A stretch of 42,134 nt of DNA. Source: Thermoplasmata archaeon (GTDB lineage: Archaea; Thermoplasmatota; Thermoplasmata; Methanomassiliicoccales; Methanomethylophilaceae). Under the pieces are notes generated by a model. The model was not told the DNA's origin and ran no database searches. It was given only the letters and a program-made list of their open reading frames with translations. A program made the translations under genes and the position numbers. This document shows, piece by piece, positions 1-42,134 of the stretch. The DNA lies in NCBI GenBank assembly GCA_015063165.1, contig SUSZ01000019.1, positions 1 through 42,134 on the forward strand. Direction: 5' to 3'. Positions within the stretch are counted from its first letter, which is position 1, and each line of letters begins with the position of its first letter.

Positions 1-52
1 TCGCGACCCCGGCCCCGTCCGAGGGCCGAATCGCCCCGCCGGTCGGCACGGT

Positions 53-81
53 CCTGCGGATCCGGCCCAGAAGGCCGCAGG
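53..81. other. Hairpin in unassigned GC-rich stretch at window start
   Basis: Bases 53-59 (CCTGCGG) pair perfectly with 75-81 (CCGCAGG) around a 15-base loop. The first 95 bases are very GC-rich, and the sequence then turns AT-rich. No convincing reading frame covers it. It could be the 3' part of a structured RNA or the end of a gene cut by the window edge. I could not match it to a known RNA family. Confidence 0.25.
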
Positions 82-151
82 TAGGCTTCCGGACTTATAC
101 CATAAAATCCAGGAGTTAGAGTTGCAAATAACTTGAATACCTACCGTAAAT

Positions 152-160
152 CTATATATA
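152..160 (+). promoter_or_regulatory. TATA box upstream of the DrrA-like gene
   Basis: CTATATATA in an AT-rich stretch. Transcription would start near 182, giving a leader of about 85 bases before the ATG at 267. A GAGGG stretch at 256-260 could be the ribosome-binding site. Confidence 0.45.
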
Positions 161-266
161 GGTCAATTAACTGGAAAACTGGATACGAAATCCAGCATTT
201 CGATAAGGCGTTCCGAGCACATCCGCCTCCTGCCGAAAGGAGGCGGGACGCCATCGAGGGATGTGA

Positions 267-1121
267 ATGGAAGACATAATCATCATAGAAGGCCTGGTGA
301 AGAAGTTCGGGGAGAAGACCGCCGTGAACGGCCTCGACCTGAGGATCCACCAGGGTGAGCTCTTCGGATTCCTGGGTCCGAACGGCGCTGGAAAGACCAC
401 CACCCTTCGGTGCGTCTCGACGCTGACAGGATTCGACGAGGGAACCATAATCGTCGACGGCAATGACATCAAGAAGAATCCGGAGGCGGCGAAGGGGTCC
501 ATGGGGGTCATTCAACAACAGGTGTCCCTGGACAAGGACCTGACCATCCGCGAGAACATGATCTCTCATGCGATGTATCACAACATCGGCAAGAAGGAGC
601 GCAACGAGAGGATAGCCGAACTATCCGATTTCTTCGGCTTAGGGGAATACCTCGACAAGCCTGTCGACTCCCTGTCCGGGGGATGGAAGAAAAGAGCGGC
701 CATCGTGTGCGCCATGCTGCATAACCCGAAAGTCCTCTTCCTTGACGAGCCCACCTCAGGATTGGACATCAACGCCCGCCGTCTTCTCTGGGACGTGATC
801 AAATCCCTCCACAAGGAAGGGGCTACGATCATCCTGACCACCCATTACATCGAGGAGGCGGAATCCCTCTGCGACAGGGTCGGGATCATAGATAAAGGAA
901 AGATAATCGCCCTGGACGAGCCGAAGAACCTGTGCGAGAAGGTCGGATCCATAGCGGTCGAGACCGTGGTCGACGGCAAGACCACATACAGATACTTCAA
1001 GGACAGGGATAAGGCCAAGGCTTACGCCGCGTCCGTGGAGGGAGACGTGACCATGAGGTCCACCAACCTGGAGGACGTGTTCGTCGAGCTCACAGGGAAG
1101 AGCGTGGGGGCGCAGACATGA
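267..1121 (+). CDS. ABC exporter ATP-binding protein, DrrA/NodI type
   Basis: ATP-hydrolysing subunit of a predicted two-component ABC exporter. The 284-residue protein has a Walker A motif GPNGAGKT at residues 37-44, a slightly altered signature LSGGWKKR, Walker B VLFLDEPTSGLD, and a switch histidine in TTHYIEE. The C-terminal 70 residues match the regulatory tail usual in DrrA-like ATPases. The next gene, a six-helix ABC-2 permease, overlaps it by four bases (ATGA), so the two are translationally coupled and should form one transporter. The substrate cannot be read from sequence; relatives export drugs, lipids or oligosaccharides. The ATG at 267 was chosen because GAGGG precedes it and the fold starts immediately. 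Confidence 0.9.
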   Translation: MEDIIIIEGLVKKFGEKTAVNGLDLRIHQGELFGFLGPNGAGKTTTLRCVSTLTGFDEGTIIVDGNDIKKNPEAAKGSMGVIQQQVSLDKDLTIRENMISHAMYHNIGKKERNERIAELSDFFGLGEYLDKPVDSLSGGWKKRAAIVCAMLHNPKVLFLDEPTSGLDINARRLLWDVIKSLHKEGATIILTTHYIEEAESLCDRVGIIDKGKIIALDEPKNLCEKVGSIAVETVVDGKTTYRYFKDRDKAKAYAASVEGDVTMRSTNLEDVFVELTGKSVGAQT

Positions 1122-1873
1122 GCAACGTCCTTCTCGACGCGTACCACGTCGCATGGGGCGACATGATGTTCATGAAGCACAACTTCTGGAACATCCTCGT
1201 GATGAGCATCATGAGCCCGCTCCTGTACCTGATAGCGTTCGGATACGGATTGAGGACCGGACAGACCGATATAGGGGTGTCCTACGTAGCTTTCGTCATC
1301 CCTGGAATAGCGGCTCTGTCCTCGCTCTCGTCATCGTTCGGCTCCACTTCCACGAGGATGAACGTCCAGAGGCTGTATTATAAGAGCTTCGACGAGATGA
1401 TGATGTGTCCTCTGAGACTGTCGGGGATAGTCATCGGAAAGAGCATGCTGGGACTCGTCAGGGGGCTCATAAGCTGCTTCCTGATATACACGCTAGGGCT
1501 GTTCCTGGCCGAGGACCTCGTGCTGTCCCCTCTGGTCATCATCAGCATAGTCGTGTCCTGCATGACCTTCTCTCTGCTGGGAATGGCCGCCGCGCTCCTC
1601 GCCAAGTCGCATCAGAGCATGGCCACCCTCAACAGCCTGATCATCCTGCCCATGACCTTCCTCTGCGGAACGTTCTTCTCGGTCTCGTCCCTGAACCCGA
1701 TCTTCCAGGCGATACTGTACTGCATGCCGCTGACTCATGCCAGCGAGATCATCAGGGCCGCCGCGCTTCCAGACTACCTGGAGTTCCCTTGGATCTCCCT
1801 TGCGGTCCTGATCGCGTTCGGAATCGCGTTCTTCGTTCTGGACTACTACCTTCTCAAGACCAGAAAGGTCTGA
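1118..1873 (+). CDS. ABC-2 type transporter permease, DrrB/NodJ-like
   Basis: Membrane subunit partnering the ATPase just upstream. The 251-residue protein has about six hydrophobic segments. Near the end of the core is a conserved ABC-2 pattern (P-L-T-H-A-S-E-I-I-R), characteristic of NodJ/DrrB permeases. Start and stop codons overlap the upstream gene as ATGA. A hairpin followed by a T-run lies 11 bases past the stop, so the operon is probably just these two genes. It converges on nitrogenase-like module 1, with no evidence of a shared function beyond adjacency. Confidence 0.88.
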   Translation: MSNVLLDAYHVAWGDMMFMKHNFWNILVMSIMSPLLYLIAFGYGLRTGQTDIGVSYVAFVIPGIAALSSLSSSFGSTSTRMNVQRLYYKSFDEMMMCPLRLSGIVIGKSMLGLVRGLISCFLIYTLGLFLAEDLVLSPLVIISIVVSCMTFSLLGMAAALLAKSHQSMATLNSLIILPMTFLCGTFFSVSSLNPIFQAILYCMPLTHASEIIRAAALPDYLEFPWISLAVLIAFGIAFFVLDYYLLKTRKV

Positions 1874-1883
1874 AAACGGCCTA

Positions 1884-1917
1884 CGGGGAGGATAACTTCC
1901 CCGGAAGCCTTCTTTTT
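1884..1917 (+). terminator. Hairpin plus T-run after the DrrAB-like operon
   Basis: CGGGGA (1884-1889) pairs with TCCCCG (1898-1903) and is followed by a T-rich run at 1911-1917. It sits between convergent genes, 11 bases after the permease stop and 5 bases before the stop of the minus-strand gene. Confidence 0.5.
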
Positions 1918-1921
1918 CCTC

Positions 1922-3190
1922 TCAGCTGCCTCTGACGCCGTGAATCAGCTCGTCGAGGATGTACATGGCCCCCTGGATTCCATAGATCGGACGGGGGATT
2001 ATGTCGTCCATCCCGGTGCAGGAATAGCCTATGGGGATGCCTATGCACCCGGTGGCCTCAGCCATGGTCAGAGCGGCGATGCCTTCGCACAGGACGACAT
2101 CGCTGTCCTCCGGAGGCTCCTTGCCGAAGGAGTCCAGAAGGTCCCTCTCCTCCAGGAACCTTTTCAGAAGCCCGACCTCATTCTCGTCGGCCCCGGGATC
2201 CACCGCCACTGCTATCGGGATCATGGAGAGATAGCTGTAGAGCCACTCCGTGATGGACCTGACCACCGATGCGGTACCTGCTATCGAGAAGGGCAGCCCC
2301 CTCGTGCGGAGGACGTTGTACTTCAAGCCCATGAACTTGTCGTAGACCTTCCTCTCGACCCTGCGGACCTTGTCCAGAGCCGGCTCGGGATCCTTCCCGG
2401 TGGCTTCGGCTATGGACTTGACCCATTCCTTGACGGCCGTGAACCCTATCGGGGCCCCGCAGGACGGCCTTATCGTCGGAACGCCCTTGGACTCGTAGTA
2501 TTCCAGAAGCCCGGCGCACATCTCCGGACAGACGACGACGTTGAACTCGGCGCGGACGGACCTCTTGAGATCCTCGATGGACGCGCCCGCTCCGGGAGTG
2601 GACAGGACCTTCAGCCCCATGCTCTCCACGAGGCCGCAGAGGTCCTCCTTCCCGGCTTCCCAGTCCTTGTCGTACAGGGACAGCCCCAGAAGGTTCACCG
2701 TCCCTGGAAGGACCTCGCTCCTTTCGGGGGCCAGATGCTGCATGACAGCGCGCAGCATATGGCCGTAGCATTCGGTCATGGGCATCGAGACCAGGGACTC
2801 GTCCATGTATATCGCCCTGTTCTCCAGGCCGCTGTCCCTGATCGCCTTCTCGTGGTTGTCCCCGATCAGAGCCGCTCCGGGGGAGTTGATTATCACTATC
2901 AGGGAGGGCTCTTTGTCAGCCAGAATCGGCAAGGCCTCCGAGGTCTTATAGAACGCCCCGTTTATGAAATCGTACTCGTCGAGATAGGATGCCGGGACCC
3001 TAGGATAGCCGTAGTAGTAGATGTCGAAGTAATCCTCCTGGGACCCCGGGGCCAGCCTCGGATAGACGGCGGTCGAACGCACCATGTGCTGGACCCTGCA
3101 TCCTCCCGGCCCGTGCAGGAAAACCGCGGCGTCCTCTATGCTCTCGACGGCCATGATCGCGCCGTTGAACCCGTCCGGGAGCGTCCTCAT
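1922..3190 (-). CDS. Nitrogenase component 1-like protein, NifK/NifE/BchB-type partner (module 1)
   Basis: Second subunit of a nitrogenase-superfamily reductase, 422 residues from the chosen start. It has the oxidoreductase/nitrogenase component 1 fold. Its N-terminus T-L-P-D-G-F-N-G-A stands where NifK has its first P-cluster cysteine, which is missing. HGPGGC (Cys31) matches the second cysteine position. The third position (I-N-S-P-G-A-A-L-I-G-D-N) again lacks cysteine. One cysteine ligand is therefore left, as in the K-type subunits of tetrapyrrole reductases. The ATG at 3190 overlaps the upstream stop (ATGA) and has GGAAGGGGG seven bases before it; an ATG at 3208 is possible but would lose that spacing. 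It is coupled to the H-D fusion upstream. True nitrogenase is unlikely. The substrate is unknown. Confidence 0.85.
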   Translation of the reverse strand: MRTLPDGFNGAIMAVESIEDAAVFLHGPGGCRVQHMVRSTAVYPRLAPGSQEDYFDIYYYGYPRVPASYLDEYDFINGAFYKTSEALPILADKEPSLIVIINSPGAALIGDNHEKAIRDSGLENRAIYMDESLVSMPMTECYGHMLRAVMQHLAPERSEVLPGTVNLLGLSLYDKDWEAGKEDLCGLVESMGLKVLSTPGAGASIEDLKRSVRAEFNVVVCPEMCAGLLEYYESKGVPTIRPSCGAPIGFTAVKEWVKSIAEATGKDPEPALDKVRRVERKVYDKFMGLKYNVLRTRGLPFSIAGTASVVRSITEWLYSYLSMIPIAVAVDPGADENEVGLLKRFLEERDLLDSFGKEPPEDSDVVLCEGIAALTMAEATGCIGIPIGYSCTGMDDIIPRPIYGIQGAMYILDELIHGVRGS

Positions 3191-5325
3191 TGGACCGCCC
3201 CCTTCCATCCTTCGGTCGGCGGGATCCTCATGATGTTCTCCAGATACTCCGCGTACATCATGGGGCCCTTGTATCCTGCACCGATCCTCTTGATCCTAGC
3301 CAGCTTGCATCCTCCTCTGACAGGATAGGCCAGATCGGATATCAGGATGTCCGGGCGCAGGGCATCCATGTCCTTCTCCAGCTTCTCCAGGGAGTATTCC
3401 TCGTCGACCCTGTCCTGATGGACTGTCGTGACCTCTGAGAAATACTGGCGGACTCCCGGGAAGACCCCTATGCGGACGATATCCGCGCCCAGATCTAGCA
3501 GGAGATCGATGATCCAGTCATTCTTCCTGTTCAGCAGGATGACCTTCTTTCCGCGGAAACGGCGAGAATGCTCCTCCAGGAATCTCCTGTAATCGGCTTC
3601 AGCTGAAGCGATCTCGGCCTCGGCCGCCTCCTGCATGCCCAGCCTCTCGCCCATCATCCGCATCCATTTCGCATGCTCCCTTATCCCCACCGGCAGAGGC
3701 GCTGGAAACGGCTCCCTTCCGGTGCGGTCGGCTATTATCTTCGAATTCACATGGTTGGTAGCGTCGCCGGAGACCAGGATGTCGATGGGCGCCCTGCAGA
3801 ACATGCGCATGTCTTCAGACGTGCATTCGTCCAGGAAGCGGCAGTTGACCTTCAGCCCGAAGACCGAAAGCATGCGGTTCAGCTCCTTCGAGCCCTTCTC
3901 CCACTGGAGATCGAAGAACGAATGCCCTATGAGATTGACGTATCCAGGCTCGGGAGCCACGGAGGTGTCTATCATCTTAGAAATCTCCACGGTGGCCATT
4001 GTCATGCCCTCGCTGTAGCTGCCGGTCATGTCGCCGTCCGCCGGGATGAACCTGATCTCCGCGTCCGGATAGTCCTCCAGAGCCCTCTTGACCACCCTCT
4101 CGGAGTCGTCTCCGATGATCCCGGGCATGCAGGTCGTCACCACGGCGATCTTCCTGCATCCTTCGTCCAAGGTCTTGTACAGGGTGTCCTCCAGATGCTT
4201 CACGCCGCCGAATATAGACACGGTGTCGTCCATCATGGTGCAACGGAGGTTGTGGGTGGGATCGGTGGCGTATATGCCCCTGCGATGCAGCCTCAGAGAG
4301 ACCGTCCCATGGGACATGTCCATCAGATACATGCAGCTGCGAGGCCCATGGAGTATGACCGTGTAATCGGTGAGCCTCATGAACGCTGCCATGGCCCCGA
4401 ACGCGGCGCAGGAGTTCATTATCTTGGTCTCACGTATTGATTTCCTGCGCTTGGAACAGGTCGCGCACGGGATTCGAGCGTCTGTCTCCCCGGACGGGGA
4501 CCTTATCTCCCTTCCAGCTGCCAGGTCCGAGAGCTGAAGATCGTCCAGAGGATGCGGATAGTAGAGAGGAGCCTTTCCTTCGGCGGCATCCGCTATGGCG
4601 TCAGCGATCTCGTCCACCCTCTTGGATATCTCGGAATCGGGGCGGAGCTCGCGAACCGTTATCCCGGCCGCTTCAGCGTCCCTGAAGGCGTAGTCGCGGG
4701 GTATGTTGGCTATGACGGGCACTCCTGTCGCCTCTGCGAACCTTCTGACTGATGCCTCCTCGTCTTCCACTCCGCGCGAGTTCAGGATCATCCCGAGAAG
4801 ACGGGGCTTGCCGGTATCGAAGTTGGCCAGCCCTTTCATTATGTTGTTGGCCGCGTACATCGACATGAATTCGCCGGATGTCACCAGGACGACCGCATCG
4901 GCGTACTCCCCTCTCAGAGGGACCGCGAAGCCTCCGCAGACGACATCCCCCAGGACGTCGTATATCTTTATATCCACGTCCAAGGAGTCGGCTCCGAGCT
5001 TCTTCAGCGTGTCGAACGTCGTTAGGATCCCGCGCCCTGCGCAGCCTATCCCAGGCTCCGGGCCTCCCGCCTCGGCGCAGATGACCCCTCCGGCCCCAGT
5101 CTCTATGACATCCTCCAACTTCCTCTGGAGGACCGGAACGGAGCGCACGTAGTCCAGGACGGTGCCCTGGGCCCTCCCATTGAGCAGAAGACGGGTGGAA
5201 TCGTGCTTCGGATCGCATCCGATCTGCATGACTTTCCTTCCCCTGGAAGCCAAGGAGTAAGACACGTTCGCGGCCATCGTGGACTTCCCAATCCCGCCCT
5301 TTCCGTAAAATGCGACCTGGAACAT
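3187..5325 (-). CDS. Fused NifH-like ATPase and NifD-like catalytic subunit (module 1)
   Basis: A 712-residue fusion of two proteins that are normally separate. Residues 1-255 are a NifH/BchL-type reductase: P-loop GKGGIGKS at 9-16, and cluster cysteines Cys95 (GCAGRG) and Cys130 (DVVCGGF), equivalent to NifH Cys97 and Cys132. A linker carries CATC (287-290). Residues 300-712 are NifD-like, with all three D-type ligands: Cys306 (NSCAAFGA), Cys331 (HGPRSC) and Cys399 (TTCMPGIIGDD). ATP-driven electron transfer to a [4Fe-4S] catalytic cluster is inferred. The start at 5325 was chosen because paralogue 2 begins at the equivalent residue and because the TATA box at 5359-5369 predicts transcription starting near 5339, downstream of the alternative ATG at 5346. 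Alternatives are a CfbCD- or Mar-like enzyme, but neither is known to me as an H-D fusion. Confidence 0.9.
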   Translation of the reverse strand: MFQVAFYGKGGIGKSTMAANVSYSLASRGRKVMQIGCDPKHDSTRLLLNGRAQGTVLDYVRSVPVLQRKLEDVIETGAGGVICAEAGGPEPGIGCAGRGILTTFDTLKKLGADSLDVDIKIYDVLGDVVCGGFAVPLRGEYADAVVLVTSGEFMSMYAANNIMKGLANFDTGKPRLLGMILNSRGVEDEEASVRRFAEATGVPVIANIPRDYAFRDAEAAGITVRELRPDSEISKRVDEIADAIADAAEGKAPLYYPHPLDDLQLSDLAAGREIRSPSGETDARIPCATCSKRRKSIRETKIMNSCAAFGAMAAFMRLTDYTVILHGPRSCMYLMDMSHGTVSLRLHRRGIYATDPTHNLRCTMMDDTVSIFGGVKHLEDTLYKTLDEGCRKIAVVTTCMPGIIGDDSERVVKRALEDYPDAEIRFIPADGDMTGSYSEGMTMATVEISKMIDTSVAPEPGYVNLIGHSFFDLQWEKGSKELNRMLSVFGLKVNCRFLDECTSEDMRMFCRAPIDILVSGDATNHVNSKIIADRTGREPFPAPLPVGIREHAKWMRMMGERLGMQEAAEAEIASAEADYRRFLEEHSRRFRGKKVILLNRKNDWIIDLLLDLGADIVRIGVFPGVRQYFSEVTTVHQDRVDEEYSLEKLEKDMDALRPDILISDLAYPVRGGCKLARIKRIGAGYKGPMMYAEYLENIMRIPPTEGWKGAVQ

Positions 5326-5358
5326 CGGCAACACTGTGTGGAGCATCCGTCCATGTGG

Positions 5359-5369
5359 CTAAATAATAT
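5359..5369 (-). promoter_or_regulatory. TATA box for nitrogenase-like module 1
   Basis: On the minus strand this reads GATATTATTTAG. It places the transcript start about 26 bases downstream, near 5339, which rules out the ATG at 5346 and supports the one at 5325. Confidence 0.5.
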
Positions 5370-5408
5370 CGCACTGATCCCAGCCCTCACAGAACCTTTT
5401 GCCAATGG

Positions 5409-5416
5409 TTTTATCG
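5409..5416 (+). promoter_or_regulatory. TATA-like element for the divergent 5438 operon
   Basis: TTTTATCG centred about 26 bases before the ATG at 5438, the spacing expected for a leaderless archaeal transcript. It shares the 112-base divergent region with the module 1 promoter. Confidence 0.4.
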
Positions 5417-5437
5417 TAGACTCTCTATTAAGAAATC

Positions 5438-6376
5438 ATGAAAGCGGAGACAACGGCAAGGACGTTTTATTCTGTGGTCGTGGTTGCAGTCGTCGTCATC
5501 CTTTTCGCGCCTCTGGCATCCGCACTCCTGAACGTCTCGGGCAACCAATGGGACGTCGAGATCAGCACCGAGTCCGAGTACGATCTCACATGGATGGACA
5601 CAGGATGCCTCTCGTCCAACCTGACGGAGGCCATCAAAGGACAGACCGGCTGCCGCATCCTGTACGGAGAGCATTCCGATGAGGTGAACACGTCCAACGT
5701 CAGCGCCGTGTCTCAGAAGGTCATGGACAGCGGAGCCTTGAAGGCCAAAGTGGTCGATGCGAACGGGAACACCCTGAAACAGGAGAGCATCACCTACAGG
5801 AACGCCGTCGCCGAGAGGACCGTGATGGACATTTACGTGCCGGACCTCATATCCAGCATCTCGTCCATCGACCTCGTCATCGGATACAAGGGCTCTGAGA
5901 TCGTGGTCCCCGCCACATCCTCGAACGTCAAGGAGGGGAACGTGGTCCATGCCGACTTCATCACGCCCTACGTCCTGAAGTACGTCGCTCTGGCCTACGG
6001 ATGCGACGAGTACGTAGGCATCCACATGAACTACGAATCCAACATGAAGTTCAACGTCGACGTCGACACCGAGATCGACACTTCGAACTACAGGTTCTCC
6101 ACTAACGGACTGGACAGGGACATCGTGACCGGCCTCCCCGCAGAACAGACCTGCGCCGGGTCGATCGGCGGATACACGGGATTCACCATCAACGGCGGAA
6201 CGATGGAGATCGACGGGAGGAACACCAACCCGTCCGCATCGATCAGGAACTCCATGGACAAAGGAAAGGTCACCATCGCGTCCGGCAGCGACTCGATCAC
6301 GCTCTCGGACGATAGCGCCAAGGCCCTGGTCAAGGTACTCGAGGAGCTCGAGAAGAAGGCAGGAGGGAAGAGCTGA
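5438..6376 (+). CDS. Membrane-anchored extracellular protein of unknown function
   Basis: I do not recognise this 312-residue protein. One hydrophobic helix at about residues 10-30 (Y-S-V-V-V-V-A-V-V-V-I-L-F) acts as a signal anchor, so the remaining 280 residues should lie outside the cell. The body is rich in alternating beta-type residues, Ser, Thr, Asp and Asn, with four scattered cysteines and no recognisable catalytic motif. It ends in a charged stretch (E-E-L-E-K-K-A-G-G-K-S). It is first in an operon: its TGA overlaps the next ATG by one base. It is divergent from nitrogenase-like module 1 across 112 bases, so co-regulation is possible but not shown. Confidence 0.75.
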   Translation: MKAETTARTFYSVVVVAVVVILFAPLASALLNVSGNQWDVEISTESEYDLTWMDTGCLSSNLTEAIKGQTGCRILYGEHSDEVNTSNVSAVSQKVMDSGALKAKVVDANGNTLKQESITYRNAVAERTVMDIYVPDLISSISSIDLVIGYKGSEIVVPATSSNVKEGNVVHADFITPYVLKYVALAYGCDEYVGIHMNYESNMKFNVDVDTEIDTSNYRFSTNGLDRDIVTGLPAEQTCAGSIGGYTGFTINGGTMEIDGRNTNPSASIRNSMDKGKVTIASGSDSITLSDDSAKALVKVLEELEKKAGGKS

Positions 6377-6996
6377 TGCCCAGGAAGCACAGCGTGGCGC
6401 GGGGAATACTCTACGCGGCCTTCGCCGCCCTGCTCTACATAGGCGTGCCCTACGCCATCGACATGGTCCTCAAGGATCCCTCGATTGTCGGATGGGACCT
6501 GTCCGATTTCCAGCTCCAGGGCGTCTTCGACATGCTGACAAGGGCGATGAGGTTCGGAATCGTCATGGCGGCCCTGTACTTCTTCGTCGGATTCTTCCGC
6601 AAAGGGGACAAGATGCGCATAGTGGCCCAGACGGTGACGATGATCGGGAACTACGTCTGGTTCCTGTACCTGGTCAACTTCGGCAATCTCGAGGACTTCG
6701 TGAGCTTCAGGCTCAACGGTTCGGAGATCGCCGTAGGAGTCGTGGTGACCTGGTTGATGGGCGTCATGGCCTTGCTGAACCTCCTGAAGATACCGATATT
6801 CTACGGACAATATTGGGACAACAGGGAGGAGTTCCTCAGGAAGTACGACCCGGACGGGTTCGAGGTGTACAAGCTGAGCCACTACAGCGACGAGGATTAC
6901 GAGGCGGATTCAAAGGAGAAGAGGAGGAGAAGACGATGGGAATCAACATCAGAGCGTTCTACGAGGAGGCCGAAGGGGCCAGCTGCAACGGAATGA
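6376..6996 (+). CDS. Four-helix membrane protein of unknown function
   Basis: A 206-residue protein with hydrophobic segments at about residues 10-30, 58-75, 82-102 and 117-137, and a charged cytoplasmic tail. I do not recognise the family. It is coupled to the upstream anchored protein (TGATG overlap). The last 21 codons overlap the next gene in another frame, so the Arg-rich tail (K-E-K-R-R-R-R-R) may be partly a by-product of the downstream ribosome-binding site GAGGAGGA. A small frameshift cannot be excluded, but the four-helix core is intact. It may be the membrane partner of the 5438 product. Confidence 0.7.
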   Translation: MPRKHSVARGILYAAFAALLYIGVPYAIDMVLKDPSIVGWDLSDFQLQGVFDMLTRAMRFGIVMAALYFFVGFFRKGDKMRIVAQTVTMIGNYVWFLYLVNFGNLEDFVSFRLNGSEIAVGVVVTWLMGVMALLNLLKIPIFYGQYWDNREEFLRKYDPDGFEVYKLSHYSDEDYEADSKEKRRRRRWESTSERSTRRPKGPAATE

Positions 6997-7649
6997 GAAA
7001 GAAGGTCCTGAGGGCCCACGTCGAGGACGTTACCGGCCTGGAGTCCATCCTGGAGAAGGACCTCATGGTCCCGATGGAGGAAGCCAGGAAGGCGCTTGAC
7101 GACTGGGAGTCGTTCTCCGAGAGGAACTCCCTGGACCTCGACTCGGAATACGTGTACATCGGCAGCCTGAAGAAGGCCGACAAGCCTGCCCTGGAGCCTC
7201 TCGCGAAAGAGGTGTGCACCGGCTGGACCGACATGGAGAAGCTCTCCGAAGAGGACAGGAAGAAGGTCCTCGACGTCGCGGACGAGACCCTGACCGGATG
7301 GGACATGCTCTCCTTCGACGATATGAACTCCATATGCGCCAGATGCCCGCTCTCCTGGGACAAGGGACGCGGATGCATCGGTGCTTTTGGACCGGACAAC
7401 AGCCTTCTGCCCTCGATAGCGGCGAAGCACGGATGCCCGATAGTCGCCTCCGTCCCCGATCGCGTGGAATCCGGAGAGGCCCTCTCCCTCGAAGAGACCG
7501 CCGACCTGGTCAAAGAATGCGCCGTCCTCCGCGAGAAGCTCCCGGAGGAGGGGAAGATGATGGTGAGACGCTACTCCGGCCCCGTGGACAGGATGGAAGC
7601 CGCCGCCAAGGCCTGCGTCTCGGAGAAGTGCAGGATGTGCTTTTTCTGA
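6936..7649 (+). CDS. Cysteine-rich protein of unknown function
   Basis: A 237-residue soluble protein with ten cysteines. The most striking cluster is C134-x2-C137-x9-C147 in C-A-R-C-P-L-S-W-D-K-G-R-G-C. The C-terminus has C227-x4-C232-x2-C235 just before the final Phe-Phe. Such spacing suggests an iron-sulfur cluster or zinc site, which is inference only. The ATG at 6936 follows a strong GAGGAGGA site (6921-6928) and starts 61 bases inside the preceding gene. The long upstream extension of this frame was rejected because it is antiparallel in composition to the membrane protein. The gene ends four bases from the convergent flavoprotein gene. Confidence 0.75.
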   Translation: MGINIRAFYEEAEGASCNGMRKKVLRAHVEDVTGLESILEKDLMVPMEEARKALDDWESFSERNSLDLDSEYVYIGSLKKADKPALEPLAKEVCTGWTDMEKLSEEDRKKVLDVADETLTGWDMLSFDDMNSICARCPLSWDKGRGCIGAFGPDNSLLPSIAAKHGCPIVASVPDRVESGEALSLEETADLVKECAVLREKLPEEGKMMVRRYSGPVDRMEAAAKACVSEKCRMCFF

Positions 7650-7653
7650 GCCT

Positions 7654-8235
7654 TCACTCGTATCCGTTCAGACGCATCAGGGCGGATACCATGTTCTTCA
7701 TCAAGCCCATGACGCCCTTCATGCCGGACCTGTCGTCCATGTACTGAGGGGAGTTCAGGGCGTGGACGATGGGCAGAGGGTTCGATCCGACCACCAGCAT
7801 CCCGTTGTTCAGCATGAAGTCGACCATCTGGTTGTAGACCAGCGACCCGCCCTGGTGGGAATAGACCGCGATGGCGCCCCCCACCTTTCCTTGGAGGCCG
7901 AGGTCTCCGTTCTCGAAGACCAGCTGAGCCCTCTCCAGGAAGGTCTGCATCACGCTGGAGCAGGCTCCCGCATAGGTGGGCGAAGCCAGAAGGATCGCAT
8001 CCGCGACGCGCATCCTGTTGAGGAGAGGGTTGAACCCGTCGTCCTCGTCCATGCACCTGCCGTCTCCGCGCATCTCGCAGGTCAAACAGACGTTGCAGTT
8101 GGTGAACTTGTATTCGTAAAGGTGGACCAGCTCGAACTCCACCCCTTCTCTCTCGAACTCGTCCTGCAGGTCGTTCAGAATATTGGTAGTGTTCCCGAGG
8201 GGGCGAGGACTACCGTTTAAAGCCAGCACCTTCAT
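7654..8235 (-). CDS. Iron-sulfur flavoprotein, Isf / NADPH-dependent FMN reductase family
   Basis: A 193-residue flavodoxin-fold protein. The FMN phosphate loop is N-G-S-P-R-P-L-G-N-T-T at residues 7-17. A compact cysteine motif C47-x2-C50-x2-C53-x7-C61 matches the [4Fe-4S] motif of methanogen iron-sulfur flavoproteins. S-P-T-Y-A-G-A (about 95-101) is the second FMN-contacting loop. Isf proteins pass electrons between ferredoxin and small acceptors and are linked to oxidative-stress defence in methanogens. The start codon is the first ATG, 20 bases from the AT-rich promoter region shared with the SUF operon. The gene is transcribed alone and converges on the Cys-rich gene. Confidence 0.88.
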   Translation of the reverse strand: MKVLALNGSPRPLGNTTNILNDLQDEFEREGVEFELVHLYEYKFTNCNVCLTCEMRGDGRCMDEDDGFNPLLNRMRVADAILLASPTYAGACSSVMQTFLERAQLVFENGDLGLQGKVGGAIAVYSHQGGSLVYNQMVDFMLNNGMLVVGSNPLPIVHALNSPQYMDDRSGMKGVMGLMKNMVSALMRLNGYE

Positions 8236-8309
8236 GGCGCTGTCATAGTATTATCTATTAAATACGTGTCCTTAAAGAATCCTTTATTCCGAAGTGGACT
8301 GGATGTGGG

Positions 8310-8317
8310 TTATAAGT
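8310..8317 (+). promoter_or_regulatory. TATA box of the sufCB operon
   Basis: TTATAAGT, about 40 bases before the ATG at 8353. Transcription would begin near 8337, so the in-frame ATG at 8266 cannot be the start. Confidence 0.55.
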
Positions 8318-8352
8318 ATCGAATTAGCATATTACCGACAACAGGCGATTCA

Positions 8353-9099
8353 ATGACCGAGATGCTAAAAATCATGAATCTTCACGCCGAGGCAGGCGGA
8401 AGGAAGATTCTCAAAGGAGTCAATCTGACGGTCGAAGAGGGGGAGACATGCATCCTCTTCGGACCCAACGGCTCCGGAAAATCCACTCTCCTTTCCACTA
8501 TCATGGGATACAGCACCTGCGAGGTGACAGAAGGAAGCATCCTATTCAAGGGCAAAGACATCACCGGACTGAGCGTCGACGAGCGCGCCAGAATGGGGAT
8601 CGGGATGATGATGCAGAGACCCCCCAACATCTTCGGAGTGAAGCTGGGCGACCTCGTCAAAGCGGCATCCAGCAACCCGAAGGTCCTGGACCAGGCCGAG
8701 GATTTCAAGATGAGCGGCTTCCTGGACAGGGACATCAACGTCGGGTTCTCCGGAGGAGAGATCAAAAGATCCGAACTCCTGCAGCTCACCGCACAGAAGC
8801 CCGAGTTCATCCTCCTGGACGAGCCGGAATCAGGAGTGGACCTCGAAAGCATCGATCTCATCGGAGAGAAGGTCAAGAACCTGCTGTACGACGACAGAGA
8901 AGGGCTGAGCCGCCAGAGGCACGTGTCCTCGCTGGTCATCACCCACACCGGACAGATCCTCGACTACATCGGTGCCGACCGCGGATACGTCATGAAGAAC
9001 GGCAGGATCGAATACAGCGGCAGGCCTTACGATCTGCTCAAACACATCAAACAGCACGGCTATGGAGAGTGCGACGAATGCCGATCGACGAATCAGTGA
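8353..9099 (+). CDS. sufC: SufC-type Fe-S cluster assembly ATPase
   Basis: ATPase of the SUF iron-sulfur cluster scaffold, 248 residues. Walker A is GPNGSGKS at 37-44, the signature S-G-G-E-I-K-R-S-E matches the SufC form (SGGEKKRNE), and Walker B is ILLDEPESGVD. It binds SufB and powers scaffold rearrangement during cluster assembly in the cytoplasm. The start at 8353 follows from the TATA box position and from the SufC fold beginning there. It overlaps sufB by 22 bases. With no sufD, sufS or sufE nearby this is the minimal two-gene SUF arrangement (SmsCB) known in methanogens. Confidence 0.93.
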   Translation: MTEMLKIMNLHAEAGGRKILKGVNLTVEEGETCILFGPNGSGKSTLLSTIMGYSTCEVTEGSILFKGKDITGLSVDERARMGIGMMMQRPPNIFGVKLGDLVKAASSNPKVLDQAEDFKMSGFLDRDINVGFSGGEIKRSELLQLTAQKPEFILLDEPESGVDLESIDLIGEKVKNLLYDDREGLSRQRHVSSLVITHTGQILDYIGADRGYVMKNGRIEYSGRPYDLLKHIKQHGYGECDECRSTNQ

Positions 9100-10280
9100 A
9101 AAAGGCTCTCAACAAGAAAGGGACCTATGGAAAGGACATAGACCTCGAGAAATACGACGAAGCCGACAAGGACTCGGACCAGATCGACGACCTCGAGAGC
9201 ACGAAGTACAAGGAGTACATGGAGCATGTCGGAGTCGTCGCCGACGAGATGGCGCGTTCCGGAACCCTCATGTTCATCAACAACGGACTGAGCCACTGCA
9301 GCCCCAAGGTCCAGGAGGGACTGGAGCTCATGACGGTCAGCGAGGCGCTGAAGGTCCACCAGGGGCTCAAGAACTTCATGTGGAAGGCCATGGACCCCGA
9401 GAAGGACAAGTACACCGCCAAGACCTATCTCGAGGACGGAGACGGATTCTTCATCCGCGTGAAGCCCGGGTACCATATCCAGAGCCCCATGCAGACCTGC
9501 ATGCTCCTCAACCAGGACAAGGCGATCCAGAACATCCACAACATAATCATCGTGGAGGACGGAGCGTCCCTGGAGATGATCACCGGATGCACCACCACCC
9601 GCCACGCCAACGACGCCCTGCACGTAGGAGTCACCGAGATCTACATCGGCGACAACGCCAACCTCACCTATTCCATGATCCACAGCTGGGGAGACAAGAC
9701 CAACGTCCGTCCCAGGACCAGGACCGTCGTGGGGAAGAACTCCAACTACACGAACAACTACGTCATCCTCAACCCCGTGGGAGACCTCCAGAGCTTCCCC
9801 GTGTCCGACCTGTCCGAGGGCGCGTCCACCACGTTCAACACCATGTGCATCGCTCACGCGGGATCCAACATCGACACCGGCGGAATGGCCAATCTCAACG
9901 GATTCGGCTCCAGGGCCGAGATCATGAGCAGGAGCATCTCCATGGGCGGAAAGATGTGCGCCCGCGGACGTCTCGTCGGAAACTCGCCGGGAGCCAAAGC
10001 TCACCTCGAGTGCAGGAGCATCATCCTGAAGGACGGCGGATCCACGCTGGCCATCCCCGAGCTGGAAGCCCACGTAGCCGACGTCGAGATGACCCACGAG
10101 GCGGCGGTCGGAAAGATCGCCAGGGACCAGATCGAGTATCTGATGTCCAGAGGACTGGACGAGGACCAGGCGGTCAGCATGATCGTCAGAGGATTCCTCT
10201 CCGGAAGCATCAGCGGATTGCCCGAAGAGCTCCAGAACGAGATCGACGCGGCGATCGAGCAGGCCAACCTGGGAGACTGA
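9078..10280 (+). CDS. sufB: SufB/SufD-type Fe-S cluster scaffold protein
   Basis: Beta-helical scaffold partner of SufC, 400 residues, shorter than the E. coli SufB (495). The C-terminal core contains the conserved T-H-E-A-A-V-G-K-I segment and a cysteine in H-L-E-C-R-S-I, typical of SufB/SufD. The acidic N-terminal extension (residues 15-45) precedes the beta-helix. A SufB homodimer would carry the cluster and bind two SufC. Fe-S supply matters here because the window encodes at least four Fe-S proteins, including both nitrogenase-like modules. The ATG at 9078 lies inside the end of sufC, and a terminator hairpin follows. Confidence 0.92.
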   Translation: MPIDESVKKALNKKGTYGKDIDLEKYDEADKDSDQIDDLESTKYKEYMEHVGVVADEMARSGTLMFINNGLSHCSPKVQEGLELMTVSEALKVHQGLKNFMWKAMDPEKDKYTAKTYLEDGDGFFIRVKPGYHIQSPMQTCMLLNQDKAIQNIHNIIIVEDGASLEMITGCTTTRHANDALHVGVTEIYIGDNANLTYSMIHSWGDKTNVRPRTRTVVGKNSNYTNNYVILNPVGDLQSFPVSDLSEGASTTFNTMCIAHAGSNIDTGGMANLNGFGSRAEIMSRSISMGGKMCARGRLVGNSPGAKAHLECRSIILKDGGSTLAIPELEAHVADVEMTHEAAVGKIARDQIEYLMSRGLDEDQAVSMIVRGFLSGSISGLPEELQNEIDAAIEQANLGD

Positions 10281-10285
10281 TCAAA

Positions 10286-10335
10286 GACGGGGCATCCCGG
10301 CCCCCGTCACCTTCGTAAACGCCTTACCCTTTTTC
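10286..10335 (+). terminator. Hairpin and T-run after sufB
   Basis: GACGGGG (10286-10292) pairs with CCCCGTC (10302-10308). A pyrimidine-rich T-run follows at about 10327-10335. Confidence 0.5.
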
Positions 10336-10369
10336 CAGATTTAAGGAGCACCTGCCTGCCACCATAGTA

Positions 10370-10377
10370 GTTATATC
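10370..10377 (+). promoter_or_regulatory. TATA box of the small winged-helix gene
   Basis: GTTATATC, about 31 bases before the ATG at 10404. The predicted leader is only a few bases and excludes the TTG at 10395. Confidence 0.5.
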
Positions 10378-10403
10378 TGCACTGCGATGGAAGCTTGATT
10401 ACC

Positions 10404-10583
10404 ATGTCTGTCAAAGACGAAGTCATCAAAGCGATGAAAGAAGCCGGAAAGCCTATGAGCGCCGGCGAGGTCGAGAAAGCCACCGGCATCGACAGGAAGG
10501 AGATCGACAAGGCGTTCAAGGAGCTCAAAGCCGAGGGCGCCATCGTGTCCCCCGTCAGGTGCAAGTGGGAGCCCGCCCAGTGA
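10404..10583 (+). CDS. Small winged-helix/HTH protein
   Basis: A 59-residue protein that is almost entirely one helix-turn-helix domain. It has the pattern of a MarR/ArsR-like recognition unit: A-G-K-P-M-S-A-G-E-V-E-K-A-T-G, then a recognition helix R-K-E-I-D-K-A-F-K-E-L, and a short wing with I-V-S-P-V-R-C-K-W. It probably binds DNA, but no target or ligand-binding domain is visible. The ATG at 10404 fits the TATA box. It is a single-gene unit closed by a perfect terminator hairpin. Confidence 0.8.
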   Translation: MSVKDEVIKAMKEAGKPMSAGEVEKATGIDRKEIDKAFKELKAEGAIVSPVRCKWEPAQ

Positions 10584-10591
10584 ACCTTCTT

Positions 10592-10615
10592 TCCGGACGC
10601 TGTCCGGACCTTTTC
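10592..10615 (+). terminator. Perfect hairpin terminator after the winged-helix gene
   Basis: TCCGGAC (10592-10598) and GTCCGGA (10602-10608) form a 7-bp stem with a 3-base loop, followed by CCTTTTCT. It also lies next to the stop of the convergent VOC gene and may serve both strands. Confidence 0.6.
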
Positions 10616-11020
10616 TCATTCCATCTTGAACTCGGAACCCGCATCGATGACATGGATGATGTTGCGGTCGGGATCCAGGAACGACGTCTCTACGCCTAAC
10701 GGAGTGCGGGTCGGGTCTGATACGAACTCCACGCCTTCGTCCATAAGGCGTCTGCGGGTGTTGTAAGGACTGTCGACAGCCAGATAGACTCCGGTGTCAA
10801 CTCCGACCTTCTCGGAGACCTTTAGGACGACCCTGCAGCCTCCCCTCCTCAGATACGCTCTGGATTCGTCCGATCCGAGAAGGGCCATGCCAAGGACGTC
10901 GCAGTAGAACTGGAGCGCGGCCTCGATGTCCGAGACCGGAATCGCGAAAGCGAATATGGACTCCGGAAGCCCTTCGACCGTGTACTCGAACAACCCTCCA
11001 TGCGGATCTCCAAGAGGCAT
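10616..11020 (-). CDS. VOC (glyoxalase/bleomycin-resistance) family protein
   Basis: A 134-residue protein of the vicinal oxygen chelate fold. It shows paired beta-alpha-beta-beta-beta units, with A-F-A-I-P-V-S-D-I-E-A-A near the start and a C-terminal F-L-D-P-D-R-N-I-I-H-V-I-D typical of the family. Metal ligands are plausible but the substrate cannot be told; relatives include methylmalonyl-CoA epimerases, glyoxalases and dioxygenases. The ATG at 11020 was chosen over 11071 because a TATA box at 11041-11050 lies exactly 25 bases before it, implying a leaderless transcript. Confidence 0.82.
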   Translation of the reverse strand: MPLGDPHGGLFEYTVEGLPESIFAFAIPVSDIEAALQFYCDVLGMALLGSDESRAYLRRGGCRVVLKVSEKVGVDTGVYLAVDSPYNTRRRLMDEGVEFVSDPTRTPLGVETSFLDPDRNIIHVIDAGSEFKME

Positions 11021-11040
11021 GCGTTTCAATCTACGGCTTG

Positions 11041-11050
11041 TTATATAAAT
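11041..11050 (-). promoter_or_regulatory. TATA box of the VOC gene
   Basis: ATTTATATAA on the minus strand, centred about 25 bases from the ATG at 11020. It predicts a leaderless mRNA. Confidence 0.6.
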
Positions 11051-11151
11051 CACCGCAACCCAGAAGTGCATACAGGATGCGTATATGTGTCTGGACGAGG
11101 TCGCTGGCTAACAAAATATTTTTATAGAATATCGATGTACTCCCTCTCGTT

Positions 11152-11224
11152 GCCCTGGTAGTGTAGTGGCCTATCATAAAGCCCTGTCGAGGCTTTGACA
11201 CGGATTCGAATTCCGTCCAGGGCG
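11152..11224 (+). tRNA. tRNA-Asp (GTC), copy 1
   Basis: A 73-base cloverleaf. Acceptor stem GCCCTGG pairs with CCAGGGC, the anticodon stem AAGCC/GGCTT encloses loop CTGTCGA with anticodon GTC at 11186-11188, and the T arm ACGGA-TTCGAAT-TCCGT is complete. The discriminator base is G, and CCA is not encoded. A TATA-like stretch (TTTTTATAGAAT) lies about 30 bases upstream. Confidence 0.95.
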
Positions 11225-11278
11225 CTCATCCCTTCTCTACGACTATTTGACATGAAACTGGTCCAAATACGATATAAG

Positions 11279-11299
11279 TTTAGTTTTTTATGAACTAAA
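11279..11299. repeat. Inverted repeat in the spacer between the tRNA genes
   Basis: TTTAGTT (11279-11285) and AACTAAA (11293-11299) form a 7-bp palindrome with a 7-base loop. The 259-base spacer between the tRNA genes holds this and otherwise no gene I can support. Confidence 0.35.
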
Positions 11300-11483
11300 T
11301 AAGTTTTAATATGCCGGGATGCCCCCATGACGGGACGGCGAAAAGAACGGATGATCAGAAAAACAGCGACCGACGGACATTTGCCTGCGACCGCATTCCG
11401 AACTATCGGCTCAGCCGAGATTGTTACACACAGTCTTCGGAATTGGTGAAGATTAAATACGGGTTCACTGATGGTCTGGCGCT

Positions 11484-11556
11484 GCCCTGGTAGTGTAGTG
11501 GCCTATCATAAAGCCCTGTCGAGGCTTTGACACGGATTCGAATTCCGTCCAGGGCG
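11484..11556 (+). tRNA. tRNA-Asp (GTC), copy 2
   Basis: Identical over all 73 bases to the copy at 11152, with the same anticodon and the same bases just outside both ends. GATTAAATA at 11449-11457 is a likely TATA element. The identity points to recent duplication or gene conversion. Confidence 0.95.
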
Positions 11557-11666
11557 CTCATCCTTTCTTGAGTGCTTGCATCCACGACCTCTCATCGGAT
11601 CTGGCTTGTTTCATGCCGTTCGTTGCAAAAATTATAATAAAATGGACACGTTGCCTAGTAATACTT

Positions 11667-11682
11667 TTATCGTAATTGATAA
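11667..11682. promoter_or_regulatory. Palindrome upstream of importer system A
   Basis: TTATC (11667-11671) and GATAA (11678-11682) are separated by six bases, 17 bases before the start of the binding-protein gene. It overlaps the likely TATA element (CTTTTATCG), so a repressor bound there could block transcription. Which regulator is unknown. Confidence 0.35.
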
Positions 11683-11698
11683 TAAATTAGGTGAACAA

Positions 11699-12787
11699 AT
11701 GAACTTCAAAATGCTACTGACAACCATTGTCCTGATGGTCATGGCCATTTGCGTCCCTCTTTCCGAGTCGGATGCGGACAGCAGCTTCACCATCACCGAC
11801 GGAACAGGGCAGACCTTCGAATACACCGGTGCTGCTGAAAGGATCGTAGTAAACGGCTCAGCGGTGACGCTCACGATCGCGGATGCAGGAGCGGTCTCCA
11901 AGATCGTCGCCGTCGACAAGTACTCCACCTACGAGTACACCAAGTACGACGCCCTCAAGGACCTCAAAGCAGCCGACCTCGGCAGCTTCTACGGCACCAC
12001 CAACCACGACTACATCGTCACCTCCCTGGTGAAGATGGTCGACGACGGAAAGCTGTCCCTGGAGGACAGCATCATCCTCAGCTCCTACACCAGCAACCTG
12101 GATCTCCGCGAGAAGCTGAACGAGAAAGGATTCACCAAGGTCCTGGTCTGGAACACCATCAACGAGTACGGAGACGTCGTGAAGATGGTCGAGGACGTTT
12201 CCAGGATCGCTTCCGGAAGCGTCCCCCAATCTGTCGCCGACATGAAGTCCAACGTCGCCCTGGTCAAGAAGACCGCCGCCGGCTACACCGGCGACGAGAG
12301 GCCCAAGGCGCTCTACGTGTGGTATTACAGCAAGGCGCTCCAGATCGGAAACACCGGCATCATGAAGTCCATGCTGGACGTCTGCCAGGCGAACAACATC
12401 GGATACGATCCCAGCAAATCTTCCGCCAGGTACGGGGACGTCAGCACCATCACCAAGCTAATCGGAGAGAACAAGGACGCCGTCATCTTCGTGTCCGACA
12501 GCTACTTCAGCGCCGGAAAGACCCTAGACGACTTCTACAGCGAGGCCCTGGGAGGCGACAAGAGCATCAAGGTAGTCCAGATGGGACTCCAGTGGAACAA
12601 CTGGTGCCCCGAGTCGTCCGACGGGCTCGTCCAGATATGCAACGAGCTCTACGCGTCGGAGGGCGACGACACCGGGCCTTCGCCCAAGAATGTGGATGAC
12701 AACATCCTGCTCTACGCGGCGATCATCGCGGCCGCGATCATAGCCATCGCTTTCATCGCGCAGCTCGTCTACAGGAAGAAGAAATAA
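11699..12787 (+). CDS. BtuF/FepB-like substrate-binding protein, membrane-anchored (system A)
   Basis: Extracellular receptor of a corrinoid or iron-complex importer, 362 residues. It starts with a signal peptide (residues 1 to about 27, L-L-T-T-I-V-L-M-V-M-A-I-C-V-P-L) and ends with a membrane helix at about 335-356 plus basic Y-R-K-K-K, so it stays attached to the cell. The body is a helical-backbone binding protein with the family's I-V-V-N-G-S-A and L-V-W-N-T-I-type segments. It lacks the dockerin modules seen in systems B and D. AGGTGA at 11689-11694, four bases ahead of the ATG at 11699, fixes the start. Permease and ATPase genes follow. The ligand is uncertain: a corrinoid is plausible in a methyl-reducing methanogen. 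Confidence 0.87.
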   Translation: MNFKMLLTTIVLMVMAICVPLSESDADSSFTITDGTGQTFEYTGAAERIVVNGSAVTLTIADAGAVSKIVAVDKYSTYEYTKYDALKDLKAADLGSFYGTTNHDYIVTSLVKMVDDGKLSLEDSIILSSYTSNLDLREKLNEKGFTKVLVWNTINEYGDVVKMVEDVSRIASGSVPQSVADMKSNVALVKKTAAGYTGDERPKALYVWYYSKALQIGNTGIMKSMLDVCQANNIGYDPSKSSARYGDVSTITKLIGENKDAVIFVSDSYFSAGKTLDDFYSEALGGDKSIKVVQMGLQWNNWCPESSDGLVQICNELYASEGDDTGPSPKNVDDNILLYAAIIAAAIIAIAFIAQLVYRKKK

Positions 12788-12822
12788 AACCAGGTCGTCA
12801 TGACCCCTTAAGAGTGAGCATT

Positions 12823-13854
12823 ATGATGGGCAAGGGAAAGAAAGCAGCCGCCACGATCACCACAGTGGTCGTCTCCCTTGTCCTTCTATTCATATTCATG
12901 CTCCTGGACCTCTCCTGGGCAGGGAACTCGTCCCTGTCCCTGGGGGAGGTCTGGGACGCCCTTCTCGGCCATGGAACCTGGGCAAACAACATCATCGTGA
13001 ACACCCAGAACCTCCCCCGCATAGTCTTCGGAATAGGCGTGGGAGCCGGCCTGGCTGTCACCGGAGGGGTGATGCAGGCTGTTTTCCGCAATCCGCTGGC
13101 CACCCCTTACATCCTCGGACTGTCGTCCGGAGCCTCCCTGGGAGCCGCTCTGGCAATCATGTTCTCCATACCCTTCATCCCGCTGTCCCTGGCCCAGCCT
13201 GTGCTGGCCTTCGTCCTGTGCTTCGGGACCATGGTGCTCGTCTACACGATATCCCGTTCAGGAGGAAGCAACATCAAGACCGAGACCCTGGTTCTGGCAG
13301 GAGTGGCGGTGTCCTCGCTGATCTCCGCCATAGTGTCGTTCCTCACGTACATCGCGCCCAGCGAGAAGATGGGATCGATCGTGTTCTGGTCCATGGGAAG
13401 CCTCGGGGATGCAGGCTGGGACGAGATAGGCCTCGCCCTGCCACTGATATTTATCGGAATCGTCCTGATGGTCACTCAGGCGAGGAACCTCAACGCCATG
13501 ATGCTAGGGGACGCCCATGCCATGGACCTCGGGGTCGATGTCAGGAGGACCAGGCTGTTCCTCCTGGTGGTCTCGTCCCTGGTCGTCGCCGCCTGCGTCT
13601 GCTTCGCGGGAACCATCGGGTTCGTCGGGCTCGTCATACCCCACATCGTGAGACTCATACTGGGTCCCGACAACCGCGTCATCCTCCCCGTCTCGATAAT
13701 CGGAGGGGCCGCTTTCGTGATAATGTGCGACTACATCTCCCACTTCGCGGCCCAGTACTACGGAGTCCTTCCCATCGGAGTCATGACTGCTCTCATCGGA
13801 GCCCCGTTCTTCATCTATCTCCTCTGCAGGCGCAAGAAGGAGGTGGGATGGTGA
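12823..13854 (+). CDS. FecCD/BtuC-type permease (system A)
   Basis: Transmembrane subunit of importer A, 343 residues with about ten hydrophobic helices. Typical FecCD motifs are present: G-A-G-L-A-V-T-G-G-V-M-Q, R-N-P-L-A-T-P-Y-I-L-G and G-F-V-G-L-V-I-P-H-I-V-R. It passes the ligand delivered by the upstream binding protein through the membrane. An in-frame GTG at 12814 is possible; I prefer the ATG at 12823 because GAGTGA sits five bases before it. It overlaps the ATPase gene by 4-7 bases. Confidence 0.92.
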   Translation: MMGKGKKAAATITTVVVSLVLLFIFMLLDLSWAGNSSLSLGEVWDALLGHGTWANNIIVNTQNLPRIVFGIGVGAGLAVTGGVMQAVFRNPLATPYILGLSSGASLGAALAIMFSIPFIPLSLAQPVLAFVLCFGTMVLVYTISRSGGSNIKTETLVLAGVAVSSLISAIVSFLTYIAPSEKMGSIVFWSMGSLGDAGWDEIGLALPLIFIGIVLMVTQARNLNAMMLGDAHAMDLGVDVRRTRLFLLVVSSLVVAACVCFAGTIGFVGLVIPHIVRLILGPDNRVILPVSIIGGAAFVIMCDYISHFAAQYYGVLPIGVMTALIGAPFFIYLLCRRKKEVGW

Positions 13855-14645
13855 GCGGGATCATGGAGACCAAGGACCTAAGCTACTCCTACAAGGAGAA
13901 GAAGGTCCTGGACAGCATAAGCCTCAACGTCGGCAAGGGGGAGATACTGGGGATCCTCGGACCGAACGGATGCGGGAAGTCCACCCTGCTGAAGAACCTC
14001 AACAGGAACCTCACCCCTGAACATGGATGCGTCCTGGTCGAGGACGACGACATCTCCGGGATGAAGAAGAAGGACATCGCGAAGAAGGTCGCCGTTGTCC
14101 CTCAGTCGAACGAGATCCGCTTCGCGTTCACGGTCAAGGAGATAGTGGAGATGGGCAGGATGCCCTTCCAGGAGTCCCTCAGAGGCCCCACCAGCGAGGA
14201 CGAGAGGATCGTCGCGGAAGCCATGGAGCAGACCGGCATCACCGCCATGGCGGACCGCCACATCAACACGATGAGCGGAGGGGAGAGGCAGAGGGTCATC
14301 ATCGCCAGAGCCATCGCCCAGACGCCGGACATCATGCTGATGGACGAGCCAACCCTCCACCTGGACATCAACATGCAGTTCGAAGTCCTGGACCTCGTCA
14401 AGGAGCTGTCCGCCAAGAGGAACCTCACCGTCGTGATAGTCTCCCACGACCTTCCGATGGTCGCCCGCTACTGCGACAGGATGATCCTGATACACGACCA
14501 CAACATCTTCGCCATGGGGAAGCCGGAGGATATCCTCACGGAGGAGAACATGAGGACGGTCTTCAACATCGACGCCCGGTTCGAGAAGGACGAGAGAGGG
14601 GTCAACACGGTGAGACTCTTCGGCTCCTGCAGGAAACGAACCTGA
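13848..14645 (+). CDS. FecE/BtuD-type ATPase (system A)
   Basis: ATP-hydrolysing subunit of importer A, 265 residues. Walker A is G-P-N-G-C-G-K-S, the signature M-S-G-G-E-R-Q-R-V is canonical, and Walker B is I-M-L-M-D-E-P-T followed by the D-loop and V-S-H-D switch. This differs from the ATPases of systems B, C and D, which all read LSAGQ. A GGAGGTG site precedes it. Either ATG 13848 or GTG 13851 could start; the second gives the ideal spacing and a GTGA overlap with the permease stop, a one-residue difference. Confidence 0.93.
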   Translation: MVSGIMETKDLSYSYKEKKVLDSISLNVGKGEILGILGPNGCGKSTLLKNLNRNLTPEHGCVLVEDDDISGMKKKDIAKKVAVVPQSNEIRFAFTVKEIVEMGRMPFQESLRGPTSEDERIVAEAMEQTGITAMADRHINTMSGGERQRVIIARAIAQTPDIMLMDEPTLHLDINMQFEVLDLVKELSAKRNLTVVIVSHDLPMVARYCDRMILIHDHNIFAMGKPEDILTEENMRTVFNIDARFEKDERGVNTVRLFGSCRKRT

Positions 14646-14666
14646 TGCGAGCCTAGGGAAACGTTC

Positions 14667-14674
14667 TTTTATAA
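14667..14674 (+). promoter_or_regulatory. TATA box of panD
   Basis: TTTATAAC, centred about 24 bases before the ATG at 14694. Supports a leaderless transcript and this start codon. Confidence 0.5.
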
Positions 14675-14693
14675 CACCGTGATAACTTCGAAC

Positions 14694-15110
14694 ATGCGTT
14701 GGATGATCCGCAGCAAGATCCACAGGGCGACCGTTACAGATGCACGTCTCGACTACGAGGGCAGCATCACGGTCGACGAGGACCTTCTGGACAGGGTAGG
14801 GATATGGGTAGGAGAGAAGGTTCTGGTGGCCGATGTGAACAACGGCAACCGCTTCGAGACCTACACCCTTCCCGGAGAGCGCGGATCCGGCATCATCGCC
14901 CTCAACGGGGCGGCCGCCCATATGTGCGAGCTCGGGGACAAGGTCATCATCATGGCTTTTGAGCTCACCGACGTTCCGATCCATGCGAAGGTTGCCCTCG
15001 TGGACGACCAGAACAGGGTCGTGAGGGACCTGGTGTACCGATGTTCGTCGTCTACACCGACGGAGGGTCCAGAGGGAACCCCGGGAAGGCCGCCTACGGC
15101 GTCGTCGTGA
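14694..15110 (+). CDS. panD: Pyruvoyl-dependent aspartate 1-decarboxylase
   Basis: Converts L-aspartate to beta-alanine for coenzyme A synthesis. The 138-residue proenzyme matches bacterial PanD closely: K8, the self-cleavage site Y-E-G-S (Gly23-Ser24, which yields the pyruvoyl group), R53 and Y57 (equivalent to E. coli Lys9, Gly24-Ser25, Arg54, Tyr58), and L-N-G-A-A-A-H. Archaea usually make beta-alanine with the PLP enzyme MfnA, so a bacterial-type PanD is notable. The frame runs 70 bases into the RNase H gene; the last 20 or so residues (Ser/Thr/Pro-rich) look like overlap rather than conserved sequence. Confidence 0.9.
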
Positions 15111-15517
15111 CCGAGAACGGAAGGATCGTGTTCGAGGGCTCCCAGTTCCTCGGGATCCGCACCAACAACTACGCGGAGTACCGCGGATTGATCGCCGGGA
15201 TCTCCAAGGTCTTAGAGCTCAAGGGCAGGGAGGCCGAGTTCGTCATGGACTCGCAGCTCGTGATAAGGCAGATGACCGGCCTCTACAAGGTGAAATCCCC
15301 CGACATGAAGCCTCTCCACGAGGATGCGGTCGCTCTGGCGTCGCTGATCCCCTCTGTCCGCTACAGGAACGTCCGCAGGTCGGAGGAGCTCATCCCGAGG
15401 GCGGACGCTCTCGTGAACATGGAGCTGGACCGCCATCGAGGCCGGTCGGCCCGATTCGATTGCATCGCGCATTCGATTGTGAAAAATGAGAACAATAATA
15501 ATAAGAGCGCATCATAA
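15041..15517 (+). CDS. rnhA: Ribonuclease HI
   Basis: Cuts the RNA strand of RNA-DNA hybrids. The 158-residue protein has the catalytic set D7 ([10 protein letters not shown]), E46 (N-Y-A-E-Y-R-G), D70 (V-M-D-S-Q-L-V) and D122 (R-A-D-A-L-V-N). This is the short type-1 form found in many archaea and bacteria. The basic C-terminus ends in an Asn-rich stretch that runs into the promoter of the next operon. The start is fixed by the active-site motif lying at residue 6, so the overlap with panD is real. Confidence 0.9.
15494..15504 (+). promoter_or_regulatory. TATA-like element of the 15527 exporter operon
   Basis: AATAATAATAAG, about 26 bases before the ATG at 15527, inside the end of the RNase H gene. 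It suggests a leaderless transcript. Confidence 0.4.
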
Positions 15518-15526
15518 GCCCGATTC

Positions 15527-16474
15527 ATGGAAAGCGGATATGCCATCGAGGCCGAGCACCTCACGAAGGTCTATGGCGATTTCACCGCGATCTCGGACAT
15601 CAACATCCAAGTGAAGAACGGGGACTTCATGGGCCTGGTAGGTCCCAACGGGGCCGGCAAGAGCACCACCCTGAAGGCTATCACCGGTCTCCTGAAACCC
15701 ACATCTGGGACCATCCGCATATCCGGGATCGACCTGAAGGACCATAGACACGCGATGGAGAACGTCGGCTGCGTCATCGAGACTCCGGAACCCTACCCCG
15801 GATTCACCCCGGCGGAGATCATGGAGTACATCGGCAAGATCTACGGCATGGACAAGCGCGAGATAGCCATTAGGTCCCGCGACGTCCTCGAGAGCGTCAA
15901 GATGTGGGAATGGCGCAACAAGAGCATCGGCGGATTTTCCAAGGGAATGCGCCAGAGGATAGTCCTCGCCCAGGCGCTTCTCCCCAACCCGGAGATAATC
16001 ATCCTGGACGAGCCCACCTCGGGTCTCGACCCCAGAGGCATGGTCGAGATGAGGAGGGTCCTCCAGAACCTCAAGACCAAGAACCGCACCCTTCTGATCA
16101 GCACGCATATCCTGAGCGAGGTCTCGGAGCTGTGCGGCTCGGTCACCATGATCAGGGACGGAAGGGTCATCGCATCGGGAGACGTCAGCACCCTCATCCA
16201 CAGCAGGGGATACAGCGGATCCACGCTCACCGTCAACACCGTCGTGCCTATCTCCGCGGAGGTACTCAACAACCTGTCCGGAATGCAGGGAGTCGGAGGA
16301 GCCGAGCGCAAAGGGGAGTGCACCGTCGTCATCACCTTCAACGGAACCCCCGAGCAGCAGATAGCGGTCACCAAAGCGCTGTTCGACAGCGGAGCCGGAG
16401 TCCTCTCCATAAACGAGACCGGGGCCACGCTGGAATCCATGTACATGGAGCTCACGAAGGAGGGATCGTCATGA
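15527..16474 (+). CDS. ABC-2 exporter ATP-binding protein
   Basis: ATPase of a second exporter, 315 residues. Walker A is G-P-N-G-A-G-K-S-T, Walker B is IIILDEPTSGLD, and the signature F-S-K-G-M-R-Q-R is a known variant of LSGGQ in this subfamily. The C-terminal third (after about residue 225) is the regulatory domain. It overlaps the permease gene by four bases (ATGA). The three-gene unit runs ATPase, permease, secreted protein. The cargo is unknown. Confidence 0.9.
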   Translation: MESGYAIEAEHLTKVYGDFTAISDINIQVKNGDFMGLVGPNGAGKSTTLKAITGLLKPTSGTIRISGIDLKDHRHAMENVGCVIETPEPYPGFTPAEIMEYIGKIYGMDKREIAIRSRDVLESVKMWEWRNKSIGGFSKGMRQRIVLAQALLPNPEIIILDEPTSGLDPRGMVEMRRVLQNLKTKNRTLLISTHILSEVSELCGSVTMIRDGRVIASGDVSTLIHSRGYSGSTLTVNTVVPISAEVLNNLSGMQGVGGAERKGECTVVITFNGTPEQQIAVTKALFDSGAGVLSINETGATLESMYMELTKEGSS

Positions 16475-17454
16475 GCCTCGCATCTAGGATCGACCAGCTG
16501 GTGATGCCCAAGCCTAAATCCGAGACCGACGGCTTGACCCGTCCCGAGGACGCTCCCGTCGAGACCGAGGGCAAGGTTGGCTCCGGAACCTGGAAGGAGT
16601 CCGGGTACAGCGCTACGGACGAGGAGGCCCACAGGGATGTGAAATACTCGATCAAATCCAGCCTCTATCAGACCATGACCGTGTTCATGGTCCAGATGAA
16701 GCTGTTCTCAAAGATGAAATGGACGTACATACTCCTGTTCACCGCGCTCCTCATACCCATCATCGCGTTCCTCGCACCGGATTTCATCGACATCCTGAGC
16801 ACCTTCGGATACAGCAAGGGCTACTCCACCACCAAGATCGCAGGCCTACTGTTCTTCCTGCCCCTGATGCTGGGGCTGATGACATCGATCATGTGCGGAA
16901 CCCAGATGCCCTTGGAATTCAAGGAGAGGACCGCCTACATGAACGTCCCTCTGCCCATGTCCAGAGCCTCGTTCTTCTTCGGGAAGTACCTGGCCGGGTT
17001 CGTGATGTGCCTGGGGATCTTCATGTTCGCGTACAGCATGGCTATCGCGACCGCTCTGGCGGATTACGACACCATATTCCCCGACCTCATCCTGAACTCC
17101 ATATTTCTCACCTTGATCGGGGTCATGGCTTACTCCGCTACAGCATACACCCTCGGATGCCTCACCAAGAAAGGATCCTCGATATTCCCGTTCGTCCTGA
17201 TGAGCTTCATAATCCCGCTCATCGTGCTGATCGTCTGCAGCCAGATAGACGACTACACGCTGACCCTTCTCCCGATGTTCCTGGGAGAAGCCGCGCTGGG
17301 AATACTCGGAGCCTCGATGACCGGTTCCGTCGGGATGGTCATCCTCGGCAACATGGACCTCACCCTGACCTGGCTCATGGCCGTCATCGGAATCGTCTGG
17401 ACGATCGTCATGCTCCTGATCGGATACGTCAGGACCGAAAGGAGGGAGATGTGA
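16471..17454 (+). CDS. ABC-2 type permease with acidic cytoplasmic N-terminus
   Basis: Membrane subunit of the exporter above, 327 residues with six predicted helices. The first 85 residues are hydrophilic, rich in Glu, Asp and Pro, and contain no membrane segment, which is longer than usual for ABC-2 permeases. The rest contains long hydrophobic stretches such as L-L-F-T-A-L-L-I-P-I-I-A-F. The ATG at 16471 overlaps the ATPase stop, and the TGA at 17452 overlaps the next ATG. Confidence 0.87.
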   Translation: MSLASRIDQLVMPKPKSETDGLTRPEDAPVETEGKVGSGTWKESGYSATDEEAHRDVKYSIKSSLYQTMTVFMVQMKLFSKMKWTYILLFTALLIPIIAFLAPDFIDILSTFGYSKGYSTTKIAGLLFFLPLMLGLMTSIMCGTQMPLEFKERTAYMNVPLPMSRASFFFGKYLAGFVMCLGIFMFAYSMAIATALADYDTIFPDLILNSIFLTLIGVMAYSATAYTLGCLTKKGSSIFPFVLMSFIIPLIVLIVCSQIDDYTLTLLPMFLGEAALGILGASMTGSVGMVILGNMDLTLTWLMAVIGIVWTIVMLLIGYVRTERREM

Positions 17455-18221
17455 TGGGTTCCAAGAACATCGCTCTCGTCTCTGTCATCCTCATGATGGC
17501 GCTATCCTTCGCCCCCATGTTGGCCGACGACTCCGCGGCCGAGAGCACCGCGAGGATGTCCGACTCGTACGTCCTCACTGCCACCACGACCTTCAGGGAA
17601 GGCACCGTGTTCCGCGACGACTGCGCCTACTTCAGGGCTTCCAACACCGAAGGGATCGCCGCCATGGACGCCCTTCTGGATGATCACGAAGGAGCCAAGC
17701 CGGAAGACGACTCCTCGACCCTCAGGAACGGGGAAGCCGTGAAGATATACTACGCGACGACGACCCTCAACATCTTCAGCGGGTTCAGCATCCCTATCGA
17801 GGTCAAGACCAAGACAGGAACCGACTCGTACAGCGTGACGGCCGACCTCGATACCCTACGCAGCCCGTACTCCCCCGGATTCTTCGTGAAGGCCGGAGAC
17901 GACTTCTCCGTCCGCATCATAAAGGCCGTCGACGACTGCGGAAAGGACGTCCAGTGCTACTACAAGGACGAGAAGGGCGGATACCACGACCTTTCCGAGA
18001 CCTACAAAGGGACGATGAAGAAGACCAAGGAGTTCACCTTCGACACCGTGCCCCCTGTCGGATACGACGGAAGGTTCTACATCGACTTGACCTACGAGAG
18101 CACCGGATTCAGCACCCCTAGCGGTTCGGCAGCCCTGTTCGCCGGGCTCTGCGCCGCTGTGACCATCGCGATCTTCTGCATCCTGGCGTACGCCGGGCTG
18201 AAGCCCAGATGGTCCAAGTGA
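17454..18221 (+). CDS. Secreted, C-terminally anchored protein linked to the exporter
   Basis: A 255-residue protein I do not recognise. The N-terminus is a signal peptide (I-A-L-V-S-V-I-L-M-M-A-L-S-F-A-P-M) and the C-terminus a membrane helix at about 224-246 before a short basic tail, so the domain between should face outward. That domain has a CX5C pair (C-G-K-D-V-Q-C) and mixed beta-type sequence. The gene is translationally coupled to the exporter permease (GGAGGGA at 17441-17447, TGATG), so it probably acts with it, for example as an extracellular accessory subunit. Function is inference only. Confidence 0.75.
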   Translation: MGSKNIALVSVILMMALSFAPMLADDSAAESTARMSDSYVLTATTTFREGTVFRDDCAYFRASNTEGIAAMDALLDDHEGAKPEDDSSTLRNGEAVKIYYATTTLNIFSGFSIPIEVKTKTGTDSYSVTADLDTLRSPYSPGFFVKAGDDFSVRIIKAVDDCGKDVQCYYKDEKGGYHDLSETYKGTMKKTKEFTFDTVPPVGYDGRFYIDLTYESTGFSTPSGSAALFAGLCAAVTIAIFCILAYAGLKPRWSK

Positions 18222-18242
18222 GTTCTTAAAACGAATTAAAGG

Positions 18243-18272
18243 CCGGAAGAAGCCCCCTCGGGGGCTCTCCGG
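18243..18272. terminator. Strong hairpin between convergent genes
   Basis: A-G-C-C-C-C-C (18251-18257) pairs with G-G-G-G-G-C-T (18260-18266), extended by CCGGA (18243-18247) with TCCGG (18268-18272). It sits between the stops of two convergent genes and can end both transcripts. Confidence 0.6.
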
Positions 18273-18274
18273 TC

Positions 18275-19720
18275 TCAGCTGTCCTCCAGCTTGACGCCGT
18301 ACTTCTTGACTGCGCCGTGTCCGCTGAACACCAGCCACTCCCCTGCGCCCATGCGCTGGAACAGGGCCTCCCTCTCGGACTTGCAGACCACCGGGTCGGT
18401 ATCCACGGAGGTCATCAGGATGGGGGCGTACCTGTTGTACTTGGCCTGCTCGGGGGACATCCCATGCATGTTGACGTAGATGTCCCCGGTGAACGCGATC
18501 TTGTGGCCGTAGTCGACTAGGACCACCTCGCCCTTCAGATGCCCTCCTCTGCCCTCGTAGACCTCGAAACGGAGCTCTCCGACATCCAGGAATCCTACAG
18601 GATACAGAGGGACGTCGTTCTCCGGACGGGATTTCCAGAGGATCTTGACCTTCTCGGTGGGAATGGGCTCGTAAGAGGTCAGGACCTTGCATATTCCTAT
18701 GTACGGCTTATGGAGGGGGTTCTTCTCCCTGTATCCGTCCCTCCCCTCGTACTCCTCGCGCATGCACTCCGCGCTGCCTTCGCTGGCCAAGACCTCGTCG
18801 AAAAGAGGGCAGAGGCCGATATGGTCGAGGTCGGCATGGGACACGAGCACCCTCTTCCTGATGCTGTCGAAGTCCGGAAGGACGTCCCTCACTGCTTTCA
18901 GGGTCTCCTCCTCGTAACAGGCGTATCCTGTGTCGACGAACAAGATCTCTCCTTCCGAGACGATTATCGTTATGTTGCTGCCGCACGGTGGCTCTATTAC
19001 GATGATCTCGGTCCTCTCCGAGATCTTATGATGGGATATCCTAGGGTTGTAGGCGTCGCCCTTGCTCGCGACAAGGAGCTCCGCCAGCTTCCCTATAGTG
19101 TCGAACGTATAGTACGGGGACAGTCCTTTCCCGTCCAGGAGCTGCATGGCCATGTTGCAGTAAACCAGGAGCTCCTCCTTCTTGGCCGCGGATATGCCCA
19201 TGGACCTGGATATGGACGAGACGAAAGAGCTGTAGAAGATCGAGTTGTCGTAGACGGTGCCGGAGCTGTTGTAGTTGAGCACGTTCACCTGGCACACCTG
19301 CGAAGCCTCGGAGAGGAATCTGGACACCTCTTCGTTGCTCTCGACGAACAGCCCCATCTTGAACCTCTGGTAGCCGCTGCCGTCCTGCTGCGAGCTGATG
19401 TACGAGATGTTGAACCCGTGCTTCTCTATGAGCTCCAGGATCCTGGTGACTCCTCCAGGCTCGTCCCTCAGGATGAACTCCATCAGCATGACGGACCTCT
19501 CGCTGCTGGGGCCGTGGATGTACCCTATGTCCATAAGCCTCTTGTCGGCCTCGGCCAGCTCTTCAGGAGTGCCGTCGACATCGATGAAAAGAGTGTGAGT
19601 GTCCACAGCCTTGTTGTAGCTGACCCTGGTGATATTGATGCCCAGCTCTGCGAAGCATCTGCTGGCTTTCAGGAATGCGCCGATGTTGTCCGGCATTGTG
19701 GTCACATACGACTTCTTCAT
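18275..19720 (-). CDS. Tandem ACT domains fused to a metallo-beta-lactamase-fold hydrolase
   Basis: A 481-residue fusion. Residues 1-75 and 76-150 are two ACT domains (first: Y-V-T-T-M-P-D-N-I-G-A-F; second: E-F-I-L-R-D-E-P-G-G-V), which usually bind amino acids. Residues from about 235 form a metallo-beta-lactamase fold with S-H-A-D-L-D-H (His295, Asp297, Asp299, His300), a later G-G-H-L-K, the metal-bridging F-T-G-D and a final S-G-H-G. A two-metal hydrolase controlled by an amino acid is the natural reading; the substrate is unknown. The start is the ATG just before the first ACT strand. Confidence 0.85.
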   Translation of the reverse strand: MKKSYVTTMPDNIGAFLKASRCFAELGINITRVSYNKAVDTHTLFIDVDGTPEELAEADKRLMDIGYIHGPSSERSVMLMEFILRDEPGGVTRILELIEKHGFNISYISSQQDGSGYQRFKMGLFVESNEEVSRFLSEASQVCQVNVLNYNSSGTVYDNSIFYSSFVSSISRSMGISAAKKEELLVYCNMAMQLLDGKGLSPYYTFDTIGKLAELLVASKGDAYNPRISHHKISERTEIIVIEPPCGSNITIIVSEGEILFVDTGYACYEEETLKAVRDVLPDFDSIRKRVLVSHADLDHIGLCPLFDEVLASEGSAECMREEYEGRDGYREKNPLHKPYIGICKVLTSYEPIPTEKVKILWKSRPENDVPLYPVGFLDVGELRFEVYEGRGGHLKGEVVLVDYGHKIAFTGDIYVNMHGMSPEQAKYNRYAPILMTSVDTDPVVCKSEREALFQRMGAGEWLVFSGHGAVKKYGVKLEDS

Positions 19721-19840
19721 CGCGACGTGATTATCGATTCACCTTATAATTCCGTCTGGGATTGCATCACCACTCTTTCAGTGGCTATACAATCAAAGAA
19801 AAAGTTGAAACTGGGAGGTTTCGCCCCCCTCGGTTCGGAT

Positions 19841-21088
19841 TCACCGTTTTATCTCTGATGCCAGGTCCTCGACCTTGACCAACTTCTGCTCGCCGGTGGA
19901 CATGTCCCTGAGGGTGACGGAGCCCTCCTCCATCTCCTTGGCTCCGACGATGACGGCGTACCTGGCTCTGATGGCGGAGGCGTACTTGAGGGCCTTGCCC
20001 ATCTTACGGCCCATTATGTCTATGTCGGAGGACACGCCACTGCCGCGAAGGGACGCCACGACCTCTGCCGCCTTCAGCTTCATATCCTCGGAGACGGCCA
20101 GGACGTAGGCGTCGACCCCCTTGGGCTCGTAGACCTTGCCCTCCTTCTCCATCGCGAGGAGTATCCTGTCGAACCCGATGGCGAAACCGGTGGAGAACAC
20201 CTTCTCCCCGCCGAACAGCTCGGAAAGGGTGTAGGATCCTCCTCCGCAGATCTGCTTCTCGGCTCCCAGCGAGGGCGCTTCGGCCTCGAACACCATTCCG
20301 GTGTAGTAGTCGAGCCCGCGTACGACTCCGAGGTCGATCTCGATGTCGTTCACCCCCATGGCGGAAAGATACCCTACGACCTGCCTGAGGTAGTCTCCGG
20401 CATCCCCGGGGACCCTGTCGAGGACGTCGATTCCTCCGACGGTCTCGGTGAGCTCGAAAACGCCGTCGATGTCAGTACCGGACACCCCCATCTCCTCCAG
20501 AAGAGGACGGGCCTCCTCATAGAGCTTCTTGTCGAGCTTCTGGAGGACCTCTGCGGTCCTCTCCGTTGGGACGCCTATGTCGGCTATCCTCTGCCTGAGC
20601 ACCCCGATGTGCCCGATGCGGATCTTGTACTCGTTCAGGCCGAGAGCCTTGATCATGGACGCGGCCATGGAGATGACCTCGGCGTCGGTCTCGGGAGTGG
20701 CGCTGCCGATGAGCTCGGCTCCGAACTGGAAGAACTCCCGGTACCTGCCGCTCTGGGGCCTCTCGTACCTGAAGCACTGGCCGAAATAGAAGATCTTGAT
20801 CGGCTTGGGGTCGTTGCTCATGTTGTTGACGAACATCCTGATGGCAGGCGCCGTCATCTCCGGGCGCAGGGCGATCTCCCTGTCCCCCTTGTCCTTGAAG
20901 GCGTACAGCTCCTTGAGGACGTTGGGTCCGGACCTGAGTATGAACAGCTCCGCGTCCTCGAAGATAGGGGTCTCCACCTCTCTGAACCCGAAGGTCTTGG
21001 CGACATGTCTGAGCTCGTTCTCGTAGAACCTGCGTTTCTCCATCTCGTCCGGGAGGAAATCCCTCGTACCGCGCGGACACTGAATCAT
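19841..21088 (-). CDS. hisS: Histidyl-tRNA synthetase
   Basis: Charges tRNA-His. The 415-residue class II synthetase has motif 1 near residues 40-60, motif 2 F-R-Y-E-R-P-Q-S-G-R-Y-R-E-F, the histidine-A loop V-R-G-L-D-Y-Y-T-G, and motif 3 G-F-A-I-G-F-D-R. A C-terminal anticodon-binding domain (about 320-415) follows. Length is normal for the family. The start at 21088, not 21139, follows from a TATA box 26 bases upstream and from the conserved M-I-Q-C-P-R-G-T-R-D-F opening. Confidence 0.96.
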   Translation of the reverse strand: MIQCPRGTRDFLPDEMEKRRFYENELRHVAKTFGFREVETPIFEDAELFILRSGPNVLKELYAFKDKGDREIALRPEMTAPAIRMFVNNMSNDPKPIKIFYFGQCFRYERPQSGRYREFFQFGAELIGSATPETDAEVISMAASMIKALGLNEYKIRIGHIGVLRQRIADIGVPTERTAEVLQKLDKKLYEEARPLLEEMGVSGTDIDGVFELTETVGGIDVLDRVPGDAGDYLRQVVGYLSAMGVNDIEIDLGVVRGLDYYTGMVFEAEAPSLGAEKQICGGGSYTLSELFGGEKVFSTGFAIGFDRILLAMEKEGKVYEPKGVDAYVLAVSEDMKLKAAEVVASLRGSGVSSDIDIMGRKMGKALKYASAIRARYAVIVGAKEMEEGSVTLRDMSTGEQKLVKVEDLASEIKR

Positions 21089-21110
21089 GTCTGGTCGATA
21101 ACAGACCGTT

Positions 21111-21119
21111 TTATATAAT
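21111..21119 (-). promoter_or_regulatory. TATA box of hisS
   Basis: ATTATATAA on the minus strand, centred 26 bases from the ATG at 21088. Predicts a leaderless mRNA. Confidence 0.6.
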
Positions 21120-21156
21120 TGTTCGACAGGGCGCGACATCCCTGTTCAGATAGAAC

Positions 21157-21166
21157 CTATAAAATC
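21157..21166 (+). promoter_or_regulatory. TATA box of the acetyltransferase gene
   Basis: CCTATAAAAT, centred 26 bases before the ATG at 21188. It excludes the in-frame ATG at 21119 and predicts a leaderless mRNA. Confidence 0.6.
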
Positions 21167-21187
21167 GGATGGAACGATGTACGGAGC

Positions 21188-21760
21188 ATGGCCGAGAAAG
21201 ACACTTTCGAAAGGCTCCGCAGCGGGGAATTCGTAGGGAAGGACAAGGCGGAGTACAGCAAGAAGGCTGTCGAAGGCTACAAGCTCCGCCTGGAATACAA
21301 CCGCCCCGACATAGACGAGGACCATCGCAAGGAGGTCCTGCTGAAGATGTTCAACGCCGACCCTTCCTGCAAGGTCATTCCGCCGGTCTATTTCGATCTG
21401 GGATTCAACATCACCCTCGGCCCGAGAGTCGTCATCAACTACGACGTCGTCCTTCTCGACAGCGCCAGGATAGACATAGAGGAGGCGGCCCTGATCGGCC
21501 CCGGATGCAAGCTTGTGACCGCCATCCATCACATGGATCCCGACAAGAGGTTCGAGGACAACCTCGACATCTGCGGAAAGCCGATAACCATAGGCAAAGG
21601 GGCATGGCTGGGAGCAGGAGTCATCGTCCTTCCCGGGATCACCATCGGAGAAGGAGCGGTCATAGGAGCGGGTTCGGTCGTGACGCATGACGTTCCGCCC
21701 AGGACGCTGGCGGTCGGCAACCCTGCGAGAGTCATAAGGAAACTCGACGACGAGCGATGA
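21188..21760 (+). CDS. Maltose/galactoside O-acetyltransferase family protein
   Basis: Hexapeptide-repeat acyltransferase of the Maa/LacA/NodL type, 190 residues. The N-terminal helical region (about 1-60) precedes left-handed beta-helix repeats such as I-T-I-G-K-G-A-W-L-G-A-G-V-I-V-L-P-G, the family signature. A-I-H-H-M-D-P contains the likely catalytic histidine. It would acetylate a sugar or related hydroxyl using acetyl-CoA; the acceptor is unknown. It is transcribed alone, divergent from hisS. Confidence 0.92.
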   Translation: MAEKDTFERLRSGEFVGKDKAEYSKKAVEGYKLRLEYNRPDIDEDHRKEVLLKMFNADPSCKVIPPVYFDLGFNITLGPRVVINYDVVLLDSARIDIEEAALIGPGCKLVTAIHHMDPDKRFEDNLDICGKPITIGKGAWLGAGVIVLPGITIGEGAVIGAGSVVTHDVPPRTLAVGNPARVIRKLDDER

Positions 21761-21868
21761 AATATCGGCAATACGGAACCGGAACACCCTTTTTCCTGCA
21801 GATTCTAGCGCTGTTCCGCACCTTCCATATACAACAGCCATTAACTCCAGAACTCTCGCACCATCGTT

Positions 21869-21876
21869 TTTATAAC
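21869..21876 (+). promoter_or_regulatory. TATA box of thrS
   Basis: TTTATAAC, giving a transcript start near 21898 and a leader of about 50 bases before the ATG at 21949. The leader shows no regulatory structure I can name. Confidence 0.45.
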
Positions 21877-21948
21877 ACGTCTGCAAATGCCGTGGCAACC
21901 AACAATCCCAGCCTGACTTCGTATTCGGGCGGGTGCTGAGTGATTTAC

Positions 21949-23703
21949 ATGAAAGCATTATACAGCGACGGAACAGTGAAGGAATGCGAGGACGAGCTCA
22001 AAGTTCTGAGGCACACCGCCTCCCACGTGCTCGCACAGGCGGTCCAGAGGCTCTATCCGGGCACCAAGCTCGCTATCGGCCCTGCGATCGACGACGGATT
22101 CTACTACGACTTCGACAAGGAGGGCGGATTCGTCCCCGAGGACCTCGAGAAGCTCGAGGCGGAGATGAAGAAGATCGTCAAGGAGAACCTCAAGCTGGAG
22201 ACCTTCACCAAGCCTCGCGAGGAAGCCATCGAGTACCTGAAGTCCAAAGGAGAGATCTACAAGGTCCAACTCGTGGAAGACCTTCCCGAGGATGCTGTCA
22301 TCAGCTTCTACAAGCAGGGCGAGTTCGTCGACCTCTGCGCAGGACCCCACGCCCTTTACACCAAAGCAGTCAAGGCGTTCAAGCTGCTCTCCATCGCCGG
22401 TGCCTACTGGCGCGGGGACGAGAAGAACAAGATGCTCCAGAGGATCTACGGTACCGCTTTCGCCAGCAAGGAGGCCCTGGACGCCCACCTCACCATGCTC
22501 GAGGAGGCCAAGAAGAGGGACCACCGCAAGCTCGGAAGGGAGCTCGGCCTGTTCGCCATCATGGAGGAGGGCCCCGGATTCCCGTTCTTCCTGCCCAAGG
22601 GAATGGTCCTGAAGAACTCCCTCATCGACTACTGGAGAGAGCTCCACATCAGGGAGGAGTACCAGGAGATCTCCACCCCCATGATCCTCAACCAGGCCCT
22701 CTGGCTGCAGTCAGGCCACTGGGACCACTACAAGGACAACATGTACACCACCACCATCGACGACGAGACCTACTGCATCAAGCCGATGAACTGCCCCGGA
22801 AGCATCCTGGTGTACAAGGTCTACACCCACTCCTACAAGGAACTGCCCCTCAGGACCTGCGAACTCGGACTCGTCCACAGGCACGAGAGGTCCGGAACCC
22901 TCCACGGACTCATGAGGGTTAGGTGCTTCACCCAGGACGACTCGCACATCTTCGTCACCCCCGACCAGATCACCTCCGAGATCACCGGCATCGTCAGGCT
23001 CATCGACGAAGTCTACTCCAAGTTCGGATTCAAGTACCACGTCGAGCTCTCCACCAGACCCGAGGACAGCATGGGATCCGACGAGGACTGGGAGAGGGCC
23101 ACCAACGGCCTCATCACCGCCCTGAAGACCAGCGGCATCGATTACGTCATCAACGAGGGGGACGGCGCCTTCTACGGGCCCAAGATCGACTTCCACCTGG
23201 AGGACTCCATCGGAAGGACCTGGCAGTGCGGAACCATCCAGCTGGACTTCCAGATGCCCCAGAGGTTCGACATCAGCTACGTCGGAGCCGACGGAGAGAA
23301 GCACAGGCCCATAATGATCCACAGGGTCATATTCGGATCCGTCGAGAGGTTCATCGGGATCCTGATCGAGCACTACGCCGGAAAGTTCCCCGTATGGATC
23401 TCTCCTGTCCAGACCAAGGTCCTGTCCGTCTCCGAGAAGACCTTCGGCTACGCGTCCGAGGTCGCCAAGAAGCTCAAAGAAGCCGGGATCAGGATGGAGC
23501 TCGACAACAGGGACGAGAAGATCGGATACAAGATCCGCGAGGCCCAGCTCGAGAAAGTCCCGTACATGCTCGTCCTCGGAGAGAAGGAGAGCGAGGACGG
23601 AACCATCGTCACCGTGAGGTGCAGGGACGGAACCGACGCCGGACAGATGAAGCTCGACGACTTCATCGCCAAGGTCAAGAAAGAGATCGCGGACAGATCC
23701 TGA
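21949..23703 (+). CDS. thrS: Threonyl-tRNA synthetase, bacterial type without TGS domain
   Basis: Charges tRNA-Thr. The 584-residue enzyme carries the bacterial editing domain (H22-x3-H26 in H-T-A-S-H-V-L and later D-L-C-A-G-P-H) rather than the D-aminoacyl-tRNA deacylase-like domain of typical archaeal ThrRS. Zinc ligands are visible in M-N-C-P-G, the motif 2 region H-R-H-E-R-S-G, and M-I-H-R-V. Only about 20 residues precede the editing domain, so the N-terminal TGS domain (about 60 residues in E. coli) is missing. The ATG at 21949 with GAGTGA ahead is preferred over the GTG at 21940. This points to transfer from bacteria. Confidence 0.95.
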   Translation: MKALYSDGTVKECEDELKVLRHTASHVLAQAVQRLYPGTKLAIGPAIDDGFYYDFDKEGGFVPEDLEKLEAEMKKIVKENLKLETFTKPREEAIEYLKSKGEIYKVQLVEDLPEDAVISFYKQGEFVDLCAGPHALYTKAVKAFKLLSIAGAYWRGDEKNKMLQRIYGTAFASKEALDAHLTMLEEAKKRDHRKLGRELGLFAIMEEGPGFPFFLPKGMVLKNSLIDYWRELHIREEYQEISTPMILNQALWLQSGHWDHYKDNMYTTTIDDETYCIKPMNCPGSILVYKVYTHSYKELPLRTCELGLVHRHERSGTLHGLMRVRCFTQDDSHIFVTPDQITSEITGIVRLIDEVYSKFGFKYHVELSTRPEDSMGSDEDWERATNGLITALKTSGIDYVINEGDGAFYGPKIDFHLEDSIGRTWQCGTIQLDFQMPQRFDISYVGADGEKHRPIMIHRVIFGSVERFIGILIEHYAGKFPVWISPVQTKVLSVSEKTFGYASEVAKKLKEAGIRMELDNRDEKIGYKIREAQLEKVPYMLVLGEKESEDGTIVTVRCRDGTDAGQMKLDDFIAKVKKEIADRS

Positions 23704-23743
23704 AACAATACAGCCCCTCGACAAGGGCATCTTCTATCATCAA

Positions 23744-23757
23744 GGGGCTTCGGCCCC
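23744..23757. terminator. UUCG tetraloop hairpin between convergent genes
   Basis: GGGGC-TTCG-GCCCC, a very stable stem-loop between the stops of thrS and the minus-strand HAD gene. Confidence 0.55.
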
Positions 23758-23769
23758 CGATTTCTCCAC

Positions 23770-24786
23770 TTATCTGCTTCCGAAGAAGTCGTAGGCGTCC
23801 TTGAACTTCGGAACGATCCCCTCGGCGTATATCCTCTTGAAGTCGTCCTTCATGGATATGACCCCCCAGCCCATCTTCTCCGCGTACTCCTTGAACTGGA
23901 CGGTGCGCTCGGCGTTCCCGTAATCCCTTACGGCATCATCCGCGCAGAGGATGAAGGACATGCTGTCGTAGCGGGGGTTCTCGGAGACATAGGTGAGCAT
24001 GCTGTAGTCTCCCGCTCCGTTGCCGAACGAGAGGATCGGACGCTTCCCGACCACCTGGACTATCCTCGCGACCTTGTTCATGCCGGAAGCGACGGTGATG
24101 ATCTTCCCCGAGTACACCAGATCCTCCTCTGGACCCATGATGTATCCGATGCTGTCCGCGCCGTTCTGCTTGGTGGCCTCAAGCTCGTACTCGGTGGCGA
24201 TCGCGCTGCCAGGCGTGACCCCGGGAAGGCCTGCGATGGTCCTCCTGACGTTCATCGTCTCGGTCGCGGAACAGACGAACACGGAGAATCCCCTCTTGCT
24301 GAGAAGGTCCATCAGCTGGAGCATGGGAGCGTAGAAGAGGTCCTTGCGCTTGGCATTGGTATATGTCCCGGAAGGCTCCCCCAGATACTCGTCGACGTAC
24401 GCCTCGTAGTCCTCGAGTGTCATTCCGCTGAACGCAGCGGCGTTGCACTCGTTCTTCCTTTCGGTGAAGCCGGGCTTCTTGACTCCGGTACGGATGACCT
24501 CGATCATCTCCTCCGCGAATTCCTTCTGCTTCTCATCGGGAGTGAAGGTGGAGTCATGCATCACGCGACGGAGGAACATGGCCCATTCCAGGTCGCCAGG
24601 ATGGTTCTCTGAAAGGATTGTTCCATCCATATCGAAGACCGCCACTCTGTCCTCCTCGGGGACGAAGCTTTCCGAATCGGGATCGGTCACGCGGGAGACA
24701 AAATCCAAAAGCTCCCTAACAGACTTCGATCCCTCTGTCCATGCGTCTAGCGCTCCTTCGCCCGGTGTACAGAAGTCGGTCATCAT
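23770..24786 (-). CDS. HAD-superfamily phosphatase, SerB-like
   Basis: A 338-residue haloacid dehalogenase hydrolase. Motif I is V-F-D-M-D-G-T (nucleophile Asp52, acid/base Asp54), motif II is V-C-S-A-T-E-T, and the motif IV acid is in F-G-N-G-A-G-D-Y-S. A long helical cap (about 75-170) follows motif I, as in phosphoserine-phosphatase-like enzymes. It dephosphorylates a small metabolite, which cannot be named. The ATG at 24786 fits a weak TATA element (CCTTTAACC near 24812) better than the longer start at 24855. Confidence 0.85.
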   Translation of the reverse strand: MMTDFCTPGEGALDAWTEGSKSVRELLDFVSRVTDPDSESFVPEEDRVAVFDMDGTILSENHPGDLEWAMFLRRVMHDSTFTPDEKQKEFAEEMIEVIRTGVKKPGFTERKNECNAAAFSGMTLEDYEAYVDEYLGEPSGTYTNAKRKDLFYAPMLQLMDLLSKRGFSVFVCSATETMNVRRTIAGLPGVTPGSAIATEYELEATKQNGADSIGYIMGPEEDLVYSGKIITVASGMNKVARIVQVVGKRPILSFGNGAGDYSMLTYVSENPRYDSMSFILCADDAVRDYGNAERTVQFKEYAEKMGWGVISMKDDFKRIYAEGIVPKFKDAYDFFGSR

Positions 24787-24909
24787 CCCAGCGTATGGCA
24801 GACATGGGTTAAAGGTATCGTTCCATCGCCTAGCGCTGCGTCGCATCACGAGCATCCACGATCCATAGAGCTAAAGAAAACGCTGATGGACAGGAACCAG
24901 ACTTCGTCC

Positions 24910-24917
24910 TTATAAAA
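24910..24917 (+). promoter_or_regulatory. TATA-like element facing the 3' end of an ATPase gene
   Basis: TTATAAAA on the plus strand in the 175-base gap between the HAD and importer B genes. A 9-codon reading frame starts at 24943, about 29 bases later, running antisense to the end of the ATPase gene. It may drive a small antisense RNA or be chance; the rest of the gap shows nothing else. Confidence 0.25.
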
Positions 24918-24961
24918 TCGCAATAACCAGAAAGCGTCGAAAATGGTTTGGAAAAGGTTTA

Positions 24962-25741
24962 TCAATCCGTGAACTCAGACTTCAGGAGTATGTTGGGCTT
25001 GCCCTCGAACTCCACTATGCTGCATTCTATCCCGTATATGTCACGAACCAGGTCCTCACTGAAGACCTCCTCGGGCGTTCCTTTGCGGTATATCACCCCG
25101 GGAGGGGCCATAGCGATGACTTCGGTGGAATAGCGTGCGGCGATATTCAAATCGTGGCAGATCATGATAATCAGCTTCTGGCCCTGGTCCGCCAGCTCCC
25201 TGAGGAACTGGGCGACATAGATCTGATGCTTCACATCCAGATTGGCCGTTGGCTCGTCGAGAATCATAATGTCCGTCTCCTGGACTAGCCCCCTTGCCAG
25301 CGTAACCCTCTGGTGCTGCCCTGCTGATAGTTCATTGTACCCCTGCATCGCCAGGTCCTCTATGTCCAGTATGCGCATGGCCTTCTGGACCAGGTCCAGG
25401 TCCTTCTTGCTGGTCCTCCATTTCGAGTGATTGTGCCTCCCTATCAGAATGGCATCGATCACAGGCATGGAGAACACGTCGTTAGTAGACGGCGGAACAT
25501 ATCCTATGGCCTTGGCTATCTCCACCGAGGTGTACTCGCCTAAGTCCTTCCCATCCAGCAGGACACGGCCCGAGGACGGCTTCAGCAGACGGTTCATGCA
25601 CTTCACCAGCGTGGACTTCCCCACGCCATTCGGCCCTATGATGCAGACCAGCCCGGGACGATTCAGCTTCAGATTTATCCCATGCAATATTGTCTTGCCA
25701 TGTCCGTACCCAAAATCCACATCCTGGAACTCGATCTCCAT
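24962..25741 (-). CDS. FecE/BtuD-type ATPase (system B)
   Basis: ATPase of importer B, 259 residues. Walker A is I-I-G-P-N-G-V-G-K-S-T, the signature is LSAGQHQRV (Ala in place of the first Gly), and Walker B is I-M-I-L-D-E-P-T. Shares the segment R-H-N-H-x-K-W-R-T-S-K-K-D-L with the ATPase of system D, so these are close paralogues. Third gene of an operon after the double binding protein and permease. Ligand probably an iron complex, corrinoid or tetrapyrrole. Confidence 0.93.
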   Translation of the reverse strand: MEIEFQDVDFGYGHGKTILHGINLKLNRPGLVCIIGPNGVGKSTLVKCMNRLLKPSSGRVLLDGKDLGEYTSVEIAKAIGYVPPSTNDVFSMPVIDAILIGRHNHSKWRTSKKDLDLVQKAMRILDIEDLAMQGYNELSAGQHQRVTLARGLVQETDIMILDEPTANLDVKHQIYVAQFLRELADQGQKLIIMICHDLNIAARYSTEVIAMAPPGVIYRKGTPEEVFSEDLVRDIYGIECSIVEFEGKPNILLKSEFTD

Positions 25742-25745
25742 CGTA

Positions 25746-26897
25746 TCAGCTCCATATGCGTGACTTCTTGCGAAGCATCAGCCATAGGAATATCGGACCT
25801 CCGAGGAACGACATTATCACTCCGACAGGCAGCACGGACGGATAGATCACCGTCCTTCCGAGCAGGTCCGCGCACACCAACAGCGCAGCGCCGAGGACGG
25901 CGGAAGCGGGAATGAGGAACCTGTTGTCAGGACCGATGAACAGCCTCGAAATATGCGGCGCCACCAATCCGACGAAGCCTATCATCCCTGTGAAGCTCAC
26001 TATCGCTGCGGTCATGAACGATACGACCAACAGGTTGAGCGTACGCATCTGATGAACGTTAAGGCCTAGCGAGCGAGCGCTGTCGTCACCCGTGGAAAGG
26101 ACGTTGAGCTTCCTGGAGAGCAGCTGCATCACGATTATGCCGACTACGGTCACGACCAGCATTATCGGTATGGCATCCCATTTGTTCTTGGAGACAGAAC
26201 CGACCTGCCATTCATAGACCGCGTCCATGTCGTTGGGATCGGCCCATAGCATCATGACGGTGGTACATGCGTTGAAAATGTACATCACCGCGATACCGGC
26301 CATGATCATGGTGGTGGGGGAAGCCTGCTTAAGGCGGGCGACCCCCAGGATGGTAAACATCGGGATCAGGGAGAACACGAAAGCGTTGACCACTATCGCA
26401 TAGGGGCCATGGGCCAGAGTGAACCCCAGTATCATCGCCAGAGTGGCCCCGAAGGACGCCCCTGATGAGATTCCCGTCGTATAGGGGTCGGCCAGGGGGT
26501 TCAACAGAGTGCTCTGCATCACCACCCCCGCGACGGCCAGCCCCATCCCGGCTATTATGGCTACGGCTATTCTGGGAGAACGGAGCGTGATCACGATGTA
26601 GTCCATGTCCGCATCGTGTATGTTCCCTGTGATGTGGTCCCAGATGATGGCATACACCTCGGATATGCTCAGGTCGTACGCCCCGACGGTGACGGCATAT
26701 GCTGCCACCACGGCGGTGACTATGATGCATGCAGCTATGAAGAGCCACTTGCGCATCTGGTACTTCCTGTAGTCCTCGAAGGACTCTTCCAGCTCCTCCT
26801 CGGACGTCTGCCTGACGAACCAGTCCGTGACCGCATTCCTGACCTTCCCGCTTATCACGGGAGGGTTTCCACGCTCCGTCTCCATAGGACCACTCAT
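25746..26897 (-). CDS. FecCD/BtuC-type permease (system B)
   Basis: Membrane subunit of importer B, 383 residues. About 50 cytoplasmic residues precede the first helix, and the core has the FecCD motifs V-A-G-V-V-M-Q-S, N-P-L-A-D-P-Y-T-T-G and G-F-V-G-L-V-A-P-H. The ATG at 26897 overlaps the stop of the binding-protein gene (ATGA) and was chosen over 26930. Its N-terminal tail (P-P-V-I-S-G-K-V-R-N-A-V) resembles the sequence upstream of the annotated start of the system D permease, which matters for a suspected frameshift there. Four bases separate it from the ATPase gene. Confidence 0.93.
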   Translation of the reverse strand: MSGPMETERGNPPVISGKVRNAVTDWFVRQTSEEELEESFEDYRKYQMRKWLFIAACIIVTAVVAAYAVTVGAYDLSISEVYAIIWDHITGNIHDADMDYIVITLRSPRIAVAIIAGMGLAVAGVVMQSTLLNPLADPYTTGISSGASFGATLAMILGFTLAHGPYAIVVNAFVFSLIPMFTILGVARLKQASPTTMIMAGIAVMYIFNACTTVMMLWADPNDMDAVYEWQVGSVSKNKWDAIPIMLVVTVVGIIVMQLLSRKLNVLSTGDDSARSLGLNVHQMRTLNLLVVSFMTAAIVSFTGMIGFVGLVAPHISRLFIGPDNRFLIPASAVLGAALLVCADLLGRTVIYPSVLPVGVIMSFLGGPIFLWLMLRKKSRIWS

Positions 26898-29800
26898 TGA
26901 GTCATCTGGTAGACTATGATCCCACCGCACTGCTTCAGGTCGTCTACGGACTTGACGTCGAGAAGAGTGAACTCCTTGATGAAGTCGTAGAACGTCTGCC
27001 AGCCCAGTTCGCTGTCGTAGTCCTCGGGCCAGATCATAGAACCCAGTATCCCCAAGGTCCCTAGGCCCATGTAGGTGCCTATGGACTCGTAGTTGATCGC
27101 ATAGATGTCGCCGTTCTTGTACGCGCGGCTGGTGCGGAAGTAGGAGGCCCTCTCGTCGACTATCTTCTGGACGTCCTCAGGCGAGTCTCTGTCCGCAGCC
27201 ACGCCCCACATGCTGATGATTATGATGTCCGGGTCCACGTCCTTGCATATGGCTTCGATATCCATCTTGGTCATGCCGGTGTCGGTGGGCTCCACGATGT
27301 CGACCATGGGAAGATGGGACACCGTCCAGACATCTCCGAAGCATCCGCCGGACTTGTAATGGGTGTCTATATCGGTGGTGGTCGCGTTGTTGGTGTTGTA
27401 GGCAACGAGGAAAGTGGTGAGGTCGCCACCCTGCTTCTTGGCCGCGAAGTACGCTTCCATGCTGTCAGAGAAGGCGCAGTATTCCCTAGCCTCGTCTGCG
27501 TGTCCGAGGAGGACCCCGCATGTCAGAATGCTGGACACGACATCTCTGTCGATGAATTTGGTCTGAGCAGAACAGCTGAGGTTGATCTGATCGATCATCT
27601 TGCCGCTCTCCCTGAGGGAATCGTACAGGGCAGGCGCGATGTACCCGAGGACTATAGTGCATCCGGACTTCATCAGGTTCTCCTGGAAGTCGGCGTAATC
27701 CGTGGATTTGTAGGTCCCGAGGTTCTGGAGCTTGTCCACTCCGGGATACCTGTCGGTATTGTACGTGGTGCACTTTGTGGTCCCCGCGACGATCCTGTCG
27801 TAGACTCCGAGCACCTGCCCCATCATGAGGCCGTAATCCACGGTGACTGCGATTTTTCCGGTGTTGGGGTAGTTGACATAGTAGTCGATGTTCCCGCTTC
27901 CGACGTACCACATCTTCGTGGTCTCGGTTCCGTCGAGGAGCTTCTTGAGATGGTTCGCATCTTCCTTGGTAACGGCACCGTCATGGTTGGCATCAGCGAA
28001 GGGGAACATCTCCTTGTCCCAGCTGCCGGATGCAACGATCCTCTCGATGAGCTTGAGGTCGGCCTTGTCCAGGTAGTCGTCGTTATCGGCGTTCCCGTAG
28101 ACGAGAAGCCTCGCGGTCCTGTCCGGATAGACGTCGGAGAACTGGCAGTGGTACTTGTCCCCGGTGTAGTAATACCCTCCTTCCTCGGTGACATCGACAT
28201 CGCAGACGGTGAAATTGTCGTACCAGTACTGGAGCGACTCCTGCCCCTGCTTGAGTGTGAACTTCTCGGGATAGATCATATGGGCGGACATCATGAGGGA
28301 CGCGAATCCGGAGTATCCGTCGAATATGTACGAGGAGCTCAGGATTCCACCATCGTTGTAAGCATCGGTACCCTTGAAGTACTGGACGCTGTTCTCGAAG
28401 CGCTTGTTGTACTCGCCCTGGGTGTAGAACTTCTCTCCAGGTATGGAAGAGGTCTGGAATCCGGTGTAGACCTCCATGTCGAATATGAGGTCGAAGTCCT
28501 GGGACATGATCCATTCCTGGGTCCTGTTGGGGGTGGTTCCCTTCTCGGTGTTGTCTGTGTACAAGTCTGCGAACATCGAGAGGAGCTGGTAGCTTCCGTC
28601 AGTGTTGGCGCAGTTGACGAGGATTCCTCCATAGCGGGAGATGTATCCGTCATTGTCCTCGTACATCCTGCATACGAGCATCTTGGGCTTCTCGGAATTC
28701 TTTATGTCGCTAAGGCCTTCCTTGATGGTGTCGACGACTCCGACAACGTATTCCTCGTACTTCTGAGCCCTGTCCTCTGCATCCATCAGGATTCCGAGTG
28801 TCAGAGCGGAAGAGACGCAGGAGGACCCTCCGATTCCCAAGGTTATCACCGGCACGTCGGGGAGGTAGGTGTTGGCCACTTCGGTGACGGTCGCCTTGTA
28901 CGGAGAGCCGATGATGAGGTCTACACCGGCGTTGAGGTATCCCTCGCAGAACTCCTCGGTCAGCTTGCTGCTGCCGGTTGTGCCATAGCTGTAGACGACG
29001 TTGGAGAGGTCGTACTGGTTGGACCTTGCCGTAGAGACGGACGCGTTGGCCGCGACCACATCGCTCCAGTGGCCGACGAGGTCCACGAGCTGGGCCTGCT
29101 GCCAGTAGGTGACCCCGATCCTCTTGCCGATGACAGGGAAGTCTATGCTCTGGACTTCTCCGTAGTAGTTCTCGTACCAGACGATCCCCTTCTTCTTGTC
29201 TATGATCATCTGGATCTGTTCGATGTCTTTGGAGTCGACCTTCCCGTCGTTGTTGGCATCGACATAGGGATTCCTGGACTTGTCGTAACTGATGGTCTTG
29301 TTGATCACTCCTTGGACGTATTCGATGTCCTTGGAGTCGATACGGTCATCGTTGTTGGCATTTCCGAGCACCTTTGCAACGGTGTCGACGCTGAACACGT
29401 AACCCTCGTTGAGAACCTTGTCGTCTGTAGGGCTGTAGACGCTCACATGGCATATGGCTTTGTAACCTCCGCTCTCAGCGGTCGCGACTATCGTGGCCCT
29501 TCCTTCGGACACCGCTGTGATGACGCCGTTGCTGACTGTAGCCACAGACCTGTTCTCACTCTCCCAGACGACATTCTTATTGGTCGCATTGGAGGGCGTG
29601 ACCGTGGCGACGATGGTGGCGGTCTCGCCGACATTCAACGTTTTCACATTGTCGCTCAGAGTCAGGCCGGTGACGCCGACGATGACGGCCGGAACGGTGA
29701 CATTGCATGAGGCGGTCTTCTCCCCATCGACGGTCTTCACGGTTATGACCGCGCTGCCGACGGATACTGCCGTGACCTTTCCGTTGCCGTCGACGACCGC

Positions 29801-30058
29801 TACGGAAGGGTTGGAGGAGGACCAGGTCACAGCCTTGTTGGCTGCGTTCGAGGGCAAGACGGTGCAGCTCAGGACCGTGCTTTTGCCCACCTCGAGCTGG
29901 ACGTCGGTCCTGTCGAGCCCGACGCTCTTCACTTTCACGACATCGCTGCTGCTGTCCTTGCTGCTGTTCTCATTGCTATAGATGTAGAAAGCAGCAGCGA
30001 GCAGCGCTATTACCAGCACCGCTGCCACAGCGATGATCACGATATTTCTCTTCTCCAT
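26894..30058 (-). CDS. Giant anchored receptor: two Ig-like, two dockerin-like and two substrate-binding modules (system B)
   Basis: A 1,054-residue surface protein, about three times a normal BtuF. Order: membrane anchor (about 6-28), two bacterial Ig-like group 2 domains (42-122 and 125-207), a dockerin-like pair of calcium loops (230-288, with N-A-N-N-D-D-R-I-D and D-A-N-N-D-G-K-V-D), a helical-backbone binding domain (295-650), a second dockerin-like pair (652-710), and a second binding domain (716-1054). The two binding domains are clearly diverged, so they may hold different ligands. First gene of the importer B operon. The dockerin loops keep D/N at positions 1, 3, 5, 9 and 12. Whether they bind cohesin or only calcium is unknown; no cohesin is recognisable here. 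Confidence 0.88.
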   Translation of the reverse strand: MEKRNIVIIAVAAVLVIALLAAAFYIYSNENSSKDSSSDVVKVKSVGLDRTDVQLEVGKSTVLSCTVLPSNAANKAVTWSSSNPSVAVVDGNGKVTAVSVGSAVITVKTVDGEKTASCNVTVPAVIVGVTGLTLSDNVKTLNVGETATIVATVTPSNATNKNVVWESENRSVATVSNGVITAVSEGRATIVATAESGGYKAICHVSVYSPTDDKVLNEGYVFSVDTVAKVLGNANNDDRIDSKDIEYVQGVINKTISYDKSRNPYVDANNDGKVDSKDIEQIQMIIDKKKGIVWYENYYGEVQSIDFPVIGKRIGVTYWQQAQLVDLVGHWSDVVAANASVSTARSNQYDLSNVVYSYGTTGSSKLTEEFCEGYLNAGVDLIIGSPYKATVTEVANTYLPDVPVITLGIGGSSCVSSALTLGILMDAEDRAQKYEEYVVGVVDTIKEGLSDIKNSEKPKMLVCRMYEDNDGYISRYGGILVNCANTDGSYQLLSMFADLYTDNTEKGTTPNRTQEWIMSQDFDLIFDMEVYTGFQTSSIPGEKFYTQGEYNKRFENSVQYFKGTDAYNDGGILSSSYIFDGYSGFASLMMSAHMIYPEKFTLKQGQESLQYWYDNFTVCDVDVTEEGGYYYTGDKYHCQFSDVYPDRTARLLVYGNADNDDYLDKADLKLIERIVASGSWDKEMFPFADANHDGAVTKEDANHLKKLLDGTETTKMWYVGSGNIDYYVNYPNTGKIAVTVDYGLMMGQVLGVYDRIVAGTTKCTTYNTDRYPGVDKLQNLGTYKSTDYADFQENLMKSGCTIVLGYIAPALYDSLRESGKMIDQINLSCSAQTKFIDRDVVSSILTCGVLLGHADEAREYCAFSDSMEAYFAAKKQGGDLTTFLVAYNTNNATTTDIDTHYKSGGCFGDVWTVSHLPMVDIVEPTDTGMTKMDIEAICKDVDPDIIIISMWGVAADRDSPEDVQKIVDERASYFRTSRAYKNGDIYAINYESIGTYMGLGTLGILGSMIWPEDYDSELGWQTFYDFIKEFTLLDVKSVDDLKQCGGIIVYQMTQ

Positions 30059-30102
30059 TCAATCACTTGGATTAAACATCCGTCTATAGTATAGATTGAA
30101 TG

Positions 30103-30112
30103 CTATTTAAGT
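30103..30112 (-). promoter_or_regulatory. TATA box of the system B operon
   Basis: CTTAAATAGC on the minus strand, predicting a transcript start near 30081 and a leader of about 23 bases. It shares a 155-base AT-rich divergent region with system C. Confidence 0.4.
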
Positions 30113-30168
30113 TACGTATTAACGATAATTGACCTATGTTCTAAATACTGTTATCGGGTTTTAATCGG

Positions 30169-30176
30169 TTTATAGA
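30169..30176 (+). promoter_or_regulatory. TATA box of the system C operon
   Basis: GTTTATAG, predicting transcription from about 30199 and a 15-base leader to the ATG at 30214. Confidence 0.45.
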
Positions 30177-30213
30177 TAAGATTCATCAATCAGCGAATGC
30201 ATTCTGCATATGC

Positions 30214-31332
30214 ATGACGTCTAGAGGGATGGCGGACATCGAGAAATCCGTCGACAGATGGATCTCCAGGAGAGAATCCGTGGATGCCGACGAGAAAATG
30301 AGCGAGTACAACCGCTATATCAGCAGAAAGGTCCTGTTCATCCTGATATGCATCGCGGCTGCCGTTCTGGCTGCAGGATACGACCTCACCGTCGGACCCT
30401 ACGACATCAGCATATGGGAGACCTACGAGGTCATCTGGGACCATATATGGGGGCTCCCCGTGGACTACAGGGACGACCTCGTCATCTGGACCATGAGGCT
30501 ACCCCGCATCCTCACCGGGCTGATAGCCGGATTCGGCCTAGCCATCGCAGGAGTCGTCATGCAGACCATCCTCCGCAACCCTCTCGCGGACCCGTACACG
30601 ACAGGAGTGTCTTCGGGAGCGTCGTTCGGCGCGTCGCTGGCCATAGGGTTCGGGCTCAGCCTGGCCGGCGCCGGGAGCGTGGGCATCGTGATCAACGCCT
30701 TCATCTTTTCCCTGATCCCCATGGCGGTGATCGTGTTCGTCTCCAAGATGCGCGGAGCGTCTCCTGCGACGATGGTCATGGCTGGGATCGCCGTGATGTA
30801 CATCTTCAACGCCATGACCACCATGATCAAGCTGTGGGTGGACGCCGACACCCTGGCGAACATTTTCGCATGGAGCGTGGGGACACTCGATGTCAAAGGA
30901 TGGGACCACATACTGACCATGTTCGCGTTCACGTTCGCGTCCGGGATCCTCCTGATGCTCATGTCCAGGAGGCTGAACGTCCTCTCTACGGGCGACGAGT
31001 CCGCCCGTTCAATAGGGATAAACGCCGACCGCCTGAGAATCGTATCGCTGTTCGTCGTCTCCATGCTGACTGCAGGGATAGTCAGCTTCACAGGCCTGAT
31101 AGGGTTCGTGGGGCTGGTCTGCCCCCATATCGCCAGGATGGTCGTCGGCTCGGACGTCAAATACCTCCTGCCAGCGTCAGGATTCTTCGGGTCCGCGCTC
31201 CTGCTGGTGGCCGACATCGTCGGAAGGAGCGTGTTCGAGGGCTCCGCCCTGCAGGTCGGAGTCGTGACCGCGTTCATCGGAGGCCCGATGTTCCTATGGC
31301 TCATAATAAGACAGAAGAAGGAGTCGTGGTGA
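30214..31332 (+). CDS. FecCD/BtuC-type permease (system C)
   Basis: Membrane subunit of importer C, 372 residues. About 40 charged cytoplasmic residues precede the first helix. Motifs include I-A-G-V-V-M-Q-T, N-P-L-A-D-P-Y-T-T-G and G-F-V-G-L-V-C-P-H. Paralogue of the permeases of B and D. No binding protein accompanies it, yet the gene is divergent from the double receptor of system B across a shared promoter region, so one of the two binding domains there may serve it. Alternative start ATG 30229 has no room for a ribosome site. Confidence 0.92.
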   Translation: MTSRGMADIEKSVDRWISRRESVDADEKMSEYNRYISRKVLFILICIAAAVLAAGYDLTVGPYDISIWETYEVIWDHIWGLPVDYRDDLVIWTMRLPRILTGLIAGFGLAIAGVVMQTILRNPLADPYTTGVSSGASFGASLAIGFGLSLAGAGSVGIVINAFIFSLIPMAVIVFVSKMRGASPATMVMAGIAVMYIFNAMTTMIKLWVDADTLANIFAWSVGTLDVKGWDHILTMFAFTFASGILLMLMSRRLNVLSTGDESARSIGINADRLRIVSLFVVSMLTAGIVSFTGLIGFVGLVCPHIARMVVGSDVKYLLPASGFFGSALLLVADIVGRSVFEGSALQVGVVTAFIGGPMFLWLIIRQKKESW

Positions 31333-31333
31333 G

Positions 31334-32131
31334 ATGGGAGAGCCGATAATAGAAGTCGAAGGCCTGACCTTCGGATACGATGCGCGCACCATCCTGCACG
31401 ACATCTCTTTCAGGATAGACGAGCCGGGTTTCTACTGCATAATAGGCCCAAACGGAGTGGGGAAATCCACGCTCATCAGGTGCATAACCGGGCACATAAA
31501 GCCGGATTCGGGGAAGGTCTCCGTGTACGGCAAGGAGGTCAAGGACTACAAGCTGAGCGAACTGGCCAAGACCGTGGGGTACGTGCCGGTGATGAACGCG
31601 GACTTCAACGTCCTGACCGTCCTCGATACCGTCCTGATAGGGAGGTACTCGCATCAGAGATGGAGGACGACGCCGGAGGACCTCGCCATAGCCCATGGGG
31701 CATTGGAGAGCATGGACATCGGCGACCTGGCGATGAGGTACTTCAGCGAGCTGTCCGCGGGCCAGAGGCAGAAGGTCTCTCTGGCCAGAGGGCTGGTCCA
31801 GGAGCCCAGGATACTGATCCTGGACGAACCCACTTCCAACCTCGACATACGCCACCAGATGTACGTGTCCGCGTTCCTGAAGACGCTCTGCGAGAAGACC
31901 GCGATGACCATCCTCATGATAAGCCACGACCTGAACCTCGCCGCGAAGTTCTCGGACGAGGTGCTGGTGATGGAACCTCCGGGGAAGCTCTACGGGATGG
32001 GGGCGCCCAAGGACATCGTCACCGAGGAGATGATCGAGAGGGTGTACGAGGTCCCCTGCGAGGTCATCGACGACCATGGGTCCCCGCATGTCATCCTTCA
32101 GATTCGAGGTCCCCAACATAGAACCTCCTGA
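31334..32131 (+). CDS. FecE/BtuD-type ATPase (system C)
   Basis: ATPase of importer C, 265 residues. Walker A is I-I-G-P-N-G-V-G-K-S-T, the signature is LSAGQRQKV, and Walker B is I-L-I-L-D-E-P-T-S-N-L-D. The GGTGAG just before the ATG at 31334 overlaps the permease stop. More diverged from B and D than they are from each other (R-Y-S-H-Q-R-W-R-T-T instead of R-H-N-H-x-K-W-R-T-S). The last 41 bases overlap the convergent PAP2 gene. Confidence 0.93.
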   Translation: MGEPIIEVEGLTFGYDARTILHDISFRIDEPGFYCIIGPNGVGKSTLIRCITGHIKPDSGKVSVYGKEVKDYKLSELAKTVGYVPVMNADFNVLTVLDTVLIGRYSHQRWRTTPEDLAIAHGALESMDIGDLAMRYFSELSAGQRQKVSLARGLVQEPRILILDEPTSNLDIRHQMYVSAFLKTLCEKTAMTILMISHDLNLAAKFSDEVLVMEPPGKLYGMGAPKDIVTEEMIERVYEVPCEVIDDHGSPHVILQIRGPQHRTS

Positions 32132-32615
32132 CCAGCCACACGGCGGCGAGGGCTGACAGCGCCCCGACGACGGCTCCGGCCAGGACGTCCGTTGGCCAAT
32201 GCATGTAGAGGTAGACCCTCGATACCCCCACCAGAACTGAGAACGCGAGCGCCAGGGCCCCCCATCTTCTGTTATAGATGAAGATGACGGTCGCCGCCGC
32301 GAACGAATAGGTCGTATGGCCGGAAGGGAACGAGTAGGATAAGATGCTGTCCACGATCGGCTCTATGTCGACGACGTCGTAAGGCCGGACGCGGCATACC
32401 ATGGGCTTGAGGATCAGGTCGGCAATGATGAACGATATGACGACCGCCAAGACGACGGCGATCCCCAGCTCCCTGTGCTTAGGATGGCAGGTGAACAGGA
32501 ACGCGAGGACGAACCATATCGCCGCATAAGTCACCAAGCCCGATACGAGCATCATGAACCCGTCCAGAGCAGGAGACGCCCCCTGCATCCACTCTATGAT
32601 CGCCAGCTCGTCCAT
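32091..32615 (-). CDS. PAP2-family membrane phosphatase
   Basis: Integral membrane lipid phosphatase of the type 2 phosphatidic acid phosphatase family, 174 residues with about five helices. All three signature motifs are present: K70-x6-R77-P78, P97-S-G-H100, and S-R133-x5-H139-x3-D143. It probably dephosphorylates an isoprenoid diphosphate or a lipid phosphate at the outer membrane face; which one is unknown. The ATG at 32615 has AGGTGG five bases ahead and fits the TATA box at 32656-32663. Its 3' end overlaps the system C ATPase gene by 41 bases. Confidence 0.9.
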   Translation of the reverse strand: MDELAIIEWMQGASPALDGFMMLVSGLVTYAAIWFVLAFLFTCHPKHRELGIAVVLAVVISFIIADLILKPMVCRVRPYDVVDIEPIVDSILSYSFPSGHTTYSFAAATVIFIYNRRWGALALAFSVLVGVSRVYLYMHWPTDVLAGAVVGALSALAAVWLVRRFYVGDLESEG

Positions 32616-32655
32616 GGTTCCACCTGTCGGCATGTAATCCGATAAATGCCGTCTC

Positions 32656-32663
32656 GTATAATC
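32656..32663 (-). promoter_or_regulatory. TATA box of the PAP2 gene
   Basis: GATTATAC on the minus strand. Transcript start near 32634, leaving an 18-base leader with a good ribosome-binding site. Confidence 0.45.
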
Positions 32664-32700
32664 TCCAGTCTGCCGCCATGCTCGCGCCACGAAGCGGAAG

Positions 32701-33804
32701 TCATCTTCTGACGATTATGCACAGGATGTCCTCGTCCTCGACCTTGTGGTCCATTCCGACGGTCTGGCCGGGGAACTTGGCGCTCTTGCCCCAGACCATG
32801 GCGTACCTGAAGTTGTTCTTAAAGTCCCTGTGGATGAGCTCGCAGACATCGCCGACGGTGTTCCCGCGCTTGACGATGAGAGGGATGTCCATGTCGGCTT
32901 CCTGTCCCTGCGGCTTCAGGTAGACGCGGATCATGTCGATAGTGTCGTAGATAGCCTGCTTCAGCTCGTCCATCCCGTATCCGGTAGCTGCGGAGACAGG
33001 GACGTTGAGGTACTGCTTGTGCATCTCCCTGACCGCTTCGAGCTGTCCAGGCTTGGCGAGGTCGACCTTGTTGATGGCCATGACGGCCTTGATGTACACC
33101 CTGTTGCCTGCGAGTATGTCCAGCATCTGCTCCACGTCGATGTCCTCGCGGACCACTATTGTCGCGTTGATGTAGCCGTACGCGGCCGCCATGTCCCTGA
33201 TGGTCTCCACGGTGATCTTCGTGAGCTTCACGGTTGGCTTGACGAGGAGCCCTCCGTGATCCCCTGGGGTGATGACGACGTCCGGCCTCTTCTGGTTGAG
33301 ACGGATAGCCGCGTTGTACAGCTCCTTGAACAGGACGTTCATATTGGGGTTGAAGATGTCCACAACCAGAAGGATGACGTCGGCGGACCTTGCGGCTGCG
33401 ATGACCTCCCTTCCCCTTCCCTTTCCGCGGGAGGCGTCCTTGATCAGTCCAGGCATATCCAGGATCTGGATCTTGGCATGGTTGTACTCCATGACTCCGG
33501 GAACGACGTCGAGGGTGGTGAAGTGGTACGCGCCCACTTCGGATTTGGCTCCGGTGAGCTGGTTCAGAAGGGTGGACTTACCGACGGAAGGGAATCCGAC
33601 CAGGGCGACGGTGGCATTTCCCGCCTTCTTGACGTAGAATCCTTTGGTGTTCCCGCCTTTGGAGGCGCGCCTCTTCTCCTCTTCCTCGTTCAAGCGAGCG
33701 ATCTTGGCCTTCAGCTTGCCTATGTGGCCCTCCGTGGCCTTGTTGTACTTGGTCTTGGAGATCTGCTCCTCCAATTCCTTGATCTGCTCCTCGATCGTCG
33801 CCAT
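32701..33804 (-). CDS. DRG/Obg-family GTPase with TGS domain
   Basis: A 367-residue GTP-binding protein. An N-terminal coiled-coil/basic region (about 1-55) precedes G1 G-F-P-S-V-G-K-S (70-77), G3 D-M-P-G-L-I, G4 N-K-V-D, and a C-terminal TGS domain (about 290-365) ending in L-C-I-I-V-R-R. This order is the archaeal/eukaryotic DRG pattern. It acts in ribosome or translation-related processes in this family. Single-gene unit with a TATA-like AATAAATATA at 33838-33847. Confidence 0.92.
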   Translation of the reverse strand: MATIEEQIKELEEQISKTKYNKATEGHIGKLKAKIARLNEEEEKRRASKGGNTKGFYVKKAGNATVALVGFPSVGKSTLLNQLTGAKSEVGAYHFTTLDVVPGVMEYNHAKIQILDMPGLIKDASRGKGRGREVIAAARSADVILLVVDIFNPNMNVLFKELYNAAIRLNQKRPDVVITPGDHGGLLVKPTVKLTKITVETIRDMAAAYGYINATIVVREDIDVEQMLDILAGNRVYIKAVMAINKVDLAKPGQLEAVREMHKQYLNVPVSAATGYGMDELKQAIYDTIDMIRVYLKPQGQEADMDIPLIVKRGNTVGDVCELIHRDFKNNFRYAMVWGKSAKFPGQTVGMDHKVEDEDILCIIVRR

Positions 33805-34029
33805 GCTCTTCCCTGCGAATTCTCCCCATGATGCCGATATATTTATTATTAAGGCTGATCCCAGGACAAATAATCGGACACGATCGCCGGGCTCGATGCT
33901 TCCGGCATTAACGGATCGTAAGGAGTCGGGCGTCCATGCCCTGCCCAGCTGCTAAGCGCTCCCTTGAAGCCCTTCAACAGGATGAGCAGGCAGAGGAGAG
34001 GATCCCGGAGGGAAGCCTGGGCGGACAGG
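33805..34029. other. Intergenic stretch between the GTPase gene and system D
   Basis: 225 bases. The GTPase end holds its TATA element (33838-33847). The remaining 180 bases are GC-rich and contain no frame with a convincing start, no tRNA that folds and no clear terminator. Nothing further is recognised. Confidence 0.3.
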
Positions 34030-34806
34030 TCATTTCAATGCCGAACCCAGTATTACATGGGGACGACCGCCATGGTTGACGACCTCGCATTCCACCCCAT
34101 AAACATCGCGGATGTTTTCTTCTGTTATGACCTCCGCCGGATCGCCTATCGCACGCAACTTGCCAGGGTATTCCATCAATATGACCTTGTGGGCGTACTT
34201 TGCCGCAAGATTGAGATCGTGGCTTATCATCAGCACGAGCTTGTCATCCGCCTCCGCCAGCGCACGGAGCATCTCGATGACGAAAACCTGGTGCCTGACG
34301 TCCAGATTGGAGGTTGGCTCATCGAGAAGCAGTATCTCCGTCTCCTCCACCAGCCCCCTGGCCAGAGCCACCCTCTGATGCTGTCCGGCCGACAGCTTGG
34401 AGAACTGCTGCATCGCCAGGTCCCCTATGTCCAGGAGCTCCATCACGTTATGCACCATAGCCAGATCCTTCTTGCTGGTCCTCCATTTCTGGTGGTTGTG
34501 CCTACCTATCAGGATAGTGTCCATGACGGTCATCGAGAACAGGTCGTCGGAGAACGGCGGCACATACCCCACGACCTTCGACACGTCTTTGATGCTCATC
34601 TCGCTGACAGACCTGTCGTTGATCCTCAAATCGCCCCCGGTAGGCTTGTTTATCTTGATGAGGCACTTCATCAAAGTGGACTTGCCGACCCCGTTGGGGC
34701 CTATTATGCATACCAGTCCCGGACCGTCCAACGTGAACGAGACGTCGTCCAACACCATGTGCTGAGGCGAGTATCCGAATGAAAGATGCTGGAAATCTAG
34801 CTTCAT
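34030..34806 (-). CDS. FecE/BtuD-type ATPase (system D)
   Basis: ATPase of importer D, 258 residues. Walker A is I-I-G-P-N-G-V-G-K-S-T, signature LSAGQHQRV, Walker B I-L-L-L-D-E-P-T-S-N-L-D. Nearest relative in the window is the system B ATPase. Last gene of the operon binding protein, permease, ATPase; four bases separate it from the permease gene. Confidence 0.93.
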   Translation of the reverse strand: MKLDFQHLSFGYSPQHMVLDDVSFTLDGPGLVCIIGPNGVGKSTLMKCLIKINKPTGGDLRINDRSVSEMSIKDVSKVVGYVPPFSDDLFSMTVMDTILIGRHNHQKWRTSKKDLAMVHNVMELLDIGDLAMQQFSKLSAGQHQRVALARGLVEETEILLLDEPTSNLDVRHQVFVIEMLRALAEADDKLVLMISHDLNLAAKYAHKVILMEYPGKLRAIGDPAEVITEENIRDVYGVECEVVNHGGRPHVILGSALK

Positions 34807-34810
34807 GCCA

Positions 34811-35929
34811 TCACCACATATTGCTGTTCTTGCGGAGCAACAGCCAGAGGAACATGGGTCCGCCCATGAACGCAGTTATCACACCCACCTGCAGTATCGA
34901 GGGGTAGATTATCGTCCTGCCTATGAGATCGGCCGCTATCAGCAGAGCAGCACCGAACGCCGCCGATGCGGGCAGGAGATATCTGTTGTCGGCCCCCACG
35001 AATATGCGCGCGATGTGTGGCGCCACCAGGCCGACGAACCCTATCAGGCCCACGAAACCAACATTGACAGCAGCCACCATCGCGACGATCAGCAGCAGGA
35101 ACCTGCGCATCGAATCGACGTTCACGCCCATGGCCGTAGCATTCTCATCCCCGGTCGCCAGTATGTTGAGCCTCTTGGTCAGGACCATCATTATCGCCAG
35201 CCCGACTGCGGTGGTGGACAGCATCAAAGGAACAGCGCCCCACCCGACGAACGTCAGAGAACCGACGGACCACTTGTACAGATCGGCGAGATCGTTGGGA
35301 TCGGCCATCAGCTTCAGCACCGTGCTCATCGCATTGAAAACGTACATCACCGAGATTCCCGCCATTATCATGGTGACGGGCGACACGCTACGCAGCTTGG
35401 ATATCAGCAGGATGATGAGGACCGGAACGAGAGAGAATACGAAAGCGTTCACGAACGTCGATATGTAGTACACGTCGGACACTATGGTCACGCCCAACAG
35501 GGAGGAAATGGTGACCCCGAACACGGCACCAGAGGATACCCCCGTGGTATACGGGTCGGCCAACGGATTCTTGAGCGCGTTCTGCATGACGACCCCGCAG
35601 GCCGCCAGCGCACTCCCGACGATCATGCCTATCACTATGCGGGGCATCCTTATGTTGATGACCAGATAATCCTTCAGGAACTCCGGGCTTCCTTCCGGAG
35701 GCGCCCCATGCAACAGATGGTTGAAGATGATCTCGTATGTTTCGAAGAAGCCAATCGGGGTATCTCCGATGGTGATCGCGACACCCATGACTATGATCAT
35801 AACTGTAATGCATGCGCAGATGAAGACCCATTTAAGGACGATGGCGCGATGGTACTCGTTGAATTCCGGGCTGTCCTCGGGAACATTCTCTAGGTTCCTC
35901 CTGTATCTCTTGACGGCATCGCGAACCAC
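34811..35929 (-). CDS. FecCD/BtuC-type permease (system D), start disturbed by a possible frameshift
   Basis: Membrane subunit of importer D, 372 residues from a GTG at 35929, with FecCD motifs A-C-G-V-V-M-Q-N, N-P-L-A-D-P-Y-T-T-G and G-F-V-G-L-V-A-P-H. The reading frame stays open upstream to the binding-protein stop, and the extra codons (D-R-L-I-S-D-V-V-R-D-A-V) match the system B permease (P-V-I-S-G-K-V-R-N-A-V). No start codon exists in that extension, but an ATG at 36013-36015 lies one base out of frame next to a run of six G. One more G would give a 29-residue longer protein. A sequencing error or an unstable tract is likely. The 7-base gap to the binding-protein stop would then look normal for this operon. 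Confidence 0.88.
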   Translation of the reverse strand: MVRDAVKRYRRNLENVPEDSPEFNEYHRAIVLKWVFICACITVMIIVMGVAITIGDTPIGFFETYEIIFNHLLHGAPPEGSPEFLKDYLVINIRMPRIVIGMIVGSALAACGVVMQNALKNPLADPYTTGVSSGAVFGVTISSLLGVTIVSDVYYISTFVNAFVFSLVPVLIILLISKLRSVSPVTMIMAGISVMYVFNAMSTVLKLMADPNDLADLYKWSVGSLTFVGWGAVPLMLSTTAVGLAIMMVLTKRLNILATGDENATAMGVNVDSMRRFLLLIVAMVAAVNVGFVGLIGFVGLVAPHIARIFVGADNRYLLPASAAFGAALLIAADLIGRTIIYPSILQVGVITAFMGGPMFLWLLLRKNSNMW

Positions 35930-36007
35930 GTCGCTGATGAGCCTGTCGTCTTCGATGTTTTCCGTTATTTCCCCTCCCAGGCTCGGATCAAGATTTGATG
36001 GGGGAGG

Positions 36008-36013
36008 CCCCCC
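36008..36013 (-). other. Six-G run next to the likely original start of the system D permease
   Basis: C6 on the plus strand, G6 on the coding strand, directly following the AT of an ATG. Adding one G joins this ATG to the permease frame. Confidence 0.45.
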
Positions 36014-36022
36014 ATCGTTTGT

Positions 36023-37369
36023 TCAGGCTTTAGGCTCCCACTTATAGACCAGGAAGTTCTTGTTGTCCTCGCTGTAGCCGTAGTAGTGGAACTGGTTGTA
36101 GTAGTCCACAAGGGTCTGATAAGCATCGTCCATGTCAATCTGGCCCGGATACAGCATCCCTGCGAGATACAGTAGCATCCCGACCCCGTAGTACGAATTG
36201 AACATCGTGTATGCGAAACCTATAATGTTGCCGTTCTCGTACGCCTGGGTCCCTTTCAGGAACTCAGGGAAGGTCTGGATCGCAGCAGGGCAGTCCCTCG
36301 CCTGATTGCCGGTGAAAGACCATATCAGATAATCAGACGGATGGTTGACGAAGTAATCGACATCCAGGTTGCTGATCTGGTATGTGTCCCCCTTTCCGAA
36401 ATTCTGCGCTGGAAGCTCCAGGATCCACTGCAGATCGGGGTAGGAGCGGTCGCTTCCCTGTGCGTGGATGGTGAGGTTGGTGGCGTTCGCATCGTTGGCC
36501 CCTTTCAGAACATAGTAGCTGTTATAGTTCTGAGGGAGGATGTCCTTCACCGCATCGTTGATCTTGTCCATTGTCTTGTCGTAGAAGTCGATCCATTTGC
36601 GGGCGTTCTTGTTGGCGTCAAGAAGGAATCCCATGGTCACCACCTCGGACAGGCAGTCGATCCCCTGTCCCTGTATCTCGATGACCTGGGTGGGCGAGTG
36701 CATTGCTCTGAGGTCTTCGCGTGCCTGTTTCTGGTAGGTCCCGTATCCGATGAATACGTCCACACCACTGTTGTGGATGGCGTCCGCATCGATGGTCTTG
36801 AAGTTCCCAATGATGGGGAGATCCTTGCTCGGATAATCCATGTAGTGACCGGACGTGTTCTCGTCGACATATTTGACCTTGTCCCAAAGGCCGAGGATCG
36901 TCATGAGATAGCCCACCTCGTAGTAGCCCACCGCGATCGTATCACATTTCACAGGATATTTGATGGTGTTGGTGACGACCGCATTGTCACGGGGGTGGTC
37001 GGCACGTGCGAAGTGAAACTCGTCGTAGCTTATATCGACGCTCTCGCGGTTTATTATCTTCTGGACAAGTTTGACGTCGCTATCATCGATCTTGCCATCG
37101 AGGTTGGCGTCAGCATACTTGTTGTTCTTCTGGTTCCAGGTGACCTTTCCGCTTATTATGCTGTTGATGTAGTCGACATCATTCTTGTCTATGTAATCGT
37201 CGTTGTTGGCGTTGCCGTACACCACGAGCCTTCCGGTCGGAGACGCTACATCGCCCTTATGATCGCCGCTGTCGCTGCTTCCGCTGTTGTTCAATAACAT
37301 GAACGCTGCGGCCGCTACGATGATTATGCACACCACGGCGAATATTGCAATGATTGCTTTGTTATCCAA
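36023..37369 (-). CDS. Anchored substrate-binding protein with dockerin-like module (system D)
   Basis: Receptor of importer D, 448 residues from a TTG at 37369. A membrane helix (about 4-26) is followed by a Ser/Gly/Asp linker, a dockerin-like calcium-loop pair at 50-108 (N-A-N-N-D-D-Y-I-D and D-A-N-L-D-G-K-I-D), and a helical-backbone binding domain at 120-448. The module is nearly the same as those in the system B receptor. AAGGTGG at 37376-37382 lies five bases before the TTG, a better fit than the GTG at 37378, and an out-of-frame ATG at 37373 stops at once. It is divergent from the methyltransferase-ArsR gene of nitrogenase-like module 2. Confidence 0.88.
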   Translation of the reverse strand: MDNKAIIAIFAVVCIIIVAAAAFMLLNNSGSSDSGDHKGDVASPTGRLVVYGNANNDDYIDKNDVDYINSIISGKVTWNQKNNKYADANLDGKIDDSDVKLVQKIINRESVDISYDEFHFARADHPRDNAVVTNTIKYPVKCDTIAVGYYEVGYLMTILGLWDKVKYVDENTSGHYMDYPSKDLPIIGNFKTIDADAIHNSGVDVFIGYGTYQKQAREDLRAMHSPTQVIEIQGQGIDCLSEVVTMGFLLDANKNARKWIDFYDKTMDKINDAVKDILPQNYNSYYVLKGANDANATNLTIHAQGSDRSYPDLQWILELPAQNFGKGDTYQISNLDVDYFVNHPSDYLIWSFTGNQARDCPAAIQTFPEFLKGTQAYENGNIIGFAYTMFNSYYGVGMLLYLAGMLYPGQIDMDDAYQTLVDYYNQFHYYGYSEDNKNFLVYKWEPKA

Positions 37370-37411
37370 ACATACCACCTTCGGATGATAGTTCCAATTC
37401 GGTTGTGCGAT

Positions 37412-37425
37412 TAATAATATTTAAA
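37412..37425 (-). promoter_or_regulatory. TATA region of the system D operon
   Basis: AT-rich TTTAAATATTATTAA on the minus strand; transcript start expected near 37392, leader about 23 bases. Confidence 0.4.
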
Positions 37426-37443
37426 TCTTAATGATTTAACATG

Positions 37444-37451
37444 ATTTATAC
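37444..37451 (+). promoter_or_regulatory. TATA box of the methyltransferase-ArsR gene
   Basis: ATTTATAC, predicting a transcript start near 37473 and a 20-base leader. Back to back with the system D promoter in a 123-base gap. Confidence 0.45.
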
Positions 37452-37492
37452 CAAATATTTTTGAAATGTGACGTCATTGCTGCCTATAAATT

Positions 37493-38551
37493 ATGGAACA
37501 AAACAAATTTTGGGACGATTACGCAGATAAATGGGGGGAAATGACAAGATATGACCTGTTCTCGGATTTCAATCTGGAACAGACGTTGCGTTCGCTCCCT
37601 CTGCCTGGGCGCAGGCTCAAGATACTGGATCTAGGAACCGGTGCTGGAAAGGTCGCGATACAGGCATCCCTCCTAGGCCATACAGCCGTGGGGATGGACT
37701 CCAGCGAGGAGATGATCAAGCAGGCGCGCCTCTCGGCCAAGAAGTTCAGCGCTCACATCATGCTCGTCAAAGGAGATGCCTGCTACACCAACTTTCCGAA
37801 AGGGATGTTCGACGTCGTGGTGGCAAAGGACCTGCTTTTCTGCATCGACAACATAAAAGAAGCGGTCCTCCACTGGAAAGACCTCCTCGCCCCAGGCGGA
37901 TTCCTTGTGATAATAGACGGTAACTACCTGTTCTACAAGAAGAACCCCCTGTACCAGAACAGAAGAGAGCAGATGTTCAGAAGATACGGCAAAGACGATC
38001 TGGAGATGCTTCTCGGCCCCGACATCGATCCCAGCAGACTCGAGAAGGACGCGGGCGACAACTATTCCAACAGGATACGCCGCCCCAGCTGGGAGCTTTG
38101 GTTCCTTCCAGGCATAGGTTTCGAAGACTTCACGATAAACTTCAGAGACATAGCGGAATGCGAGGTCTTCATGGACAGGGGCATGATCAAAGCCCCCTGC
38201 AAATATATTCTGACCGCATGCAGGAAATCCGTAGAGGAGAAAGCCTCTGATGATGCAGATCGGAAGATTCCCTCGGAGAGAGTGGACGACAGGATAATCG
38301 CCGCCCTCGCCAACAAGGTCAGGTTGGACATAGTCAAGATGCTGGAGATAGAGGACATGTCCGTGACGCAAATCTGCGAACAGCTGGGACTGGCTCCGAA
38401 CGACGCATCATACCATCTGCGCATGCTCCGCAATGCAGGGATACTGTCCAGCGAGGTCAAAGGGAAAAACAGGGTGTACAGCCTCGTGAGCCCGAAGCTG
38501 ATAAACACCCTGACCAACACCCTGTACAAGCTGGAAAATGGGATGAAATGA
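37493..38551 (+). CDS. SAM-dependent methyltransferase fused to an ArsR-type winged helix
   Basis: A 352-residue fusion. Residues 40-245 are a class I methyltransferase with SAM motif I I-L-D-L-G-T-G-A-G (44-52) and the acidic motif II residue in V-G-M-D-S-S-E. Residues 262-345 are an ArsR-like DNA-binding domain (recognition region D-A-S-Y-H-L-R-M-L-R-N-A-G). The usual metal-sensing cysteine pair is absent; only Cys295 is present. It may be both a modifying enzyme and the local regulator, sensing its substrate or SAM. It lies 80 bases upstream of nitrogenase-like module 2 on the same strand and divergent from importer D, an ideal place to control both. The methyl acceptor is unknown. Confidence 0.88.
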   Translation: MEQNKFWDDYADKWGEMTRYDLFSDFNLEQTLRSLPLPGRRLKILDLGTGAGKVAIQASLLGHTAVGMDSSEEMIKQARLSAKKFSAHIMLVKGDACYTNFPKGMFDVVVAKDLLFCIDNIKEAVLHWKDLLAPGGFLVIIDGNYLFYKKNPLYQNRREQMFRRYGKDDLEMLLGPDIDPSRLEKDAGDNYSNRIRRPSWELWFLPGIGFEDFTINFRDIAECEVFMDRGMIKAPCKYILTACRKSVEEKASDDADRKIPSERVDDRIIAALANKVRLDIVKMLEIEDMSVTQICEQLGLAPNDASYHLRMLRNAGILSSEVKGKNRVYSLVSPKLINTLTNTLYKLENGMK

Positions 38552-38631
38552 CCTTAACATCGATTCAACAAAAATTGAAATGAAACGAGATCCCACCGTA
38601 TTTGATTAAGTACAGATTATAATTCAAAGCC

Positions 38632-40719
38632 GTGTTTCGCATCGCGGTCTACGGAAAGGGCGGAATCGGCAAATCAACGATATCGTCCAATATCTCATTC
38701 ATCCTGTCGTCCAGAGGCTACAGCGTCCTCCATGTAGGCTGTGACCCCAAGCATGACTCCACAAGGCTTCTGACAAAAGGAGAAACCATCGAAACATTAG
38801 CGACTGGCATCCGGTCGGATCCACTAGTCATAGGCTCCAACGGCGTAATGTGCGCCGAATGCGATGGGCCAGAACCCGGCAGAGGATGCGCCGGAAAAAG
38901 ACTGGAGATTTTGCTGGACAGGCTGTCCTCGGTGGATTCGGACTACCGCTTGTACGATGTTCTGGGGGATGTTGTTTGCGGAGGATTCTCCATACCTGCG
39001 CGCAGAGCCAACGTAGATGCGATACTCATAGTCACATCAGGCGAGTTCATGTCGCTCTACGCTGCGAACAACATACTCAGAGCGCTCGAAAGAATCAATC
39101 CGACGAAATGCGTGATGGGGCTGATCCTCAACTCACGGGGAGACGATTCGTCGGCCGAAACCTATTCCAAAGCCGTCGGCATACCGATCGTCTGCCGTAT
39201 CGAGCGTTCCAACCTGTTCTGCAGGTCCGAATCGGAAGGGAGATGCCTGTCTGACATGTTCCCCGACTCCAATCCTGCGGCTTCCATGAGGAGACTTTGC
39301 GACACGATAGAAGCGAATGGGCCCCTGTTCGCTCCGTCCCACCTTTCCGAGGAGGGCATGACGGCCATCGCGAGAGGGACCCCTGCTGATGGAGCGCATC
39401 ATGATGAAGCTCCGCGTCCAGGCTGCAGGTTCGTCATGGATGACCCTATCCGCGGAAGGCCGAGAGGGGAGAACAACGTCGTCCATTCGTGCGCTTCCCA
39501 TGGAGCCGCGGACGGGGTCATGAAGATACGCGACGCCGCGCTGATACTCGACGGCCCGAGGACATGCTCCTACCTCATGGAGATGGCGTTCATGCGCCGC
39601 ATGGCCAACGGACTCGCCGAAAGACGCGGTTCGTCGTTCTCGCCAGGCATATACAGCACGTCCCTTGATGGCCGCATCCTGGCTACCGACCCCGAGTCCG
39701 CCGTGGACCTGGCTGTGGCTAAAGCGAGGGCGGACGGATTCAGATTCATGTTCCTCGTTCCAACATGCGCTTCCGCGATGGTGGGGTCCGACATCCGCAG
39801 AATCGGGGACGCGACAGGACGCAGACACGGAGCCGAGGTCATACCCGTGGATGCGGACAGCCCCCTCCTCCACGGAAGGTTCGGAGGGAGCACGGGCCTG
39901 GTCGAAGCGCTCGTGAGCAGAATGCGCCCGATGGAGACCGAAAGCGGAACGGCCAATCTCATCGCCAGATGGTTCTACGGATACGGGAGGGACTGGGCGA
40001 GGGATGTGTTCGACGACATACTATCCAGGATGGGGATCAGAGTACGCTTCCGCTTCCTGGACTATTGCGAAATGAAGGACATAGACGGATTCTGCAAAGC
40101 GGAGTACGACATACAGCTCGGATCCACCCCTTTTAACAATTGGATGTGCGAGCGCATCTCCAAGTCCACCGGCAGGCGCCCTGCGCTGAAGCTGGACATA
40201 CCTATGGGCTTGGAGAAGAGCCTGGAATGGACCAGGAAGATAGCAGAATATGCGCCCGAGCTGGGATGGCGCCAAAAGGACGCGGAAAAAGGCCTCAGTG
40301 AGGAGTACGAGCGCGGAATGTCGGCATACATCGACAGGCTCGAGGGAAAAAGGGTGGCGCTCCATTGCTCGACCGGAAACGACATGGCATGGCAGACCGA
40401 AGCCCTCCGCTTCTTAAGAGCCGATCTGGCGGTCATAGCCTATTCGAAGTCGGCAGGACCTAGAATCCAGGAGCATGACAGCGACTTAGGAAGAGCGAGG
40501 ATGCTGACCGGCATAGGCCCATGCGCCATGAAAAGGATAGCCGAGGACGATTCCATCGACATCGTAATCACGGATGACCTCTACGGGGACGCGAGACAAG
40601 GTTTCAAGTGGGCGCCCCTCGGTTCGAAGTACTATGGGATCAAAGGATCGGTCCACTGGGCGCGCATAGTGTCGGATTCCCTCAGAACCTGCAATCCCAC
40701 ATGGGAGACGGGGCTATGA
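38632..40719 (+). CDS. Fused NifH-like ATPase and NifD-like catalytic subunit (module 2)
   Basis: A 695-residue paralogue of the module 1 fusion, starting with GTG. The H part (1-230) has P-loop GKGGIGKS (9-16), cluster cysteines Cys86 (GCAGKR) and Cys116 (DVVCGGF). A linker of about 50 residues follows, then the D part (280-695) with Cys287 (HSCASHGA), Cys312 (DGPRTC) and Cys379 (VPTCASAMVGSD), the three D-type ligands. The H part also differs from module 1 (GRGCAGKRLE against GIGCAGRGIL), so the copies are old and probably not redundant. The GTG is fixed by comparison with module 1. A TTGATTAAG element at 38602-38610 could drive a leaderless transcript, or it may be read through from the methyltransferase gene. 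Substrate unknown. Confidence 0.9.
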   Translation: MFRIAVYGKGGIGKSTISSNISFILSSRGYSVLHVGCDPKHDSTRLLTKGETIETLATGIRSDPLVIGSNGVMCAECDGPEPGRGCAGKRLEILLDRLSSVDSDYRLYDVLGDVVCGGFSIPARRANVDAILIVTSGEFMSLYAANNILRALERINPTKCVMGLILNSRGDDSSAETYSKAVGIPIVCRIERSNLFCRSESEGRCLSDMFPDSNPAASMRRLCDTIEANGPLFAPSHLSEEGMTAIARGTPADGAHHDEAPRPGCRFVMDDPIRGRPRGENNVVHSCASHGAADGVMKIRDAALILDGPRTCSYLMEMAFMRRMANGLAERRGSSFSPGIYSTSLDGRILATDPESAVDLAVAKARADGFRFMFLVPTCASAMVGSDIRRIGDATGRRHGAEVIPVDADSPLLHGRFGGSTGLVEALVSRMRPMETESGTANLIARWFYGYGRDWARDVFDDILSRMGIRVRFRFLDYCEMKDIDGFCKAEYDIQLGSTPFNNWMCERISKSTGRRPALKLDIPMGLEKSLEWTRKIAEYAPELGWRQKDAEKGLSEEYERGMSAYIDRLEGKRVALHCSTGNDMAWQTEALRFLRADLAVIAYSKSAGPRIQEHDSDLGRARMLTGIGPCAMKRIAEDDSIDIVITDDLYGDARQGFKWAPLGSKYYGIKGSVHWARIVSDSLRTCNPTWETGL

Positions 40720-42038
40720 TGACCGTTCCGGACGGCCTCCTTGGCGCCGCCCTCGCCGCAGAGACGATCGGCCTGTCCTGCGCTCTGGTAAACGGCCCTG
40801 GAGGATGTCGCTCGCGGATGCAGACGCTCCTGCACGATCTGGCCCCTGGGATCCATGACGGGACCGCATGCTGCAGGTCCAGCTTCTTCAGCAGGCAGCA
40901 GCACCTGCCTTGCACATTTCTTGACGACGAGGACCTCGTATTCGGATCCGAAGACAAGGTCTCCGAGGCTGTGCGCACGGTTACATCTATCACCGGAAGG
41001 CGCCCTCTGGTGGTAGATACGCTCGCAGCATCCATGCATTGTTATGACAGCCCATCTGACACCATATCCATTGCTGAGGACCTCTCTGAGATGGGGTTCT
41101 CCGAGGGGTACGACACCGCCGCATGCGCGATACTCGCAGAAACGGACCTGGACGGAGGAAACGACGGCTCCGTCAACATACTAGGCTACGGGGTCACCGA
41201 CCTCGGATGGAAGCAAGGATCAAGGGAAATCGAGCGGCTGCTAGCGCTGATGGGCGTCAAGATAAACTGCGTACTAGGGTGCATGCCGGACCCCGACGTT
41301 GCGAAAGGCCTGGGAAAAGCCGCTCTGAACATCATGGTCCGTCCAGAGCTGTGCAGACGCACATCCGACCATCTGGAGAAGAGGTTCGGAATCCCTAGCC
41401 TCAGACCGACCGCTGGAGCCCCGGTCGGATACCCTTCAACGCGCTCTTTCGTCCGCGAAGTGGCAGATGCGATGGGTGCAGACCCATCCCCTGCCCTAGA
41501 ATTCATAGACGAGGAGGCGAAATCGGTCCATTCCGAGCTCAACGGATACGACCGCGCCATTCGCGGATTGCACTCCAAAGGATTCGCTATCGTCGGAGAA
41601 TCCTCGACGACATATCCCCTTATGAGATGGCTCATGGAGTCGTTCGGAATGGCCCCCTTCTCGGTGGAACTCCTGGACAGCGAATATGAGAGGGAGACCT
41701 TGGACCTTCTGGAATCGTCGGGATTCTCCGATGCCGTCGGCGGCCCTGACCATGATTCGGAGATAGTGTTCTGCGACGGATTGAGAGCGCTCGAAGGAAG
41801 GCTCAACCAGCCCTTCTTGAGCTTCGTGGAAACTGGGATGCCGTACGGAAGAATGGTAAACCTGGTCGGAAGGACGCTCGTCGGAACGACAGGCTGCAGG
41901 TATATACTGGACGAGATGATGAACGGACTGATCAGATTCAGATGCGGACAGCCTACAGATCCCGAGCTCCTGCCTAAGGCACAACGACATTGCATGCACC
42001 GAAAAACTTATAGTATATTACCTAACAATTTACAATAA
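40716..42038 (+). CDS. Nitrogenase component 1-like protein, NifK/NifE/BchB-type partner (module 2)
   Basis: A 440-residue K-type partner of the module 2 fusion. The N-terminus T-V-P-D-G-L-L-G-A matches module 1 (T-L-P-D-G-F-N-G-A), and N-G-P-G-G-C (Cys31) is the only conserved ligand cysteine; the first and third NifK positions lack cysteine. The ATG at 40716 overlaps the fusion stop (ATGA) with GGGAGACGGGG before it; the longer frame from 40608 has no support. Together with the D part it should form the catalytic heterodimer with a [4Fe-4S] cluster held by four cysteines. It is not a FeMo-cofactor nitrogenase. Confidence 0.86.
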   Translation: MMTVPDGLLGAALAAETIGLSCALVNGPGGCRSRMQTLLHDLAPGIHDGTACCRSSFFSRQQHLPCTFLDDEDLVFGSEDKVSEAVRTVTSITGRRPLVVDTLAASMHCYDSPSDTISIAEDLSEMGFSEGYDTAACAILAETDLDGGNDGSVNILGYGVTDLGWKQGSREIERLLALMGVKINCVLGCMPDPDVAKGLGKAALNIMVRPELCRRTSDHLEKRFGIPSLRPTAGAPVGYPSTRSFVREVADAMGADPSPALEFIDEEAKSVHSELNGYDRAIRGLHSKGFAIVGESSTTYPLMRWLMESFGMAPFSVELLDSEYERETLDLLESSGFSDAVGGPDHDSEIVFCDGLRALEGRLNQPFLSFVETGMPYGRMVNLVGRTLVGTTGCRYILDEMMNGLIRFRCGQPTDPELLPKAQRHCMHRKTYSILPNNLQ

Positions 42039-42062
42039 CACTTGATAAAAAATCGATCTCCA

Positions 42063-42134
42063 ATGTTCAGAATACGTGAGCTTCGATGCTTCCTGGTTGA
42101 ACCTCGATTCCAATTCGGAAATCAGGAATTCGCG
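42063..42134 (+). CDS. Possible start of a further gene, cut by the window end
   Basis: An ATG at 42063 opens a frame that continues to the last base (24 codons, M-F-R-I-R-E-L-R-C-F). The sequence between module 2 and this ATG is AT-rich (a promoter is possible). Too short to judge. Confidence 0.2.
   Translation, partial: MFRIRELRCFLVEPRFQFGNQEFA

Follow-up and report, generated by a model that had tools for sequence, protein, structure and literature searches.

The second of two nitrogenase-like modules in a 42,134-nucleotide stretch of DNA from a Thermoplasmata archaeon of the family Methanomethylophilaceae (hereafter the window) very probably encodes an ATP-dependent two-component reductase of the nitrogenase superfamily with a DPOR/COR-type cluster, judging from its ligand residues and predicted folds. 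The substrate of this enzyme, HD2-K2, is probably a tetrapyrrole, that is, a heme- or vitamin B12-like ring, rather than nitrogen. The window spans the whole of contig C31, from a genome of 2.28 Mb that is 99.9% complete.

The module consists of HD2, a NifH-NifD-type fusion of 695 aa with a GTG start (38632-40719, + strand), and K2, a NifK/BchB-type catalytic partner of 440 aa (40716-42038, + strand), both assigned from Pfam, alignments and AlphaFold/Foldseek; 96 bases separate K2 from the contig end. Residues 3-246 of HD2 match Fer4_NifH (E 2.9e-59) and residues 287-647 match Oxidored_nitro (E 5.9e-33), which K2 also matches (E 2.2e-26). An earlier sequence-only reading had placed both genes at these positions with a 4-base overlap as in module 1, and this proved exact: the stop and start codons overlap by ATGA at 40716-40719 (+ strand), as do those of the HD fusion (HD1; 3187-5325, - strand) and the K-like partner (K1; 1922-3190, - strand, identified by Pfam and the K tree) of module 1, at 3187-3190. 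Family-wide, the HD gene ends in ATGA in 37 of 55 HD genes, and the overlap suggests translational coupling of HD2 and K2.

The H domain of HD2 keeps the P-loop (38653-38676) and both Fe-protein cluster cysteines, Cys86 (38887-38889) and Cys116 (38977-38979), all on the + strand. A NifH-type reductase with a P-loop and two cluster cysteines per subunit, together with Oxidored_nitro subunits, is what defines the nitrogenase superfamily (NFL), and HD2-K2 has all of these. In the D domain, Cys287 (39490-39492), Cys312 (39565-39567) and Cys379 (39766-39768; all + strand) align with the columns of NifD C62, C88 and C154. K2 contributes a single cluster cysteine, Cys31 in a GPGGC motif (40806-40808, + strand), at the column of NifK C95, the BchZ cysteine and BchB Asp36, and has no cysteine at the columns of NifK C70 and C153. 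Three ligands from D and one from K is the pattern of COR (BchXYZ) and DPOR (BchLNB), in which the K-side ligand is Cys and Asp, respectively, and both the alignments and the models support a single [4Fe-4S] cluster of this arrangement in HD2-K2. The Asp of a PDG motif in K was also considered as the equivalent of BchB Asp36 and rejected; Asp36 aligns with Cys31 instead. AlphaFold models of HD2 (pLDDT 82) and K2 (pLDDT 81, pTM 0.83) match NifH and BchB-type folds in Foldseek, with K2 superposing best on BchB (TM 0.72-0.76).

Module 2 among the HD-K modules

The two modules of the window had been described as diverged copies that probably act on different compounds or steps. Far from being near-identical recent duplicates, HD1 and HD2 are 36% identical (48% in the H part and 31% in the D part), and K1 and K2 29%. 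Module 2 is thus a real diverged module, but the term second copy falls short: the genome has five HD-K modules (two in the window and one each on contigs C27, C40 and C13), and the closest paralog of module 2 is the one on contig C40 (HD 48%, K 53%), not module 1. Besides these five, a canonical cfbB-cfbD-cfbE-cfbC cluster is located on contig C50.

The phylogeny that the earlier reading had called for, against NifHDK, BchLNB, BchXYZ, CfbCD and Mar, was built with references from annotated plasmids (Roseobacter BchLNB and BchXYZ, Rahnella NifHDKEN, Chlorohelix Mar-type and Treponema Nfl) and the genome's own CfbC and CfbD. All HD-K modules form one family (support 98/98 for H, 99 for D and 100 for K) separate from Nif, Bch, Mar and Cfb, with the D halves grouping with the D side and the K proteins with the K side, although the long branches of the references leave the deep placement of the family relative to Bch, Nif and Cfb unsure. 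H-D fusion, an adjacent K and monophyletic H, D and K parts characterize an HD-fused NFL family of Methanomassiliicoccales, and all are found here. The module-2 clade inside this family is supported at 100% in each of the H, D and K trees, so the three parts were inherited together; a C-terminal CGQP motif in K is specific to this clade in the alignment. Module 1 falls in a different clade and has near relatives in other species, at 91% identity in H. Because modules 1 and 2 represent ancient lineages, each conserved on its own, that fall in different clades of all three trees, they are likely to act on different substrates or steps, and their different conserved neighbourhoods would fit such a division.

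Oxidored_nitro matches, CfbD counted, were found in 29 of 30 searched genomes of the genus, many of which hold several HD-K modules. At E<=1e-20, several families of the order have K-type relatives; at E<=1e-50, only Methanomethylophilaceae gave matches among 120 sampled genomes of the class. The module-2 K clade accounts for 16 loci in at least 15 genomes of the genus, with 42-55% identity to K2, and, marked off from other matches by a clear score gap, is also present in two further genera of the family. A pattern-limited scan of a named genome collection found the module-2 clade in Methanomethylophilaceae-type MAGs only, most of which come from the gut of sheep, deer and buffalo.

Within this clade the window copy stands out by an unusually high rate of change, although none of its catalytic cysteines has been lost, as judged from its branches and alignment columns. 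In the H and D trees, no branch of the clade is longer than that of HD2 (0.92 and 0.93), and in the K tree that of K2 is the longest or nearly so. At otherwise invariant columns HD2 carries 15 unique changes and K2 nine, as compared with 0-4 in close clade mates; among them is an Asp in place of His307, in the HGP loop next to a cluster cysteine of HD2. The codon fit of both genes is poorer as well. The C40 paralog, in contrast, is a typical clade member. Relaxed constraint may lie behind this, or a new substrate may. The window copy might accordingly be a paralog heading to loss or to a new function, with the C40 copy carrying the function of the clade. We regard this as rather unlikely, since the frames are open with no stop or frameshift, the cluster cysteines, P-loop and switch motifs are intact, and the linkage to the regulator and importer genes described below is conserved. 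Such a fate of the window copy would leave the main explanation for the clade intact.

Regulator, importer and chelatase-family neighbours

Upstream of HD2, the methyltransferase-ArsR gene (MT-ArsR) and the divergent importer (importer D) reported earlier are both present. MT-ArsR (37493-38551, + strand) combines a class I SAM methyltransferase with a GTGAG motif and a C-terminal ArsR winged helix. Importer D comprises a dockerin-bearing periplasmic-binding protein (SBP; 36023-37369, - strand, start at 37369 or 37378, Pfam), a FecCD/BtuC-type permease (34811-35929, - strand) and an ABC ATPase (34030-34806, - strand). MT-ArsR and HD2 share a strand and are 80 bases apart, with MT-ArsR upstream, so that they may be cotranscribed; in G018, G042 and G043, MT-ArsR and the module-2 genes lie tail to tail.

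The proposal of a compact uptake, modification and reduction locus holds in part. The neighbourhood is conserved in relatives, recurring in G018, G021 and G009 and, in another genus, in G042 and G043. MT-ArsR lies within 6 kb of 6/25 module-2-clade loci as compared with 1/35 other modules (Fisher p 0.017, an optimistic value that treats related loci as independent), and the closest relatives of the window MT-ArsR are at module-2 loci (59% in G018, 37% in G021). On the MT-ArsR tree, module-2 linkage takes 3 changes, whereas shuffled labels need 5.4, and 4 of 500 shuffles reach so low a number. However, most module-2-clade loci have no MT-ArsR, the cassette of MT-ArsR divergent from SBP-(MT)-FecCD-ATPase is autonomous and common in the genus, mostly without HD-K, and a single clade for the MT-ArsR copies linked to module 2 is rejected by an AU test. 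The association is therefore real, enriched and partly co-inherited, but facultative. MT-ArsR as a dedicated module-2 regulator was rejected on account of the widespread cassette and the AU test.

MT-ArsR most likely regulates importer D instead, as suggested by a palindrome, TTGGA-N7-TCCAA, which the divergent regions of MT-ArsR/importer cassettes share and which recurs near FecCD genes. Of the 12 exact sites in the genome, seven have a FecCD gene within 5 kb, where 12% was assumed as the expectation (binomial p 2e-4). Between importer D and MT-ArsR, the window has a candidate ArsR operator (37381-37397) that departs from the palindrome at one position, TCGGATGATAGTTCCAA; this site is not significant alone, and the argument is the conservation across cassettes. 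No operator of this type was found upstream of HD2. MT-ArsR would thus be a probable repressor of importer D and possibly a modifying enzyme as well.

The importer itself says little about the substrate, because the genome holds about 30 FecCD permease genes. Nor does module 2 have FecCD beside it more often than other modules do: it lies within 6 kb of 9/25 module-2-clade loci and 21/35 other modules, and Fec-type importers lie within 6 kb of half of the HD-K loci of the family (30/60). This very abundance, along with the resemblance of MT-ArsR to metalloregulators (NCBIfam HTH_metalloreg, 64.2 bits against a cut-off of 55, in keeping with an ArsR winged helix), would suit an enzyme that reduces an imported non-tetrapyrrole, such as a metallophore or another metal complex taken up via Fec-type importers, and thereby frees the metal. 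That is unlikely in our view: the usual alpha-3 CxC metal-sensing site is absent from the ArsR domain sequence of MT-ArsR, the ligands of HD2-K2 are of DPOR/COR type, and chelatase-family neighbours are specific to the module-2 clade.

This chelatase-family association, seen at C40 and in relatives, is a better substrate clue than MT-ArsR or the importer. A CbiK/CbiX-family gene is present within 6 kb of 5/25 module-2-clade loci and 0/35 other modules (Fisher p 0.01, again optimistic for related loci), in at least three contexts and in two genera; 20/25 loci have none within that distance, many of them on short contigs, and none is in view beside HD2-K2 itself in the window. A diverged CbiK adjoins the module-2 clade at C40 of the same genome and in G025 and G026 (74-78% identical) and, among 31 genomes, is found in these three only, each time next to module 2. 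G019 has a canonical CbiK beside its module-2-clade locus, and G044, of another genus, has a CbiX 111 bp downstream of K; both retain the metal-site histidines. In the diverged CbiK, which remains CbiK-like in sequence, both are replaced (GHG to GRG and GDH to GEE), so it should not be an ordinary chelatase of the CbiK/FetB family. The best PDB match of the C40 neighbour is the heme-binding protein FetB, a Porphyromonas porphyrin chelatase (PMC13402209), and this match and the lost histidines suggest that the diverged CbiK probably binds a tetrapyrrole rather than inserting a metal.

Because of the cluster type and these neighbours in relatives, a tetrapyrrole is the likeliest substrate. The same neighbours would also fit a biosynthetic HD2-K2 that acts on an internally made tetrapyrrole, in a side branch of F430, corrinoid or siroheme type, with the importer adjacent only by chance. 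The cfb cluster on C50 implies sirohydrochlorin-type precursors in the cell, and most module-2 loci have neither MT-ArsR nor importer, but the enrichment of MT-ArsR/importer linkage at module-2-clade loci and its recurrence in two genera make this improbable.

For a DPOR/COR-like HD2-K2 reducing a tetrapyrrole, the NifH-type domain of HD2, as a dimer with one [4Fe-4S] cluster, would hydrolyse ATP and deliver single electrons to the [4Fe-4S] cluster at the D-K interface, from which the organic ring compound in the D-K cavity would be reduced. Because H is fused to D, the reductase would be tethered and not freely exchanging, and an (HD)2K2 heterotetramer would have only two H domains, that is, one Fe-protein dimer. 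MT-ArsR would repress importer D through the candidate operator and might methylate the ligand. Entry of the compound through importer D is a tentative suggestion, and for the proposal as a whole, with import and MT-ArsR control included, we see about even chances.

Relation to known members of the superfamily

Only a handful of reactions are known in the nitrogenase superfamily, and new ones continue to emerge from Group IV, such as F430 synthesis, methylthio-alkane reduction and isethionate reduction. COR and DPOR resemble the HD-K modules in that a NifH-type ATPase feeds a D/K-type heteromer with one [4Fe-4S] cluster, and the K fold is closest to BchB. Unlike them, HD2-K2 has fused H and D parts, extra conserved K cysteines, the CGQP tail, low overall identity and a non-photosynthetic methanogen as host, and it forms clades separate from BchN/Y and BchB/Z in trees whose reference branches are long. 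The H-part tree, also with long branches, does not put the HD-K family next to the Bch proteins, which counts against the proposal.

CfbCD is likewise a methanogen member of the superfamily with a [4Fe-4S]-type catalytic part, and its substrate is a tetrapyrrole. However, CfbD is a homodimer with neither K nor H fusion, and paralogy to CfbCD was rejected given the fused H, the presence of K, the real cfb cluster elsewhere in the genome and the separate trees; HD2 scores 217 bits against the CfbC equivalog model, below its cut-off of 402. MarHDK and IsrHDK (Group IV Nfl) share with HD-K the character of NifHDK-like reductases of non-nitrogen substrates, but Mar keeps the large-cluster cysteine and P-cluster ligands (alignment; clusters of Mar and DPOR as given in PMC12552129), and the HD-K modules have neither. 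A Mar/Isr-type assignment was dropped on these grounds and for the separate clade. That HD2-K2 is a true nitrogenase, a NifEN-type assembly enzyme or a large-cluster reductase of Mar/Isr type is highly improbable despite an H domain nearest to CfbC/NifH profiles and a D profile scoring best against NifE and NifD-type PDB chains, as the columns of NifD C275 (retained in NifE and Mar/Nfl D references) and H442 are Gly in HD2, the second and third K cysteines are missing, the clade is separate, and neither a nifB/marB-type gene nor a radical-SAM partner is found at this locus.

Our literature search found no description of an HD-fused NFL family in these methanogens, nor of MT-ArsR-Fec fusions. 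The HD-K modules of methane-producing livestock archaea, up to five per genome besides CfbCD, are thus an unstudied family whose fused layout and cluster type point to ring reduction. It is tempting to speculate, though we think it rather improbable in this full form, that in ruminant-gut methanogens an expanded H-D-fused COR-like family remodels tetrapyrroles scavenged from diet, host or other microbes, with one substrate per clade; module 2 would then be an MT-ArsR-repressed reductase of imported metallotetrapyrroles, served in some relatives by a chelatase-derived binder. The substrate, if known, would tell what gut methanogens scavenge or build and add a new reaction to the superfamily, and the fused two-gene layout offers a handy system for the docking of a tethered Fe protein. 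A fused nifH/nifE in Methanomassiliicoccus intestinalis probably belongs to the same order-wide family of HD fusions; the paper that mentions it uses it just as a landmark close to a replication motif, without analysis of function, clade or context (PMC4153887).

A palindrome at the methyltransferase-ArsR/importer cassettes

The divergent promoter of the cassettes that pair the methyltransferase-ArsR fusion gene with a Fec-type importer contains a palindrome, TTGGA-N7-TCCAA. The copy in the window (37381-37397) has one mismatch and is not significant alone; other copies lie in the intergenic regions of loci L055, L059, L061, L119, L121, L129, L130, L133, L152, and L153. Among the 12 exact sites in the genome under study (G000), seven are close to FecCD importers. 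The palindrome is likely to be the operator of a regulon. This methanogen genome of 2.28 Mb contains about 30 FecCD-type permeases, and the window by itself has four importers.

Departures in cluster and metal-site residues, and in-frame TAG codons

C13-type modules of the NifH-NifD-type fusion (HD; L023 1227-3221 on contig C13, and likewise L107 and L108) lack the first D-domain cluster cysteine, and therefore their cluster must either differ or be absent.

The CbiK-like, chelatase-family proteins at L022 (7384-8157), L056 (15863-16636), and L057 (5453-6226) have lost both metal-site histidines, and among the 31 genomes searched such proteins adjoin module-2-clade genes only.

HD genes or genes of the NifK-type partner (K) contain one in-frame TAG codon each in several genomes, namely G009 (L055 9113-11185 and 7833-9116), G001 (contig C23), G007 (C1), and G011 (C90). 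The G009 TAG positions are non-cysteine and weakly conserved. These codons could reflect either pyrrolysine readthrough or gene decay.

Surroundings of other HD-K modules and the contig end

Around module 1, a conserved block (window 1-10280) comprising an ABC-2 exporter, an FMN reductase, and Suf-like genes is kept in many species of the genus. C27-type modules (L021, L101, L102, and L106) adjoin tandem FecCD genes, and in several of these loci a flavodoxin-like gene adjoins HD. L085, L078, and L146 (genomes G020, G027, and G063) each hold two unlike HD-K modules near each other.

Near the end of the window's contig, C31, a 17-mer (42097-42113) is found again at C3:29458, and the contig may terminate in a repeat.
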